Made by a program: the position numbers and the translations under genes. Under the pieces are notes generated by a model. It ran no database searches. It saw only the letters and a program-made list of their open reading frames with translations, and was not told the DNA's origin. Shown here one piece after another: positions 1 through 64,000 of a DNA stretch of 64,000 bases. Position 1 is the first letter of the stretch. Each line of letters opens with the position of its first letter. The DNA is from Nonomuraea muscovyensis. Lineage in GTDB: Bacteria > Actinomycetota > Actinomycetes > Streptosporangiales > Streptosporangiaceae. The DNA lies in NCBI RefSeq assembly GCF_014207745.1, contig NZ_JACHJB010000003.1:1240001-1304000 (forward strand). Reading direction: 5' to 3'.

Positions 1-551
1 TGACCGGCCTGCTCGGGCCGCTGCTCACCGATCCCGCCGTCCACTTCGTCAAGGGCGCCTACGAGCGGCCCCTGATCGGGGACGACGGGGTGGCCAGGCG
101 CGGCGACGGGGGGCGGGTCACCGAGCTGGTGGCCAGGCCGCTCATCAACCTGTTCTGGCCCGAGCTGGCCGGCTTCCACCAGCCGCTCGGCGGGGAGTAC
201 GCAGCCCGCCGCGAGGTCCTGGCCCAGGTGCCGTTCGTCACCGAGTACGGCGTCGAGTTCGGGATGCTGGTGGACCTGCTGGACCTGGTCGGGCTCGACG
301 CGATGGCCCAGGTGGACCTGGGCACCCGGACGCACTCCCACCAGTCGACCACCGCGCTCGGCCGGATGGCCGGGCAGATCACGCTGACCGCCTGGTCCAG
401 GCTCGAACGGCAGGGCCGGGTCCTGTCGTCGGAGCCGCCGTCCCGGACCCTGCTGCAGTTCGGGCTCGACGGCCGGCCGGACCTGGTGGACGTGTCCGTG
501 GCCGAGCGGCCGCCGCTCGCCTCCCTGCTGTTCGAGGAGGATGTCGCGTGA
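1..551 (+). CDS. gpgS: Glucosyl-3-phosphoglycerate synthase, C-terminal part (5' end outside window)
   Basis: The reading frame is open from the first bases (codons begin at position 3) to TGA at 549-551, giving about 182 C-terminal residues. GpgS transfers glucose from a nucleotide sugar to 3-phosphoglycerate, the first step to glucosylglycerate and, in mycobacteria, methylglucose lipopolysaccharides. The stretch GGRVTELVARPLINLFWPEL, followed by AGFHQPLGGEYAARR, is the conserved GpgS core around the acceptor site. The N-terminal nucleotide-binding half with its DxD motif lies outside the window. The stop codon overlaps the GTG of the next glycosyltransferase by four bases, so the two are translationally coupled. 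Confidence 0.85.
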   Translation, partial: TGLLGPLLTDPAVHFVKGAYERPLIGDDGVARRGDGGRVTELVARPLINLFWPELAGFHQPLGGEYAARREVLAQVPFVTEYGVEFGMLVDLLDLVGLDAMAQVDLGTRTHSHQSTTALGRMAGQITLTAWSRLERQGRVLSSEPPSRTLLQFGLDGRPDLVDVSVAERPPLASLLFEEDVA

Positions 552-1687
552 ACGTGCTCATCAACGCGGGCCCCTGGCTGGAGGTCCCGCCCCCCGGTTA
601 CGGCGGCATCGAGAACGTGGTCGCCACACTGGTGCCCGCCCTGCGCGAGCGGGGCGTGCGGGTGATCCTCGCCTCCGTCGGGTCCAGCACCCTGGAGGTG
701 GACGAACTCGTCAGCGTCTACGACACCGGCCAGTTCGGCGACCTGCAGAAGCCGTACAACCAGGTCATGGGCATCGCCCACGCGCACCAGGCGCGCGTCG
801 TCGAGGAGCTGCGCCGCCGCGACGACGTGGACCTCGTGCACGACCACCTCGAGGTCGTCGGGCCGGCCGTGCTGGCCGCGTTGGACGGGCCGCCCGTCCT
901 GCACACCCTGCACTGGGACCTGCACAAGCACGCGGCGTTCTACGGCGACTTCCCGCAGTCGATCGCCGTCAACGGCGTCTCGGAGTCACAGCTGCGCCGC
1001 GCCCCCGAGGCGCTGCGCAACGCGTCACTGGGCGCGGTCCACCTCGCCTCCCCGCTCGCGGACCGCGACGTGCGGGCCGAACGCGGCGAGCACTTCGTGG
1101 TCATGGGCCGCGTCTGCCGGCTCAAGGGCCAGCACGTGGCCGCCCGCGTCTGCCAGAAGCTGGGGCTCCCCCTGGTCCTGGCCGGTCCAGTGAGCGGCCT
1201 CGGCACGCAGGCCGACCTGGAGACCGTGACACAGGACCCCTACCATCCGCTGCACGGGCACCCCGACGTGCGCTACCACGCCGACGTGGTCGCACCCTAC
1301 CTCGACGGCGACATGGTCCGGTGGATCGGCGCGGTCGGCGGGCGGGAGCGCGACGACCTCTACGCCTCCGCGCGGGCCGCGCTCTTCCCCATCCAGTGGG
1401 ACGAGCCCGGCGGCACGGCCGTCGTGGAGGCCCTGGCCCTCGGGGTGCCGCCGGTGGGCCTGCGCCGCGGCTGCCTGCCCGAGATCGTCGAGCACGGCCG
1501 CACGGGCTTCCTCGCCGACACCGAGGAGGAACTGGCCGAGTGGCTGCTGCGGGCCGACGAGATCGACCCCGAGGAGTGCCGCCGGGAGGCCCGCCGCCGC
1601 TTCTCCCCGAGTGTCATGGGGGAGCGCTACCTGGAGCTGTACGAGCGGACCATCACCCGGTCACGCTCTCTGCGGGGCGCCGGCTGA
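548..1687 (+). CDS. Family 4 glycosyltransferase
   Basis: 379-residue GT-B fold glycosyltransferase. The N-terminal acceptor side has the glycine motif GYGGIE at residues 17-22. The C-terminal donor domain has an EPGGTAVVEAL segment near residues 285-295, which is the GT4 E-x7-E signature that holds the nucleotide-sugar phosphates and ribose. The protein is cytoplasmic, with no membrane segment or signal. The GTG start at 548 overlaps the gpgS stop (GTGA), so it is made with GpgS and probably acts on glucosylglycerate-type or storage-glucan-related sugars. The substrate is inferred from context only. GT4 assignment is firm, exact function unknown. Confidence 0.75.
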   Translation: MNVLINAGPWLEVPPPGYGGIENVVATLVPALRERGVRVILASVGSSTLEVDELVSVYDTGQFGDLQKPYNQVMGIAHAHQARVVEELRRRDDVDLVHDHLEVVGPAVLAALDGPPVLHTLHWDLHKHAAFYGDFPQSIAVNGVSESQLRRAPEALRNASLGAVHLASPLADRDVRAERGEHFVVMGRVCRLKGQHVAARVCQKLGLPLVLAGPVSGLGTQADLETVTQDPYHPLHGHPDVRYHADVVAPYLDGDMVRWIGAVGGRERDDLYASARAALFPIQWDEPGGTAVVEALALGVPPVGLRRGCLPEIVEHGRTGFLADTEEELAEWLLRADEIDPEECRREARRRFSPSVMGERYLELYERTITRSRSLRGAG

Positions 1688-1764
1688 GGACGCCCGTGAC
1701 GATCGTCCAGTCTGAGGCGCATCCCGAATCGGCCGGATGACCGACCCGGATGGGCCGGGAGGCC

Positions 1765-1800
1765 GACACGACCACTCATGATCTTCCGTAAGGTCGTGTC
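1765..1800. promoter_or_regulatory. 9-bp perfect inverted repeat between GT4 and PAP2 genes
   Basis: GACACGACC at 1765-1773 is matched by GGTCGTGTC at 1792-1800 with an 18-base spacer. It lies 77 bases after the glycosyltransferase stop and 27 bases before the PAP2 start. It could be a transcription terminator hairpin (no T-run follows) or a repressor site for the PAP2 gene. Confidence 0.4.
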
Positions 1801-1827
1801 CACGCCTCATTCATCGATTGGACATGT

Positions 1828-3331
<1,504 letters not shown>

Positions 3332-3934
3332 TCAGGACCACGCATGGCGTGACAGGAAACCCCGGTCGCCGGTGGCGTACTCGTGGAAGGCCCGCCGCAC
3401 GTCGGCCAGGTCGGGCAGCAGGGTGCGCACCATCGTGCCCTCCTTGTACTCCACCTCGTAGCCCGCGTCGGGCTGGTCGCCGCCGGGCGACACCTGCAGG
3501 AAGTGCCGCCCGAAGGCGACCAGCGCCGCGAAGGGGTTCTGCGCCGAGAGCGTGCCCAGCACGTCGTGCACCAGGCCCAGGTCGGGGTCGTGCACGATCA
3601 TGCCGTCGCCGGTGTGGAGCTGCATGTCCTGGTAGATCCCGAGCGGGGCCACGTTGTGCACCAGGTCGCGCTGCGGGTCGTAGCAGACCATGCCGTGCGC
3701 GCGGGCCACCGCGAACACCTGACCGGATATCTCGTCCATGGACTCCAGGTCCATGGTCACCAGCACGTGGCCGGGAAAGACGGTGACGAGCCCCGGCAGT
3801 TCCTTGGCCACCTCCGGCACCGCGCCCGTCACGGGCCGGCTCTTCCTGACCGCCAGATAGGTGGCCCGCGCCTGGTCCCTGGTGATCGGCACGGGCTCGT
3901 CCCAGACCATCAACTCAACGCTCACCCCGCCCAT
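3332..3934 (-). CDS. Conserved protein of unknown function
   Basis: About 200 residues; I do not recognise a named domain. The sequence reads as a soluble mixed alpha/beta protein opening with VELMVWDEPVPITRDQA, with no signal peptide or membrane segment. Similar openings (MVWDEP.PI) occur in actinomycete hypothetical proteins. Start is uncertain: ATG 3934 is listed, but GTG at 3925, with AGG nine bases upstream, is equally plausible. It lies 33 bases upstream of pip on the same strand, so co-transcription with pip is likely. mscL is upstream on the same strand. Confidence 0.6.
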   Translation of the reverse strand: MGGVSVELMVWDEPVPITRDQARATYLAVRKSRPVTGAVPEVAKELPGLVTVFPGHVLVTMDLESMDEISGQVFAVARAHGMVCYDPQRDLVHNVAPLGIYQDMQLHTGDGMIVHDPDLGLVHDVLGTLSAQNPFAALVAFGRHFLQVSPGGDQPDAGYEVEYKEGTMVRTLLPDLADVRRAFHEYATGDRGFLSRHAWS

Positions 3935-4016
3935 CCTGCCCAACCCTTGGTCGCCTTGAAGCCCACAACCGGCCAAAACCCCCCATCGCCGGTACGGCAG
4001 GCGATCCCGCTGCGAA

Positions 4017-4439
4017 CTAGGCCAGGGGTTGCTCCGACCGGGGCACCAGCTCGACCGTGCAGTGCGCGCACCTGCGTGCCTCCGCGGGCACGTCGCTCAG
4101 GCACTCCGGGCACTGCTTGGTCGTGGCCTCCTTGTTCCTGTCGAACAGGCTGACCAGCCGGGTCATCGGCAGGACGACGAGCCAGTAGACCACCGCGGCG
4201 ATGATCAGGAAGCTGATCAGGTGGTTGAGGAAGTCGCCGTACCTGAACTCGCTGCCGTTGACGGTGAAGGAGTACTGGGCGAAGTCCGGCTCCCTCCCGC
4301 CCGTGACGGCCCCGATCAGCGGGGTGACGAGATCGCGGACGAGGGCCTGCACCAGACCGCTGAACGTGGCCCCGACGATCACCGCGACGGCCAGCTCGAC
4401 GATGTTGCCGCGTAACAGGAACTTCTTGAAACCTCCCAT
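4017..4439 (-). CDS. mscL: Large-conductance mechanosensitive channel
   Basis: 140-residue MscL, the pentameric inner-membrane channel that opens on membrane tension to release solutes in hypo-osmotic shock. The N-terminal amphipathic start MGGFKKFLLRGN and first pore helix (VELAVAVIVGATFSGLV) are canonical; the second helix is at about residues 72-92. The C-terminus carries CPEC and CAHC pairs (about 109-127) that form a zinc-ribbon-like tail, an extension seen in some actinobacterial MscL proteins and absent from E. coli MscL. It neighbours trehalose genes, which fits osmotic-stress functions, but it is transcribed away from them. Confidence 0.9.
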   Translation of the reverse strand: MGGFKKFLLRGNIVELAVAVIVGATFSGLVQALVRDLVTPLIGAVTGGREPDFAQYSFTVNGSEFRYGDFLNHLISFLIIAAVVYWLVVLPMTRLVSLFDRNKEATTKQCPECLSDVPAEARRCAHCTVELVPRSEQPLA

Positions 4440-4624
4440 GAGTCGTCAAGTGACCGGGACCGGAAGGGTCAAACGCGGACGGACGGCGTCGAACGCGCCG
4501 GACTCGATCCCGTCGGAGGCGGCTCGGCTACGCCCAGGTGACCGGGCTAACCCGCCGACTTCGGGGAAGAACCTGTTCGGCCCACGGAGCGGCGGGCTTG
4601 TCGGGCAGATCAGGGGAACGCACC

Positions 4625-6745
4625 ATGGGGAAGAACGGCAAGGGAGCCTCGATGATCGAAGTGTGGCCGGGAGACCCCTATCCTCTCGGCGCGACCTATG
4701 ACGGCGCCGGCACCAACTTCTCGCTCTACACCGAGGTCGCCGACAAGGTGGAGCTGTGCCTGTTCGACGAGGGCAACAACGAGTCGCGCGTGGCGCTCAC
4801 CGAGGTCGACGGCTTCATCTGGCACGGCTACCTGCCCGGCATCGGTCCGGGCCAGCGCTACGGCTACCGGGTGCACGGCCCGTACGATCCGGCGCGCGGC
4901 CTGCGCTGCAACCCGGCCAAGCTGCTGCTCGACCCGTACGCCACGGCGATCGAAGGCGGCGTCACCTGGAACGAGGCGGTCTACGGCTACCGCTTCGGGC
5001 AGCCCGACTCGCGCAACGACCTCGACTCGGCGCCCTACATGCCCCGCTCCATCGTGATCAACCCGTTCTTCGGGTGGGGCCACGACAGGCCGCCGGCCGT
5101 CCCGTACCACGACACCGTGATCTACGAGGCGCACGTGCGCGGCCTGACGATCCAGCACCCCAAGATCCCCGAGCACCTGCGCGGCACGTACGCCGCCCTC
5201 GGCCACCCGGAGATCCTCGACCACCTGACCAAGCTCGGCGTGACCGCGCTGGAGCTGATGCCGGTGCACCAGTTCGTCACCGACCACGTGCTGGAGGAAC
5301 GCGGACTGACCAACTACTGGGGCTACAACTCGATCGGCTTCTTCGCCCCGCACAACAGCTACTCCAGCCAGGGGCAGCGCGGCGGCCAGGTGCTGGAGTT
5401 CAAGGCGATGGTCCGCGCCCTGCACGAGGCGGGCATCGAGGTCATCCTCGACGTGGTCTACAACCACACGGCGGAGGGCAACCACCTCGGGCCGACGCTC
5501 GGGTTCAAGGGCATCGACAACCCCGACTACTACCGGCTCGTCGACGGCGATCCGCGCCACTACATGGACACCACGGGCACCGGCAACAGCCTGCTCATGC
5601 GCTCCCCGCACGTCCTGCAGATGATCATGGACTCGCTGCGCTACTGGGTGACCGAGATGCACGTCGACGGCTTCCGCTTCGACCTGGCCTCGACCCTGGC
5701 GCGCGAGCTGCACGAGGTCGACCGGCTGAGCGCGTTCTTCGACCTGGTGCAGCAGGACCCGGTGCTGTCGCAGGTCAAGCTGATCGCCGAGCCGTGGGAC
5801 GTGGGGCCGGGCGGCTACCAGGTCGGCAACTTCCCCTCCCGCTGGACCGAGTGGAACGGCCGCTACCGCGACACCATCCGCGACCTGTGGCGCGGCCGAC
5901 CGGCCACGCTGCCCGAGTTCGGCTCCCGGTTCACCGGCTCCAGCGACCTCTACCAGGACGACATGCGCCGGCCCGCCGCCTCCATCAACTTCGTCACCTG
6001 CCACGACGGCTTCACCCTGCAGGACCTCGTCTCCTACGACCACAAGCACAACGAGGCCAACAAGGAGGGCAACCGCGACGGCACCGACGACAACCGCTCC
6101 TGGAACTGCGGCGCGGAAGGCCCGGCCGACCTCGCCATCGAGTCGCTGCGCGAGCAGCAGAAGCGCAACTTCCTGACCACGCTGTTCCTGTCGCAGGGCG
6201 TGCCGATGCTCTCGCACGGCGACGAGCTGGGCCGCACCCAGCAGGGCAACAACAACGGCTACTGCCAGGACAACGAGCTGACCTGGGTCGACTGGTCCGA
6301 CGTGCGCGAGAACTGGCTGCTGCTGGAGTTCACCCAACGCCTCGCCGAGCTGCGCAAGAAGCACCAGGTGTTCAGGCGCAGGAGGTTCTTCTACGGCAAG
6401 CCGGTACGCGGGCTGAGCGACATCGCCTGGCTCACCCCGTCCGGTGAGGAGATGACCGACGCCGACTGGAACGTCGGATACGCCAAGTCACTGGCCGTCT
6501 TCCTCAACGGCGACGCCATCACCGAGCCCGACCGGCGCGGCAGGCCGATCCGCGACGACTCGTTCCTGTTGCTGTTCAACGCCCACCACGACACGATCGC
6601 GTTCACGATTCCGAAGGACTACGGAGACATGTGGCAGACGGAGATCGACACGGCCATGCCGATCATCCTGGACGTCCGCCTGAGCCGGGCGGGCGAGGCC
6701 GTGGACGTCCCCGGCCGCAGCGTGCGGGTGCTGCGCCGTGTCTAG
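4625..6745 (+). CDS. glgX: Glycogen debranching enzyme (isoamylase type, GH13)
   Basis: 706-residue GH13 enzyme that hydrolyses alpha-1,6 branches of glycogen, here supplying linear maltodextrins to TreY. It has an N-terminal CBM48 domain (about 10-110), then the catalytic barrel with nucleophile D353 (DGFRFDLAST), acid E389 (IAEPWD) and transition-state D461 (CHDGFT). ATG 4625 is preceded by GGGGAA at good spacing. ATG 4652 with AGGGAG is a second possible start, nine residues shorter. The last eight bases overlap treY, forming one operon glgX-treY-treZ. Confidence 0.93.
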   Translation: MGKNGKGASMIEVWPGDPYPLGATYDGAGTNFSLYTEVADKVELCLFDEGNNESRVALTEVDGFIWHGYLPGIGPGQRYGYRVHGPYDPARGLRCNPAKLLLDPYATAIEGGVTWNEAVYGYRFGQPDSRNDLDSAPYMPRSIVINPFFGWGHDRPPAVPYHDTVIYEAHVRGLTIQHPKIPEHLRGTYAALGHPEILDHLTKLGVTALELMPVHQFVTDHVLEERGLTNYWGYNSIGFFAPHNSYSSQGQRGGQVLEFKAMVRALHEAGIEVILDVVYNHTAEGNHLGPTLGFKGIDNPDYYRLVDGDPRHYMDTTGTGNSLLMRSPHVLQMIMDSLRYWVTEMHVDGFRFDLASTLARELHEVDRLSAFFDLVQQDPVLSQVKLIAEPWDVGPGGYQVGNFPSRWTEWNGRYRDTIRDLWRGRPATLPEFGSRFTGSSDLYQDDMRRPAASINFVTCHDGFTLQDLVSYDHKHNEANKEGNRDGTDDNRSWNCGAEGPADLAIESLREQQKRNFLTTLFLSQGVPMLSHGDELGRTQQGNNNGYCQDNELTWVDWSDVRENWLLLEFTQRLAELRKKHQVFRRRRFFYGKPVRGLSDIAWLTPSGEEMTDADWNVGYAKSLAVFLNGDAITEPDRRGRPIRDDSFLLLFNAHHDTIAFTIPKDYGDMWQTEIDTAMPIILDVRLSRAGEAVDVPGRSVRVLRRV

Positions 6746-8876
6746 GCCCATCTCGACCTACCGGGTCCAGCTGACCCCCGACTTCGGGTTCGCGCAGGTC
6801 GCCGAGATCGCCGGCTACCTGCGCGACCTCGGCGTCAGCCACGTCTACCTGTCGCCCATCCTGCAGGCCAACCCCGGCTCGCTGCACGGCTACGACGTCA
6901 CCGACCACTCGCGCATCCGCGAGGAGTTCGGCGGCGCCAAGGGGTTCCGCGAGATGGCCGAACAGCTCGCCGCGCACGACCTCGGCGTGGTGGTCGACAT
7001 CGTGCCCAACCACATGAACACCACCAACCCACGCTTTTGGGAGGTGCTCCGCGACGGCCCCGGCTCGGCGTACGCGAGCTGGTTCGACATCGAGTGGGAC
7101 GGCGGCAAGGTGGCGCTGCCGGTGCTCGGCGACGACACCGAGCCCGTCGCGGACGGCGACGTGCTGCGCTACCACGAGCACACCTTCCCCCATCCCGGCC
7201 ACTACCGGCTGGTCGACTGGCGTGAGGGGCCCGGCTATCGGCGCTTCTTCGACGTCTCCACGCTGATCGGGCTGCGCGTGGAGGACCCGGCGGTGTTCTT
7301 CGCCACGCACGAGGTGATCTTCTGGCTGCTGGACGAGGGGCTGATCGACGGGTTGCGCGTCGACCACCCCGACGGCCTGGCCGACCCGCGCGGCTACCTC
7401 CGGCGGCTGCGCGCCCGCACGGGCGGCGCCTGGACGGTCGTGGAGAAGATCCTCATCGGCGAGGAGCGGCTGCCGGCCGACTGGCCGTGCGACGGCACCA
7501 CCGGTTACGAGGTGCTCAACCGGGTCAACCGCCTGTTCGTCGACCCGGCGGGCAAGGAGCCGCTGGTCGAGCTGTTCACCCGGCTGACCGGCGAACCCGG
7601 CGACTACCTGCCGGTGGTGGCGCGGGCCAAGCGCGAGGTGATCGACCTGTTCTTCGGGGCCGAGGTGAAGCGGCTGGCCCAGCTCGCCTCCTGCGAGCCG
7701 GAGACGGTGGCCGAGCTGCTGGCCGCCATGCCGGTCTACCGGGCGTACGCGGTGCCGGGCGAGCCGCCGCCGCCCGAGTCGGCCGAGATCGTCCGACAGG
7801 CGGCGGCCGCGTGCTCGCCCGCCGCCCGCCGCCTCGCCGAACAGGTCCTGCACGGCCCGCCTGAGCTGGTCATCCGCTTCCAGCAGGCGTGCGGGCCCGT
7901 CATGGCCAAGGGCGTCGAGGACACCGCGCTCTACCGGTGGTATCCGCTGTCCTGCCTGAACGAGGTCGGCGGCGAGCCGGACGCGTTCGGGATCGAGGTG
8001 GCGGAGTTCCACGAGTTCTGCGCCAGCATGCCGCCCCACTCGATGACCACGCTGTCCACGCACGACACCAAGCGGTCGGAGGACGTACGGGCCCGGCTGT
8101 CGGTGCTGTCGGAGCTGCCGCAGGAGTGGGCGGAGACGGTCACCGCCTGGTCGCAGATCGTGCGGCTGGACCCGCGCCTCGACTGCCTGGCCTGGCAGAA
8201 CCTCATGGCCGCCTGGCCCGTCTCCGCCGAGCGGTTCGCCGGCTACCTGCTCAAGGCGGCCCGTGAGGCCAAGACCGCCATCTCCTGGGTCAACCCCGAC
8301 CCCGGCTACGAGCGGCGGCTGCGCGAGTTCGCCGAGGCGGCCGTGAAGCTGCCCGTCGGGGAGTTCGCCGAGCGGATCGAGCCGTACGCCATGTCCAACT
8401 CGCTCGGGGCCAAGCTCGTGCAGCTCATGATGCCCGGCGTGCCGGACGTCTACCAGGGCAACGAGACGACCGACTTCTCGCTGGTCGACCCGGACAACCG
8501 GCGGCCGGTGAGCTACCCGCGCACACCCGCCTCGGCGTGGGACGCGGCCAAGCTGCTGGTCACCGGCCAGGCGCTGCGGCTGCGGCGCAGGCTCGGGCCG
8601 GCGGCGCCGTACACGCCGCTCCAGGCGGACGGCGAGGCGGCGGAGCACGCCGTCGCCTTCGCCCGCAGCCAGGGGGAGCGGGCCCGCGCGGTCGCGGTCG
8701 CCACCCGGCTCCCGGTGGGCCTCGAACGGCGTGGCGGCTGGGGGGCCACCACGCTCACCCTGCCGCCGGGCAACTGGCGCGAGCTGCTCACGGGCGGCCT
8801 CTACACCGGCCGGGTGCCGCTGGCCCACCTCCTCCACCAGTATCCCGTCGCACTCCTGGAGAGACATGATCTTTGA
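6738..8876 (+). CDS. treY: Maltooligosyltrehalose synthase
   Basis: 712-residue GH13 isomerase that turns the reducing-end alpha-1,4 bond of maltodextrins into the alpha,alpha-1,1 bond of maltooligosyltrehalose. The opening STYRVQLTPDFGF is diagnostic for TreY. Catalytic residues are D209 (GLRVDHPDGL), E236 (VVEKIL) and D443 (THDTKRSEDVRARL). The GTG start at 6738 lies inside the end of glgX, and the end overlaps treZ by 11 bases. Length is slightly below the usual 720-800 residues but all core motifs are present. Confidence 0.94.
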   Translation: MSRPISTYRVQLTPDFGFAQVAEIAGYLRDLGVSHVYLSPILQANPGSLHGYDVTDHSRIREEFGGAKGFREMAEQLAAHDLGVVVDIVPNHMNTTNPRFWEVLRDGPGSAYASWFDIEWDGGKVALPVLGDDTEPVADGDVLRYHEHTFPHPGHYRLVDWREGPGYRRFFDVSTLIGLRVEDPAVFFATHEVIFWLLDEGLIDGLRVDHPDGLADPRGYLRRLRARTGGAWTVVEKILIGEERLPADWPCDGTTGYEVLNRVNRLFVDPAGKEPLVELFTRLTGEPGDYLPVVARAKREVIDLFFGAEVKRLAQLASCEPETVAELLAAMPVYRAYAVPGEPPPPESAEIVRQAAAACSPAARRLAEQVLHGPPELVIRFQQACGPVMAKGVEDTALYRWYPLSCLNEVGGEPDAFGIEVAEFHEFCASMPPHSMTTLSTHDTKRSEDVRARLSVLSELPQEWAETVTAWSQIVRLDPRLDCLAWQNLMAAWPVSAERFAGYLLKAAREAKTAISWVNPDPGYERRLREFAEAAVKLPVGEFAERIEPYAMSNSLGAKLVQLMMPGVPDVYQGNETTDFSLVDPDNRRPVSYPRTPASAWDAAKLLVTGQALRLRRRLGPAAPYTPLQADGEAAEHAVAFARSQGERARAVAVATRLPVGLERRGGWGATTLTLPPGNWRELLTGGLYTGRVPLAHLLHQYPVALLERHDL

Positions 8877-10602
8877 GGTGTGGGCACCGAAGGCCACGGC
8901 CGTCGAGGTCGACGTTCTGGGCGGGCGGAGGGCCATGTCCCCGCTGCCGGACGGCTGGTGGGCGCTCGACGTCCCCGAGGCCGCCCACGGCACCCGCTAC
9001 GGGTACGTGGTCGACGGCGGCGGACCGTACCCCGACCCGCGCTCCCGGCGGCAGCCCGAAGGGATCTTCGGGCCCAGCGCCGTCTACGACCACGGGCGCT
9101 ACACGTGGTCCGACGACGAGTGGACCGGCCGCGACCTGCGCGGGGCCGTCATCTACGAGCTGCACATCGGCACGTTCACGCAGGGCGGCACGTTCGAGGC
9201 GGCCATCGACCGGCTGGAGCACCTGGTCGAGCTGGGCGTCGACTTCGTCGAGGTCATGCCCGTCGCCCCGGTGCCCGGCGGGCGCAACTGGGGCTACGAC
9301 GGGGTCGACCTGTACGCGGTCAACGAGACGTACGGGGGGCCCGACGGGCTCAAGTCGTTCGTGGACGCCTGCCACCGGCACGGGCTCGGCGTCATCCTCG
9401 ACGTGGTCTACAACCACCTCGGGCCGTCGGGCAACTTCCTGCACCCGTTCGGACCGTACTTCTCCGGATTCGCCGGGAGCTACTGGGGCGAGGCGGTCAA
9501 CCTCGACGGGCCGGGCTCCGACGAGGTGCGCCGCTACTTCATCGGCAACGCGATCCAGTGGCTGCGCGACTACCACATCGACGGGCTCCGGCTGGACGCC
9601 GTGCACGCCCTGCACGACAAGCGGGCCACCCACCTGCTGGCCGAGCTGTCGGCGGAGGTCGACGCGCTCGCCTGCGCGGTCGGCCGCCCGCTGTCGCTGA
9701 TCGCCGAGTCCGACCTGAACGACCCGCGCATGGTCCGCCCGCTCGACGCCGGCGGCCTCGGCATGACCGCGCAGTGGAACGACGACGTCCACCACGTCCT
9801 GCACACCGCCGTCAGCGGCGAGACGCACGGCTACTACGGCGACTTCGTCGGGCTGGAGGCCCTGGCCAAGGTGCTGACCTCGGGCGTCCTCCACGACGGC
9901 GGCCACTCCAGCTTCCGGCAGCGCTCGCACGGCAGCCCGTACACCGGTGTGCCCGGCCACCGGCTGGTCGCCTGCCTGCAGAACCACGACCAGATCGGCA
10001 ACCGCCCCGCCGGCGACCGGCTGCCGCCCGCCGCGCTCACGCTCGGCGCCGGCCTGCTGCTGACCTCGCCGTTCACGCCGATGCTGTTCATGGGGGAGGA
10101 GTGGGGGGCGCGCTCGCCGTTCCTGTTCTTCTCCGACCACGTCGAGCCGCACCTGCGCGAGAGCGAGGGCGGGCGCAGGGAGACGGAGTTCGAGGGGTTC
10201 GGGTACGCCTGGGAGGCGCCCAACCCCTCCAGCGAGGAGACGTTCCTCATGTCGAAGCTCGACTGGGCGGAGCTGAAGGAGGAGGCGCACTGGTCGCTGC
10301 TGTGCTGGTACCGCGACCTGATCGCGCTGCGCAAGGCGCTGCCGGAGCTTTCGGACCCGCGCCTGGACCGGGTGCGGGTGGAGACGGATCCGGAGGGCGA
10401 CTGGCTGGCCATGTGGCGGGGGGAGGTGTGCGTGGCGGTGAACTTCGGCGATGAGCCGGTGACGGTGCCGGTGCGCGGGGGGAGCGTCCTGCTGGCCTCG
10501 GACGAGCCGGTGTCACTGGAGCAGGACGGGCTGCGGCTCCCGGCCCAGAGCCTTGCCATCTGCCGCCCCACCCCTGACCCGGGCCTGACCCGGGCCGTCT
10601 GA
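8866..10602 (+). CDS. treZ: Maltooligosyltrehalose trehalohydrolase
   Basis: 578-residue GH13 enzyme that cuts trehalose off maltooligosyltrehalose, completing the TreYZ route. It has an N-terminal CBM48-like domain (1-90) and the catalytic barrel with nucleophile D244 (GLRLDAVHAL), acid E281 (IAESDLND) and D375 (NHDQIGNR). ATG 8866 is preceded by GGAGA. An upstream extension of the frame lies inside treY and is not used. The final residues (PDPGLTRAV) are encoded by the first copy of a 35-bp tandem repeat that runs on past the stop, so the native C-terminus may have been altered by repeat growth. Confidence 0.94.
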   Translation: MIFEVWAPKATAVEVDVLGGRRAMSPLPDGWWALDVPEAAHGTRYGYVVDGGGPYPDPRSRRQPEGIFGPSAVYDHGRYTWSDDEWTGRDLRGAVIYELHIGTFTQGGTFEAAIDRLEHLVELGVDFVEVMPVAPVPGGRNWGYDGVDLYAVNETYGGPDGLKSFVDACHRHGLGVILDVVYNHLGPSGNFLHPFGPYFSGFAGSYWGEAVNLDGPGSDEVRRYFIGNAIQWLRDYHIDGLRLDAVHALHDKRATHLLAELSAEVDALACAVGRPLSLIAESDLNDPRMVRPLDAGGLGMTAQWNDDVHHVLHTAVSGETHGYYGDFVGLEALAKVLTSGVLHDGGHSSFRQRSHGSPYTGVPGHRLVACLQNHDQIGNRPAGDRLPPAALTLGAGLLLTSPFTPMLFMGEEWGARSPFLFFSDHVEPHLRESEGGRRETEFEGFGYAWEAPNPSSEETFLMSKLDWAELKEEAHWSLLCWYRDLIALRKALPELSDPRLDRVRVETDPEGDWLAMWRGEVCVAVNFGDEPVTVPVRGGSVLLASDEPVSLEQDGLRLPAQSLAICRPTPDPGLTRAV

Positions 10603-10745
10603 CGCCGCTCGACCCGGGCCTGACCCGGGCCGTCTGACGCCGCTTGACCCGGGCCTGACCCGGGCCGTCTGACGCCGCTCGACCCGGGCCGTCCGACCTG
10701 GGCGGTCTGACCCGGGCCGTCTGACGCCGCTCGACCCGGGCCGCC
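10576..10745. repeat. 35-bp tandem repeat array overlapping the treZ stop
   Basis: Three copies of a 35-bp unit beginning GACCCGGGCCTGACCCGGGC start at 10576, 10611 and 10646. They are identical except for the last base of the second copy. A decayed fourth unit follows at about 10681-10732 and a partial fifth begins at 10733. The unit itself is a near-duplication of GACCCGGGCC. The first copy encodes the last residues and stop of TreZ. The rest of the 10603-10871 intergenic stretch holds nothing else recognisable apart from the Shine-Dalgarno sequence of the next gene. Confidence 0.9.
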
Positions 10746-10871
10746 ACGCCGGCTCGTCGTCCACAGGCGGCTGACCAACCACCCGCCCCCATCCACAGAA
10801 CCCCGTTCACCCCCGCCACCCCACCCGCTCGTTCTCCATGCTGAGGGCCTCACCATCCCGGAGGCCCACAC

Positions 10872-12071
10872 ATGAAGATCGCCCTCGCACTGCCCCGCAC
10901 GCTGCGCTGCCTCTTCGTCGTAGCGGTGGAGCGCATGCCCTGTCCCGTCGAGTCCGTGGTGCCCTGGCGCGTCGGCCCGCCCTACCGGCGGGCGGCGATG
11001 AGCGCCTTCGGCACCCCGTGGCTGAGCGTCACCCACCACCGATCGCCTTGGAGCCCCGGCGACCTCACCCTCACCGACGACGAGCGGCATCTTCTCCGCC
11101 GCACCCGGCAACACGTCGTCGTCACCTCCAGCGCATCCCCGCGCACGCTGCCCGCCGGTGCCCAGGTCGCTCGCGCCGCGGCCCGCGCCCTGGCCCACGC
11201 CGGCGGCGGCCTGGTCATCGACCCGCTGGCGGGCACGACGGTGCCGCTCTGCGACCACTGCCCCAACGAGCCGTCCAGGTTCCGGCTGGCCGACGACTGG
11301 CTGGGCTGGGACGTCCACCACCCCACCCCAGCCTCCCCTCGCCCCTTGGCGAGCGAGCCACCACACGCGCCCACCGCACAGCAGCCGTCATGCCGGCCCC
11401 GCGTGATCCCCGCACACCAACCGTCGCACAGACCGCCGCACACCCTCCCGCACGTCTCGCAAGCGTTCCCCCACATCACCTCGCGCGGTTTCCCCGACGT
11501 CACCTCGCGAGGGTTCCCGCACATCACCTCCCGAGGACTCCGCCGTTTCGCCCTCCCCGAGATCACCCTCGACGGCGCCCCGTGCACCCACACCCTGTGC
11601 GCCATCACCCTCCTGCGCACCGTGGCCGATCGGCTCGTCACCGAGCACCTGGCCTTCCTCGCCGCCCACCCGCACGCGACGACGCGCCTGATCGACGATC
11701 ACCTCCGGATCGACGGCCCGGACCCCTCGTCCTTCCCCGGCGCCCCTCCTCTGAAGATCCGCCTCACCCCCTGCGACGAGCATCCGCCCGCCTCGACCTC
11801 TGGCCCCTTCGGTGGCCCACGCGCCGCTGCCCGCCCAACCACCCACAGCCCCCGTCCCGCGAACCGAAACGTGCCGCGCACCACCGGCTCGGGCCGCGTC
11901 ACCCGCCTGAAGGTGGGCCCCCTCCCCGGCACAGACCGGGCAGCCTGCCTCAAGGTCGGTCCGGCAGCCGATCCACCCATCACGGTCCGGCCACGCCGGG
12001 AGGCGCCCCACAGGCCCACGGCCCCGCGGGCTCGCCGCCCCAGCGACCCACCTCAGACACTGGCGGCCTAG
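10872..12071 (+). CDS. Hypothetical protein with internal octapeptide repeats
   Basis: 399-residue protein of unknown function. ATG 10872 has a good GGAGG upstream. The N-terminal third (about 1-155) looks like a folded domain with VIDPLAGTTVPLCDHCPNEP around residue 120. Next is a Pro/His-rich stretch containing three in-frame octapeptides (FPHITSRG, FPDVTSRG, FPHITSRG; residues 199-222), then a second conserved-looking block (ITLDGAPCTHTLCAITLLRTVADRLV). The last 100 residues are basic, Pro-rich and contain a LKVGP motif twice. No signal peptide or membrane helix. The repeats and low-complexity tail suggest a fast-evolving, partly disordered protein. Confidence 0.55.
   Translation: MKIALALPRTLRCLFVVAVERMPCPVESVVPWRVGPPYRRAAMSAFGTPWLSVTHHRSPWSPGDLTLTDDERHLLRRTRQHVVVTSSASPRTLPAGAQVARAAARALAHAGGGLVIDPLAGTTVPLCDHCPNEPSRFRLADDWLGWDVHHPTPASPRPLASEPPHAPTAQQPSCRPRVIPAHQPSHRPPHTLPHVSQAFPHITSRGFPDVTSRGFPHITSRGLRRFALPEITLDGAPCTHTLCAITLLRTVADRLVTEHLAFLAAHPHATTRLIDDHLRIDGPDPSSFPGAPPLKIRLTPCDEHPPASTSGPFGGPRAAARPTTHSPRPANRNVPRTTGSGRVTRLKVGPLPGTDRAACLKVGPAADPPITVRPRREAPHRPTAPRARRPSDPPQTLAA
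11466..11537 (+). repeat. Three in-frame 24-bp repeats
   Basis: Units at 11466-11489, 11490-11513 and 11514-11537 share the pattern TTCCCC-CACATCACCTCGCGAGG. They encode FPHITSRG, FPDVTSRG and FPHITSRG in the hypothetical protein above. Copies differ at a few positions, some of them synonymous. Confidence 0.85.
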
Positions 12072-12538
12072 AACACAGCAGCTCGTGAGCGACAGCCTGA
12101 GGACCGGCACCCCGAGCAAGAACGGCCAGGACACCCGAAGACCGGTCGTGAGCCGGCCTGAAAGGCGCATCCGCAACATCAGACGCACCGAGGCACCAGC
12201 ACACACCCCAGAGCCAGCACGCACACCCGACCCACCCGAGGCATCGGCGCACCCGAGACGTCAACGGACCCGAGACGTCAACGCACCCGAGACCCCAAAC
12301 ACCGCGCGCACCACAACACTGCGCGCACCACAACACCGCGCGCCCCGAGACACCAGGACACAGCACCCCGACACCAGGGCGCGTCCAGCCCCGAACCGCA
12401 CGCCAGACGAAGACGCCGGAAGGAGGAGAGCCCGATCACGGACACGGTGCGCCCGTCATCGCATCGTGATCCTGACCCAAACCTGTCCGGTACGGTCTCT
12501 CTATTGTCTTTTGTCGCAATAATCCTGGAAGGAACACC
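12072..12538. repeat. Non-coding stretch with two 17-bp-period tandem arrays
   Basis: No gene is supported in these 467 bases. Two adjacent arrays stand out. Units of ACCCGAGACGTCAACGG start at 12251, 12268 and partly 12285; units of ACCGCGCGCACCACAAC start at 12301, 12318 and, diverged, 12335. Both have a 17-base period but different sequence. The last 60 bases (about 12480-12538) are noticeably less GC-rich, include CAATAAT just before the Shine-Dalgarno sequence, and probably hold the promoter of the lipoprotein gene. Confidence 0.7.
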
Positions 12539-13486
12539 GTGCGCAAGGTGCCGCTCATCGTCGCCCTGGCCCTCGGCCTCGTGGGTTGCTCGCTGGCGGA
12601 CAACCCCGTCGCCCGATGGGCCGCACCCGCGGCGAGCTCCCCCTCGCCGTCCTCCTCCGGGTCCCCCGCCTCCCCACCGGCCAGCGCCGTCCCTGAGCCC
12701 AGCGCCACCCCCACCGCGACCCCGTCCAGCCCGGCGGACGACATCCGGCTGACCCTCGCCGACGCCAGGAAGGAGGCGGCGTCCTGGGTGACCAGGCACA
12801 ACAAGCTCATCAAGGACCGCAAGTGGTGGGATGAGCAGGCGAGGGCGGACACCCTGTTCGCGGAAGGCACCCGGCACGAGGTGGTCATCGACCGCGGCCA
12901 CGTCAGCGACGGCAAGAAGGACCGCGCCCGTAAGCCCATCCGGCTGACCGGCAAGCAGACCTACTACGTGCCCCGCAACCAACCGGCCACCGGCGAGTGG
13001 TTCATGCTCCAGGCGACCTACCAGGGTCAGGACCGGGCGCACCTGCTGGCCTTCTGGCGTGCCAAGGGCGAGTCCTTCAAACTGGCCGCGAAGACCCCGC
13101 TCCACTACGGTCAGCGGGTGCCCGCACCGCGCCTTGACGCCGAGGGCTACGCCACCGCCGCCCCGATGTCGACCGGCGGGGCCATCGCCGGCGAGTACAT
13201 GATCTTCTGGGACTACGACCGGCACAAGCGGGCGGGCAAGAACGGCTACCGGCTGGCCAAGGACAACTTCAGCCGCAAGGCCTACGCCAGGATCTCCAAG
13301 GGGGCGTACGTGGGCTACCAGTCGTTCGGCACCCCGTGGGGCTTCGTCGCCCGCGACGGCGGCTCGGTCTTCATGTTCAGCATGCTCAACCACCCGAAGT
13401 CGATCTGGCAGGTCCTCACCGTTGCGACCTATGTCCGCAAGGGCAGCAAGGAGATCCAGGAACTCGCCGGCGACTGGTACGCCTGA
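12539..13486 (+). CDS. Putative lipoprotein of unknown function
   Basis: 315 residues. The N-terminus is a lipoprotein signal: a basic start, a hydrophobic core, then lipobox LVGC with Cys17 as the lipidated residue. A Ser/Pro/Ala-rich spacer (about 30-65) follows, typical of tethering to the outer membrane face of Gram-positive bacteria, then a roughly 250-residue domain I do not recognise. GTG 12539 has GGAAGGA upstream. The gene stands alone between two repeat-rich intergenic regions. Probably a surface-exposed actinomycete lipoprotein; function unknown. Confidence 0.7.
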   Translation: MRKVPLIVALALGLVGCSLADNPVARWAAPAASSPSPSSSGSPASPPASAVPEPSATPTATPSSPADDIRLTLADARKEAASWVTRHNKLIKDRKWWDEQARADTLFAEGTRHEVVIDRGHVSDGKKDRARKPIRLTGKQTYYVPRNQPATGEWFMLQATYQGQDRAHLLAFWRAKGESFKLAAKTPLHYGQRVPAPRLDAEGYATAAPMSTGGAIAGEYMIFWDYDRHKRAGKNGYRLAKDNFSRKAYARISKGAYVGYQSFGTPWGFVARDGGSVFMFSMLNHPKSIWQVLTVATYVRKGSKEIQELAGDWYA

Positions 13487-13872
13487 CCTCCCCGCCCCGG
13501 TCCAGATTTCCCACAGGTCCGGGCCTCCCCACAGGTCCGGGTGTCCTCGCGGGTCCGGGCCTCCCCACAGGTCCGGGCCTCCTCGTGGGGTTCCAGGTAC
13601 CCGCCCCGGTCCTGTGCATGTCTCGTTCCTGCGTCCCTCGCCGTCCCGGTCCTGCGCTGTGCGGGTCCGGTCTCGGCCCCGGGTTCTCCACCCAGGTCCG
13701 GGGTTCTTCCACCCAGGTCTCGGGTTCTCCACCCAAGTCCCGGGTGCCCCACCCTGGCCCAGGTCCCCGACCCCGGTCCTGTGTCGTGGAGGCCCCGGCG
13801 CTCGGGTCGCCGGGGTGGAGTCGAGTCGGGACCGGAGCCGGGGCAGGGGTCGGTCAGCGGGGCAGGGATCGG
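13487..13872. repeat. Non-coding stretch with 18-bp and about 20-bp tandem repeats
   Basis: No gene supported. Four units of an 18-bp repeat (consensus CCCACAGGTCCGGGCCTC) run from 13510 to 13581, with a decayed tail to about 13590. A second array of roughly 20-base units (GGGTTCTCCACCCAGGTCCG) runs from 13681 to about 13759. Between them is GC-rich unique sequence. The region separates the lipoprotein gene from the convergent HxlR gene; no clear terminator hairpin was found in it. Confidence 0.75.
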
Positions 13873-14883
13873 TCAGCGGGGCAGCGACTGGGCGGCTTCG
13901 AGGGATTCCTCGACGGCCTGGGGGATGTCGAGGACCGGAAAGGTGACGTGGCGGACCACCCGGTGCCGATCGATCACCAGGATGGCGCGCTTGAGCCGGA
14001 GCGCCTGCCCCGCCCGGAACGTGGGCAACCGGAGCGCCGCGGCCAGCCGCAGGTCCATGTCCGAGAGCAGCGGGAACGGGATTTCCTCTGCGGCCGCGAA
14101 GGCAGCCTGTTCGTCGGGCCGCTGCGTGCTCACGCCGTGGACGGCGACCCCCTTGGCGGCGAACTCGGATGCTCTGTCCCTGAACAGCCGGTTCTCCAGC
14201 GTGCAGCCCGCCGCGCCCGGTACCTCGCCCCAGCCGGGCGGCAAGGGTGCGGGCATGCCCGTCGCCGGATAGCAGAACAGGACGGTGGCCGCCGCGTCCG
14301 CCACCACATCGAGAGCCGGCGTCGCGCCCGCCCCACCCGCTGTCGTACCGTCCGCTGCCACCTCGCCTGAGCTGCCACCCCCCGGCGCCCGCCCGTTCGG
14401 GGCTGTCCTGTGTGCGGTCGTGGTGCCTGTGGCCATCTCGTCCGCTGAGGCCCCGCCGTGGCTCGGGAGGAACAGGGGGGCGGGTACGCGGGTGCCGAGC
14501 AGCGCGTGGACGCGGGCCGCCTCCGTGCTCGCGGGTTCGGCCACCCCGGTCAGGGAGCCGTCGCCGAGCAACCAGCGGTCCGCCCAGTCCTGCATGGTGA
14601 TCAGGACGGGCGCGAGTGCCCAGCCGGCGTCCGTGAGCACGTACTCGTGGCGCACCGGCCCCGCTTGGTACGGCTCGCGGGCGAGCACTCCGTGCTCCAC
14701 CAGGTGGCGCAGTCGCTCGGTCAGCACCTTGCGTGAGATGCCGAGCTCGCCGAGCAGCTCGTCGAACCGGCGATGCCCCCGCGCGACCTCGCGCACGACG
14801 AGCAGGCTCCACCAGTCGCCGACGACGGCCGCCGCCTGGGCGATCGAGCATTGGGCGTCCTGAACACGTAGTTCCCGGGCCAT
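13873..14883 (-). CDS. HxlR-type winged-helix regulator fused to a peroxiredoxin-like domain
   Basis: 336 residues in two domains. Residues 1-105 are an HxlR winged helix: CSIAQAAAVVGDWWSLLVVRE with its N-terminal Cys, then RFDELLGELGISRKVLTERL as the recognition-helix region. After an Ala/Gly-rich linker (about 140-190) comes an AhpC/TSA-like redoxin domain (about 195-330). It has GCTLE, whose C227 matches the peroxidatic Cys of BCP-type peroxiredoxins, and a PFPLLSD segment typical of the fold. HxlR proteins often sense aldehydes or thiol-reactive compounds by their N-terminal Cys. It diverges from an ABC exporter operon with 62 bases between, so it probably controls that operon. Confidence 0.8.
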   Translation of the reverse strand: MARELRVQDAQCSIAQAAAVVGDWWSLLVVREVARGHRRFDELLGELGISRKVLTERLRHLVEHGVLAREPYQAGPVRHEYVLTDAGWALAPVLITMQDWADRWLLGDGSLTGVAEPASTEAARVHALLGTRVPAPLFLPSHGGASADEMATGTTTAHRTAPNGRAPGGGSSGEVAADGTTAGGAGATPALDVVADAAATVLFCYPATGMPAPLPPGWGEVPGAAGCTLENRLFRDRASEFAAKGVAVHGVSTQRPDEQAAFAAAEEIPFPLLSDMDLRLAAALRLPTFRAGQALRLKRAILVIDRHRVVRHVTFPVLDIPQAVEESLEAAQSLPR

Positions 14884-14903
14884 GACCCGACTTTACCCCC
14901 TTG

Positions 14904-14924
14904 TGAGTCTCTGATAGAAACTCA
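14904..14924. promoter_or_regulatory. Imperfect palindrome, probable HxlR operator
   Basis: TGAGTCTCTGATAGAAACTCA matches its own reverse complement over TGAGT-x-TCT and AGA-x-ACTCA (16 of 21 positions). It is the only clear dyad in the 62 bases between the HxlR-peroxiredoxin gene and the divergent exporter operon. The Shine-Dalgarno AAAGGAG of the permease begins 11 bases after it. Binding by the neighbouring regulator is inference. Confidence 0.5.
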
Positions 14925-14945
14925 GTCAGTTCCCAAAGGAGACTT

Positions 14946-15743
14946 ATGACGGTGGCATGGGCGACCCTCAGGCGGTCGTGGTTGGTGACCAGGCGGGCCT
15001 ACCCGTGGTCGTACTTCATCGGCACCCTCTTGCTGGGTGTCTTCACCATGGGGGTGGCATATCTCGGGCTGCGGGCCGTCGCCGGAGACCAGGTGCCGGC
15101 GGAGTTCGCCGGCAGGGTGGGCACCGCCGACTATCTCGGCTACATCGCCGTGGGCGCGGCGGCCTACATGTTCGTCGTGCACGGCATCCTCTGGATCGGC
15201 AAGGCGATGATCCAGGAGCAGCGCGAGGGCACGATGGGCGCGTTGGTCGTCGCACCGGCGCGCCGACTGCCCTACCTGCTCGGGTTCGCCGCGTTCGCGT
15301 TCACGGCCGTCGCCCTGGAGGTGGCCGTCCTGCTGGGGTTCGCGCTGCTGCTCGGCGTACGGCCGGCGGCCACGGGCGCGGTGGACGCCGTGCTGGCCGT
15401 CGCCGGGCTGGCCCTGGCCGTGTTCGGAATGTCGGTGGTGCTGAGCAACGTGATGATCGTCGCCGGAGAGGCGCACATCACGCAGAACACCGTCTTCCAA
15501 GCGGTGGCCGTGCTGTCCGGGTTCACCTTCCCGAGGGACTACCTGCCGGAGGCGCTGCGATGGCTCGGCGAGCTGATACCGGTGACGGCCGCCATGGACG
15601 TGATCCGGGGCGTCTTCACCGGCGGCACCGGACTGGACCCCGCCCGTCTCGGCGTGGCCGTACTGATCGCCCTCGGCTACGCCGCCGCCGGGCTGCTCAC
15701 GATGCCCTGGGCGGAGCGCAGGGCCATGGAACGGAGCTTCTGA
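14946..15743 (+). CDS. ABC-2 type transporter permease
   Basis: 265-residue integral membrane protein with about six hydrophobic helices and the ABC-2 family layout, including MIQEQREGTMGALVVAP before the second half and the PVTAAMDVIRG loop near the end. It forms the channel half of an exporter for drugs, lipids or peptides. The Shine-Dalgarno AAAGGAG precedes ATG 14946. The stop abuts the ATG of the ATPase gene. The operon is permease-ATPase-small ORF-permease, so the two different permeases probably form a heterodimer. Confidence 0.82.
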   Translation: MTVAWATLRRSWLVTRRAYPWSYFIGTLLLGVFTMGVAYLGLRAVAGDQVPAEFAGRVGTADYLGYIAVGAAAYMFVVHGILWIGKAMIQEQREGTMGALVVAPARRLPYLLGFAAFAFTAVALEVAVLLGFALLLGVRPAATGAVDAVLAVAGLALAVFGMSVVLSNVMIVAGEAHITQNTVFQAVAVLSGFTFPRDYLPEALRWLGELIPVTAAMDVIRGVFTGGTGLDPARLGVAVLIALGYAAAGLLTMPWAERRAMERSF

Positions 15744-16673
15744 ATGATCGAGACCGTGCACCTGCGCAAGGAGTTCGGCCCCAAGGTCGCCCTGCACGAC
15801 CTGAACCTCACCATCCCGCGCGGCCGCGTGACCGGGTTGCTCGGCCTGAACGGAGCGGGTAAGACCACCACGATCAAGATCCTCGCCACCCTGCTCAGGC
15901 AGACGTCCGGCACCGTCACCGTCGGCGGGCTCGACCCGGCCAGGCAGCCGCACGCCGTACGTAGGAGGATCAACCTCATCGCCGGCGGCGAGCGCATGGT
16001 GTACGCGCGGATGACCGGCCGAGAGAACCTGTGGTACTTCGGACAGCTCTACGACGTTCCCGGCAGAGTCCTCCGGCCGCGCATCGCCGAACTGCTCGAC
16101 CTCGTCGGGCTGGTCGAGGCCGCCGACACCAGGGTCGAGCGCTACTCACGCGGCATGGCGCAGCGGCTGTCCATCGCCCGCGGCCTCGTCAACGACCCCG
16201 ACTACCTGCTGCTCGACGAGCCTACGCTCGGCCTGGACGCGCCCATCGCCCGTGACCTGCGCCGGGTGGTGGCCGAGCTGGCCGAGCGCGGCAAGGGTGT
16301 GCTGCTCACCAGCCATTACCTCGCCGAGGTCGAGCAGCTCTGCGCGCATGTGTACGTGATCGGCGAGGGCCGCCACCTGGCCGAGGGAACCCCCGCCGAG
16401 CTGGTGACCCAGACCGGCCGCCACCGCACGGTGCGTGTCACGGTCGCCGAGCTCACGCCCCAGGTCGAGGCCGCTGCGCGTGCCTTCGACCCGGCAGTCC
16501 GGATCGCGCCCGGCGGGGTGGTCGAGCTCAGCGGTCCGGGGGACGTCGCCGGAGCCCTGACCACGGCGATCATCGAGGCGGGCGGCGCGCCGGAGCGCCT
16601 GGAGATCGCCGAGCCGACCCTGGAGGACGCCATCCTGGCTCTGAACGACCGGCCGGCGGCGGTGGTCGCGTGA
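15744..16673 (+). CDS. ABC-2 exporter ATP-binding protein
   Basis: 309-residue ABC ATPase with Walker A GLNGAGKTT (34-42), a signature region YSRGMAQRLSIARG (from Y134, with SRGMAQ in place of LSGGQ) and Walker B LLLDEP (D158, E159), plus a C-terminal DrrA-like extension after residue 215. It powers the flanking permeases. The start abuts the upstream permease stop, and its TGA overlaps the GTG of a 51-codon ORF. Confidence 0.9.
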   Translation: MIETVHLRKEFGPKVALHDLNLTIPRGRVTGLLGLNGAGKTTTIKILATLLRQTSGTVTVGGLDPARQPHAVRRRINLIAGGERMVYARMTGRENLWYFGQLYDVPGRVLRPRIAELLDLVGLVEAADTRVERYSRGMAQRLSIARGLVNDPDYLLLDEPTLGLDAPIARDLRRVVAELAERGKGVLLTSHYLAEVEQLCAHVYVIGEGRHLAEGTPAELVTQTGRHRTVRVTVAELTPQVEAAARAFDPAVRIAPGGVVELSGPGDVAGALTTAIIEAGGAPERLEIAEPTLEDAILALNDRPAAVVA

Positions 16674-16825
16674 AGTGGCGGCGCCGCCCGGCGGAGACGG
16701 AGGAGGTCAGGCCGCGCACGAAGGCCTGGAACCTGCGGCAACTCGGCGCCGGGTGCGCGAGGTGCGCACTCGACCCGGGCAGCCCGTGCCCGTGCCTGGC
16801 CCGGCCCTGGCAGGTGACCCGGTGA
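16670..16825 (+). CDS. Small Cys-rich protein encoded inside the exporter operon
   Basis: A 51-residue ORF too short for usual gene calls. Its GTG start (16670) overlaps the ATPase stop as GTGA, and its TGA (16823-16825) overlaps the GTG of the next permease as GTGA. Both junctions therefore have the four-base coupling typical of real genes in this genome. The N-terminal half is strongly basic (MKWRRRPAETEEVRPRTKAW); the C-terminal half has four cysteines in CARC and CPC clusters (C29, C32, C40, C42), which could bind metal or form disulfides. I recognise no family. If it is not translated, the permease start would lack coupling. Function unknown; perhaps an exporter accessory or cargo peptide. 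Confidence 0.55.
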   Translation: MKWRRRPAETEEVRPRTKAWNLRQLGAGCARCALDPGSPCPCLARPWQVTR

Positions 16826-17643
16826 GGCACGCCGTGAGGATCTTCCGGGCCGAGGCGCTCAAGCAGCACCGCCGGGTCTTCGGCAGCAAGCTCGTGATCT
16901 TCTCGATGCTGGTCTGGCCGCTGCTCACCTTGGCGCAGTCGTACTACACGCTCCGCCCGCTGGCGGCCGCGCCCGGCATCGCCGAACGCTGGCCGCTCGC
17001 CGCCGACCCGGAGCGGCTGCTGGCCTTCCTGGCCACCGGGACGCTCGGGTTCACGTTCTTCTTCTCGTTGGTGCAGTCCGCCTGGCACTTCACCTTCGAG
17101 CGGCAGACCGGGACGCTGGAGCTGCTCTTCCTGTCTCCGGCCAGCCGCCTGGTCGTGGTCGTCGCCAACGGATTCGGCGCGCTGGTGCAGAACACCTGGT
17201 TGTTCGCCTGCTTCGCGGTGGCCGGGTTCACGCTGCTCGACGTGGTCCGCGTGGCCCACCCGGGCATGTACGCGGTCGTCTTCCTGGCCATGCTGGTGCC
17301 TGCCGTGGCGTGGGGGGCGCTGCTCAACAGCCTGCTGATCTTCTCCAGGGACGCCGCGTTCCTCTACACGCTGCTGGACGATCCGATGTGGTTCGCCGCC
17401 GGGGTGCGGCTGCCGACCTTCGCGCTGCCGGGCTGGCTGCGGGCGGCCGGCTCGGTGCTGCCGCTCACCGGGAGCCTGGTGGTGGTACGCGGGGCGCTGC
17501 TCGACGGGCGGGGGGCGGGCGAGCTGGCCGGGGAGCTGGCGGCGCTCGCTCTCCTGTCCGCCGTCATGCTGCTGACGGCGATGATGGCGCTCCGGCTGGG
17601 AGAGGCCCGCGCCCAGCGGACCGGCCGGCTCGGGTTCTTCTGA
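16822..17643 (+). CDS. ABC-2 type transporter permease (second subunit)
   Basis: 273-residue membrane protein with about six helices and an ABC-2 type central loop (FERQTGTLELLFLSPASRLVVV). GTG 16822 is preferred because the reading frame before it is occupied by the coupled small ORF and the membrane domain begins shortly after. It pairs with the first permease and the ATPase of the operon. The substrate is not evident; control by the divergent HxlR-peroxiredoxin protein suggests export of a toxic or redox-active compound (inference). Confidence 0.8.
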   Translation: MRHAVRIFRAEALKQHRRVFGSKLVIFSMLVWPLLTLAQSYYTLRPLAAAPGIAERWPLAADPERLLAFLATGTLGFTFFFSLVQSAWHFTFERQTGTLELLFLSPASRLVVVVANGFGALVQNTWLFACFAVAGFTLLDVVRVAHPGMYAVVFLAMLVPAVAWGALLNSLLIFSRDAAFLYTLLDDPMWFAAGVRLPTFALPGWLRAAGSVLPLTGSLVVVRGALLDGRGAGELAGELAALALLSAVMLLTAMMALRLGEARAQRTGRLGFF

Positions 17644-17720
17644 TCTCCTTGGCGTACGGGCCTGCTCTGCGGGCCGGGCCGTTTCGTTCCTCCCCTCGCC
17701 CGACCGGCCCGCGGCGGGTG

Positions 17721-19310
17721 TCAGCGGCTGAGGATGTGGCGTAGCGCGCGGTCCAGGGTCGTCTCCGGGTCCGGGTGGGGGCCGGGGGAACGCCAGGCGA
17801 CGTAGCCGTCGGGCCGGACCAGCACGGCGCCGCCCTCGTCCACGCCGTACCTCTCCTGCCAGCGCCCCTCGACGTCCACCAGATCCTCGCCCACCACGAC
17901 GCGGGTCAGCCGCACGCCCAGCCGTTCGGCGACGAGCCGGCCGGCGCGGGTCCAGTCGGCGCCCCGCGGCCCGGCCAGCAGGGTGAAGCCGGAGGCGAAC
18001 AGGTCGATGGTCGAGATGCGCCGGCCGTCCCGGTCCAGGACCACGTGCGGGGCCCGGCTGCCGGGGCGACCGGTCGGCACGCGGGGGTCCTCCAGGATCG
18101 ACCCGTCGTCGCCGGGTTCGTTCAGGATGGCGGTCGAGTGGTGGCGTCGGCCGAGGAGCGCGCCGATGGGGTCGTCGAGTGGCTCGGGGTAGTCGGTGCG
18201 CAGGGCGGGCGGCATGCGCACGCCGAGGTTGGCGAGCTGGGCGTCGGCCGTGAGTGTGCCGATGGGGCGGCGTTCGGCGTCGTAGGTGTCGAGGAAGTCC
18301 GGCCCCGCCTGCCCGGAGAGCACCAGCCAGAGCCGCCAGGCCAGGTCGCAGCCGTCCTCGATCGCCGTGCTGCCACCCTGCCCACCGGTGGGCGGCATCG
18401 TGTGGGCGGCGTCGCCGGCCAGGAACACCCGCCCGTCCCGGTAGCGCTCGGCCAGCACGTGGGCCATGGCGAACGTCGCCTTGTCGAGCACCCGCACGTC
18501 CAGGCCGGGCACGCCGGTGGCGATCCGGACCAGTTCGACGCAGCGCTCCTCGGTGAAGGTCTCGCTCTCGGCGGGGCCGTGGTTGACGCCCAGCACGTGC
18601 GCGCCCACGCCGGTGCCGGTGAGGATGACGCCGGTGAAGACGTCGTTCTGCAGATACCAGAGGGTGACCTCGCGCTCGCGCACCAGCTCCGTCAGGTCGG
18701 CGTCGAACATGATGGAGCACATCTGACCCAGCTCGCCCTTGCCGGTGGTGGGCATGCCGAGCATCCCGCGGACCGGGCTGCGGTAGCCGTCGGCGGCCAC
18801 GACGTAGGAGGCGCGCACCACGCTGTCGGCGCCGCCCGCGCGGATCACCGCCGTCACGCCCTCGGCGTCCTGGTCGAGGCTGACCAGCTCGGTGGCGAAG
18901 CGCAGGTCGGCGCCCAGCTCCTCGGCCCGGGCGCGGAGGATGCGCTCCACCTCGGCCTGCGGCGCGCCTATGGGGAGGACGGGTGTCACCTCGGGTAGGA
19001 AGCCGAACTCGTCCTCGCTGTTGCTGACGATCATGTGCGGGTCGGGAGCGCCGAGGTTCGGGGCGATGGCGATGCGCATGCCGTCGCCGATGCCGGCCCA
19101 GATCTCCGAAAGCGCCCGCTCCATGCCGGGCACGGGGCGCAGCAGCTCCATGGCACGCGGGCCGACGCCGAACGCCTTGGGCTGGATGGAGGTGCCGGCG
19201 TGCCGCTCGACCAGCATGACGGGGACCTGTCGCCAGGCCAGGAGCAGGGCGGTGCTGAGGCCGGCGTATCCGCCGCCGACCACGAGGACGGGCACGTGCT
19301 CGCGCTTCAT
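17721..19310 (-). CDS. FAD-dependent aromatic monooxygenase (PheA/TfdB type)
   Basis: 529-residue class A flavoprotein hydroxylase that uses NAD(P)H and O2 to hydroxylate an aromatic or polyketide substrate. It has the FAD-binding GGGYAGLS (about 12-19), a DGYRSPVR motif near 180 and the ribityl-binding GDAAHTMPPTGGQGG near 300, then a thioredoxin-like C-terminal domain. ATG 19310 has GGTGGAGA upstream. It is a single gene behind a strong promoter and a perfect inverted repeat. Relatives act in antibiotic tailoring, rifampicin inactivation and aromatic breakdown; the substrate here is unknown. Confidence 0.82.
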   Translation of the reverse strand: MKREHVPVLVVGGGYAGLSTALLLAWRQVPVMLVERHAGTSIQPKAFGVGPRAMELLRPVPGMERALSEIWAGIGDGMRIAIAPNLGAPDPHMIVSNSEDEFGFLPEVTPVLPIGAPQAEVERILRARAEELGADLRFATELVSLDQDAEGVTAVIRAGGADSVVRASYVVAADGYRSPVRGMLGMPTTGKGELGQMCSIMFDADLTELVREREVTLWYLQNDVFTGVILTGTGVGAHVLGVNHGPAESETFTEERCVELVRIATGVPGLDVRVLDKATFAMAHVLAERYRDGRVFLAGDAAHTMPPTGGQGGSTAIEDGCDLAWRLWLVLSGQAGPDFLDTYDAERRPIGTLTADAQLANLGVRMPPALRTDYPEPLDDPIGALLGRRHHSTAILNEPGDDGSILEDPRVPTGRPGSRAPHVVLDRDGRRISTIDLFASGFTLLAGPRGADWTRAGRLVAERLGVRLTRVVVGEDLVDVEGRWQERYGVDEGGAVLVRPDGYVAWRSPGPHPDPETTLDRALRHILSR

Positions 19311-19327
19311 GTCTCCACCTCTCCGAT

Positions 19328-19367
19328 ACGCGTCATATCGCGTTTGCAGCGACACGATATGACGCGT
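19328..19367. promoter_or_regulatory. Perfect 13-bp inverted repeat operator
   Basis: ACGCGTCATATCG (19328-19340) is repeated exactly in inverse as CGATATGACGCGT (19355-19367), with a 14-base spacer. One arm covers the -10 box of the monooxygenase promoter and the other sits just downstream of the expected transcription start, the classic layout for repression. No regulator gene is adjacent, so the repressor is encoded elsewhere. Confidence 0.7.
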
Positions 19368-19382
19368 TCTGAGGACGGTCAA
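19354..19382 (-). promoter_or_regulatory. Promoter of the FAD monooxygenase gene
   Basis: On the minus strand, TTGACC (19377-19382) is followed after exactly 17 bases by TATCGT (19354-19359), a good housekeeping-sigma promoter lying 44 bases before the ATG. Confidence 0.6.
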
Positions 19383-19707
19383 GACATATCTCGATGGTGA
19401 GGGGTGGCCCCCGCCAGGACAAGCGGGGACCTGTTCCCGCGGGCGCGGGCGTCGCTCGGGCCGGCGACTGCACGAGCCGGGCGGTAGGGCTCAGGAGAGC
19501 CCGCGCGGGTGAGGAAGGCCCGCGCGCCTCAGCCAGCCCGCACCGATCAGAAGGCTCGCGCGAGCCCGGAAGCCTGCACGGATCAGAAGGCTCGCGCGGG
19601 TGAGGAAGGCCGGCGCGGGTCGAAACACTCGCGCGGGTCAGAGCTCCGCATGGGCCAGGAAGGCTGTGCGGGCCAGGAAGGCTGTGCGGGCGGAACGCCT
19701 GTGCGGG
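19383..19707. repeat. Non-coding stretch with degenerate 18-19-bp repeats
   Basis: No gene supported. From about 19500 to 19715 a degenerate unit of roughly 18-19 bases (GGCCAGGAAGGCTGTGCG and variants such as GATCAGAAGGCTCGCGCG) recurs many times and runs into the 3' end of the thiamine-binding protein gene. Confidence 0.65.
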
Positions 19708-19998
19708 TCAGGGGAGGTGGCGTTCCAGGGACTCCAGCTTGCTGGTCATCCCGTCGGTGACGCCCTCGCGGATGTCGGCCTTCAGGACGAGGCTGACCCG
19801 TGGCGCGACTTCGGCCACCGCCTCGACGGCGCGCCGGACCACGTCCATCACCTCGTCCCACTCACCCTCGATCGTGGTGAACATGGCGTCCGTCCGGTTG
19901 GGCAGCCCGCTGTCCCGGACGACCTTCACGGCCCGGGCCACCGGCTCGGCGACCCCTTCGCCGACGCCGAGCGGGGTGATGGAGAATGCGACGATCAC
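19708..19998 (-). CDS. MTH1187-family thiamine-binding protein
   Basis: 96-residue small alpha/beta protein of the MTH1187/YkoF-like (DUF77) family; members bind thiamine or its precursors. The pattern [20 protein letters not shown] at the start and the [11 protein letters not shown] segment are typical. GTG 19998 has a strong GAGGAGG upstream, so the frame upstream of it is not used. It follows ung and a small acidic protein on the same strand and is probably the last gene of that operon. Confidence 0.82.
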
Positions 19999-20076
19999 GG
20001 TGAGACCTCCTCGGCGGCATGGGACGGGGCGAGCCACGGCACGGGGTGTGTCCAGCGCCGTGGCCCGCGCCGGGCG

Positions 20077-20400
20077 TCAGGCGTGGTCATGCTCCTCGTG
20101 GTCCTCGTCCTCACTGGGCCCCTCCGAGGGCTCGACCCCCAGCACGGCCTCGCGTGGCTCGATCTCGTCGATGTGCTCGACGAGCTGCAGCACGTGGTCA
20201 GGCTCGATCAACCACTGCAGCGCGGAGGCGCCGGTCTCGTCGGAGGCGACGAGCTCGGCCTGCTCGGCCCGCTCCTCGTCGGTGAGCTCGGCGTCGGGAT
20301 GCCGAATCTCGGCCAGCGCGGCGGCCTGCAGCGCGTCCACGTCGAGCACCTCCACGGTCAGCTCGACCGTCAGGCGCAGAAACTTCTCGTTATCGCTCAT
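20077..20400 (-). CDS. Small acidic protein of unknown function
   Basis: 107 residues, very acidic, with a C-terminal tail of Glu/Asp/His (SEDEDHEEHDHA) that could bind metal. No known domain is recognised; the first 85 residues could form an alpha/beta fold. It starts 10 bases after the ung stop and precedes the thiamine-binding protein gene by 78 bases, so it is most likely translated from the ung transcript. Confidence 0.6.
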   Translation of the reverse strand: MSDNEKFLRLTVELTVEVLDVDALQAAALAEIRHPDAELTDEERAEQAELVASDETGASALQWLIEPDHVLQLVEHIDEIEPREAVLGVEPSEGPSEDEDHEEHDHA

Positions 20401-20410
20401 GGCGACGATG

Positions 20411-21088
20411 CTAGGGCAGCTTCCACTCGACGGGGGCCGCGCCTTGCTGGACGAGCAGCTCGTTCGCCCGGCTGAACGGCCGTGAGCCGAAGAAGCCGTT
20501 GCGTGCCGACAGCGGCGACGGGTGGGCGGACTCGATGCGCGGCACGCTGCCGAGCATCGGCGCCAGGTTGCGCGCGTCGCGGCCCCACAGGATGGCCACC
20601 AGCGGCTTGTCGCGGGTCACGAGGGCGCGGATGGCCTGCTCGGTGACCTCTTCCCAACCCTTGCCCCGGTGCGAGGCGGGCTTGCCGGGCATCACGGTCA
20701 GCACCCTGTTGAGCAGCAGCACGCCCTGCTCGGCCCACGGCGTCAGGTCGCCGTTGGCGGGACGGGGCAGGCCCAGATCGCTCTCCATCTCCTTGTAGAT
20801 GTTGAGCAGGCTGCCCGGCAACGGCCGGACGTCCGCGGCGACGGAGAAGGACAACCCGATGGGGTGTCCGGGGGTCGGGTAGGGGTCCTGCCCGACGATC
20901 AGCACCTTGACCTCGTCGAAGGGCTGGTTGAAGGCACGCAGCACGTGCGCGCCGGCGGGCAGGTACTGCCTGCCCTCGGCGATCTCCTTGCGGAGGAACT
21001 CGCCCATGTGGGAGATCCGTTCGGCGACGGGCTCAAGAGCCTGTGCCCATCCGGCTTCGACGATTTCGTTCAGGGGACGACCGGCCAT
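20411..21088 (-). CDS. ung: Uracil-DNA glycosylase, family 1
   Basis: 225-residue enzyme that removes uracil from DNA to start base-excision repair. The water-activating motif GQDPYP (D68) and the minor-groove HPSPLS motif near residue 190 are intact, and the length matches family 1 enzymes. It heads an operon with the two small genes downstream. The ABC importer operon ends just upstream on the same strand, behind a hairpin terminator. Confidence 0.95.
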
Positions 21089-21164
21089 GGCCGATGAGCT
21101 TATCCAGGTCTGGTACGGCCTGCGCGCCGATCGGGCCTGCCGGCCGTACCAGAATGATCACAAC

Positions 21165-21199
21165 GGAGCCCCGCACCCCCCCGAGGAGTGCGGGGTTCC
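21165..21199 (-). terminator. Hairpin terminator of the sugar importer operon
   Basis: GGAGCCCCGCAC (21165-21176) pairs with GTGCGGGGTTCC (21188-21199): 11 of 12 Watson-Crick pairs plus one G-U, with an 11-base loop. It lies 15 bases after the stop of the last permease gene (21214). Confidence 0.75.
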
Positions 21200-21213
21200 G
21201 CGGCGAACGGTCC

Positions 21214-22122
21214 CTACTTGACCGAGCCCGCCATCATGCCCTGCACGAAGTAGCGCTGGAACGCGAAGAACAGGATCAGCGGGATGATCAGCGACAGGAA
21301 GGCGCCGGAGGACAGGATGTCCACGTTGGAGCCGAACTGCCGCATCTGGGACTGGAGCGCCTTGGTCATCGGCTGGCTGCCGGTGTCGGCGAAGACCAGC
21401 GCGATGAGCATGTCGTTCCACACCCAGAGGAACTGGAAGATGCCGAGCGAGGCGATCGCCGGCTTGCCCAGCGGGAACACCACGGTGGCGAAGATCTTCC
21501 ACTCCGACGCGCCGTCCATCCGGGCCGCCTCCAGCAGGGAGGAGGGGATGCCGACGAAGAAGTTGCGGAGCAGGAAGATGGCGAACGGCAGGCCGAACGC
21601 GACGTGGAAGAGCACCACGCCGGGGATCGACCCGAAGATCCCCATGCCGCCGTAGAACGAGGCGATCGGGATGAGCGCGATCTGGATCGGCACGATGAGC
21701 AGCCCGATCACGACGAGGAAGAGCGTGTCGCGGCCCGGGAACTCCATCCAGGCGAAGGCGTAGGCCGCCATGGCGGCGATGCCGATCACCAGGACCGTGG
21801 TGGGCACCGTGATGGCCACGGTGTTCCAGAACGACGCGGTGAAGCCGCTGGACAGCAGGTTGGCGTAGTTCTGGAGGGTCAGCTCCGCGGGCTTGGTGAA
21901 GACGGTCCACCAGCCCTCGGCGTTGTTGACCTCGACCGTCCGCATCGAGACGACCAGCAGGCCGAGCGTCGGTACCAGCCAGAACAGGCCGAGCAGCACC
22001 ATGACGACCTGGATGGTGCCGCTGCCGACCCGGTCGACGATGCGGCTGGCCAGGCCCCTGCGCGGGGCGCCCGTGTGCAGTCCGGAGGCGGCGGGAGCAG
22101 CCGGGGCTGTCGCGGTGGTCAT
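21214..22122 (-). CDS. Sugar ABC transporter permease, MalG type
   Basis: 302-residue inner-membrane permease with six predicted helices and the cytoplasmic EAA loop (LLEAARMDGASEWKIF) that docks the ATPase. An N-terminal 25-residue Ala-rich cytoplasmic tail precedes the first helix. ATG 22122 overlaps the stop of the upstream permease (ATGA) and has GGAGGGA upstream. It is the second channel half of a carbohydrate importer; no ATPase gene is in the operon, so a shared MsiK/SugC-like ATPase encoded elsewhere is expected. Confidence 0.87.
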   Translation of the reverse strand: MTTATAPAAPAASGLHTGAPRRGLASRIVDRVGSGTIQVVMVLLGLFWLVPTLGLLVVSMRTVEVNNAEGWWTVFTKPAELTLQNYANLLSSGFTASFWNTVAITVPTTVLVIGIAAMAAYAFAWMEFPGRDTLFLVVIGLLIVPIQIALIPIASFYGGMGIFGSIPGVVLFHVAFGLPFAIFLLRNFFVGIPSSLLEAARMDGASEWKIFATVVFPLGKPAIASLGIFQFLWVWNDMLIALVFADTGSQPMTKALQSQMRQFGSNVDILSSGAFLSLIIPLILFFAFQRYFVQGMMAGSVK

Positions 22123-23504
22123 GCGTTCTCCCTCCTGAACCTGCGGATGTTCATGATCATGAAGGGCAGGACCAGGATGAGCAGGAAGATCGCCAGGGCG
22201 CTGCCGAGCCCCTGGTTGTTCCCGCCGCCGAACGACACGCGCCACATCTCCAGCGCGACCACGTTCGCGTTCGGTTGGACCGAGGACGGCGCGATGATGA
22301 AGACCAGGTCGAACACCTTCAAGGTATTGATGATCATCGTCACGAAGACGACGAGCAGCACCGGCGAGAGCAACGGCACGGTGATCTTGCGGAACACCTG
22401 CCACTCCGTGGCGCCGTCGATGCGGGCCGCCTCCAGCGCGTCACGCGGGATGGCCGCCAGGCCGGCCGCGATCAGCACCATGGCGAACCCGGCCCACACC
22501 CAGACGAACGCGCCGATGATCGCCGGTGTGATGAGCGTGGGGCCGAGCCAGGTGAGGCCGTTGTAGGCGGCCTCGAAGTTCGACTGCGGCAGCCGCACGA
22601 CGTAGGAGCCGGCGGCCAGGCCCTCGAAGCGGAACGAGCCGTCCTCGGCGGTGGTGGCGGTCGCCGCCACCTGGCCGTCGTTGCCGACCGCCTCCACCGT
22701 CATGCCCGGCAGGCCCTTCTCGCCTGCGTCCACGGCGCCGCTCTGGCCGCCGCCGCCCGGGGTGAAGTCGAACCAGACCGTGCCGGACAGCTCGTTGCCG
22801 CCCTGCGGGGTCTTGGCGGTCTGGGCGTTCCCAGGCATGACCGCCGGCTTGACGCCGACGATCGGGACCAGCACCGGCTGCCCGGTCTGGGCGGGCTGCT
22901 TGGTGACGACCGCGCCGCCCTGGTCCGCGACCGGCGACTGGTCGCCCTCGCGGGGGCGGGCCTCCGGGTAGCCCTGGGAGGAGGAGAACGTGTCGTTGAT
23001 CGTGGTGAGCACGGCGTTGGCCACGCCCTTGTCGGGGTCCTCGTCGTACACGAGGCGGAAGATGACGCCGGCGGCCATCAGCGAGACCGCCATCGGCATG
23101 AACACGATCAGCTTGAACGCCGTCGCCCACCGGATGCGCTCGGTCAGCACCGCGAAGATGAGGCCCAGCACGGTGATGACGATCGGCGCGACGATCACCC
23201 AGATCAGGTTGTTCCTGATCGTGGTGAGCATGCCGCCGTCGGTGAAGATCGTGATGTAGTTGCCGAGCCCGACGAAACCGGAGCCGGTCGCGTCGAAGAG
23301 GCTGCGGAAGATCGAGTAGACGATCGGGTAGACCACCCAGACTCCGAGCAGCAGCGCCGCCGGGAGCAGGAAGGCGATCGCGACCACGGGGGAGGGGCCG
23401 AGGCGTCGTGTGCGGGGGGTATCAGCTGGTCCGGAAGCGCCCCCGCGCGAGTCGTTACCCTCGCGCGGGGCCGTCGGGCCGTCCAACCGTTCGGTCACGG
23501 CCAT
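22119..23504 (-). CDS. Sugar ABC transporter permease, MalF type, with a large extracytoplasmic insert
   Basis: 461 residues against about 300 for the usual family. Helices at about 39-66, 100-122 and 130-153 are followed by an insert of about 160 residues (155-318), then the remaining three helices with EAA loop EAARIDGATEWQVF near 358. Within the insert, residues 239-306 look like an SdrD/Cna-B type beta-sandwich (SGTVWFD, KGLPGMTVEAV, EDGSFRFEGLAAGSYVVRLP). The stretch before it is Pro/Gln-rich and probably flexible. The insert faces outside and may contact the binding proteins or cell wall. Start ATG 23504 or GTG 23498. Confidence 0.85.
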   Translation of the reverse strand: MAVTERLDGPTAPREGNDSRGGASGPADTPRTRRLGPSPVVAIAFLLPAALLLGVWVVYPIVYSIFRSLFDATGSGFVGLGNYITIFTDGGMLTTIRNNLIWVIVAPIVITVLGLIFAVLTERIRWATAFKLIVFMPMAVSLMAAGVIFRLVYDEDPDKGVANAVLTTINDTFSSSQGYPEARPREGDQSPVADQGGAVVTKQPAQTGQPVLVPIVGVKPAVMPGNAQTAKTPQGGNELSGTVWFDFTPGGGGQSGAVDAGEKGLPGMTVEAVGNDGQVAATATTAEDGSFRFEGLAAGSYVVRLPQSNFEAAYNGLTWLGPTLITPAIIGAFVWVWAGFAMVLIAAGLAAIPRDALEAARIDGATEWQVFRKITVPLLSPVLLVVFVTMIINTLKVFDLVFIIAPSSVQPNANVVALEMWRVSFGGGNNQGLGSALAIFLLILVLPFMIMNIRRFRRENA

Positions 23505-23510
23505 ACCTCT

Positions 23511-24833
23511 TTACTTCCAGGCCTTCTTGGCTTCGGCCTCCAGGGCCTCCTGGGCGCCCTTGACGTCGCTCGGGTTGCGCAGGAAGTCCTGCAGGACCTT
23601 CCACTCGCCCTTGCCGTCGGTGCCGCCGAAGGCGCTCGGCGCCAGGTCGGACATGTCGTAGCGGACGGCGTCACCGGCCGAGACGATGGTCTGGCCGAGC
23701 TGCTTGGTCAGCTCGTCGGGGTAGTTGTCGGGGGAGACGTTCTTGTTGGGGGACAGGTAGCCGGGGAGCTTGGCCCAGACCTCGCCGCCCTCCTTGGAGG
23801 CCAGGAACTCCAGCAGCGCCATGGCGCCGGGGGAGTCCTTCATCGCGACGGCGACGTCACCGCCGAGCACGACCGGGGCGGTGTCGCCCGCCTTGGGGAA
23901 CGGGAAGTACTTGGCGTCCTCGCCGACCTTGGCGCCGGCCTGGACCACCGGGGTGGCGACGAAGTCGGCCTCGATGACCATGGCGGCCTTCTTCTGGCCG
24001 AAGACCTTGGTGACGCAGGTGGGGAAGTCGGTCTGCAGGGCGCCGGAGTTGCCCTCGGCGACGAACTCCTTCTTGCCCGCGATCTGCGCGATCTTCTCCA
24101 GCGCGGTGGTCACGCTGGGGTCGGTCCACGGGATCTCGTGCTTGGCGAGCTGGTCGTACTTCTCGGGGCCGGCCGTCGAGAGGTAGACGTTCTCGAACAG
24201 GTCGGTCAGGGTCCAGCCGGAGGCGCCGCAGAAGGAGAACGGCGGGGTGCCGGAGTCGGCGATGGTCTGGGCGCCCTTGACCAGCTCGTCCCAGGTGGTG
24301 GCCGGCTGCACGCCGGCGTCCTCGAACGCCTGCGCCCGGTACCACACCAGCGACTTGTGGGCCGCCTTGACCAGCACGCCGTAGACCTTGCCGTCGGCGG
24401 AGCCCAGCTCCTTCCAGTACGGCGTGTAGTTGTCGTCGATCTGCTTGGTGACCGTGTCGGTGAGCGGCTTGAGCGCGTTCTGCTCGGCGTACTGCTGCAC
24501 CAGGCCCGGCTGCGGGAGGATCGCCACGTCGGGCGGGCTGCCGCCCTGGATGCGCGGGCCGAGGTAGGCGCCGGTGTCCTCGCCGGTGGAGGCGTAGGTG
24601 ACCTCGGCGCCGGTCTTGTCGGAGAACGCCTTGAGCACCTGCTCGAAGTTCTTCTGCTCGTCACCGGTCCACTTGGCGGCGACCTCGAGCTTGACGCCCT
24701 CCAGCGTCTTGGCCCCGCCGCCCGCGCTGGCCGAACTCGACGCGGTGGGCTGCGTGGTGGTGGGGGCGTTGCCGCAGGCGGCGACTGCTACCGCGAGCCC
24801 GGCCAGGACCGCTGCTGTTCTGGCTGATCGCAT
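23511..24833 (-). CDS. Sugar-binding lipoprotein of the ABC importer (first of two)
   Basis: 440-residue extracellular solute-binding protein of family 1. The signal peptide ends in lipobox VAAC (Cys20), followed by a Ser/Thr linker and a two-lobed sugar-binding fold with aromatic-rich segments typical for oligosaccharide binding. GAGGTC precedes ATG 24833. It lies six bases before the MalF-type permease and seven bases after another binding-protein gene. The ligand is probably an alpha-glucoside such as maltodextrin or trehalose given the neighbourhood, but sequence alone does not say. Confidence 0.87.
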   Translation of the reverse strand: MRSARTAAVLAGLAVAVAACGNAPTTTQPTASSSASAGGGAKTLEGVKLEVAAKWTGDEQKNFEQVLKAFSDKTGAEVTYASTGEDTGAYLGPRIQGGSPPDVAILPQPGLVQQYAEQNALKPLTDTVTKQIDDNYTPYWKELGSADGKVYGVLVKAAHKSLVWYRAQAFEDAGVQPATTWDELVKGAQTIADSGTPPFSFCGASGWTLTDLFENVYLSTAGPEKYDQLAKHEIPWTDPSVTTALEKIAQIAGKKEFVAEGNSGALQTDFPTCVTKVFGQKKAAMVIEADFVATPVVQAGAKVGEDAKYFPFPKAGDTAPVVLGGDVAVAMKDSPGAMALLEFLASKEGGEVWAKLPGYLSPNKNVSPDNYPDELTKQLGQTIVSAGDAVRYDMSDLAPSAFGGTDGKGEWKVLQDFLRNPSDVKGAQEALEAEAKKAWK

Positions 24834-24840
24834 AATGACC

Positions 24841-26088
24841 TCACTGGGTTCTCAGGATCTCTTCGAGTTCGGATTTCACGGAGGCCGCCACGTCGCGGGC
24901 GGACTCCGTGTAAGGGGGGCTGAGCGCCTTGGAGACCGAACTGGCGATCACCAGGCTCAGCTGGTTGTAGTTCGCGCTCACCGGCCGCGGCTTGGCGGCG
25001 AGGATGCTCTGCTTGAGCACGGGCAGGTAGGGGAAGCGCCTGGTGAGCTCGGGGTCGTCGTAGAGCTCGGTCCACACCGGCGGGAACGACCCTTCGGTGA
25101 GCACCCGGCGCTGGTTGTCCAGGCCCGTGAAGTAGCGGATGAACTCCTGCGCGGTTTGCTGGTGCTTGGAGGAGGCGCTGACGGCGAGGTTGGCCCCGCC
25201 GAGCGTGCTGGATCCCGGCCCGTCGAGACCGGGGAGCATGGTCACCCCCACCTTGCCGCCCAGCTCGGCCCTGGCCGGCCCGTAGGCGTGCGGCCAGTTG
25301 CGGGCGAAGGCGAGGCGGCCTTCCTGGAAGGCCAGGCGTGACTCCTCCTCCTTGTAGCTCAGGGACTCGGTGGGGATCCAGCCCTCCCGCAGTCCCTGGC
25401 GGAGGAAGTCGAGCGCGGTGCCGGCCTTGGCCACGTCCAGGGTGACCTTGGTGCCGTCGGGACTGACGACCTGGCTGCCGGCCGACTGCACAGCCTCGGA
25501 GAAGTTGACCGTCAATCCCTCGTACGCGAGGAACTGGCCGCCGTAACCTCCTATAGCGTGCTTCTTGGTTACTTCTTGTGCTTGTTCGCGAAGTTCCGCC
25601 CAGGTTCGGGGCGGCTTCTTCACCAGATCGGTGCGGTAGTAGAGCAGTCCCGCGTTGCTCGTGTACGGAACGGCCCACAGCTTGTCCTTGTAGACCGCGG
25701 TCTCCACGACGGGCGGCAGGAACCTGTCGAGCGGGAAGAACCCGCGCTCCAGGGGGATGATCCAGCCGTTCTCCGCGAACTCCGCGGTCCACACCACGTC
25801 CAGTCCGAGCACGTCGTAGCGGGTGCTGCGGGCCTGGAGGTTGGCGACCATCTGCGCGCGCTGCTCGTCCGCGGCTTCGGGCAGTTCGAGGAGCGTCACC
25901 TTCTCGGCCGGGTGGGCCTGGTTCCAGCGATCCAGCAAGGGTTGCAGGTACGCCGTGGTGTCGCGGCCGGTGGCGAACGTGATCGGGCCGGTTCCGCCCG
26001 TTCCCGTGTCGCCGCCGCCCTCGTTGCCCGCAACCGCGCACCCGGCCGTCACGAGCACGGCCATGGTGAGCGAGAGCGCGCGAAGCAC
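24841..26088 (-). CDS. Second sugar-binding lipoprotein of the ABC importer
   Basis: 415-residue family 1 solute-binding lipoprotein with lipobox VTAGC (Cys17). Segments TSNAGLLYYRTDLV and YDVLGLDVVWTAEFAENGW resemble the trehalose-binding LpqY/ThuE group. It heads the operon: GTG 26088 has GGAGGT upstream and a promoter 55 bases away. It is clearly different in sequence from the next binding protein, so the two are old paralogs or have different ligands rather than a recent duplication. Confidence 0.87.
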   Translation of the reverse strand: MLRALSLTMAVLVTAGCAVAGNEGGGDTGTGGTGPITFATGRDTTAYLQPLLDRWNQAHPAEKVTLLELPEAADEQRAQMVANLQARSTRYDVLGLDVVWTAEFAENGWIIPLERGFFPLDRFLPPVVETAVYKDKLWAVPYTSNAGLLYYRTDLVKKPPRTWAELREQAQEVTKKHAIGGYGGQFLAYEGLTVNFSEAVQSAGSQVVSPDGTKVTLDVAKAGTALDFLRQGLREGWIPTESLSYKEEESRLAFQEGRLAFARNWPHAYGPARAELGGKVGVTMLPGLDGPGSSTLGGANLAVSASSKHQQTAQEFIRYFTGLDNQRRVLTEGSFPPVWTELYDDPELTRRFPYLPVLKQSILAAKPRPVSANYNQLSLVIASSVSKALSPPYTESARDVAASVKSELEEILRTQ

Positions 26089-26112
26089 CTTGTTACCTCC
26101 ATGTTCAATGGG

Positions 26113-26200
26113 GTTACATACGTGTTAGGTAGATGCATTCATGTTATGCACACAGGTAATCTGTGGGTCAACGGATAGCGATGTAACGCCTACGTAACAC
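26113..26200. promoter_or_regulatory. Related TTAC/ACGT-rich motifs in the importer-PadR intergenic region
   Basis: GTTACATACGTGTTA (26113-26127) and the inverse-related ATGTAACGCCTACGTAACAC (26181-26200) flank the importer promoter. PadR regulators often bind AT-rich ATGT/ACAT dyads, so these are candidate PadR sites close to the regulator's own start at 26216. Confidence 0.35.
26143..26171 (-). promoter_or_regulatory. Promoter of the importer operon with a palindrome in its spacer
   Basis: On the minus strand, TTGACC (26166-26171) and CATAAC (26143-26148) are separated by exactly 17 bases. The spacer contains the perfect palindrome CACAG-N5-CTGTG (26151-26165), a likely operator. The repressor could be the divergent PadR protein or an unlinked sugar regulator. 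Confidence 0.55.
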
Positions 26201-26215
26201 AAGGGGAGGTGAGGC

Positions 26216-26718
26216 GTGCGGCTACACCTGCTGGCGCTTCTGGCTAAAGAGCCGGCCCACGGCTACGAGCTGAAGCAGGCACTCGAGCAGACCTTCGGCA
26301 GCGCCTACCCCTCCCCCAACATCGGCCAGATCTACGTCACCCTCAGCAGGCTGGAGAAGGACGGCCTGGTCAAGGCCGTGGACGTCGAGCAGTCCAACCG
26401 GCCGAACAAGAAGGTCTACTACCTGACCGCCAAGGGCCGCGAGACCCTCACCCTCTGGGTGGACGAGCCCACCGAGGGTCCCCGGGTGCGCGACGAGTTC
26501 TTCATGAAGCTGGTGCTGGCCCCGCTCACCGGCATCGCCGACCGCATGGTGCTCATCAGCCGTCAGCGGCGGCACTATCTTTCCCTCATGGGCGACCTCA
26601 ACGATCTCCTCTCCCGCACGGCGCCTGACGACCACGTGCAGTCCCTGCTCATCGAAGGAGCGATGCTCCACCTGCAGGCCGACCTCGACTGGCTGGAGCG
26701 CTGCCAGGAGGACCTGAC

Positions 26719-26722
<4 letters not shown>
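26216..26722 (+). CDS. PadR-family transcriptional regulator
   Basis: 168-residue PadR protein: an N-terminal winged helix (LHLLALLAKEPAHGYELKQAL, then SPNIGQIYVTLSRLEKDGLV as recognition region) and a C-terminal helical dimerisation domain. GTG 26216 has AAGGGGAGGT upstream. The end overlaps the start of an ABC ATPase by four bases (GTGA), so the regulator is made with the transporter it most likely represses. PadR proteins of this kind respond to small-molecule effectors or drugs; the effector here is unknown. Confidence 0.88.
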
Positions 26723-27443
<721 letters not shown>

Positions 27444-27447
<4 letters not shown>

Positions 27448-29714
27448 GCACGATGCGGGCCGGCGGCCGCTGGATCAGGGCGGACCTGCGGGCCAGGAAG
27501 GGGCAGGCCGCGCTCACCGTGCTGGCCGTGGCCGGCATCGTGGCCGCCCTCATCGCCGCCGTCACCCTCCTGGAGGACGGCACCAACCCGTGGCGGGGCC
27601 TGTTCGCCCAGACCAACGGCGCGCACGTGTGGTTCTACACCAAGGACAGCCCCCGGATCGCGGCCGGCGACATCGACGGCGTGACCCACGTCGCCGGCCC
27701 CTACCGCTCGGCGCCCGTCACCGTCGCCCAGGACGGCAAGAAGGAGCCCACCTCGCTGCGGGCCGTGCCGTCCGCGCCGGTGGGGGTGGCCAGGCCCGTG
27801 GTGGCCGAGGGCCGCTGGCTCGACCCCGGGCAGCCCGACGGCGTGGTGGTCGAGCGCTCGTTCGCCACCGCGCTGCGGGTCAGGGTCGGCGGGCCGTTCA
27901 CCGTCATCGCGCTGAGCGGCGAGCGCCACACCCTGTACGTGCGCGGCATCGCCGACTCTGCCGAGCAGGGCTTCTTCCCCGAGTGGACGCCCGGCCTGGC
28001 CTGGGTCCTGCCGGGCACGCTCGACCGGATCGAGCCCATGCTGGGCCGCAGCGAGTGGGTGACCGGGCTGCGCCTGACGGACGCCGACGCGGCGCAGATC
28101 GTCTCGCAGCGCGTCGTCGTCATGTTGGAAGACCAGCTCCAGCGCGTCTACACCTGGCGCGAGGTGCGCGCCGCCATGGAGCTCGACAACCGGCTGCTCG
28201 GCACGCTGCTGGCCCTGTTCGGCGTGGTCGGGCTGGTCGCCGCCGCGCTGGCGCTGGCCAACGCGGCGGGCGGCCGGGTGCTCGGGCAGCTCCGCGACCT
28301 GGCCACGCTCAAGTCGATGGGCTTCACCCGCGGACAGGTGGCGCTGCTGCTGCTCGCCGAGCACGGCTCGCTCGGGCTGGTCGGCGTGCTGTTGGGCGCC
28401 GTGGCGGGCTGGGCGGCCACCGTGGCCGTCCTCGGCGCCTCGCTGATCGCGCCGATCCCCGTGCTCACCATCGTCGCCGGCACCGCGCTCGCCGTGCTCG
28501 CGGCGGTGGGCGTGCCCGCCTGGCGCGGCGGCCGCACGCCGCCCATCCCCGCCGCCCCGGCCGTGCCGCCGCGCGGTCACCTGTCACGGCTGGCCCGGCT
28601 GGCCCTGCTCGTCCGGCTGCCTCCCGCGCTGATCCTCGGCACCCGCGACGCCTTCACGCGGCGGGTGCCCGCGTTCCTGACGGTGTTCGGGCTGGCCGTG
28701 CCGATGATGATGATCACCATCGGGCTGGGCGTCTGGGCCACCCTGGACAACTTCCTCAGCCACCCCGAGCAGGTCGGCCAGCACGCCGCCCTGCACGTAC
28801 GCGCCGGCAAGCTGGAGACGGCCCAGGCGGAGCGTCTCGTCAAGCGCGACCCCGGAGTGGCCGCCGTCTACCCCGGCGCCGAGGTGAACGCTCTGGCGCC
28901 CGGAGAGGCCCGCTCCATCCGCGTACGGGCGCTCGGCGGCTCGTCCTCGGGCGCCTATCCCTTCCCGGTGGTCGAGGGCCGCCTGTACGACCGGCCGGGC
29001 GAGGCCGTGGCCGGACAGGGGCTCCTCGACCTGCTGGGCGCGAAGATCGGCGACCGGGTCCGGCTGACCGTGGGCGGCTCGCCGCTGATCGTGCGCATCG
29101 TCGGCCGCGCCGTCGAGCCCGACCTCGACGGCGAGGTGCTGTCGGTGGGCATCGACAGCCTGGCCGACAAGGACGCGGTGCCGCCCGAGTTCTACGCCCT
29201 CGCGCTGCGGCCCGGCGCCGACCCCGGCGAGGTGCGGGCCAGGCTGCTGGCGGACTCGGGGGAGGGCCTCGACGTGCAGCGGGTCGTCAACCCGGCCGAC
29301 CGGCTGACGATCATCCGGGTGGTGATCGTGGCGCTGATCGTCCTGCTGTCGCTGATCGGGCTGGCCAACCTGCTCACCGCCAGCGCGCTCGGCCTGCGCG
29401 ACCACGCCTTCGACCTGGCCGTTCTCAAGGCCATGGGGCTGACGCCGCGGCAGGTGATGGCCACGCTGGTGACCGGCTCGGGGCTGCTCGTCGTCCTGGG
29501 CGTGGTCGCCGGCGCCGGGGTGGGGCTGTCGGTCGTGACCGGCCTGATCGACCTGCAGGGACACACCAGCGGCGTCGGCGCCGGGATCGGCCGCCCGCCG
29601 TCCCCCCTGACGCTGACCCTGGCCGTCCTGTCGGCCGTGGGGGCGGCGCTCGCGGTCGCGCTCATCCCCGCCCGCCGCGCCGCCCGCGCCCAGGTGCCGA
29701 TCGCCACCCGCTGA
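27444..29714 (+). CDS. FtsX-like ABC permease (two FtsX modules)
   Basis: 756 residues. A first helix near 20-45 is followed by an extracellular domain to about 245, a group of membrane helices (about 250-345), then a second helix-domain-helices module (about 400-750). This is the duplicated FtsX arrangement found in Gram-positive bacitracin- or lantibiotic-type resistance and lipoprotein transporters. The ATG is inside the ATPase stop (ATGA). With PadR it forms a self-contained three-gene regulated system; the substrate is unknown. Confidence 0.85.
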
Positions 29715-29770
29715 CCGCGCCCACGCGCCCACGCGCCCACGCGCCACACGAGCGACCGCCGAACACACGA

Positions 29771-29813
29771 GAAGGCGGTGCCCACCCCCGCGAAGGGGGC
29801 GGACACCGCCTTC
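29771..29813. terminator. Strong bidirectional terminator
   Basis: GAAGGCGGTG (29771-29780) pairs perfectly with CACCGCCTTC (29804-29813), and the interior CCCCC/GGGGG adds further pairs around a short loop. It sits between the convergent FtsX permease and treS genes and can serve both. Confidence 0.85.
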
Positions 29814-29825
29814 AGGCGTGCGCTC

Positions 29826-31514
<1,689 letters not shown>

Positions 31515-31778
31515 AGGTCGCTCACAGAAGGAGATGTGGGCAGGACGGAGTCACCGGTTCCCCGGCGTTTACATGTGGTGACCGCGCCGCCTGGGGTCGT
31601 CATCCCTGCAACCCCAGTGCCCTTGACGGGACCGGATTTGTGATCCGGGTGCTCCCGCTCGATGCGGCGCTTACGGGCCGAACACTATCAGCCCGGTGGC
31701 TTTCCGGAACCTGCTTATGCGGTGATCTCTTCGTACCCTGGATACCTCTGCGTAATCGCCCTGTTACCCATGGTTCAT
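31515..31778. other. Intergenic region upstream of treS with two hairpins
   Basis: The 264 bases hold no gene. CTGGGGT (31591-31597) pairs with ACCCCAG (31611-31617), and CCGGAT (31632-31637) with ATCCGG (31643-31648). These hairpins lie in the likely 5' leader or promoter region of treS on the minus strand; I could not pick out a convincing -35/-10 pair. Confidence 0.5.
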
Positions 31779-33425
31779 CTAGAAGGGTGGCGACACGTCG
31801 CCGAGGTCACCCTCGAAGTCGCTCAACCACAGCCCGAACAGCACGAGCCCGCGTACCCAGAACCTGTCGTTCCATCCGGTGAAGCGGGTCAGCGCGTCAG
31901 GACCGTCGAGGACGACCGCGTGCAGTTCCTCCGACAGCAGCGACGGCACCCGCTCGGCCACCGCGTGCAGCATCTGGTGCGCGTACACGCGCGCGGGGGC
32001 GGCCGTCGAGCGCAGCGGCACCCGCCGCAGCGGTTGCTTGACGACGTTGGTGGACGGCAGCGCGGCCACCCGCGGGTTGGCGGCGTGCAGCAGCTCGCGG
32101 TAGAAGCGGCCCTTGTCCTTGCGGGCCACGCCCACCGACAGCGCCGCGTCGAAGAAATCGGGATGGATGAACGGCGCCGCGAACGACGCCTCCGGTCCGA
32201 CCAGGTTGACCGCCGAGCGGGCGATGCCCCGCACGGTGCGGGTGTGCAGCACCGACAGCGGCAGCTCCGCCCGGTGCCCGTGCAGCATCGAGGTGGCGGC
32301 GTGGAACTGCTCCCTGACGGCCTCCTCGATCCACTCCTGGGCCTGCGGCGACAGGAACGGCTGCGACGGGGCCCCCAGGCTGAGCGAGCCGAGCACCGCG
32401 GCCGACCGCTCGGCCTGCGAGGTGGCCTCCAGCGCCGCGCCGCTGACCATGAAGTTCTTCAGCAGCGGCCCGCCCGCCAGACCGTCGACCAGCACCCGGC
32501 CCGACCGGTGGACCTCCTTGGCGAACGGCGCGTACCAGGCGTGGTGGGGCGTCAGGTACTCGAGCCGGCGCGCCACCTCCTGCGCGTCGCCCGGGTAGTC
32601 GGCCGGGTCCTGCGTGATCACCCGGTGGCCGACGCCGAGCTCGCGGGTGATGGCCCGGGCGAAGGCGATGTCGGTGTCGGTGCCGTCGTCGGGGCTCGTC
32701 GTCCACGACTCCACGTCGGCGCCCCGAGCCACGGCCACCGAGCACAACAGCCGCGAGTCGTAGCCGCCGCTGACCGGCACGAGCAGCCGGCGGCCCTCGT
32801 AGTCCTTGTAGACCTCGTGCAGGATCTCCAGCAGCTCGCCGGCGCTCGTCCACGTCTCGTACGGCTCGGTGCGCAGCCAGCGCGGCAGCCGGCGCTCGGT
32901 GCCGAGCGCCCCCTGGTCGTACACCAGGGCGCTGGAGCCGGGCAGCCGCTTGATCGCCGGGTAGGGCGTGGCCTCGCCGAGAGGGAAGGTCACCTGGATG
33001 ATCGACGCCCACGCGGCCCAGTCGATCCCGGCGGGCACCAGCGACAGCAGCGGCTGGATCAGCGACGAGAAGTAGACCGCCCCACCCAGCCGCACGTAGT
33101 AGACGTCGACCAGGCCGAGCGCGCCGGCGTGGAGGGTGACGCGCTCGCCGTCGCCGATCAGGCCCGGCGTCTCGTACGTCTCCGCCACCGACATCCAGTC
33201 GGCCGGCGAGTCACCGGTCCCGGCGGGCCTGCGTTCGCCCCAAGAGAACGCGAACGAGCCCTCGGCGCGGTGGTAGGGCGGCAGCGGCGTCGAGCTGAAC
33301 AGCGCCGCGCCGGCCTGCTGCAGGGCGGGCCTGACCCGCGGCCCGGCGGCCGTCAGCTTGCCGAGCACGACGGTGTCGATCCGGCCGAGAGCGCCGCAGA
33401 CGTAGGGCCGCACGTTGAACTGCAC
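31779..33425 (-). CDS. Asparagine-synthase-like ATP-pyrophosphatase protein
   Basis: 548 residues. The C-terminal domain (from about 205) is an AsnB-type ATP-pyrophosphatase with P-loop SGGYDSR starting at S219, so it should adenylate a carboxyl group and form an amide or lactam. The N-terminal domain resembles the class II glutaminase fold, but the Cys2 nucleophile is absent (MQFNVRP), so it cannot use glutamine in the normal way. Relatives include beta-lactam synthetase, lasso cyclases and saccharide-modifying enzymes. It is divergent by 70 bases from a glycosyltransferase-like gene. The start is GTG 33425. Substrate unknown. Confidence 0.72.
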   Translation of the reverse strand: MQFNVRPYVCGALGRIDTVVLGKLTAAGPRVRPALQQAGAALFSSTPLPPYHRAEGSFAFSWGERRPAGTGDSPADWMSVAETYETPGLIGDGERVTLHAGALGLVDVYYVRLGGAVYFSSLIQPLLSLVPAGIDWAAWASIIQVTFPLGEATPYPAIKRLPGSSALVYDQGALGTERRLPRWLRTEPYETWTSAGELLEILHEVYKDYEGRRLLVPVSGGYDSRLLCSVAVARGADVESWTTSPDDGTDTDIAFARAITRELGVGHRVITQDPADYPGDAQEVARRLEYLTPHHAWYAPFAKEVHRSGRVLVDGLAGGPLLKNFMVSGAALEATSQAERSAAVLGSLSLGAPSQPFLSPQAQEWIEEAVREQFHAATSMLHGHRAELPLSVLHTRTVRGIARSAVNLVGPEASFAAPFIHPDFFDAALSVGVARKDKGRFYRELLHAANPRVAALPSTNVVKQPLRRVPLRSTAAPARVYAHQMLHAVAERVPSLLSEELHAVVLDGPDALTRFTGWNDRFWVRGLVLFGLWLSDFEGDLGDVSPPF

Positions 33426-33495
33426 CGGATCTCATCCCTTCGAGACGCTTCCCGCGCAAGAGTATCCTTTGCCGGGCTAGGAATCGGAGGTGCCG

Positions 33496-35349
33496 GTGAG
33501 CACTGAGCTGGAGAGCACGAGGCGCGCGCTGCGGGATGCGATCGCCCAGGCGGAGCGCGCGGCCGAGCTGGCGAGACTGCTGGACGACGCCCAGGCGAGG
33601 CTGGCCGACGCCGAGCGGAGCGCCGCGGAGGTCAAGGCGCTGGCCGATCGGCTGGCCGAGGCCGAGGAGCGCCTGGCGGACGAGCGCGCCGCCGCCGACA
33701 AGCTCCGCAAGGAGCTGGCCGAGCAGCGCTACCAGGCCGAGGTGGCCCACTGGAAGCTGTCCTCCATCAAGGTCGCCCGCTGGAACCGGCTCGGCGACGC
33801 GATCAAGACCGGCAAGAGCAACCCCCTCCTGCTCGCCAAGGGGCTCAAGGGCGCGGCCAGGCCGGTCAAGCGGCCCACCGCCCCCAAGCGCAGGCCCGTC
33901 GCCGCCAAGTCCAGGCAGGCCGGCGACGAGCGGCCCGGCGCCTCCTACCAGGCGACCACCTCCACCCGCACCCTGGAGGGCGCCTCCTTCAAGCTCAAGC
34001 CCTACCGGGTGCCCACGGGTCCCAACACGCGCCCGCACCTGACCGCCGCGGTGATCGCCGACCCGCACGTCGAGGCGCTGCTGCGCTACGAGTGGCGGCA
34101 GACCACCGGCTTCACGCCACGTGACTTCGCCCGGGTGCTGCCGCAGGAGGTGCCGCACCTGCTCGTCGTCGAGTCCGTCACCGGAGGGCCGTGGGCCGAG
34201 GAGATCACCGGCGAGCCGGGCGAGGGGCTGCGGGCGCTGCTCGCCTGGTGCGCCGACCGCGGCATCCGCACGGTGTTCTGGCACACGCAGGGCGACGCGG
34301 CCGCCTACGCCGCGGCCGCCGGGCTGTTCGAGCACCGCTTCAGCGCCGACCCGGCCACCGGCTGGCCACACCTGTCGTTCGCGATCCAGCCGCGGGTGCA
34401 CAACCCGATCCCGCTGTCGGGCGGGCGCATCGACCGCATGCTCACGCTGGAGCAGCTCCTGCCCGGCCACCTGACCTATCCCGACGTGCTCACCTCCTAC
34501 CGCTGGCCGGCCGCCGTGCGGTGCCCGGCCGGCACCCCGCCGTGGCGGCTGGCCGAGCTCGCGGCCTGCGGCACCTCGATCGGCGACGAGCCCGACTCGC
34601 GCCGGGCGCACGTCGCGCTGCGCCGCGCCTACAACAGCGGCACGATGACCGAGCGGATCGACGAGCTGCTGGAGGCGATCGGCCTGCCCGGCGCCCGCGC
34701 CACGCTGGAGGTCTCGCTGCTGCTGCCCGTCACCGACCGCCGGCTGCTGGAGCCCGCCCTGGCCCAGGTGGCGCGGCAGTCCAAGCCGGTGGCGCAGCTC
34801 GTGGTGTTCGGCCCGCCGGAGGCCGAGGCGCGCGCCCGCGAGGTCGTGCCGGGCGCCGAGGTGGTCTTCCGCCACCTCGACCCGGCGCTGTCGACGGGTG
34901 AGATGCTCAACCGCGGGCTCGACCTGTGCGAGGCCGACCTGGTCGCCGTCATGGACCAGCGCGACCTGTACGGCACCCACTACCTCGCCGACCTGAGCCG
35001 GGCCTTCCTGTTCGGCACCGCCGACATCGTCGGCAAGGCCGCCTACTACGCCCACCTGCGCAAGCCGCAGGCCACGCTGCTCAAGCAGCCGGACGCCGAG
35101 TACACCTACCTGCCGGAGATCGCCGGCGCGACGCTGCTGGCCCGCCGCAACACGCTGCGCCAGCTCGGCTTCGCCGACCTGACCGACGGCTGGGACGACG
35201 TGCTCATGCGGCGCTGCCGCGCCGACGGGGTGAAGGTGTTCTCGGCCGACCGGTTCGGCTACGTCCGCGTGCGCGACGAGGACCGGTGGCTGCTGGGCGC
35301 CGCCCATCTGGTCGAGTACGGCTCGGCCGAGCCGCACGCGCTCATCTGA
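33496..35349 (+). CDS. Coiled-coil glycosyltransferase-like protein lacking the DxD motif
   Basis: 617 residues. Residues 1-80 are a long Glu/Ala/Arg coiled coil; 80-150 are basic and linker-like; 150-390 form an unrecognised domain; about 400-610 resemble the GT2 domain of the B-type glycosyltransferases at 50.3-52.3 and 54.6-55.7 kb (LLPVTDRRLLEPALAQVARQ; LYGTHYLADL). Where those have M/W-DDDDWYG, this one reads MDQRDLYG (486-493), so the metal-binding acidic motif is broken. GTG 33496 has GGAGG at ideal spacing; GTG 33490 is less likely. Only seven bases separate it from the nrtL-lysA-hom genes. It may be a non-catalytic partner or use another mechanism. Confidence 0.65.
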   Translation: MSTELESTRRALRDAIAQAERAAELARLLDDAQARLADAERSAAEVKALADRLAEAEERLADERAAADKLRKELAEQRYQAEVAHWKLSSIKVARWNRLGDAIKTGKSNPLLLAKGLKGAARPVKRPTAPKRRPVAAKSRQAGDERPGASYQATTSTRTLEGASFKLKPYRVPTGPNTRPHLTAAVIADPHVEALLRYEWRQTTGFTPRDFARVLPQEVPHLLVVESVTGGPWAEEITGEPGEGLRALLAWCADRGIRTVFWHTQGDAAAYAAAAGLFEHRFSADPATGWPHLSFAIQPRVHNPIPLSGGRIDRMLTLEQLLPGHLTYPDVLTSYRWPAAVRCPAGTPPWRLAELAACGTSIGDEPDSRRAHVALRRAYNSGTMTERIDELLEAIGLPGARATLEVSLLLPVTDRRLLEPALAQVARQSKPVAQLVVFGPPEAEARAREVVPGAEVVFRHLDPALSTGEMLNRGLDLCEADLVAVMDQRDLYGTHYLADLSRAFLFGTADIVGKAAYYAHLRKPQATLLKQPDAEYTYLPEIAGATLLARRNTLRQLGFADLTDGWDDVLMRRCRADGVKVFSADRFGYVRVRDEDRWLLGAAHLVEYGSAEPHALI

Positions 35350-35356
35350 GCCGGCC

Positions 35357-36031
35357 GTGAGACCCGGGCGGCTGGCCGAGGCGCTGGGGGAGCCGCCCGC
35401 GCCGGACGGCACGTGGGAGCGGGAGGCGGTCTACGTCTCGGCCGTCGCGCTGCGGCGCGCCCGGGTCGCCCCGCGGCCCGGCGAGCCGGCCGCCGGCGGG
35501 GGCGCGGAGGTCGGCCGGGTCGCCGCCGAGCTGGCCGGCCAGGTGCGGCCGCTGGACGGGGTCTCGCGCGTCGAGGTGCGCCCGAACGGGTTCCTGCGCA
35601 TCACCGTCGAGACGCCCGGCGAGCTGGTGGAGGAGGTCCGGCCGCTGGACCTGCCCGACCCGTGGCCCGACCTCCCCCGGACGTGGGACAACCCCGGCTT
35701 CGTGGTCCGCTACGCGCACGCGCGGGCGGCCGCCGTGCAGCGGTGGGCCCGTGACCTGGGCGTGCCCGACACCGGTTTCCGGCCGGAGCTGCTGGACGAC
35801 CCGCGCTGCCGGGCCGTGCTGCGGGTGCTGGCCGAGCTGCCGGGGCGGCTGGCCGGCCGGGCCCCCGGGTGGGAGGCCTTCCAGGTGCGGCTGGCCACGG
35901 CCTACCACGACGCCCACGAGCTGGCCCCGGCCGTACCCGTGGGGGACGAGGAGCCGGCGCCGGCGCACACCGCCCGGGTGCGGCTGGCGCGGGCCGTGCG
36001 GGACGTGCTCGCGGGACCCGATCGCATCTGA
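35357..36031 (+). CDS. nrtL: ArgS-related anticodon-binding (DALR-domain) protein
   Basis: 224 residues matching only the C-terminal part of arginyl-tRNA synthetase: NPGFVVRYAHARAAAVQRWA and the DALR-type helical ending with DAHELAPAVPVGDEE. The HIGH/KMSK catalytic core is absent, so it cannot charge tRNA by itself. In many actinomycetes argS or this shortened relative lies directly before lysA, as here. The start is GTG 35357. The gene is probably a decayed or repurposed argS copy; a true argS must lie elsewhere. Confidence 0.78.
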   Translation: MRPGRLAEALGEPPAPDGTWEREAVYVSAVALRRARVAPRPGEPAAGGGAEVGRVAAELAGQVRPLDGVSRVEVRPNGFLRITVETPGELVEEVRPLDLPDPWPDLPRTWDNPGFVVRYAHARAAAVQRWARDLGVPDTGFRPELLDDPRCRAVLRVLAELPGRLAGRAPGWEAFQVRLATAYHDAHELAPAVPVGDEEPAPAHTARVRLARAVRDVLAGPDRI

Positions 36032-36155
36032 CGAATCACAAAATATCCGGCGAAAGGGCGAAGAAGCGTAAAAATATCCCCGAAGAGGGGTGATCGCGTC
36101 TCGATACGTGAGCACCCGGTCCAGGGATGACGACGCTTCCGATAGCCTCGATCGG

Positions 36156-37538
36156 GTGAGTCGATTCGCCCATCCCGCAGGGGACCGGCACGCCGAGATG
36201 CTGCCCCACGAGCGCCCCCCGCTGGCGCCCGCCGACCTCAACCGGATCAATCCCGCGATCTGGCCCCGAACGTCCGGCCGCACCGAGGGCGCGCTCACGA
36301 TCGGCGGTGTCGACGTCCGCGACCTGGCCCGTGACCACGGCACGCCGCTGTTCGTGCTCGACGAGGACGACGTCCGCTCGCGCATGCGCGACTACGCCAC
36401 CGCGTTCGCCGGGTCCGAGGTCCACTACGCGGGCAAGGCGTTCCTCTGCAAGGAGATCGTCCGCTGGCTGGACGAGGAGGGCCTCGGCCTCGACGTGGCC
36501 AGCGGCGGCGAGCTGGCGGTGGCGCTCAGCGTCGGCTTCCCCGCCGGGCGCGTCACCCTGCACGGCAACAACAAGTCCGTCGCCGAGCTGACCAGGGCCC
36601 TGGAGGCCGGGGTCGGGCACATCGTGGTCGACTCCTTCGAGGAGATCGCCCGGCTCGGCCACCTCGCCGAGCGGCTCGGCAGGCGGCCCAAGGTGATGAT
36701 CCGCGTCACGACCGGCGTCGAGGCGCACACCCACGAGTTCATCGCCACCGCGCACGACGACCAGAAGTTCGGCCTGTCGCTCAACTCCGGCGCCGCCGCC
36801 GAGGCGGTGCACCGCATCCTGGCGATGCCGTCACTGGAGCTCGTCGGCCTCCACTCGCACATCGGCTCGCAGATCGTCGACACGGCCGGCTTCGAGGTGG
36901 CCGCGCGCCGCCTGGCCGCCCTCCTCGTGCAGATCAAGGACGAGCACGGCGTGGTGCTGCCCGAGCTCGACCTCGGCGGCGGCTACGGCATCGCCTACGT
37001 CGACGACGACGAGGCGCCCGACATCAAGGTCATCGCCGACGGCCTGCGCGAGATCGTCGCCAAGGTGTGCACCGCGGCCGGCCTGCCGGTGCCGCGGCTG
37101 ACCGTCGAGCCCGGCCGGGGCATCGTCGGCCCCGGCGGCATCACCCTCTACGAGGTCGGCACCATCAAGGACGTCGAGGGGCTGCGCACCTACGTGAGCG
37201 TCGACGGCGGCATGAGCGACAACCTCCGCACCGCGCTCTACGGCGCCGACTACACGACGGTGCTGGCCAGCCGCGAGGGCTCGGCCGAGCCCATGCTCAG
37301 CCGCGTCGTCGGCAAGCACTGCGAGAGCGGTGACATCGTCGTGCGCGACTGCTTCCTGCCGGCCGACCTCGCGCCCGGCGACCTGATCGCCGTCGCCGCC
37401 ACCGGCGCCTACTGCCGGTCGCTGGCGAGCAACTACAACTACCTCCCGAAGCCCGCCGTGGTCGCCGTCCGCGACGGCCAGGCCCGGGTGATCGTACGGG
37501 GCGAGACCGAGGACGACCTGTTGAGGGGGCAGTTGTGA
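36156..37538 (+). CDS. lysA: Diaminopimelate decarboxylase
   Basis: 460-residue PLP enzyme making L-lysine from meso-diaminopimelate, the last lysine step. PLP lysine K94 lies in HYAGKAF; further motifs are HSHIGSQ, the glycine loop GGGYGI and the substrate-binding GKHCESGD near the C-terminus. GTG 36156 was chosen because the family N-terminus begins here. An AT-richer stretch at 36032-36090, with a small CCCC-GAAGA-GGGG hairpin, probably holds a promoter. The TGA overlaps the hom GTG. Confidence 0.94.
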
Positions 37539-38824
37539 AACCGCTGAAGGTCGCGCTGCTGGGCTGCGGCGTCGTCGGCACGCAGGTCATCCGGCTCATC
37601 CACGAGCAGCACGCCGACCTGGCCGCCCGCATCGGCGCGCCGCTGGAGCTGGCCGGGGTGGCGGTTCGCCGCCTGGGCCGCAAGCGCGAGGTGGACCTGG
37701 ACCCCGCGCTGTTCACCACCGACGCCGAGTCGCTGGTCAGCCGTGACGACGTCGACATCGTGATCGAGGTCATCGGCGGCATCGAGCCGGCTCGGTCGCT
37801 GATCGTCGCCGCCCTGTCTCGCGGCAAGTCCGTGGTGACGGCCAACAAGGCCCTGCTGGCCGAGGACGGCGCCACCCTGCACGAGGCGGCCCGCGCGGGC
37901 GAGGGCGACCTCTACTTCGAGGCCAGCGTCGCCGGCGCGATCCCGCTGCTGCGGCCGCTGCGCGAGTCGCTGGCCGGCGACCACGTCCAACGGGTGCTTG
38001 GCATCGTCAACGGCACCACCAACTACATCCTCGACAAGATGGACTCCACGGGCGCGTCGTTCACCGACGCCCTGGAGGAGGCGCAGACCCTCGGCTACGC
38101 CGAGGCCGACCCGACGGCCGACGTCGAGGGGTTCGACGCCGCGGCCAAGGCCGCCATCCTGGCCGGGCTGGCCTTCCACAGCCGGGTGACGGCCGCCGAG
38201 GTGCACCGCGAGGGCATCACCGACATCACCGCCACCGACGTGGCCTCGGCCAAGGCCATGGGCTACGTCATCAAGCTGCTGGCCATCTGCGCCCGCTCCG
38301 ACGACGGCCGTTCCGTCGGGGTGCGGGTGCACCCGGCGATGATCCCGCGCACCCACCCGCTGGCCGGGGTGCGCGAGGCGTACAACGCGGTGTTCGTGGA
38401 GGCCGAGTCGGCCGGGCAGCTCATGTTCTACGGCAAGGGCGCCGGCGGCGCGCCGACCGCCTCGGCGGTGCTCGGCGACCTCGTGGCCGTGGCCCGCAAC
38501 CGGCTCGCCCGCACCCGCGGGCCCGAGGAGTCCACCTACGCCTCCCTGCCCGTGCACCCGATGGGCGAGACGGTCACCCGGTGCCACGTGGCGCTCGACG
38601 TGGCCGACAAGCCGGGCGTGCTGGCCCGGGTGGCCGAGCTGTTCGCCAAGCACGACGTGTCGATCCAGACCGTGCGCCAGGAGGGCCACGGCGACGACGC
38701 GCAACTCGTCATCGTCACCCACCGGGCGACGGACGCGGCGCTGACGGCCACCATGGAAGGGCTGCGCGAGCTCGACATCGTCCGGGCGATCGCCAGCGTG
38801 ATGCGCGTCGAGGGTGACGACTAG
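37535..38824 (+). CDS. hom: Homoserine dehydrogenase
   Basis: 429-residue enzyme reducing aspartate semialdehyde to homoserine, the branch to threonine and methionine. It has the N-terminal Rossmann motif LLGCGVVG, catalytic-domain signatures ([25 protein letters not shown]) and a C-terminal ACT domain (about 350-425) for threonine feedback. GTG 37535 overlaps the lysA stop. In most actinomycetes thrC and thrB follow directly; here a 20-kb block intervenes. Confidence 0.95.
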
Positions 38825-38842
38825 AGCGCGATGATTCCTGTT

Positions 38843-38884
38843 GGCTTCGATCTCTCGCCGTGGCCACGGCGAGAGATCGAAGCC
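38843..38884. repeat. Perfect 42-bp palindrome
   Basis: The sequence reads the same on both strands from 38843 to 38884; each 21-base half contains TTCGATCTCTCGCCGTGG and the centre is GGCC. There is no unpaired spacer and no following T-run. It begins 18 bases after the hom stop, at the left edge of the accessory block. It could be a terminator hairpin or cruciform, or the remnant of a mobile-element end. Confidence 0.85.
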
Positions 38885-39205
38885 GTGGAAGGTGGACGCG
38901 TCGTTGCCGCCGCGGCATTCGTGGCGGCTCCGGCATCCATCGAGCCGGCTCCAGGCCACGGCCACCGCTGAAGCTCACGCGGACCTCTCCGTCGTTGGGA
39001 TCTTCGTGACTGCCGGGAGCGGGTAGGGCTTGGTCCGAACTCGGCCGCAACCCCACCTTGGTCGAGCAGGGGCCACCGCAGCCGCGACCGCCCGTGACTC
39101 CGGTCGTCGCCTGGGCCGGGGCGGTGGCCCGGAGCAGCCCGGCGCCGATCTCGCCGACACCGGCGGCAGGCCGATCGTCGGTGGGAGGGTGTAGTACTGG
39201 CCCAC
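38885..39205. other. Non-coding boundary region after hom
   Basis: No gene supported. Several short frames cross it on both strands but none has a ribosome site and a plausible protein. Sequence complexity is high and no repeats were seen beyond the palindrome before it. It may be a decayed gene or insertion scar at the junction of the accessory block. Confidence 0.4.
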
Positions 39206-40756
39206 ATGGATGATCAACGCGAACGTGCCATGGCCGACGTCATACGCGGCATGGCCGCGCAGATCGCGGAAGGCGCTCCCCAGGGCTGGAAGCGGGGATG
39301 GGTGCACGCCTACCGCGGCCCGTCCTCCTCGGGACACCGCGGCGCGGGATACGAGATGTCCGACGGCAGCATGGGCGACCTGCCCGCCGCCCTCGGCGGG
39401 CTGAACAGGCTCTACAAGCTCAGTGGCGCCTCGCCGGCGGATCTGACGGTCGATCTGGCCGTCGACTCCTCGGGCCGGTTCGAGGCGGTGACCAGTCGGG
39501 CGATCACCCGGGACCATTCGGGTCTGTTCCTGTACGTCCTGCGCCCGGACGTGCTGCCCCGCGAGCCCGGCGCCGACCAGGACCCACCGTCGAACCCGGC
39601 GCCGGCGGGCGACCCGGATGAGGCCGTGCGGCTGTTCCGGGAGTACGTGAGACGGCGTGCCGAGATCATCGGGGAGGAGTTCCTGCCCGAGCCGCTGGAC
39701 CCGGCCGAGCGGGCCGCGCTGCTGGACGCCTTCCCCGGCGACCTGCCCCCCGACCTGGTGGCCCTGTACGGCGAGGCCGACGGCGACGACGAGACCGGGC
39801 TCTTCCACAACCACCTGTGGTTCCCCCTGGAGTCCACGACGACCTACGTCCACCACCGGCCCGAACGGAGATGGACCGGCGACCCGCTCTGGTCGATGAC
39901 CGGCGACGCGGAGCCGTTCGGCACCATCCGGCGACAGCTCAGCAGCCCGCGCTGGATCCCGTTCGCGACCAGCACCGGCGGCGACTACCTGGCGGTCGAC
40001 ATGGACCCGGGACCCGCGGGCCGCCCGGGCCAGGTCATCCGCGTCGGGATCCACTACGACGGCGAGCCCGTCTATGTCGCCGACTCCGTCACGACCATGC
40101 TGCGCCGGCTCGTGGAGGCACTCGACCGGGGCGACTACGAAGACCGCGAGGGCTACCTCGATGTGTACGCCAGGCTCCCGAGCTACCTGGACGACGACCG
40201 CACCTACTGGCGCGGCGCGCCCCCGATCCCGAAGAAGACGCGCAGGATCCAGTCCCTCGTCGTCGACAAGGTCAGGGACCTCGATCTGGAGTCGGTCCGC
40301 GGCGCGCCGCACCTGCGCATGGTGGCGTTGTTCGGCGAGGGGCCCGTCGATCTGGAGCCCCTGCGCGACGTCCCGCTCGAGGCGTTGCGGCTGGAGCTGG
40401 ACGCGGCCGATCTGAGCCCGCTGGCCGGACACCCGACCTTGCGCGCGGTGACCCTCGGCACGCGGGACCCCGTCGATCTCGGCGTGCTGCGGACGTTCCC
40501 GCGTCTGGAAGGACTCGAACTGGCGGAGGGCGCCGCCCGGGACCTCGCCGTGATCGGCGAGCTGGACGGGCTGCTCTCACTCACGCTCTCGCCCGAGCAG
40601 TGGCGGCGGCTCGGCGAGCCGCCGCCACTGGCCGCGGCCGGGCTGAACGGCGACCCCACGCCGGGTCAGGTGAGCGAGTGGGCCGCACTGTTCGAAGCCG
40701 GCGAGGAGCTCGGGGGTTGCGCGTACTTCACGGGGCTGCTCGACGGCTCTGCCTGA
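39206..40756 (+). CDS. SMI1/KNR4 (SUKH) domain protein with leucine-rich C-terminus
   Basis: 516 residues. Residues about 150-300 match the SUKH fold (LPPDLVALYGEADGDDETGL, WIPFATSTGGDYLAVD, GQVIRVGIHYDGEPVYVAD), common in toxin-immunity proteins and scaffold proteins. The C-terminal 180 residues have irregular leucine-rich repeats (LRDVPLEALRLELDAADLSP; LRTFPRLEGLELAEGA). The N-terminal 130 residues are unassigned. No toxin gene is next to it, so an immunity role is unproven. The start is ATG 39206; ATG 39230 is possible. Confidence 0.7.
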   Translation: MDDQRERAMADVIRGMAAQIAEGAPQGWKRGWVHAYRGPSSSGHRGAGYEMSDGSMGDLPAALGGLNRLYKLSGASPADLTVDLAVDSSGRFEAVTSRAITRDHSGLFLYVLRPDVLPREPGADQDPPSNPAPAGDPDEAVRLFREYVRRRAEIIGEEFLPEPLDPAERAALLDAFPGDLPPDLVALYGEADGDDETGLFHNHLWFPLESTTTYVHHRPERRWTGDPLWSMTGDAEPFGTIRRQLSSPRWIPFATSTGGDYLAVDMDPGPAGRPGQVIRVGIHYDGEPVYVADSVTTMLRRLVEALDRGDYEDREGYLDVYARLPSYLDDDRTYWRGAPPIPKKTRRIQSLVVDKVRDLDLESVRGAPHLRMVALFGEGPVDLEPLRDVPLEALRLELDAADLSPLAGHPTLRAVTLGTRDPVDLGVLRTFPRLEGLELAEGAARDLAVIGELDGLLSLTLSPEQWRRLGEPPPLAAAGLNGDPTPGQVSEWAALFEAGEELGGCAYFTGLLDGSA

Positions 40757-40786
40757 CCGCATGCAGCTGGGGTCAGGGTCGCGATC

Positions 40787-40981
40787 ATGTGGATCGACCA
40801 GGTGACCGAGATGTTGACCGACGCGGCGGAGATCGCGATCCTTCCCCGTTTCCGGGCGCTGGCCGACGGAGAGGTGGCCGAGAAGTCGCCCGGCGAGGTG
40901 GCCACCGTGGCCGACCGTGAGGCCGAGGAGCTGATCAGCCCCACGTGCTGGAACACGGCGCGGTCGCTGCTGCTGGGCTGA
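40787..40981 (+). pseudogene. Truncated inositol-monophosphatase-family gene
   Basis: A 64-codon frame whose first 50 residues (VTEMLTDAAEIAILPRFRAL, VATVADREAEELI) match the N-terminus of inositol monophosphatase or 3'(5')-bisphosphate nucleotidase proteins, which are about 260 residues long. After that the similarity stops, the frame changes character and a TGA follows. The metal-binding DPIDGT region is missing, so no active enzyme can be made. It is a remnant inside the accessory block. Confidence 0.6.
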
Positions 40982-41009
40982 TCGCCTCCCATGCCGGCCG
41001 GCGGTGCCC

Positions 41010-41465
41010 TCAGAGATGGCGGGACAACCGTTCCGCGAGGATCCGGGCGCGGGCGAGCTGGACCTTGCGCGCCTGGCCCGCCGCGAACCCGGCCAGGAGC
41101 CACGGGGCCGTCAGGTCGAGCCGGTCGCTCACCCGGGTGCCGGCGCCGTCCGGCGCGACATCGAAGCGGTAGGCCATGCGAACGCGTCCCGGGCTGCGCA
41201 CCTCGCCGTACACGGACCGGCCGTCGGTGTGGAGTACCACGTCGATCGGGTTGTCGTAGGTGAGGAACCGGAGGAATCGGAAGCGCTCGACGGCCGTGTA
41301 CCGGATCACCCCAGGCTCGGAGCGGTCCACATCACGGACGGCGACCACGAGCGGGGACAGGCCGATGTAGCTCTCCGGAGTCGTGAGGTGCTCGAACACC
41401 TTCTCCGGTGCGACGTCCACGTGGAACTCGTGGGTCAGCACGCTGTTCGACACCCGGCCTCCCAT
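41010..41465 (-). CDS. SRPBCC-family (START-like) protein
   Basis: 151 residues with the SRPBCC opening THEFHVDVAPEKVFEHLTTPESY and a long C-terminal helix. This fold binds hydrophobic ligands such as lipids and polyketides, and some members are cyclases. The start is ATG 41465, or GTG 41453 which has GGGAGG close upstream. It is divergent from a secreted DUF1838 protein by 101 bases. Ligand unknown. Confidence 0.75.
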   Translation of the reverse strand: MGGRVSNSVLTHEFHVDVAPEKVFEHLTTPESYIGLSPLVVAVRDVDRSEPGVIRYTAVERFRFLRFLTYDNPIDVVLHTDGRSVYGEVRSPGRVRMAYRFDVAPDGAGTRVSDRLDLTAPWLLAGFAAGQARKVQLARARILAERLSRHL

Positions 41466-41566
41466 GCCTGCGCGTTCTGTCGCGGAATTGTGGCAAGATC
41501 CCGCGCCGCCGGGAAGCGCGGAATTATCACGAATGGACCGGTTGAGGTGGGGGTGCACCAACTGGC

Positions 41567-42598
41567 ATGATCTCGCTGGCTATGTCACCCTCTGCAGCGC
41601 CGGGAGCACTCTTGTTCAAGCGTCGTGGTTTGATCCTGTCCGCAGCCCTCACCATGCTGTTGGTGTGCGTCGCCGTTCCCGGTGCGGCGGCAGGCGATGA
41701 GTTGGATGATCCGACAAATCCGGGTCCGGTTTACAAGACGGTGACGGACAAGAGCGCGCTGCTGTCCTTGCAGACCAACGGGCGCCCGGACGGGCGGGAC
41801 ATGGTCTTCCGGATCTCGGGCTCCGTCTACGCCAACATCGAGGGCAACGCCCACGACCCGGCGCTGCGCCACGGCCAGAAACTGTTCAACATCGAGGGTT
41901 ACAACATCCGGCGGCTGTACCGGGTGCCCGGCACCACGCAGCTCTACCAGCTCTCCCGTGAGATCGTCTTCTACACCGACCCCGCCGATCCGACGAAGGT
42001 CCTGCGGGAGTGGAAGAACCCGATCGACCTCAAGACCTACCCCGTCGTCCCCATCAACAACGACGCGGTGAACTTCGGCCCGTTCAACGTCACCTCCTCC
42101 TACGTCGGCCCGCCCCTGCGGCAGATGCACGACGAGACCGAGTGGACCAGCGACATCCCGGTGCGCGCGGACCTCAAGACCGCGCTGGGCGAGTCGTTCG
42201 GCCTGGTGAACGGGGTCTACGCGGCCCAGGAGATGTTCGACTTCTACGTCGACGACCGGGAGGTCGCCACCCGCACGGTCGCGGGCACCGTGCCCAAGGG
42301 GGCGATGAACACCAAGATCAGCTGGGCCAGGACGAGCCCATGGGCGCCGTTCCTGTGCCTGCCGGAGACCGATGTCCGCGGCCAGCTCACCTACCACGCC
42401 CGCAGTTGGTCGCTGCAGTCCTACGACGACATCGAGCCGTGGCTGCGCGCCGAGGTCGAGGCCGCCTACCCGCTCTTCAGGGCCGCCCCCACCGCGCCCG
42501 GCCCGAGCGAGAACTCCTGGACGTCCTTCTACAACAAGCAACTGGGCAAGGGAGCCACCACCTGGGCCGGCTGGTGCGCCGCCAACGGAAAGGGCTGA
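41567..42598 (+). CDS. Secreted DUF1838-family protein
   Basis: 343 residues. The N-terminus has KRR followed by a hydrophobic core (LILSAALTMLLVCVAV) and AAAG, a Sec signal with probable cleavage near residue 42. The mature part matches DUF1838: FNIEGYNIRRLYRVPGTTQL, SREIVFYTDPADPTKVLREW and KTYPVVPINNDAVNF. No biochemical function is known for the family. A bidirectional terminator follows 18 bases after the stop. Start ATG 41567, or ATG 41582. Confidence 0.72.
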   Translation: MISLAMSPSAAPGALLFKRRGLILSAALTMLLVCVAVPGAAAGDELDDPTNPGPVYKTVTDKSALLSLQTNGRPDGRDMVFRISGSVYANIEGNAHDPALRHGQKLFNIEGYNIRRLYRVPGTTQLYQLSREIVFYTDPADPTKVLREWKNPIDLKTYPVVPINNDAVNFGPFNVTSSYVGPPLRQMHDETEWTSDIPVRADLKTALGESFGLVNGVYAAQEMFDFYVDDREVATRTVAGTVPKGAMNTKISWARTSPWAPFLCLPETDVRGQLTYHARSWSLQSYDDIEPWLRAEVEAAYPLFRAAPTAPGPSENSWTSFYNKQLGKGATTWAGWCAANGKG

Positions 42599-42616
42599 CG
42601 CCGGCCCGCACACGAC

Positions 42617-42660
42617 GATCCCAGCCGCCGGGCCCTCGGAGGCTTCGGGCGGCTGGGATC
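42617..42660. terminator. Bidirectional terminator between DUF1838 and YceI genes
   Basis: GATCCCAGCCGCC (42617-42629) pairs perfectly with GGCGGCTGGGATC (42648-42660) around an 18-base loop. It lies between two convergent genes, whose stops are at 42598 and 42665. Confidence 0.85.
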
Positions 42661-42664
42661 CTCC

Positions 42665-43219
42665 CTACTGCTTGGGTACGAGGCCGAGGTCGAACCGTAT
42701 CTCGACCTCGTCGCCGACCTTGAGCGCGCCGAAGAACGCCGAGTAGGGCCGGATCCCCCATCGGGACTGCACGATGACCGCCGAGCCGTTCGCGCGTCCC
42801 CCGGCCAAAGTGCCCTGTATCGCGACGGGCAGTGTGGCGCCGACCATGGTGAGGTCGCCCTCGACCTGGAACGACTCCGCCGTGCCCCCGACCCGTGACG
42901 ACCGGAACGTGATCATCGGATGGCGTCCGCTGTGCAGGATCTTCTCCCGGATGATCTTCTCGATCTCCTCGCGATCGGCGGCCGTGAGCGGTTTGACGCC
43001 GCCGGTCCCCTTCTGAACCTCGAACGACCCGGTGTCCGCCTCAACCGTCACCGAGGAGCCGGCCGGGTCGGCGGGGTCGATCGTGGCGTCGCCGTGCCAG
43101 CGGGTGACCGCGATGGTGAGATCGTGGCCGGCCTTCGCGCCGAACCCGGCACGCGTCGTATGGACCAGGAGCCGGCCGGACTCGGGTCCCAACGTGTAGC
43201 TACCAGCGGTGATGCCCAC
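42665..43219 (-). CDS. YceI-family lipid-binding protein (cytoplasmic form)
   Basis: 184 residues of the YceI lipocalin-like beta-barrel, which binds polyisoprenoids or other amphiphiles. Typical stretches are TRAGFGAKAGHDLTIAVTRW at the start, HPMITFRSSRV, and GDLTMVGATLPV in the middle. No signal peptide is present, unlike periplasmic YceI. It lies about 3 kb from the cis-prenyltransferase gene; a ligand link is only suggestive. Confidence 0.82.
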   Translation of the reverse strand: MGITAGSYTLGPESGRLLVHTTRAGFGAKAGHDLTIAVTRWHGDATIDPADPAGSSVTVEADTGSFEVQKGTGGVKPLTAADREEIEKIIREKILHSGRHPMITFRSSRVGGTAESFQVEGDLTMVGATLPVAIQGTLAGGRANGSAVIVQSRWGIRPYSAFFGALKVGDEVEIRFDLGLVPKQ

Positions 43220-43271
43220 CTGACCAGGTTAGCTCCGTACGGGGGAAGGGCGGGGCCCGCGCTCGGAGCGT

Positions 43272-44573
43272 CTACGCGGGCGACGGGATGTCGGCGATCC
43301 TGACGGAGAAGACGACCCGCTCCTCCTCGCCCTCGGTGAGGCCCCACAACTCGCCGGTCCCGTACCAGAGGGACAGGTCCTCCGGCCGGTGGGCCCAGCG
43401 CGTGTGGGCGTCGATCGTCCAGGTGGAGGCGGCGCCGCTGACGTTCACGGTGGCGAACCGCCTGCCGGGGTCCGGGCCGGGGTGGGAACCGGCCGACATG
43501 TTGAGGTACAGGCGGTCGCCGTCGGCCTGGACGCCCTGCACGTCGCTGATGGCGTCGGCCGGGTCGGCCGGAACGGTGGACACCCACGCCTGAGCGGGGG
43601 CGGTGACGAGCCGGTAGTCACCGTCGGGGGGCGGCTGGAAGCGGTAGCGGACCAGCTTGGTGCCGGCCAGGGAGGCGGAGGTGCCGCTGGAGCGCTTGTA
43701 CGTGCCCGCGATCAGGGTCGCGCCGCCGGAGCTGCGGCGGTCCAGGGAGACGTAGTCGAAGAGGATCGGGGTGATGTAGTGGCGTATTTCCGGAATGACG
43801 TACTTGTAGTCACCGCCGCTTCCGTCCTTCTTGCGATAGATCTTGCGGGTGTCGAACACCCGGATGGTGTGCCGCGTCGAGTCGGGGCCCGAGTAGCCGT
43901 TCCAGTTGGAGCTGGAGGTCATGAACAGGTAGGGGCCGTACCACGCCAGACCGCCGCCGTGTCCGTAGACGCGCCTCAGCATTCCCCGCCCGTCCACCCA
44001 TACGGGCAGGACGTTGCGGTAGCGGCGCTCGTCCAGGTCGACGACCGACAGGATGACGGAGTTGGTGCGGTAGTCGGGCGCGTCGGGGTCGGGTGAGTTC
44101 AGCCACGCCCAGCTCGTGATGAGCGCCCTGTGGTCGCTCCCGATCGGGGTGCCGTCGAGCTGGGCCTCGCCGGAGGTGGCCAGCCCCTGCGGCACCCAGG
44201 GGGAGTGGGGGAGGTCCTGCTTGTCGCCCTGGGCGCCGGGGTTCCAGCAGAACCACGTACGGACCTGCAGCAGCGGCAGATAGGACGCCCGGGCCGCGCA
44301 GCCCGCGTCCTCGCTCCCCGGTAGGGCGGTACGGTCGGTTCCGGTGAGCGCCCCGGCGATCCCCACCCGCTCGTACTCGGCTGAGGGCGGCACCGTATAG
44401 GGGTCGGAGCCGGCGGTCAGGTTGAGACCCGTCAGGCTCAACGCCTTGAGCGGCGCCACATCGGCCGTCCTCGCCGCCGCGCTGGCCGGAGACATCACGG
44501 GTGAGACCAGGGCCGCCACGGCCACCGTTCTCGCGAACCAGGTCAGAGCAGTCGCCGCCCAGTGCTTGGCCAC
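43272..44573 (-). CDS. Secreted protein of unknown function
   Basis: 433 residues with a Sec signal (hydrophobic core TVAVAALVSPVM, then ASAAA; cleavage near residue 33). The mature protein is rich in aromatic residues and beta-strand-like segments (RALITSWAWLNSPDPDAP, GLAWYGPYLFMTSSSNW, DVQGVQADGDRLYLN), suggesting a beta-propeller-like fold, but no named family is recognised. GTG 44573 has AGAGGGGA upstream. Two cysteines in the N-terminal part may form a disulfide. Confidence 0.65.
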   Translation of the reverse strand: MAKHWAATALTWFARTVAVAALVSPVMSPASAAARTADVAPLKALSLTGLNLTAGSDPYTVPPSAEYERVGIAGALTGTDRTALPGSEDAGCAARASYLPLLQVRTWFCWNPGAQGDKQDLPHSPWVPQGLATSGEAQLDGTPIGSDHRALITSWAWLNSPDPDAPDYRTNSVILSVVDLDERRYRNVLPVWVDGRGMLRRVYGHGGGLAWYGPYLFMTSSSNWNGYSGPDSTRHTIRVFDTRKIYRKKDGSGGDYKYVIPEIRHYITPILFDYVSLDRRSSGGATLIAGTYKRSSGTSASLAGTKLVRYRFQPPPDGDYRLVTAPAQAWVSTVPADPADAISDVQGVQADGDRLYLNMSAGSHPGPDPGRRFATVNVSGAASTWTIDAHTRWAHRPEDLSLWYGTGELWGLTEGEEERVVFSVRIADIPSPA

Positions 44574-44591
44574 GCAAGTCCCCTCTGTGGA

Positions 44592-44603
44592 GAAAACGCT
44601 TCC
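44592..44603 (-). promoter_or_regulatory. LacI-family-like operator before the secreted protein gene
   Basis: GAAAACGCTTCC (on the minus strand GGAAGCGTTTTC) fits the common LacI-family operator core with a central CG. It lies 19 bases before the GTG of the secreted protein gene. Weak evidence; no LacI gene is nearby. Confidence 0.25.
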
Positions 44604-44772
44604 GGCAACACTTACGTGGATCTTGACTCGGCGGCCCGCCCCGCCGCAACACTCGCTTCCGCCGACCTGATCCGCCCTCGGCCCGTGCGAGTTCGGACTC
44701 CCCGGGCGCCGGCCCTCGGACGGCTGCTCGCGGGGACGCTCGTGCCGGGGCGCCATCGCCCTGTTGAGCCGG

Positions 44773-45408
44773 TCAGGAGCCGGTGAGGTCGCGTTCCAGG
44801 GTGCGGGCGTACGACTCGACGGCGGCGACGATGTCCACCGCCTCCGGGTCCAGCAGCCACTGCGTCTGCAGCCCGTCGAGCGTGGCGATGATCTCGGCCG
44901 CCTTGGCCTCCGGGTCCAGCCCGGCCCGCGTGAGCCCCGTCCGCTGGGCCGCGCGGACGGTGTCGGCGACGATGGCGCGCATCGCGCGGTAGCGGGCGAC
45001 GAAGTGGTCGTGCCCCGGGGCGTCCGGCTCCAGACTCTCCGCCACCAGCACCGTGAACAGCTTGGCCAGCCCCGCCCGGTACTTGTTGCGGCGGGCGAAC
45101 TCCGGCAGTGCCCGCAGCCGGTCGGCCGGCTCCATGCCGAGCAGCTCCATGGCGAACGCCTCGCTGTCGAGGTCACGCCGCTCTATCACCGCCAGCAGGA
45201 GCCCCGCCTTGTTGCCGAAGTGGTGCAGCAGGCCGGGCTCGGTGATCCCGGCCCGGGCGGCCACGTCGGCCAGCGAGGTGCCCCGGTAGCCGCGCTCGGC
45301 GAACAACTCGGCGGCGATCAGGATGATCTCCTCGCGGCGAAGGCGGGCCCGTTCGCGGCGGCTCGTCGCGGGCCCGTCCCCGTGGAGGGGTTGATCAGCG
45401 CGGCTCAT
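44773..45408 (-). CDS. TetR-family transcriptional regulator
   Basis: 211 residues: helix-turn-helix at about 20-65 (IAAELFAERGYRGTSLADVAARAGI, TEPGLLHHFGNKAGLL) and a C-terminal ligand domain. It is divergent from a secreted lipase gene with 56 bases between, in which GCTA-N4-TAGC (45412-45423) is a possible binding site, so it probably represses itself and the lipase. Start ATG 45408 rather than eight codons upstream. Confidence 0.85.
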   Translation of the reverse strand: MSRADQPLHGDGPATSRRERARLRREEIILIAAELFAERGYRGTSLADVAARAGITEPGLLHHFGNKAGLLLAVIERRDLDSEAFAMELLGMEPADRLRALPEFARRNKYRAGLAKLFTVLVAESLEPDAPGHDHFVARYRAMRAIVADTVRAAQRTGLTRAGLDPEAKAAEIIATLDGLQTQWLLDPEAVDIVAAVESYARTLERDLTGS

Positions 45409-45464
45409 GGTGCTAAACCTAGCGCAACTCACCTACCGAGCACTAAGTAAGTGAAGGGGCGACC

Positions 45465-46130
45465 ATGGGACGTCTGCTGGCAGGAGCGGGGGCCGTCGTC
45501 TTAGCGGCGGCCCTGAGCACGAGTTCGGGAGTGGCCTGGGCGCGACAGTCCCAGGGCGAGCCGGTCATCCTCGTCCACGGCTGGAACGGCACCCCCGATT
45601 CCTTCGCCCCCATGAAGGCGGCCCTGCAGCAGGCCGGGCATCCCGCGTACGCGATCGACCTGCCCGGAGAGGAGAACATCGCCAACGCGAACGCCATCGC
45701 CGCCCTGGTCGAGCAGGTACGCCAGACGCACGGCGCCGACAAGGTGAGCCTGGTCGGTCACAGCATGGGCGGCCTGTCGGCCCGGTACTACCTGAAGTCC
45801 CTCGGCGGCACCACCAAGACCCTGAGCTACGTCTCCATGGGCACCGGCCAGCGTGGCTACTGGCCCGCGTGCCTGCTCCCGGCCGCGCAGGGCGGCCAGA
45901 TGTGCCCCACGAGCACGTTCATGACGCAGCTCAACAGCGGCGACCCGACGCCCGGCGCGGTCCGCTACACCGTGCTGGCCAGTTCGCTCGACGAGACCCG
46001 CAACGACACCATCGACGGTGTGGCGTGCAGGGCCGAGCTGCCGGGCGTGCCGCACGCGGAGGAGCCGGGGAACGCGGCGTTCGTCGACGCGGTCCTGACC
46101 GCGCTCGGCGGCGGCTGCCCGGCGGCGTGA
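45465..46130 (+). CDS. Secreted lipase/esterase (alpha/beta hydrolase)
   Basis: 221 residues with a signal peptide ending near AWAR (residue 27). The mature enzyme has the oxyanion motif HGWNG, nucleophile elbow GHSMGG, a likely catalytic Asp in SSLDETRND and His in GVPHAEE: the layout of bacterial family I triacylglycerol lipases such as Bacillus LipA. Four cysteines probably form disulfides. ATG 45465 has AAGGGG upstream. It probably acts outside the cell on lipids and is controlled by the divergent TetR. Confidence 0.85.
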   Translation: MGRLLAGAGAVVLAAALSTSSGVAWARQSQGEPVILVHGWNGTPDSFAPMKAALQQAGHPAYAIDLPGEENIANANAIAALVEQVRQTHGADKVSLVGHSMGGLSARYYLKSLGGTTKTLSYVSMGTGQRGYWPACLLPAAQGGQMCPTSTFMTQLNSGDPTPGAVRYTVLASSLDETRNDTIDGVACRAELPGVPHAEEPGNAAFVDAVLTALGGGCPAA

Positions 46131-46277
46131 ACGCGCCACCGCATCCTCCGCGACGCCCTCACGGGCACGGGGCTGGTGTACTGCCCGACCGGGTGGTGGC
46201 ACTAGTCGTACGGTGACCGGTGCTGGGCCTTCGTCACCGGGCCTCCTTTCCGATTCCCGCTCGACTACCAAGAGTCG

Positions 46278-46306
46278 TTCATCACTCACCCACGGTGAGC
46301 TATAGT
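46278..46306 (+). promoter_or_regulatory. Promoter of the prenyltransferase-oxygenase pair with operator in the spacer
   Basis: TTCATC (46278-46283) and TATAGT (46301-46306) are separated by 17 bases. The spacer is almost filled by the perfect palindrome CTCACC-CAC-GGTGAG (46285-46299). A protein on this dyad would block polymerase. The GTG start lies 33 bases after the -10 box. Confidence 0.6.
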
Positions 46307-46338
46307 CGCTCCGGAGGCGGGGGAGCGGAGGCCATGCG

Positions 46339-47061
46339 GTGGTGTCGGGTCTGCCAGGCCACGTGGCGTGCGTCATGGACGGCAACGGGCGGTGGGCCGA
46401 GCGGCGCTCACTGCCCCGGACGGCCGGGCACCGGGCCGCCGAGGCCGCGGTGATCGACGTGATCGAGACGGCCTACGCGGCCGGCATCCCGTGGCTGAGC
46501 CTGTTCGCCTTCTCCACCGAAAACTGGCGGCGGCCCGGCGGCGAGGTCGGCTTCCTGATGCGGCTGGTGCAGCGGGCCGTCCGCAAGCACGCCATGACGC
46601 TGCACGCGCGCGGCATCCGGTGCCGCTTCCTCGGCGACTCCGACGCCAGGATCCCCGCGTCCCTGGCCGGCGACATCACCGACCTCATGACGCTGACCCG
46701 CGCCAACACGCGGATGACGCTGACCGTGGCGTTCGACCACGGCGGGCGCCGCGACATCGTGAGCGCCGCCCGGTCCCTCATCCGCGACCGGGTGCCGGCC
46801 GAGCAGGTCACCGAGGAGAGCTTCGCCCGCCACCTGCCCCACCCCGACACCCCCGACGTGGACCTGGTCATCCGCACCTCCGGGGAGCAGCGCATCTCCA
46901 ACTTCATGCTGTGGCAGGTGGCCTACGCCGAGTGGATGTTCCCCCGGGTGCTGTGGCCGGACTTCCGCGCGGCGCACCTGTGGGAATGCCTGGACGCCTA
47001 CCGGCGGCGCGAGCGCCGGTTCGGCGACGTCCAGGTGCCGACCATGACGCGAGAGGGCTGA
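46339..47061 (+). CDS. cis-Prenyltransferase (polyprenyl diphosphate synthase, UppS superfamily)
   Basis: 240-residue cis-prenyltransferase that adds isopentenyl units in Z configuration to an allylic diphosphate. It has the catalytic Asp in VMDGNGRWA (D14), FAFSTENWRRP, and the C-terminal IRTSGEQRISNFMLWQ-AYAEW motif that binds isopentenyl diphosphate. The length fits the family, but product chain length cannot be read safely. GTG 46339 has GGAGG seven bases upstream. It is one base apart from an EF-hand oxygenase-like gene and has its own promoter, so it is probably a second, specialised enzyme beside the housekeeping UppS. Confidence 0.86.
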   Translation: MVSGLPGHVACVMDGNGRWAERRSLPRTAGHRAAEAAVIDVIETAYAAGIPWLSLFAFSTENWRRPGGEVGFLMRLVQRAVRKHAMTLHARGIRCRFLGDSDARIPASLAGDITDLMTLTRANTRMTLTVAFDHGGRRDIVSAARSLIRDRVPAEQVTEESFARHLPHPDTPDVDLVIRTSGEQRISNFMLWQVAYAEWMFPRVLWPDFRAAHLWECLDAYRRRERRFGDVQVPTMTREG

Positions 47062-47062
47062 G

Positions 47063-48541
47063 ATGGCCGAGACGACGAACGCTCCGACCGACCCCGTGAC
47101 CGACCCGATGGCCGACACCGGGGCCGATCCGGCGACCGGCTCCGCGCCCACGCCGGGGCCCGGCCCGTTGCTGCGGCACTACGCGAACCAGGCGCGGTGG
47201 GGGCTGGCGGCGACCCGGGCCAGCGTCCTGGAGGCCGCCCACCCGCAGATCGGCGCGGCCCTCGCCGCCAACTCGACGTTCGTCGCCCGCCCCTGGCGGC
47301 GGCTGCGCAACACCCTGGTCAGCATGCGCCGGCTGGTCGACGACGACGACCAGGTGCGCCTGCGCGAGGCGGCCCGGCTCAACAGGCTGCACGGGCGCAT
47401 CGCCGGTACCGACGCCCAGGGCCGGCCCTACGACGCGATGGACCCCGAGGCCCGCGCCTGGGTGATGGCGACCCTGTTCGAGTCGACGGTCACGATGTGC
47501 CGGCTCGGTGGCAGGCCCCTCGACAAGCCCACGCAGGAGCGCCTGTACGAGGAGTTCCGGGAGATGCTCGTCCTCATGGGCGACGACGGCGCCGCCCTGC
47601 CCGCGACGCTCCACGAGTTCTGGCCCTACTACGACGAGACGGTCAGCCTTCGCCTGGAGCTCAACGAGGCGGTCCACGCCGTCCTCTACCGGGTGTTCGC
47701 GGAGGTGCCCCCGCCGCCCCTCCTGCGCGACCACCCGGCGGCGTGGGCCGCGATCCGGGCCCTGGCCGGGCCGCTGGCCGGCGCGATCACCGTGGCGTCG
47801 CTGCCCGACGGCTTCCGCCGGCAGGCCCACCTCGCCACGCCGCCGGGCGCGCAGGCGCTGATGCACGGCGTCTACCTGACGGCCGGGCTGGCGACCCGCT
47901 GGCTGCCGGCGGCCTGGACGCGGGTCTCCACGTTCATGGACGTCCTGGACCTCGACGACGAGCCCGGCTCGCGGCTGCTGGGGGCGCTGCTGCACCAGGC
48001 GAGCCGGGTCAGCACCCTGCTGCAGCACGTCCACGCCGAGCCCGAGCAGCCCGTCGCCCCCGCCCGCAGATCCGCCGAGCGGTTCTTCACCGAGGTCCTC
48101 GACCAGACCGGCAACGGCCATCTCGAATGGCCCGACCTGGCGGCCATGGCCCGGGAGATCGCGACCCGGCTCGACATGGACGCCCAGGCCGAGGCCCGGC
48201 TCTTCACCGCGTACGCCGACTGGTGGCGCGAGCTCCAGACCAGCCTGGACACCGACGGCGACGGGCGGATCACCCGGCACGAGTACGCGACGGCGGCCAC
48301 CACGCCTGCCGGGCCCGCCCTGATCAAGGTGGCCGACGCGCTGTTCGACGCCACCGACGCCGACGGCGACCAGACGATCAGCACGCCCGAGTACCAAGCG
48401 CTGTTCCGGTCCGCGTTCGACCGCGAACTGACCGGCGGCGCCGACCGGCTCTCCCGGGCGGCGTTCGTCAGGGAGTTCCTGACGTTCATGGCGGGCCGCC
48501 ACCACTCAGGCGCCTACGACAGCCTCCTCACCGAAGGCTGA
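47063..48541 (+). CDS. DUF2236/MpaB-type oxygenase fused to C-terminal EF-hands
   Basis: 492 residues. After a Thr/Pro/Asp-rich tail (1-33), residues about 35-290 match DUF2236 (HPQIGAALAANS, RLHGRIAG with H110, YDAMDPEARAWVMATLFES, EFWPYYDE), the heme-protein family that includes latex-clearing rubber oxygenase Lcp and MpaB, which cleave polyisoprenoid double bonds. The C-terminal third has calcium-binding EF-hand loops at 347-358 (DQTGNGHLEWPD), 396-407 (DTDGDGRITRHE) and 432-443 (DADGDQTISTPE). It is co-transcribed with a cis-prenyltransferase. Calcium-controlled oxidation of a Z-polyprenyl product is the natural inference. Confidence 0.75.
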   Translation: MAETTNAPTDPVTDPMADTGADPATGSAPTPGPGPLLRHYANQARWGLAATRASVLEAAHPQIGAALAANSTFVARPWRRLRNTLVSMRRLVDDDDQVRLREAARLNRLHGRIAGTDAQGRPYDAMDPEARAWVMATLFESTVTMCRLGGRPLDKPTQERLYEEFREMLVLMGDDGAALPATLHEFWPYYDETVSLRLELNEAVHAVLYRVFAEVPPPPLLRDHPAAWAAIRALAGPLAGAITVASLPDGFRRQAHLATPPGAQALMHGVYLTAGLATRWLPAAWTRVSTFMDVLDLDDEPGSRLLGALLHQASRVSTLLQHVHAEPEQPVAPARRSAERFFTEVLDQTGNGHLEWPDLAAMAREIATRLDMDAQAEARLFTAYADWWRELQTSLDTDGDGRITRHEYATAATTPAGPALIKVADALFDATDADGDQTISTPEYQALFRSAFDRELTGGADRLSRAAFVREFLTFMAGRHHSGAYDSLLTEG

Positions 48542-48556
48542 CGACCGAGGGGCGGC

Positions 48557-50320
48557 TCAGGATGTGCCCGGGCCGTCCTCCTGCCGCCGCCCCGGGCGGG
48601 AGGCGCCACGGGGAGCGGGGGGAGAGGCGGTGCGGGAGGCGAGGTCGCGCATGCGGCGGACGGCGCGCGTGATGACCGTGCGGTTCTGGGTACGGGCGAG
48701 CCGGACCGCCTCCCGCCGCCACGCCTCGGCCTTCTCCCGCCATCGGGCCGCGTCCCGTTCGCTCTTGCCCGCCTGCCTGCGCACCTCGGCCAGTTCGGCG
48801 CGCAGCGCGGCGGCCCGCTCCCGGAGCCGGGCGATCTCCTTCTCACGCTGCGCGGCCAGCCGCTCGGCCTCCGGCACCGGGCGCCTGCGCGGGGGGTAGC
48901 CGGCGGGCCTGCGGGTGAAGCCCCACTCGGCGCCGTCCAGCCACTCGACGCCGAACAGCTCGTCCACGACGTCGTCCAGCGGCTCGCCCGGCTCGGCCAC
49001 CAGGGCGGCACGCGACAGGGCGGAGGCGCGCTCCAGGCGGGCCACGAGCACGCCCCCCTCCGTCTCGTCCAGCGCCAGGCACAGCACCCCGCCGTCGTCC
49101 TCCTCCAGGCGCCCGACCAGGCGCTCGACGGTGTCGGCGCGCGGCATCCAGCCGGGCGGCACCGTCAGCCGGAACGGCGCCACGACGCGCTCGGGGCCGG
49201 CCGGGGGCGGCGCCGCGGGGTCGGCCAGCCGCACCCGGGCGTCGTGCTCGAACGTGGCGTGCACGAGGCGCAGGTCCAGGTCCGGGTCGCGCAGCGGGGA
49301 GCGGCGGCCGGCGCCGAGCGACGCCCACGGGCCCTCGACGGTGACCCGGACGTCCGGGAGGCTCCCGGCCAGCAGACCGTCCACCGTGGCACGGACGTCC
49401 TCGTACGCCCCGGCCGGCACCACGGCGTCCACGTACGGCACCAGCCACTGCCGCCCGGCGTCCGTGCGCAGGTAGCGCCGGTACGGCACGCGGTCGGCGA
49501 CGTACGGGTCGTTGTACCTCTTCAGGGCGGCCATGTCGCGCATCGCCGTGGGCAGGCCGAGATGCCAGGCCCGCGCCTGCGGGTCCGGCACGAACACCAC
49601 GCCCGCCTGGGTGAGCCGGTAGCCGAGTTCGGTGTCCTCGGCCAGCACCAGCGAGGTGTCCAGCCCGCCGATGGAGCGCAGCAGCGCCGCGGGGTAGGCG
49701 GCCGTCGCCCCCACGTGGATCCTGGTGGCCAGCGAGCTCGGCGCGGTGCGCAGCCCGTCGTGGTCCTGGATGATCTTCTCGGCCCAGTCGTGGCGGTGCG
49801 GGGAGAGCGGGAAGAGGCCGTCCTCCTCGCCGTCCCGCACGGCCGCGCGCACCCGTTCCGGTGACGGCAGCCGGTCGGCGACGGTGAAGTCGATCCAGCC
49901 GAGCGTCACCACGTACGGGGCGAGATGGTGCCAGCGCAACTGCGCCTCGACGTGCCGGCGGTGCGGCACCATGTCGGCGTCCAGCACGAGGACGACCTCA
50001 CCGGTGGCCGCCTCCAGGCCCGCCTGGAGAGCCCAGGCCCGCCCCCAGCCGCCGGGCGGGCTGGAGATCAGCTTGGTCCCGTCGGGGACGAGCTCCGGCA
50101 GCCGCAGCGGGACCGCGCTGCCGTCGTCCACGACGACCACGTCCATCAGCTCGGCCGGGTAGCTCTGGGCCGACAGCGCCGCGAGGGTGAGGTCGAGGGT
50201 CTGCTGGCGGTCGTGCGCGGGGATGACGACCGTCACGGTCAGCGTAGGGCTCCAGCCGCCGAGCGGCGGCGGGGTGAGCACGCCGAAGTCCTGCCGCCGG
50301 ATGCGCGGGATGCGGGTCAC
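48557..50320 (-). CDS. GT2 glycosyltransferase, A-type (third gene of leftward operon)
   Basis: 587 residues. The N-terminal GT-A domain has TVTVVIPAHDRQQTL, VVVDDGS and DADM (114-117) followed by the RWHH motif, then AEDTELGYRLTQAGVVFVPD as the acceptor/base region. A middle domain (about 300-450) is shared with the other A-type proteins, and the C-terminal 130 residues form an Arg/Glu coiled coil and basic tail. GTG 50320 overlaps the preceding glycosyltransferase stop (GTGA). The operon order is 53834 to 48557. Sugar and acceptor unknown. Its end faces the EF-hand oxygenase gene 15 bases away. Confidence 0.78.
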   Translation of the reverse strand: MTRIPRIRRQDFGVLTPPPLGGWSPTLTVTVVIPAHDRQQTLDLTLAALSAQSYPAELMDVVVVDDGSAVPLRLPELVPDGTKLISSPPGGWGRAWALQAGLEAATGEVVLVLDADMVPHRRHVEAQLRWHHLAPYVVTLGWIDFTVADRLPSPERVRAAVRDGEEDGLFPLSPHRHDWAEKIIQDHDGLRTAPSSLATRIHVGATAAYPAALLRSIGGLDTSLVLAEDTELGYRLTQAGVVFVPDPQARAWHLGLPTAMRDMAALKRYNDPYVADRVPYRRYLRTDAGRQWLVPYVDAVVPAGAYEDVRATVDGLLAGSLPDVRVTVEGPWASLGAGRRSPLRDPDLDLRLVHATFEHDARVRLADPAAPPPAGPERVVAPFRLTVPPGWMPRADTVERLVGRLEEDDGGVLCLALDETEGGVLVARLERASALSRAALVAEPGEPLDDVVDELFGVEWLDGAEWGFTRRPAGYPPRRRPVPEAERLAAQREKEIARLRERAAALRAELAEVRRQAGKSERDAARWREKAEAWRREAVRLARTQNRTVITRAVRRMRDLASRTASPPAPRGASRPGRRQEDGPGTS

Positions 50321-52320
50321 GATGTGCTGCTCCGGTCGAGCTCCATCAGGGCGCTGGGCCGGAAGCCGCGCCACTGCTGCCTGTTGCGCTGCAGGAACGT
50401 GCCGATCGGCTCCTGCCAGGTGTGATCGGCCGCGGGGCCCCGGCGCAGGATGTAGCCGAGACCGTGGGTGCGGTAGATCTGGCCGCCCGCCGCCTGCAGC
50501 GCCTCCTGGAACTGCGTGTCGACCGAGCGGCGCAGCGGCCGGAAGCCGCCCACGGCCTGGAACGCCGAGCGTTCGACGAGGATCGTGCCGCCCGCGACGA
50601 AGCTGGTGATCTGCTCGGTGACCTGCCTGCGGTGCACGGTGACGTCGATCGAGGCCAGGTAGACGAACTCCGGCACCGTCCCCACCACCTGCGCCCCCGA
50701 GTAGGAGTGGGCCAGCAGCAGGTCCGACAGGAAGTCGGGGCCGTACCAGTCGTCGTCGTCCATCTTCAGCAGGAACGATCCCGACGCCCGGGCGGCGGCG
50801 TGGTTCAGCACCGCGCCGAAGATCTCCTCCCGGCCGGCCTCGTACACCGTCAGCGGGCGGTCGAACGCGGCGATCGCCGCCGCCACCTCGGGGTGGTCGC
50901 GGGGTACGTCGTGCAGGGCGAGCACCACCTCGAGCCGCGCGTCGCGCTGCCGGGCCACCTGGTCGAGCGCGAACCGCACCATGGCGGGCCGGCGGGTGGC
51001 GAGGAGCACGGACGTGAGCGGCGCGGCGGGGGCGGGCGCGCCGAGCTGCTCCCAGCGCGCGGCCACCCCGTGCGTGCGCAGCGCCTCGCGGCGCAGCCGG
51101 ATGCTGTGCTCCTCTCGCCGCAGGTCGTCGGTGAGGCCGGGACGGCTCGTCAGCAGCGCGATCAGCTCCTCGCCGAGGCCGTGCGCCCAACGGGGCACCG
51201 ACTCCGCGACGAGCGGCACTCCGGCCGCCGCGAGTCCGGCGAGCACGCGGACGGCGGCGAGCGGCCCGCTGTGCGCGTGCCGCCAGTCCACCTCCACCCC
51301 GCGGACCTGCCTGAGCCGCGCCACGTCGGCGTCCGTCACGCCGCCCGACTCGGCGAACGTCGTCACCGGCTTCCCGTCGAGCAGCACCGCCCAGCGTCCG
51401 TCGCGCTCCTCCAGGGAGGCCAGGCCGCGCGACGGCGTGGTGACGAAGCCCTGCGGGTTGACCAGCCGCTCGTCCACCGGCGGAATCATCGACGGCTCGC
51501 CGAGCACGTCGGGGTCGGCCAGCGGCAGGCCGGCGCCGCCGGGCCGGCCCAGCAGCTCCCAGGTGGCGGCCCGGTGGGCCGGCCGCTCGACGGGCGTCTC
51601 GTCGCCCTCCCAGCCCTCCGTGGTCACGAGGGCCTGCGGGTCGCCGGGCGCGTCACCGGCTGCGGGGCCGGGCGCGGGGCCGAGCACGGCCGGGTCGGGG
51701 AACGTCCGCAGCACCACGTCACCGCCCGGCGCGCCGACCCGCTCGGGGACCGGGCCCGACACCTCGGCGGGCGTGGCGTTGGGGTCGCCGGGCCGCCAGT
51801 CGGCGGCGCCGACGCCGGCGATCGCGGCGGCGGGCGCGGCGATCACGTCGAGCCGGTGGCCGGCGAAGGCGCGGGCGGTCGCGGTCACGGTACGGCCGGC
51901 GGGCACCGGCGCCGAGAACGTGGCGTCCACCACCCACACCCGGTCCTTGGGCCGGTGCACCCGCAGGTCCGCCAGCGCCCGCCACCGGTGCGCGGGAGTG
52001 GGCGTGGGCACCGGCGCCGGGTGCGCCGCGGGAGTGTCGAGCACGGCCACCACCACGCGCGCCGCATCGGGCAGCAGCTTGTGCAGGGTGGCGGCCCGCC
52101 TCAGATCGGCCGGGGTGCGGGCGAGCACCAGCACCTCCCGCACCTGTTCCGTGGCGGGCGGCGGCTCCAGGAGGTCCCGGTCCAGGTCCACCGGCGGGGG
52201 CACGGCGGCGCGGTCCGTACGGTCCGGCGCGTCGCGGTCGGGGGCAGGGACGGCGTCGGGGTCGATTCCGGCGAGGTAGACGCGCGCCCGCGGCAGCTCC
52301 GCCAGCAGTTCACGGATCAA
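50317..52320 (-). CDS. GT2 glycosyltransferase, B-type with long N-terminal extension
   Basis: 667 residues from TTG 52320, whose TTGA overlaps the upstream gene's stop. The first 290 residues are an extra, Pro/Ala-rich region with no recognised domain. About 290-420 is a domain shared with the B-type gene at 54.6 kb (ending LRREEHSIRLRREAL). Then follows a GT2 domain with LLATRRPAMVRFALDQVARQ, the acidic motif MDDDDWYG (520-527), AGGTILVERSAFQAVGGF and IYRTHGLGYILRR. Coupled on both sides to A-type genes, so A and B proteins probably work in the same pathway. Confidence 0.75.
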   Translation of the reverse strand: MIRELLAELPRARVYLAGIDPDAVPAPDRDAPDRTDRAAVPPPVDLDRDLLEPPPATEQVREVLVLARTPADLRRAATLHKLLPDAARVVVAVLDTPAAHPAPVPTPTPAHRWRALADLRVHRPKDRVWVVDATFSAPVPAGRTVTATARAFAGHRLDVIAAPAAAIAGVGAADWRPGDPNATPAEVSGPVPERVGAPGGDVVLRTFPDPAVLGPAPGPAAGDAPGDPQALVTTEGWEGDETPVERPAHRAATWELLGRPGGAGLPLADPDVLGEPSMIPPVDERLVNPQGFVTTPSRGLASLEERDGRWAVLLDGKPVTTFAESGGVTDADVARLRQVRGVEVDWRHAHSGPLAAVRVLAGLAAAGVPLVAESVPRWAHGLGEELIALLTSRPGLTDDLRREEHSIRLRREALRTHGVAARWEQLGAPAPAAPLTSVLLATRRPAMVRFALDQVARQRDARLEVVLALHDVPRDHPEVAAAIAAFDRPLTVYEAGREEIFGAVLNHAAARASGSFLLKMDDDDWYGPDFLSDLLLAHSYSGAQVVGTVPEFVYLASIDVTVHRRQVTEQITSFVAGGTILVERSAFQAVGGFRPLRRSVDTQFQEALQAAGGQIYRTHGLGYILRRGPAADHTWQEPIGTFLQRNRQQWRGFRPSALMELDRSSTS

Positions 52321-53834
52321 CCCGCACTCCGCAGGTGCCTGATGAGCGAGCTGAACCGGCCGGTCCCGGCGTCGTCCGGTGCCTCGGCCGACAGCCGCGC
52401 CACCTCCGCCGAGAGCCGCTCGACCTCGCCGCGCAGTTCCTTGACCTCCGCCAGCCGCTGGGCGGCCAGCGCCCGCCACTTGGCCGCGTCGCCGGCCGGT
52501 GACTCCGCCTCGGTAACGGGGACGATCCCGAACTCGGCCCCGCTGACCCACAGCGAGCCGAACATCTCGTCGACCAGGTCGTCGGGGTCGCCGTGGAAGA
52601 ACGCGGCGCGGGCGAACGCCGCCGTCCGCTCGAACCGGGCCGCCACCACCCCGTCGGGGGTCTCGGCCAGGACGGCGCAGACGAGGCCCAGCCCGTCGGC
52701 GTCTGCCAGCCGTACCAGCCGGGACACCGTGTCGGGGCCCGGCGCCCACCCGGCCGGCAGCGTCAGCAGGAACGGCGCCGGGGCGGCCGACAGCGGCTCG
52801 GCCGCGGCGAACGCGACGCGCGGCTCGTACCGGTAGAGGTTGCTGAGCAGGCGCAGGTCCAGCAGCGGCTCGTCGAGGCTGGCACGGCGCCCGTCCGTGA
52901 GCCGGTCCCAGGGCCCGGCGACGGTGACGGCCGTGTCGGTCACGGTGCCCGCCAGGGCCGCGTCTACGGCGGTGCGCGTCTCCTCGTAGGTGGTGGCCGG
53001 CACGACGACCCGCACGTACGGCACCCGCCAGTGGCGGCGCGGGTGGGCGCGCAGCCAGCGCAGATCGGGGATGAGGTCGCCGAGGTAGGACCAGTTGTGC
53101 CGGTGGACGTCCTTCTCCCGCCGCATGACCGTGGACGGGCCGACGTGCCAGCCGCGCGCCAGCGGGTCCGGCACGAACACCGCGCCCGCCTGGGCCAGGC
53201 GGTAGCCCAGCTCGGTGTCCTCGGCCATGTTCAGGCCCGGGTCCACGCCGCCCGCGGCGGCCAGCAGGTCGGCCCGGACGGAGGAGGAGGCGCCGGTGTG
53301 CAACAGGTACGCGTTCGCACCGGCGTCCTTCAGCATGCGGGTGGACTCCAGCGTCCGGTTCGTGTACGCGGACCGGACGCCCTCCTCGCCCGGCGCGTCG
53401 ACGAACCGGGTGTCGCCGATGACGACGGCGTGGTCGATGAGGTGGTGCCAGCGCATGTGCGCCTCGACGTGGTCCTCGGCGAGGATCATGTCGGCGTCGA
53501 GCCAGTGGATCACGTCGCCGGTCGCGGCGAGCCGGCCGGTCTCCCGGGCCGCGCCCCGCCCCCAGCCGTCGCGGACCCGCACGACCCGCGCCCGGAGCGG
53601 CCCGGTGCGCAGGTCGGCGGGCAGCTCGATGGGCGGGTCGCTGCCGTCGTCGGCGACGACCACCTCGGTCAGCTCCGCGGGGTAGGTCTGCCGGCCGAGG
53701 GCGGTGACCGTCCGCTCCAGCTCGTCACCGCAGCCGCGGGCGGGGATGACGATCGAGACGGTCAGCGCGGGCCGCCACGTCCCGATGGCCGGGGGGTCGA
53801 GGACGCCGTAGTCGTTGTGCCTGACCCGTGTCAT
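52317..53834 (-). CDS. GT2 glycosyltransferase, A-type (first gene of leftward operon)
   Basis: 505 residues: GT-A domain with SIVIPARGCGDELE, DADM (113-116), MRWHH, and MAEDTELGYRLAQAGAVFVPD, then the A-type middle domain and a short C-terminal coiled coil. It opens with NDYGVLDPPAIGTW; similar openings (DFGVL-PP, DYRVL-PP, DFSPL-PP) mark all four A-type proteins in the window. ATG 53834. Its promoter is probably in the 75 bases before a small coiled-coil membrane protein gene. Confidence 0.78.
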   Translation of the reverse strand: MTRVRHNDYGVLDPPAIGTWRPALTVSIVIPARGCGDELERTVTALGRQTYPAELTEVVVADDGSDPPIELPADLRTGPLRARVVRVRDGWGRGAARETGRLAATGDVIHWLDADMILAEDHVEAHMRWHHLIDHAVVIGDTRFVDAPGEEGVRSAYTNRTLESTRMLKDAGANAYLLHTGASSSVRADLLAAAGGVDPGLNMAEDTELGYRLAQAGAVFVPDPLARGWHVGPSTVMRREKDVHRHNWSYLGDLIPDLRWLRAHPRRHWRVPYVRVVVPATTYEETRTAVDAALAGTVTDTAVTVAGPWDRLTDGRRASLDEPLLDLRLLSNLYRYEPRVAFAAAEPLSAAPAPFLLTLPAGWAPGPDTVSRLVRLADADGLGLVCAVLAETPDGVVAARFERTAAFARAAFFHGDPDDLVDEMFGSLWVSGAEFGIVPVTEAESPAGDAAKWRALAAQRLAEVKELRGEVERLSAEVARLSAEAPDDAGTGRFSSLIRHLRSAG

Positions 53835-53909
53835 GCGCCGCCCTCGACGCGTACCCGTTCCCGGCGCGGCCGGTTCGCCGCCAGGTCCCCGCTGCGTACC
53901 CGCGCCACG

Positions 53910-54347
53910 TCAGACCCGGCCCTGGGCCAGCGCGCGGACCTCCGCGCGCAGCTCGTCCAGCTCGTGGGCGCGGGCCATGGCGTTGACCCGGTCCTCGCCC
54001 AGGGAGGCGAGGATCGCGGTGAGGTCCTCGTCGCGGCGCGCACCCGACGCCTCGACCGCCGCCGCCACGCGGTCCAGTTTCGCGTCGATGCGCTTGAGCG
54101 CCGTCGCGGTCCTGGCCAGCTCGTTCTCGTGCTTCTTGACCCGCTGGTCGATGCGCTGGGCCTTGCCGTCCAGCCGGCGCACGCTCATCAGCAGGACGGC
54201 GAGGACGGCCAGGGCGATCAGGAACGCTCCCGTGGCTGCCGCCGCGCCCAGCGCCATCAGGCCGCCGAGCACGAGCGCCGTGAGCACGACGACGACCAGG
54301 ACTCCGAGGATTGCGGCGATCATCGCCAGCCTGCGAGGCGAGAGCAT
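53910..54347 (-). CDS. Small membrane-anchored coiled-coil protein
   Basis: 145 residues with two hydrophobic helices (about 8-30 and 35-54) followed by a cytoplasmic helical, coiled-coil tail (KRIDAKLDRVAAAVEASGARR, LDELRAEVRALA). ATG 54347 has GAAAGG upstream. It sits in the centre of the glycosyltransferase array, at the head of the leftward operon, and could be a scaffold for the glycosyltransferases at the membrane. No named family recognised. Confidence 0.6.
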   Translation of the reverse strand: MLSPRRLAMIAAILGVLVVVVLTALVLGGLMALGAAAATGAFLIALAVLAVLLMSVRRLDGKAQRIDQRVKKHENELARTATALKRIDAKLDRVAAAVEASGARRDEDLTAILASLGEDRVNAMARAHELDELRAEVRALAQGRV

Positions 54348-54591
54348 CCGCGCTTACCTTTCGTCGAGATCATTAATCGGTCATCGGGGATTTATTTACA
54401 GCTTAATCAACTTAAACCACTACAGTGCCATAACATCCTTAGCGGTCACTGGGAACGACCGCAGCTTTACCTGCGAGGCTTTCCGCCGTGGCGGGCGCTC
54501 CCCGCCTACGCCTCAATCGGACAGGCGTGCCGGACGGGCGTAAGGTAGGCGCCGACTGAGTCGCCGAGCCCGGTCGAGGAGCACTCCACGC
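54348..54591. promoter_or_regulatory. AT-rich divergent promoter region in the glycosyltransferase array
   Basis: The first 100 bases (about 54360-54450) are far richer in A and T than anything else in the window, with runs such as TTTATTTACAGCTTAATCAA. The leftward operon starts on one side and the rightward pair on the other, so both promoters are expected here. Exact -35/-10 boxes could not be chosen with confidence. A GC-rich stretch with a CGGGCGCTCCCCG dyad follows nearer to the rightward gene. Confidence 0.5.
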
Positions 54592-55683
54592 ATGACCGTC
54601 ACCCCCTGCGGTTTCACGCGCACGCCCGAGAAGGGGCTCGCCCGTCTCCACTGGAGCGAGGCCGGGTGGGCGGTCGACGGTCACGTGCCCGACGTGGCCG
54701 AGCTGCGCCCGTTGCGCGGCCTGGAGATCGAGTGGCCGACCGAGCCGGTGCCGCTCGACGGCCTGCTGGCGCTCGCGGCGGCCGGCGTGCCGCTGGCCGG
54801 CCCCGAAGCGGCCGGCACCCTGCCCCCCGGCTGGGTGCCGGAGAGCCTGGCGCGGCTGCTCGCCGACCGCGCCTGGTTACGCCACGTCCCCGACGGCACC
54901 GCGCGCTGCCTGGCCGACCTGCGGCGCGAGGAGCACAGCGTACGGCTGCGCCGCCTGGCCCACCGCCTCCCGGGCACACCCGCGATCAGCGTCGTCATGG
55001 CCACCATGCGCCCGGCCCTCGTCGCCGGCGCGCTCGCCCAGATGGCCCGCCAGCGCGGCGTCCAGGTGGAGGTGCTCCTGGGCCTGCACGGGGTGCCGTT
55101 CGAGCGGGTGCGCCACGCGGTCGAGGGCGCCGGGCTGCCGGTGGCCTGGGTGGAGGCGGACGCCGACGTGCCGTTCGGACAGGTGCTCAACGACGCCGCG
55201 GCGCTCGCCGGCGGCGACTACGTGGCCAAGTGGGACGACGACGACTGGTACGGCCCCGACCACCTCGCCGACCTCGTGATGGCCACCGCCTACTCCGGGG
55301 CCGACGTGGTCGGCACGGCGGGGGAGTTCCTCTACCTGGAGCCGCTGCACACCACGATCCGGCGCACCACGTTCGCCAGCGGCGCCGCGTACAAGAGCGA
55401 GGTGTGGTCCGACCACGTGGCGGGCGGCACGATCCTCACCTCCCGGGCGAAGTTTCATGACATCGGGGGCTTTCCTGCCCAGCCCCGGGCGGTGGACCGC
55501 GACTTCCTCAAGGCCGCCACCGAGGCGGGCGCGCGCGTCTACCGCACCCACGGCCTCGGCTACGTGCTGCGGCGCACGCTCAGCGGCGGGCACACCTGGC
55601 AGCTCCCGCTCGCCCACTTCCTGAAGGTCGCCTCCAGCCAGTGGCGGGGGTTCCGCCCGAGCCTGCTGATGGAGGCCGCGTGA
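54592..55683 (+). CDS. GT2 glycosyltransferase, B-type
   Basis: 363 residues. Residues 1-125 are the B-type N-terminal domain (FTRTPEKGLARL, ending LRREEHSVRLRR). Residues 130-363 are the GT2 domain with VVMATMRPALVAGALAQMAR, the acidic motif WDDDDWYG (214-221), AGGTILTSRAKFHDIGGF and YRTHGLGYVLRR. It lacks the 290-residue extension of its paralog at 50.3-52.3 kb. ATG 54592. The stop overlaps the A-type gene that follows (GTGA). Confidence 0.76.
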   Translation: MTVTPCGFTRTPEKGLARLHWSEAGWAVDGHVPDVAELRPLRGLEIEWPTEPVPLDGLLALAAAGVPLAGPEAAGTLPPGWVPESLARLLADRAWLRHVPDGTARCLADLRREEHSVRLRRLAHRLPGTPAISVVMATMRPALVAGALAQMARQRGVQVEVLLGLHGVPFERVRHAVEGAGLPVAWVEADADVPFGQVLNDAAALAGGDYVAKWDDDDWYGPDHLADLVMATAYSGADVVGTAGEFLYLEPLHTTIRRTTFASGAAYKSEVWSDHVAGGTILTSRAKFHDIGGFPAQPRAVDRDFLKAATEAGARVYRTHGLGYVLRRTLSGGHTWQLPLAHFLKVASSQWRGFRPSLLMEAA

Positions 55684-57341
55684 CCGCCTTCCCCTATCCC
55701 GTACGGCCGGCGGGCGACCGGGAGCGGGTGCGCGGCAACGACTACCGCGTGCTGCGGCCCCCGGCCGGCTTCGAGCCCACGCTGCGGGTCAGCGTGGTCG
55801 TCCCCGCCTACGGCGGTCAGGACAAGCTCGACCTCGTGCTGGCCGCGCTGGCCAGGCAGAGCTATCCGGCCGAGCTGATCGAGGTCCTCGTCGTCGACAA
55901 CGGCAGCTCGCCGCCGCTGCGCCTGCCGGAGGAACGCCCGCGCGACACCCGGCTGATCGTCTGCGGGACACCCGGCCGGGCCAGCGCGCGCAACGCCGGC
56001 CTGGCCGAGGCGAGCGGCGACGTCGTCCACTGGCTCGACTCCGACGTTCTCCTCACGCCCGGCGCGATCGAGGCGCACATGCGCTGGCACCACGCCGCGC
56101 CCTACCTCGTCGTCACCGGCTACATCCGCTTCACCGACGCCCCCGTACCCGCCGAACTGCCCGACGACCTGGAGCAGGCGTTCGAGCCCGCCGAGCCGCA
56201 CGGCTGGATCGTCGAGCTGGTCGAACGCACCGGCGGCCTCACCGACAACCCGCAGCGCCCGTTCAGCCTGCACGTGGGCGGCGCCACCTCGGTCGGGGCC
56301 CGGCTCGTCGAGGCGGCCGGGCCGATGGACGAGGACCTGATCCTCGGCCAGGACACCGAGCTGGGCTACCGCCTCGCGCAGGCGGGCGCCGTGTTCGTCC
56401 CCGAGCCGGCCGCCCGCGCCTACCACCTCGGGCCCACCATGCGGATGCGTGACAAGGAGCCCATCGACCGGGTGAGCCACGCGTTCGTGGCCGATCGCAT
56501 CCCCGCCTACCGGTGGCTGCGCTCGCATCCGGGCCGCCAGTGGAAGGTGCCGTACGTGGCGGCCGTCGTGGACGGCACGGCCGGGTACGAGAGCGTGCGG
56601 TCCACCGTGGACGCGCTGCTCGCCGGGACCGTGCCGGACGTCGAGGTCGTGGTCGTCGGCCCGTGGGACACGCTGGACCGCGACCGCCGCGCCCCCCTCC
56701 GCGATCCCGCCCTGGACCTGGTGCTCGTCCACGGCCACTACCTGCACGACGGCCGGGTCCGGCTGGCGACCGCCGCCGACGTCGATCCCGCCGTGCCGTA
56801 CGTGCTGCGCCTGCCGCCCGGCTGGGTGCCCGGCGAGGACAGCCTCGCCCGGCTCCTCGACCTGTGCCGCGACGAGGGGTACGGCCTGGTGAACGTGCTG
56901 CTGCACGAGTCGCCGGACGGCGTGGTGGCCGCCCGCCTCGAACGCGTCGCCGCCTTCGCCCGCGCCTGCGTCGTGCTGGAGCCCGGCGAGGACCTGGACG
57001 ACGCGGTGGACGACGTGTCCGGCGTGACCTGGGTGGAGGGGGAGACCTACGGGTTCGGCGCCGAGCCCGCCGAGATCCCCGGCCGCCGCAGCGCCCACCG
57101 CGCCAGGACGGAGGCCCGCGCCGAGGCGGAACGCCTGGCCAAGGAGGCCGAACGACTGCGTGCCCAGGTGACCAAGTGGCGCGACGAGGCGGCGCGGTGG
57201 CGCAAGAGCGCCGTCGAACTGCGGCGCGAGGTCGGCACCCTCCGCCGCCAGCTCGCCGCCGCCAACCGGGCCCAGCAGGGCCTGCGCGTCCTCGTGGCCA
57301 CCACCGTCCGCCGCGCCCTGAGCCGCAAGAACCGCACCTGA
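55680..57341 (+). CDS. GT2 glycosyltransferase, A-type
   Basis: 553 residues from GTG 55680, coupled to the B-type gene upstream. GT-A domain with VSVVVPAYGGQDKLD, DSD (120-122), MRWHH and LGQDTELGYRLAQAGAVFVPE (here GQDTE replaces the EDTE of its paralogs), A-type middle domain, and a C-terminal coiled coil (about 475-550). The same A-B coupling exists in the leftward operon, which argues that this pair arose by duplication of a two-gene unit. Confidence 0.78.
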   Translation: MTAFPYPVRPAGDRERVRGNDYRVLRPPAGFEPTLRVSVVVPAYGGQDKLDLVLAALARQSYPAELIEVLVVDNGSSPPLRLPEERPRDTRLIVCGTPGRASARNAGLAEASGDVVHWLDSDVLLTPGAIEAHMRWHHAAPYLVVTGYIRFTDAPVPAELPDDLEQAFEPAEPHGWIVELVERTGGLTDNPQRPFSLHVGGATSVGARLVEAAGPMDEDLILGQDTELGYRLAQAGAVFVPEPAARAYHLGPTMRMRDKEPIDRVSHAFVADRIPAYRWLRSHPGRQWKVPYVAAVVDGTAGYESVRSTVDALLAGTVPDVEVVVVGPWDTLDRDRRAPLRDPALDLVLVHGHYLHDGRVRLATAADVDPAVPYVLRLPPGWVPGEDSLARLLDLCRDEGYGLVNVLLHESPDGVVAARLERVAAFARACVVLEPGEDLDDAVDDVSGVTWVEGETYGFGAEPAEIPGRRSAHRARTEARAEAERLAKEAERLRAQVTKWRDEAARWRKSAVELRREVGTLRRQLAAANRAQQGLRVLVATTVRRALSRKNRT

Positions 57342-57412
57342 CCGACCTCGCCGCGCACCAGGGGAGACGCCCTCACCTCCGCAACGCACGGGGTCACGCT
57401 GCTCGGGGGGCC

Positions 57413-57478
57413 GCCCCTCTCGGGAGGGGCGCGCACCTCGGAATGGCCACCCCCTCCTGAGGAAGGAGTTCCCCTTCC
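57413..57478. terminator. Hairpins between convergent A-type glycosyltransferase genes
   Basis: GCCCCTC-TCGG-GAGGGGC (57413-57430) is a perfect stem with a four-base loop. A second smaller hairpin has GGAAGG (57461-57466) and CCTTCC (57473-57478). They lie between the stops at 57341 and 57561 and probably end transcription from both sides. Confidence 0.65.
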
Positions 57479-57560
57479 GGAGCGGCGCGCTCGCTCCTGG
57501 AGGGCCGTCACGACGGAGCGTCCAGGTGGCGGCGCGGATGGCGAGGCCGGGGCGGGCGGG

Positions 57561-59138
57561 TCAGTCGGGGCGCAGGGCCGACTTCAGGCGGCCCAGCAGC
57601 GTGCGTTCCGCGGGAGTCCGTGAGGCGGGCACCACCGCGCCCACCGGCTGGGCGGGCTGCTTCACGGCGGGCTCGCCCGGTTCGGCCGCGCCACCCCCGC
57701 TGCCGCCACCCGCGCCAGGGCGGGCCGATGCCGGCGCGGCCGGGGCCGGCGCGGCCGGGGCCGGCTTGGCCGGAGGCGCGGGCCAGTAGCGGTCCGGCGG
57801 CACGTGCCGTACTCCGTGGGTGACCGCGATGACGTCGTCCAGGTCGTCGCCCGGCGCGGCGAGCAGCAGCGCCCGCCCCAGGGCGGAGGTGCGCTCCAGC
57901 CTGGCCGTGCGCCCGTCGGGCAGGTCCACCACCAGCACGCCCGTCAGGTCCTTCTGCACCGTCTCCACCATCCGCTCCAGCGTCGAGCGGTGCAGCGGCA
58001 CGTCCACCGGCCCGCGGTAGCGGAACGGCGCGGGCGCGGGCGTCGGCGCCGCCTCGTCGATGAGCCGGATCCGCTCGTCGTGCGCGAACAGGTCACGCAT
58101 CAGCCGCAGCTCGAAGCGCGGGTCGGACAGCACCGAGCGCCGCCCGTCGTGCAGCCGCGCCCACGGTCCCACCAGCGTCACCACCACGTCCTGCAGCGCA
58201 CCGTCCAGCGCCGCCGCCACCGCCCGCCGTACGACGGTCTCGGAGGTGTCGCCCACGTCCAGCACGATCTCGACGTACGGCACCAGCCACCGCCGGCCCG
58301 CGTCCTTGCGCAGGTCTCGCCGGAGCGGGATGCGGTGCGCGAGGTACGGCTCGACGGCCCGTACGGCCCGCTCGCGGTCGCGGTGCTGCGCCGGCAGCCC
58401 CAGATGCACCGCCTGGGCCTCCAGGTCGGGGATGAACACGACTCCGTGCATGGCCAGCCGGTACGCGAACTCGGTGTCCTCGCCCCGCACGACGGTCGGA
58501 TCGAGACCGCCCACCGCGTGGAAGACGTCCCTGGGCAGGGCGAAGGTCGGCCCCGTGCACACGTGGTAGGGATTGCGGCTCCTGCGCAGCCCGTCGGTCT
58601 TGGCGATCGTCGCCTCGGTCGAGCTGGCCACCGCCTTGTCCAGCGCGAACACCTCACCGAGGTCCCGGGCCCGGTACACCTCGGCGGCGGTCAGCGGCGG
58701 CACCTCGACGAACTTCTTCATGCCGATCGTGACCAGGTAGTCGGTCAGGTGATGCCAGCGGGCCAGCGCCTCGATGTGTTCGCGGCAGGCGACCATGTCG
58801 GAGTCGAGCCGCTGGATGATCTCGCCGTCGGCGGCCCGGGCGCCGGTGTTGACGGCGTTGGAGATGCCCCAGCCCGTCTCGACCCTGACCAGGCGGGTGT
58901 TGACCGGCCGGATCTCCGGCAGCCGGATCGGCGGCTCGCTGCCGTCGTCCACGACCAGGACCTCCATGAGGTGGTCCGGGTACGTCTGCGCCGCGAGTGC
59001 GGCCAGCGTCAGCTCCAGGTGCGGCCCGCCGTGCGCGGGCACCACCACGCTCACGGACAGGGCGGGCGACCAGGTGCCGAGTTCCGGCGGCTGAAGCGGA
59101 GAAAAGTCGTTCTGCGTCATGGCAGGACGCGCGTTCAT
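57561..59138 (-). CDS. GT2 glycosyltransferase, A-type, with Ala/Pro-rich tail
   Basis: 525 residues: GT-A domain with VSVVVPAHGGPHLEL, VVDDGS, DSDM (112-115), RWHH and RGEDTEFAYRLAMHGVVFIPD, then the A-type middle domain. In place of the coiled coil of its paralogs it ends with an Ala/Pro/Gly linker (about 455-495) and a short basic end. ATG 59138 is preceded by GGGGGT; ATG 59120 is an alternative. It is a single gene, divergent from thrC by 145 bases, and marks the right edge of the accessory block. Confidence 0.77.
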   Translation of the reverse strand: MNARPAMTQNDFSPLQPPELGTWSPALSVSVVVPAHGGPHLELTLAALAAQTYPDHLMEVLVVDDGSEPPIRLPEIRPVNTRLVRVETGWGISNAVNTGARAADGEIIQRLDSDMVACREHIEALARWHHLTDYLVTIGMKKFVEVPPLTAAEVYRARDLGEVFALDKAVASSTEATIAKTDGLRRSRNPYHVCTGPTFALPRDVFHAVGGLDPTVVRGEDTEFAYRLAMHGVVFIPDLEAQAVHLGLPAQHRDRERAVRAVEPYLAHRIPLRRDLRKDAGRRWLVPYVEIVLDVGDTSETVVRRAVAAALDGALQDVVVTLVGPWARLHDGRRSVLSDPRFELRLMRDLFAHDERIRLIDEAAPTPAPAPFRYRGPVDVPLHRSTLERMVETVQKDLTGVLVVDLPDGRTARLERTSALGRALLLAAPGDDLDDVIAVTHGVRHVPPDRYWPAPPAKPAPAAPAPAAPASARPGAGGGSGGGAAEPGEPAVKQPAQPVGAVVPASRTPAERTLLGRLKSALRPD

Positions 59139-59283
59139 GTGGTGACCCCCTGGCGGGCACTTTATCGGGAGAACCGGAGAATTTCCGCAAATGCGGGATC
59201 TTGTGGCCGCGGCTGGACTCCGTTCGATGGCGCGTCGCGGCACCCCGTACACTCGGGCCCAACACCGCAGGTAGGGAGTCATC

Positions 59284-60342
59284 ATGAGCAGGGCGTGGCG
59301 TGGCCTCATCGAGGAGTACCGAGAGCGTCTTCCGGTCACCACGAAGACGCCGGTCGTCACGCTGCTGGAAGGCGGCACGCCGCTGTTGCCCGCGCGCCGC
59401 GTCTCGGCGCTCACCGGGTGCGACGTCTACCTGAAGGTCGAGGGCGCCAACCCGACGGGCAGCTTCAAGGACCGCGGCATGACCATGGCCATCAGCAAGG
59501 CCCTCGAAGAGGGGGCCAAGGCGGTCATCTGCGCCTCCACCGGCAACACCTCGGCCTCCGCCGCCGCCTACGCCGTGCGCGCCGGCCTCACCTGCGCCGT
59601 CCTGGTGCCCCGGGGCAAGATCGCGATGGGCAAGCTGGCCCAGGCGCTCGTCCACGGCGCGACGCTGCTGCAGGTCGAGGGCTCGTTCGACGACTGCCTG
59701 GAGATGACGCGCAAGCTGTCGTCCAGCTACCCGATCGCGCTGGTCAACTCCGTCAACCCGTTCCGGCTGCAGGGCCAGAAGACGGCCGCGTTCGAGATCG
59801 TCGACACGCTCGGTGACGCGCCCGACATCCACTGCATCCCGGTGGGCAACGCCGGCAACATCTCGGCCTACTGGATGGGCTACCAGGAGTACGCGGCCGA
59901 CAAGCTGGCGACTCGCACGCCCCGCATGTTCGGGTTCCAGGCCAGCGGCGCGGCGCCCATCGTGATCGGCGCCCCGGTGACCCGGCCGCAGACGATCGCC
60001 ACCGCCATCCGCATCGGCAACCCCGCCTCCTGGCAGCTCGCCGTCGCCGCCCGCGACGAGTCGGGCGGCGACATCCAGTCGGTCACCGACCGCCAGATCG
60101 CCGCCGCGTACAAGCTGCTGGCCCAGGAGGAGGGCGTCTTCGTCGAGCTGGCCTCGGCGGCCAGCGTGGCCGGCCTGCTCCAGGCCCACGCCCAGGGGCG
60201 GATCGAGCCCGGTCAGCGGATCGTCTGCACGGTCACCGGCAACGGGCTCAAGGACCCCGACTGGGCCATCTCGGGCGCGCCGGCCCCGGTCACCGTGCCC
60301 ATCGACGTGCACGCCGCCGCCGCGGCCCTCGGCCTGGCCTGA
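59284..60342 (+). CDS. thrC: Threonine synthase
   Basis: 352-residue PLP enzyme converting O-phosphohomoserine to threonine. The PLP lysine is in [11 protein letters not shown] near residue 62; further motifs are [13 protein letters not shown] and [15 protein letters not shown] 59284 has AGGGAG upstream. It normally follows hom directly in actinomycetes; here it is 20 kb away and needs its own promoter, for which TACACT at about 59249 is a possible -10 box. Confidence 0.95.
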
Positions 60343-60499
60343 CGCACGGCACCCGCCGCGCCGCCTCCCGCGGGAGCCGTACGGACCGTTCGGTGGGCGT
60401 GTTCGCCGAACGCGTACGCCCACAAGTCAACAGCAGCCTCACCGGCGCGGCGCGGCGCACGCCCGCCCGGCGAAGGCGGACGAAAGGGAAGTCTGACCA

Positions 60500-61444
60500 A
60501 TGAGCACCGTGATGGTCCGCGTGCCGGCCACGTCGGCCAACCTCGGGCCGGGGTTCGACACGCTGGGACTGGCGCTGGGGCTGCACGACGAGGTCGAGGC
60601 GCGGCTGACCGCCGAGCCCGGCGTCCGGGTGGCCGTCGAGGGCGAGGGGGCCGGTGAGCTGGACCTCGGCGAGGGCCACCTGATCGTCACGGCCATGCGC
60701 AGGACGTTCGACCGCATGGGCGTGCCCCAGCCCGGCGGGATCGAGGTGCGCTGCCGCAACGTCATCCCGCACGCCCGCGGCCTCGGCTCGTCCTCGGCCG
60801 CGATCTGCGCGGGAATCCTCGCAGCCCGCGCCCTCGCCCCCGAGGCCGCGCGCGCCGCGACGCAGGAGCGGGCAGCCGAGCCGGAGCTGACCGACGACGA
60901 GGTGTTCCGGCTGGCCACGGAGATGGAGGGGCACCCCGACAACGTGGCTCCGTGCCTGGCCGGAGGCCTGACGGTGGCCTGGACCGACCACTCCGGAGCA
61001 CCGCGTATGGTGAAACTGGTCCCTGATGCGCGCATCCGCCCCGTCGTGTTCGTTCCGTCGACGCGGCTGGCCACGGAGACCGCACGAGGACTGCTTCCGA
61101 AGGACGTGCCCCACAAGGACGCCTCCTTCAACGCCGGCCGGGCCGCGCTGCTGATCGCCGCGCTGACCCAGCGGCCGGATCGGGGGTTGCTGCTCGCGGC
61201 GACGGAAGACCGGCTCCACCAGAGCTACCGCGCGCCTGCGATGCCGCGCAGCGCGGATCTGGTAGAACGTCTGCGTGCGGTGGGCGTGCCTGCGGTCGTG
61301 TCCGGAGCGGGTCCCACTGTCCTCGCGTTTTCGACACCGGATTCGCAGGATTTGATCGCACCAGAAGTGGGTAATGACTGGCACATCCAGCTAATGGACG
61401 TCGACCAGGTCGGTGCGTACGTTCAGTTTCCCGAGACACGCTGA
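60500..61444 (+). CDS. thrB: Homoserine kinase
   Basis: 314-residue GHMP kinase that phosphorylates homoserine for ThrC. The N-terminal VRVPATSANLGPGFDTLGLA and the ATP-binding HARGLGSSSAAICAG are the family marks. ATG 60500 has AAAGGGAAG upstream. The 157 bases between thrC and thrB contain no gene; co-transcription with thrC is likely. Confidence 0.95.
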   Translation: MSTVMVRVPATSANLGPGFDTLGLALGLHDEVEARLTAEPGVRVAVEGEGAGELDLGEGHLIVTAMRRTFDRMGVPQPGGIEVRCRNVIPHARGLGSSSAAICAGILAARALAPEAARAATQERAAEPELTDDEVFRLATEMEGHPDNVAPCLAGGLTVAWTDHSGAPRMVKLVPDARIRPVVFVPSTRLATETARGLLPKDVPHKDASFNAGRAALLIAALTQRPDRGLLLAATEDRLHQSYRAPAMPRSADLVERLRAVGVPAVVSGAGPTVLAFSTPDSQDLIAPEVGNDWHIQLMDVDQVGAYVQFPETR

Positions 61445-61900
61445 TGCCTCTCTAGACCTTCAGGGAATAGCCGTGTGCGCTGGTGATGTTAGGCTGATAG
61501 CCGCACCAGATGCCCCCTTGGTGGGTGCGTGCTTGTCAGCCACACATCGCTGCATCATGCTTCACGTCGCGAGGCGTGAGCAGCGCGGCTGTCTCCCCGG
61601 AATCCGTTGCCTCCGGTTGGCCCACACCCGGTTGGCCCAACGTGAGGCGGCGACGACGGGGATCTGCGCGTTCGAATCACCTCGACATCTGGCTGGCGAC
61701 AGCAATCTGGGGGGTGTCCTCCACGCGCCACCGTCCTGTGGCGGCCTGGACGAGCCCCTCCCCAAGAGTGGCGACCGTCCCCAGCGGCGGCCGAAGATCG
61801 CAAAGTGCACCCCGACCCGGTCTGTCCCGCCGGATCGAAGCACCTCCGGGACGCCCGGCAGAAACCAACCGGCGCCCGACCCCTGGGAAGGACCTTTTAG
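61445..61900 (+). promoter_or_regulatory. Long C-rich leader of rho
   Basis: 456 bases without a supported gene. TAGGCT at 61490-61495 is a plausible -10 box, giving a leader of about 400 bases. The leader is C-rich, contains a direct repeat of CCGGTTGGCCCA (61613-61624 and 61628-61639) and ends with GGGAAGGA before the TTG start of rho. Rho is known to control its own leader by early termination in E. coli; the same is plausible here but not shown. Confidence 0.5.
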
Positions 61901-63958
61901 TTGAGCGACACCACCGAACTCCTCTCCGACGCATCAGGCTCGCCTGCGCAGCCGGCGTCCGGCGACACCCCCACCCGTGCCGCGGCCAAGCCGCGCGCGC
62001 GTCGCTCCGGCACCGGCCTGTCCGCCAAGGTGCTGCCCGAGCTGCAGAAAATGGCTGCTGAGCTGGGCATCAGCGGCACCGGGCGCATGCGGAAGAGCCA
62101 GCTCATCGCGGCCATCCAGGAGAAGCAGGGCGTCGGCACCGCAGACACCGCGCCCGCTCCCGCAGCCGAGGCGCCGGCCGTGACGGCCGCTGCCGACCCG
62201 GCGCCCGCCGCTGAGCGGCCGGCCCGCAGTCGCCGCGAGCGTTCCCGCGCCAAGACCGCCGATGACGCTGCCCCGCAGGCCGCCGAGCCGGTGGCCGCGC
62301 AGGCCACTGCCGCCGCCACCGCCGCCGCCCCGGCGACGGCTCCGGCCGCCGAGCCCGCCGTCGCGCCCGCCGAGCCGGTCGTCGAGCCGGCAGCGCAGCT
62401 CGCCGACTCCGGTCAGGGCGACCAGCGTGGCGATCGCGGCGAGAGCCGCCGCGAGCGTCGCGGTCGCGGCGAGCGCCGCGAACGCGGCGAGCGTGGCGAG
62501 CGCGGCAGCGACCGCTCCGGCGACCGGTCCGGCAACGACCGTGGCGAAGGCGGCCGTGGCGAGAGCGGCGGCCGTGCCGACCAGCGCGCCGCCGACAGCG
62601 GAGCCCGCGCCGACCAGCGTGGCGACCAGCGCAGTGACCGTGGCGACCGTGGTGACCGCAGTGACCGTGGTGACCGCGGCGACCGTGGTGACCAGCGCGT
62701 CGACCAGCGGGGCGACGACGACGAGCGCGGCGGGCGCGGGCGTCGTGGCCGCTTCAGGGAGCGCAACCGCGGCCGCGGCCGTGACCGCTTCGACAGCAGC
62801 GAGCCCGTCATCGGCGACGACGACGTGCTCATCCCGATCGCCGGCATCCTCGACATCCTCGACAACTACGCGTTCGTCAGGACGAGCGGCTACCTGCCGG
62901 GCAGCAACGACGTCTACGTCTCGCTCGCCCAGATCCGTCGCAACGGTCTGCGCAAGGGCGACGTCATCACCGGTGCCGTCCGCCAGCCGCGCGATGGCGA
63001 GCGCCGCGAGAAGTTCAACGCCCTGGTCCGCCTCGACACCGTCAACGGCATGGACCCGGACCAGGCCCGCAACCGGCCCGACTTCAACAAGCTGACGCCG
63101 CTCTACCCGCAGGAGCGCCTGCGCCTCGAGACCGAGCCGAACATCCTCACCACGCGGATCATCGACCTCGTCTCGCCGATCGGCAAGGGCCAGCGCGGCC
63201 TCATCGTCTCCCCGCCCAAGGCCGGTAAGACGATGGTGCTGCAGTCGATCGCCAACGCGATCACCCGCAACAACCCCGAGTGCCACCTCATGGTCGTGCT
63301 CGTGGACGAGCGGCCCGAAGAGGTCACCGACATGCAGCGGTCGGTCAAGGGCGAGGTCATCCACTCGACCTTCGACCGTCCCGCCGAGGACCACACCACG
63401 GTCGCCGAGCTCGCCATCGAGCGGGCCAAGCGCCTGGTGGAGCTGGGCCACGACGTGGTCGTCCTGCTCGACTCGATCACCCGCCTCGGCCGCGCCTACA
63501 ACCTGGCGGCTCCGGCGTCCGGTCGTATCCTGTCGGGTGGTGTCGACTCCACGGCCCTCTACCCGCCCAAGCGCTTCTTCGGCGCCGCCCGCAACATCGA
63601 GAACGGCGGCTCGCTGACGATCCTCGCCACGGCCCTGGTCGAGACCGGGTCCAAGATGGACGAGGTCATCTTCGAGGAGTTCAAGGGCACCGGCAACATG
63701 GAGCTCAAGCTCAACCGCTCCCTGGCCGACAAGCGCATCTTCCCCGCGGTGGACGTCGACGCCTCCGGCACCCGTAAGGAAGAGATCCTCATGGGCAAGG
63801 ACGAGCTCCAGATCGTCTGGAAGCTCCGCCGGGTGCTCCACGCGCTCGACATGCAGCAGGCTCTGGAGCTTCTCCTGGAGAAGATGAAGGAGACCAAGTC
63901 CAACGCCGAGTTCCTCCTGCAGGTCCAGAAGACCACGGTGAGCAACGACCGCGACTGA
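61901..63958 (+). CDS. rho: Transcription termination factor Rho
   Basis: 685-residue hexameric RNA helicase that ends transcription. Domains in order: Rho N-terminal helix domain (about 30-70, [20 protein letters not shown]); an Ala/Pro- then Arg/Gly/Asp-rich disordered insert (about 75-300); the cold-shock RNA-binding domain (about 305-375); and the ATPase with Walker [22 protein letters not shown] and [11 protein letters not shown]. Such inserts are known in high-GC Gram-positive Rho (Micrococcus luteus) and bind structured RNA. The start is TTG 61901. It closes the thr operon region as in other actinomycetes. Confidence 0.96.
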
Positions 63959-63973
63959 GGCGCGTAAGAGAAG

Positions 63974-64000
63974 GGGCGGCCGGGTTTCTCCCGGCCGCCC
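63974..64000 (+). terminator. Hairpin terminator after rho
   Basis: GGGCGGCCGGG (63974-63984) pairs perfectly with CCCGGCCGCCC (63990-64000) around a five-base loop, 16 bases after the rho stop. The window ends at the last paired base, so a following T-run cannot be judged. Confidence 0.8.

Follow-up and report, generated by a model that had tools for sequence, protein, structure and literature searches.

A coupled cis-prenyltransferase and EF-hand DUF2236 gene pair from Nonomuraea muscovyensis, a candidate unit for making and cleaving Z-polyprenoids

His198 of the rubber oxygenase Lcp from Streptomyces K30 is the heme ligand, R164 and H198 are essential and T168 is nearly so (PMC6311187, PMC5522427). 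Published work also describes Lys167 as the distal ligand, present in 59% of 495 Lcps, and the Lcp fold as globin-like, comparing it with globin-coupled sensors (PMC5522427). Nro1 of Gordonia belongs to the MpaB family; its published description reports b-heme-like absorption bands, proposes cleavage of main-chain C=C bonds and matches the heme-site histidine to Lcp H198, and it also states that MpaB of the mycophenolic acid pathway cuts a farnesyl chain at a double bond (PMC12724181). The family PF09995 (DUF2236) takes its name from MpaB, and a bacterial trans-anethole oxygenase of solved structure (8s1j), which has a DUF2236-type fold, counts like Nro1 among the heme enzymes of the MpaB family that cleave C=C bonds. 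MpaB is a fungal, ER-bound enzyme with a meroterpenoid substrate, unlike the protein described below, and we know of no cis-prenyltransferase (cPT) partner or EF hands for it. Below we compare with these systems a locus in which a cPT gene (gene 1) precedes a gene of the MpaB family that carries EF hands (gene 2).

The locus lies in a 64,000-nucleotide stretch, here called the window, of a 9.23 Mb genome (Table 1). An initial annotation of the sequence had described a cPT with its catalytic motifs ending one base before a DUF2236 and EF-hand gene, and profile matches, coordinates and a residue check across 94 gene pairs all bore this out: the gene 2 ATG at 47063 is one base past the cPT stop. 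The unit had been drawn from 46278, which includes upstream region, the cPT start being at 46339. The closest named relative of gene 2 was in Nonomuraea indica (82% over the best segment, in a search set that may leave out the window's own record). Upstream of the pair, GCTATAGT occurred in 4 of 22 regions, which did not exceed the shuffle maximum and leaves it a weak candidate. The commonest 8-mers were present in 5 of 22 Streptosporangiales regions (shuffle maximum 4) and in 9 of 19 Streptomycetales regions (shuffle maximum 7), and we did not take either as a shared motif. All of these 8-mers were GC-rich in both orders.

Table 1. Features of the two-gene locus, in window coordinates.
Feature	Position	Strand	Description	Basis
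Possible -10 element of the unit's promoter (weak)	46301..46306	+	TATAGT	upstream stretch common to window and closest relative L007
cis-prenyltransferase (cPT; Z-polyprenyl diphosphate synthase)	46339..47061	+	GTG start, 240 aa	PF01255, TIGR00055
EF-hand MpaB/DUF2236 protein (gene 2), predicted b-type heme C=C-cleaving oxygenase	47063..48541	+	ATG start, 492 aa	PF09995, EF-hand models, AlphaFold model, fold matches
DUF2236/MPAB_Lcp_cat domain	47180..47875	+	residues 40-271	PF09995; structure matches 8s1j, 5o1l
R80-x-x-N83-T84, predicted counterpart of Lcp R164-x-x-K167-T168	47300..47314	+		94/94 pairs; register from spacing, Lcp sequence, hhalign
H110, predicted proximal heme ligand (Lcp H198)	47390..47392	+		94/94 pairs, 12/12 divergent EF-hand DUF2236 proteins
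Calerythrin/CabC-like EF-hand domain	48059..48532	+	residues about 333-490	structure matches 3akb, 1nya
EF loop 1	48101..48136	+	D347-D358	D347, D358 in 94/94
EF loop 2, canonical	48248..48283	+	D396-E407	D396, D400, E407 in 94/94; D398 in 93/94
EF loop 3, canonical	48356..48391	+	D432-E443	D432, E443 in 94/94

The gene 1 product matched PF01255 (E = 1.1e-73, 247.8 bits against a cut-off of 27) and TIGR00055 (uppS; 230.1 bits against a cut-off of 109.55), and its best solved relatives were 7cpn, 7cpm and the decaprenyl diphosphate synthase 2vg2 (223–248 bits). It shares family and catalytic residues with UppS and decaprenyl diphosphate synthase: D14, H31, N62, R65, R179, R185, S187 and E198 were found in all 94 pairs and R18 in 93. 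We take these residues to include the catalytic Asp of MDGNGRW and the diphosphate-binding Arg, Ser and Glu. The cPTs of the pair nevertheless differed from other cPTs, having a dedicated oxygenase partner and at least 69% identity within their clade, against at most 52% for the others among the matches listed. Tree building with 16 pair cPTs, 13 others and the cPT of a further locus discussed below (L114) placed the pair cPTs together in a single, modestly supported group (84/62; recovered in 86% of bootstrap trees). The motif DHGGR was present in 44 of 44 pair cPTs, whereas 12 of 12 others had NYGGR; likewise, Phe132 (44/44) stood against Val in the others (13/13). These residue changes suggest a product differing from that of other cPTs. 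Ala57 was kept in the cPT, and we presume, in E. coli numbering, that Ala57 takes the place of UppS Ala69 and F132 that of A143. An alanine at the A69 position argues against a C15 enzyme, so the retention of Ala57 argues against a C15 product here. Because the genome encodes two further cPTs, the cPT of the pair is probably not the housekeeping carrier-lipid synthase.

A full-length gene 2 orthologue was present in 19 of 150 genomes of the order (the window's own included; 51–100% identity), and one additional genome of this draw (G070) held a broken copy. The same 19 genomes contained an orthologue of the cPT (69–100% identity) adjacent to gene 2, the next best of the cPT matches listed having 52% identity. 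An intact gene of the pair standing alone was seen in none of the 150 genomes (Fisher p = 1.8e-24, a statistic that ignores relatedness). Another 25 gene 2 loci came from records named Streptomyces, Actinacidiphila, Microtetraspora, Actinomadura, Actinocorallia and Nonomuraea. The cPT lay upstream on the same strand in all 45 loci checked (20 from the order draw and these 25), a set in which L036 and L037 repeat L007 and L008 and in which L025 is broken, with its cPT in pieces. Sampling 295 genomes of the genus that holds G153, a Streptomyces record, yielded the close clade in 59 genomes (61 places: 59 newly fetched, plus L039 and L056 from the earlier set) and a divergent clade in 12. The cPT was upstream in 58 of the 61 close-clade places, and the three places without it (L128, L130, L131) were fragments or stop-bearing copies. 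The initial annotation had allowed that the two genes might rarely be neighbours elsewhere, and these counts show otherwise. Across the phylum, 4 of 396 genomes (the window's own included) and 2 of 237 genera gave a gene 2 match, one match being of the divergent kind, and both of the remaining close-clade copies had the cPT. In the samples taken, few genomes across the phylum carry the unit, and those that do belong to two orders, Streptomycetales and Streptosporangiales.

Control loci showed no such pairing. No cPT was found within 1.5 kb of 29 other DUF2236 loci (from a wider set of 34 with 1.5 kb flanks, in which only the five orthologues have one), nor was a gene-2-like sequence found within 1.5 kb of 13 other cPT loci. 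Pairwise distances of the two proteins were correlated across the 94 pairs, which omit broken copies and hold one duplicate (rho = 0.907 against a permutation maximum of 0.272, uncorrected for species phylogeny), and within the 72 Streptomycetales-like rows (rho = 0.739), indicating joint inheritance. We concluded that the adjacency of the cPT and gene 2 is beyond chance. The usual junction has a start codon at -4, which overlaps the cPT stop by four bases and could be used in 27 of 41 and in 43 of 55 loci. The one-base gap of the window was shared among 6 of 41 loci, and 14 of 96 had no start codon from -20 to +60 of the junction (L025, L036, L037, L060, L127, L128, L130, L131 and L132 were left out of the count). 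The sequence data support a conserved, translationally coupled unit.

The surroundings of this unit were variable: in 26 loci (the window and 25 others) no third gene family was common to more than five, as judged with a simple gene caller that misses some genes. Seven Streptomyces plasmid records carried the close clade, with the cPT upstream in all seven; four of them were annotated with uppS followed by an 'oxygenase MpaB family protein', and in the other three this region is unannotated. Judging by identical lengths (e.g., L191 and G177:C2), some of the seven are probably contigs already counted within the Streptomyces draw. Among 22 Streptomyces contigs longer than 6.5 Mb, 12 had the unit in their outer tenths (p = 3.5e-4, assuming whole linear chromosomes and independence). 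Given the plasmid copies, the terminal-tenth bias and the changing flanks, the unit is accessory and probably transferable. Such mobility, with the patchy distribution, is what one would also see if a mobile cassette merely kept the two genes together and they served no common pathway; but no intact close-clade oxygenase lacked the cPT in the places examined, across two orders and changing surroundings, and we find this explanation highly improbable. The accessory, arm-biased location would also suit an oxygenase that trims or destroys polyprenyl carrier lipid while the cPT refills the pool, i.e., calcium-responsive remodelling of the envelope carrier under stress, and the cPT is a UppS homologue, annotated as uppS on four plasmids. 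This remodelling account is distinctly unlikely in our estimation, as the unit occurs in a minority of genomes only and both DHGGR and the Phe132 seen in 44 of 44 pair cPTs suggest a different product.

The gene 2 protein matched PF09995 over residues 40-271 (E = 1.3e-44, 153.4 bits against a cut-off of 23). Whether its DUF2236 domain might lack the heme-binding residues of Lcp and MpaB had been raised at the outset; the Arg, Thr and His of the Lcp site are retained. Residues R80, N83, T84 and H110 were present in 94 of 94 pairs; in an alignment including the frameshifted copy L060, R80 and H110 were found in 44 of 44 and T84 in 43. H110 was also invariant in the 19 DUF2236 rows of a wider alignment. 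R80, T84 and H110 were matched to Lcp R164, T168 and H198 by spacing (R-x3-T, then His), by the Lcp sequence and by hhalign, in which a mixed DUF2236 profile aligned with three Lcp-like proteins (probability 66, E = 5e-5); the gene 2 family alone gave nothing significant against the Lcp-like proteins (probability 1). At position 83, which corresponds to the distal Lys167 of Lcp K30, all 94 pairs had Asn, and position 135, the His of WVHATL in many DUF2236 proteins, was Val in 87, Ile in four, Met in two and Ala in one. Together, Asn83 and the altered position 135 may point to a substrate or mechanism different from those of relatives. We considered whether the heme site is abolished by the change of the WVHATL His, and rejected this, since in Lcp the ligand H198 sits in another motif (RMVH), the one matching H110. 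In the alignments, Lcp K30 itself has a His (TWHSL) at residue 135, give or take about one position. In the stretch around the Lcp base Glu148 the register of the alignments was unsure.

An AlphaFold model of the gene 2 protein, built from 28 orthologues, had a mean pLDDT of 78.1, with the DUF2236 helices mostly above 90. The model matched the trans-anethole oxygenase 8s1j (VIA; Z = 18.4, rmsd 3.5, 253 residues within model residues 26-373) and, less closely, Lcp 5o1l (VIA; Z = 14.5, rmsd 3.9, 243 residues within 33-296) and 5o1m (VIA; Z = 14.2); helical folds can reach Z of 13–14 without kinship, so the Lcp values are only moderately above background. Foldseek ranked EF-hand proteins first, with 8s1j at rank 41 (E = 0.0095). 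Sequence searches of solved structures with full-length gene 2 or its family returned EF-hand proteins only (the best 60 of 200 and of 337 matches), and the DUF2236 part alone gave three chance-level matches. With the mixed DUF2236 profile, Lcp came up at E = 0.03, the match being limited to profile positions 126-190, and one generic DUF2236 protein found no match. By the predicted model, the closest solved fold is that of the bacterial trans-anethole oxygenase rather than Lcp, with 11% identity to 8s1j over aligned residues; from 8s1j and Nro1 the gene 2 protein differs in its fused EF-hand domain and coupled cPT. With Lcp it has in common the fold and the R/T/H active-site residues, at 12–14% identity over aligned residues, but again Lcp has neither the EF-hand domain nor the cPT partner. 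Inspected by eye, the N-terminus of gene 2 (MAETTNAPTDPVTDPMADTG...) contained neither a twin Arg nor a hydrophobic stretch, and with no visible secretion signal we took the protein to be intracellular. Judged by the lack of a visible Tat signal and the Asn in the place of Lys167, the gene 2 protein is not an Lcp. Considering the fold, the R/T/H residues and the chemistry proposed for Nro1, heme-dependent C=C cleavage is the activity expected by analogy.

EF-hand models matched the gene 2 protein over about residues 394-449, and the C-terminal part of the AlphaFold model matched CabC 3akb (Z = 15.2, rmsd 2.9, 147 residues) and calerythrin 1nya (Z = 13.2). In contrast with CabC and calerythrin, the EF-hand domain here is fused to an oxygenase domain and its fourth site, near residues 455-466, is degenerate. 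The loops of D-x-D-x-D-G or related spacing reported in the initial annotation proved to be three strongly conserved loops, two of them canonical. Loop 1 reads D-x-T-x-N-G, with Thr at position 3 and Asp at position 12. Loop 3 varied at residue 434 (Asp 89, Asn 5) and residue 436 (Asp 50, Asn 27, Ser 17). Since D347, D358, D396, D400, E407, D432 and E443 were kept in 94 of 94 pairs, binding of calcium (or magnesium) by this domain is likely.

The 12 divergent EF-hand DUF2236 proteins from the Streptomyces draw were 36–42% identical to the gene 2 protein and kept the checked heme-site and EF residues (R80, T84 and H110 in 12/12). Eleven of their loci had no cPT in the flanks (about 4 kb each side; about 1 kb upstream for L116), two divergent plasmid copies examined had no cPT neighbour, and no family was common to more than two of the 12 neighbourhoods, as counted with the same simple and incomplete gene caller. 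The mostly unpaired divergent clade indicates that an oxygenase of this EF-hand type need not be tied to a cPT and can work without one. In the twelfth locus, L114, a cPT about 50% identical to that of the pair lay 68 bases upstream of the presumed ATG; it grouped with housekeeping cPTs (97/89) on a long branch, and a squalene/phytoene-synthase homologue (PF00494, E = 5e-28) stood beside the pair in divergent orientation. A search of 392 genomes yielded no further close L114-like copy, and one at 43% identity (G428) had no cPT. L114 is possibly a second, independent cPT pairing, seen in a single genome.

This terpenoid setting at L114 bears on a different use of the unit, namely the making of a specific terpenoid, in which the oxygenase would act on a small or cyclised product, or would hydroxylate or epoxidise it instead of cleaving a chain. 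The nearest solved fold, 8s1j, is likewise named for a small phenylpropene substrate. However, neither a cyclase nor any other tailoring gene is conserved beside the pair, and we regard a small-product role as unlikely. The divergent clade speaks also to the proposal that the DUF2236-EF protein is a heme or calcium sensor, or a partner, that regulates the cPT and does not oxidise its product. Tight coupling and a dedicated calcium-type domain would suit a regulator, as would the likening of the globin-like Lcp fold to globin-coupled sensors in published work (PMC5522427). Yet the divergent proteins keep the Arg and Thr without a cPT, and these residues are invariant in the pairs; according to the same work, Lcp variants at the two positions still held heme and the residues were needed for catalysis (PMC5522427). 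We therefore consider a regulatory role very unlikely.

We favor an accessory 'make and cleave' Z-polyprenoid unit, in which a cPT is joined by a calcium-responsive, heme-dependent oxygenase that cleaves C=C bonds of its chain or of a derivative, and we judge the chances of this reading being right or wrong to be about equal. Under this proposal, the cPT product would be a Z-polyprenyl diphosphate whose chain is probably medium to long. The gene 2 protein would belong to the MpaB/trans-anethole-oxygenase/Lcp superfamily and act inside the cell as a b-type heme oxygenase, its heme held by H110; cleaving a C=C bond in the cPT's chain, or in a derivative of that chain, it would yield apo-polyprenoids ending in an aldehyde or ketone. 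Its C-terminal EF-hand domain would bind calcium and tune activity or membrane docking. Heme content, cleavage chemistry, a shared substrate and a calcium response can reasonably be inferred from the gene pairing and homology. The reading in the initial annotation, of calcium-gated oxidation of the cPT's chain to an apocarotenoid-like signal or a trimmed lipid carrier, is thus supported in part, by the coupling of the genes and by the retained heme-site and EF-loop residues. More tentatively, and with doubt prevailing, the pair could constitute a calcium-gated apo-polyprenoid pathway that moves as a mobile cassette within Streptomycetales and Streptosporangiales and in which an EF-hand heme oxygenase cuts the chain of its dedicated cPT, releasing bacterial signals or metabolites of a new class.

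The initial annotation knew of no pathway of this shape, and in the titles and abstract openings of the open-access papers searched we likewise found no description of a unit of cPT and EF-hand DUF2236 protein. As the unit consists of just two genes, it can be transferred to a laboratory host, which makes the proposal directly testable. The locus also illustrates that a uppS annotation, which on plasmids brings a peptidoglycan GO term, can hide a non-housekeeping enzyme. If the proposal is true, bacteria would possess in this unit an equivalent of carotenoid cleavage that starts from Z-polyprenyl chains and takes calcium as a control input, and part of the large and poorly understood intracellular DUF2236 family would gain a physiological substrate.

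In one genome of the order (G070), the cis-prenyltransferase and EF-hand DUF2236 genes have decayed jointly: the unit is matched there (locus L025/L132) in broken pieces, and some stretches are absent.

Other genes noted in the window are listed below. Proteins of the SMI1/KNR4 (SUKH-1) family are frequently associated with toxin immunity. In N. indica, the pair is adjoined by genes related to the window's glycosyltransferase-like run.

Other genes in the window
Feature	Position	Strand	Side of pair	Support
SMI1/KNR4 (SUKH-1) domain protein	39206-40756		upstream	PF09346, E 9e-11
DUF1838 protein	41567-42598		upstream	E 9e-33
Run of family 2 glycosyltransferase-like genes	48557-59414	both	downstream	

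Divergent EF-hand DUF2236 proteins also occur by themselves. In Streptomyces, no cis-prenyltransferase was found in the flanks examined at loci L115-L125 (about 4 kb each side; about 1 kb upstream for L116), nor beside the plasmid-borne L195 and L196. A saccharopine dehydrogenase-like gene precedes the stand-alone gene on two plasmids. At L114 (genome G377, 3839-7189), a cis-prenyltransferase is paired with an EF-hand DUF2236 gene, both divergent in sequence, and a squalene/phytoene synthase-like gene lies head-to-head with them. Locus L114 is possibly a second, terpenoid version of the pair, assembled independently.
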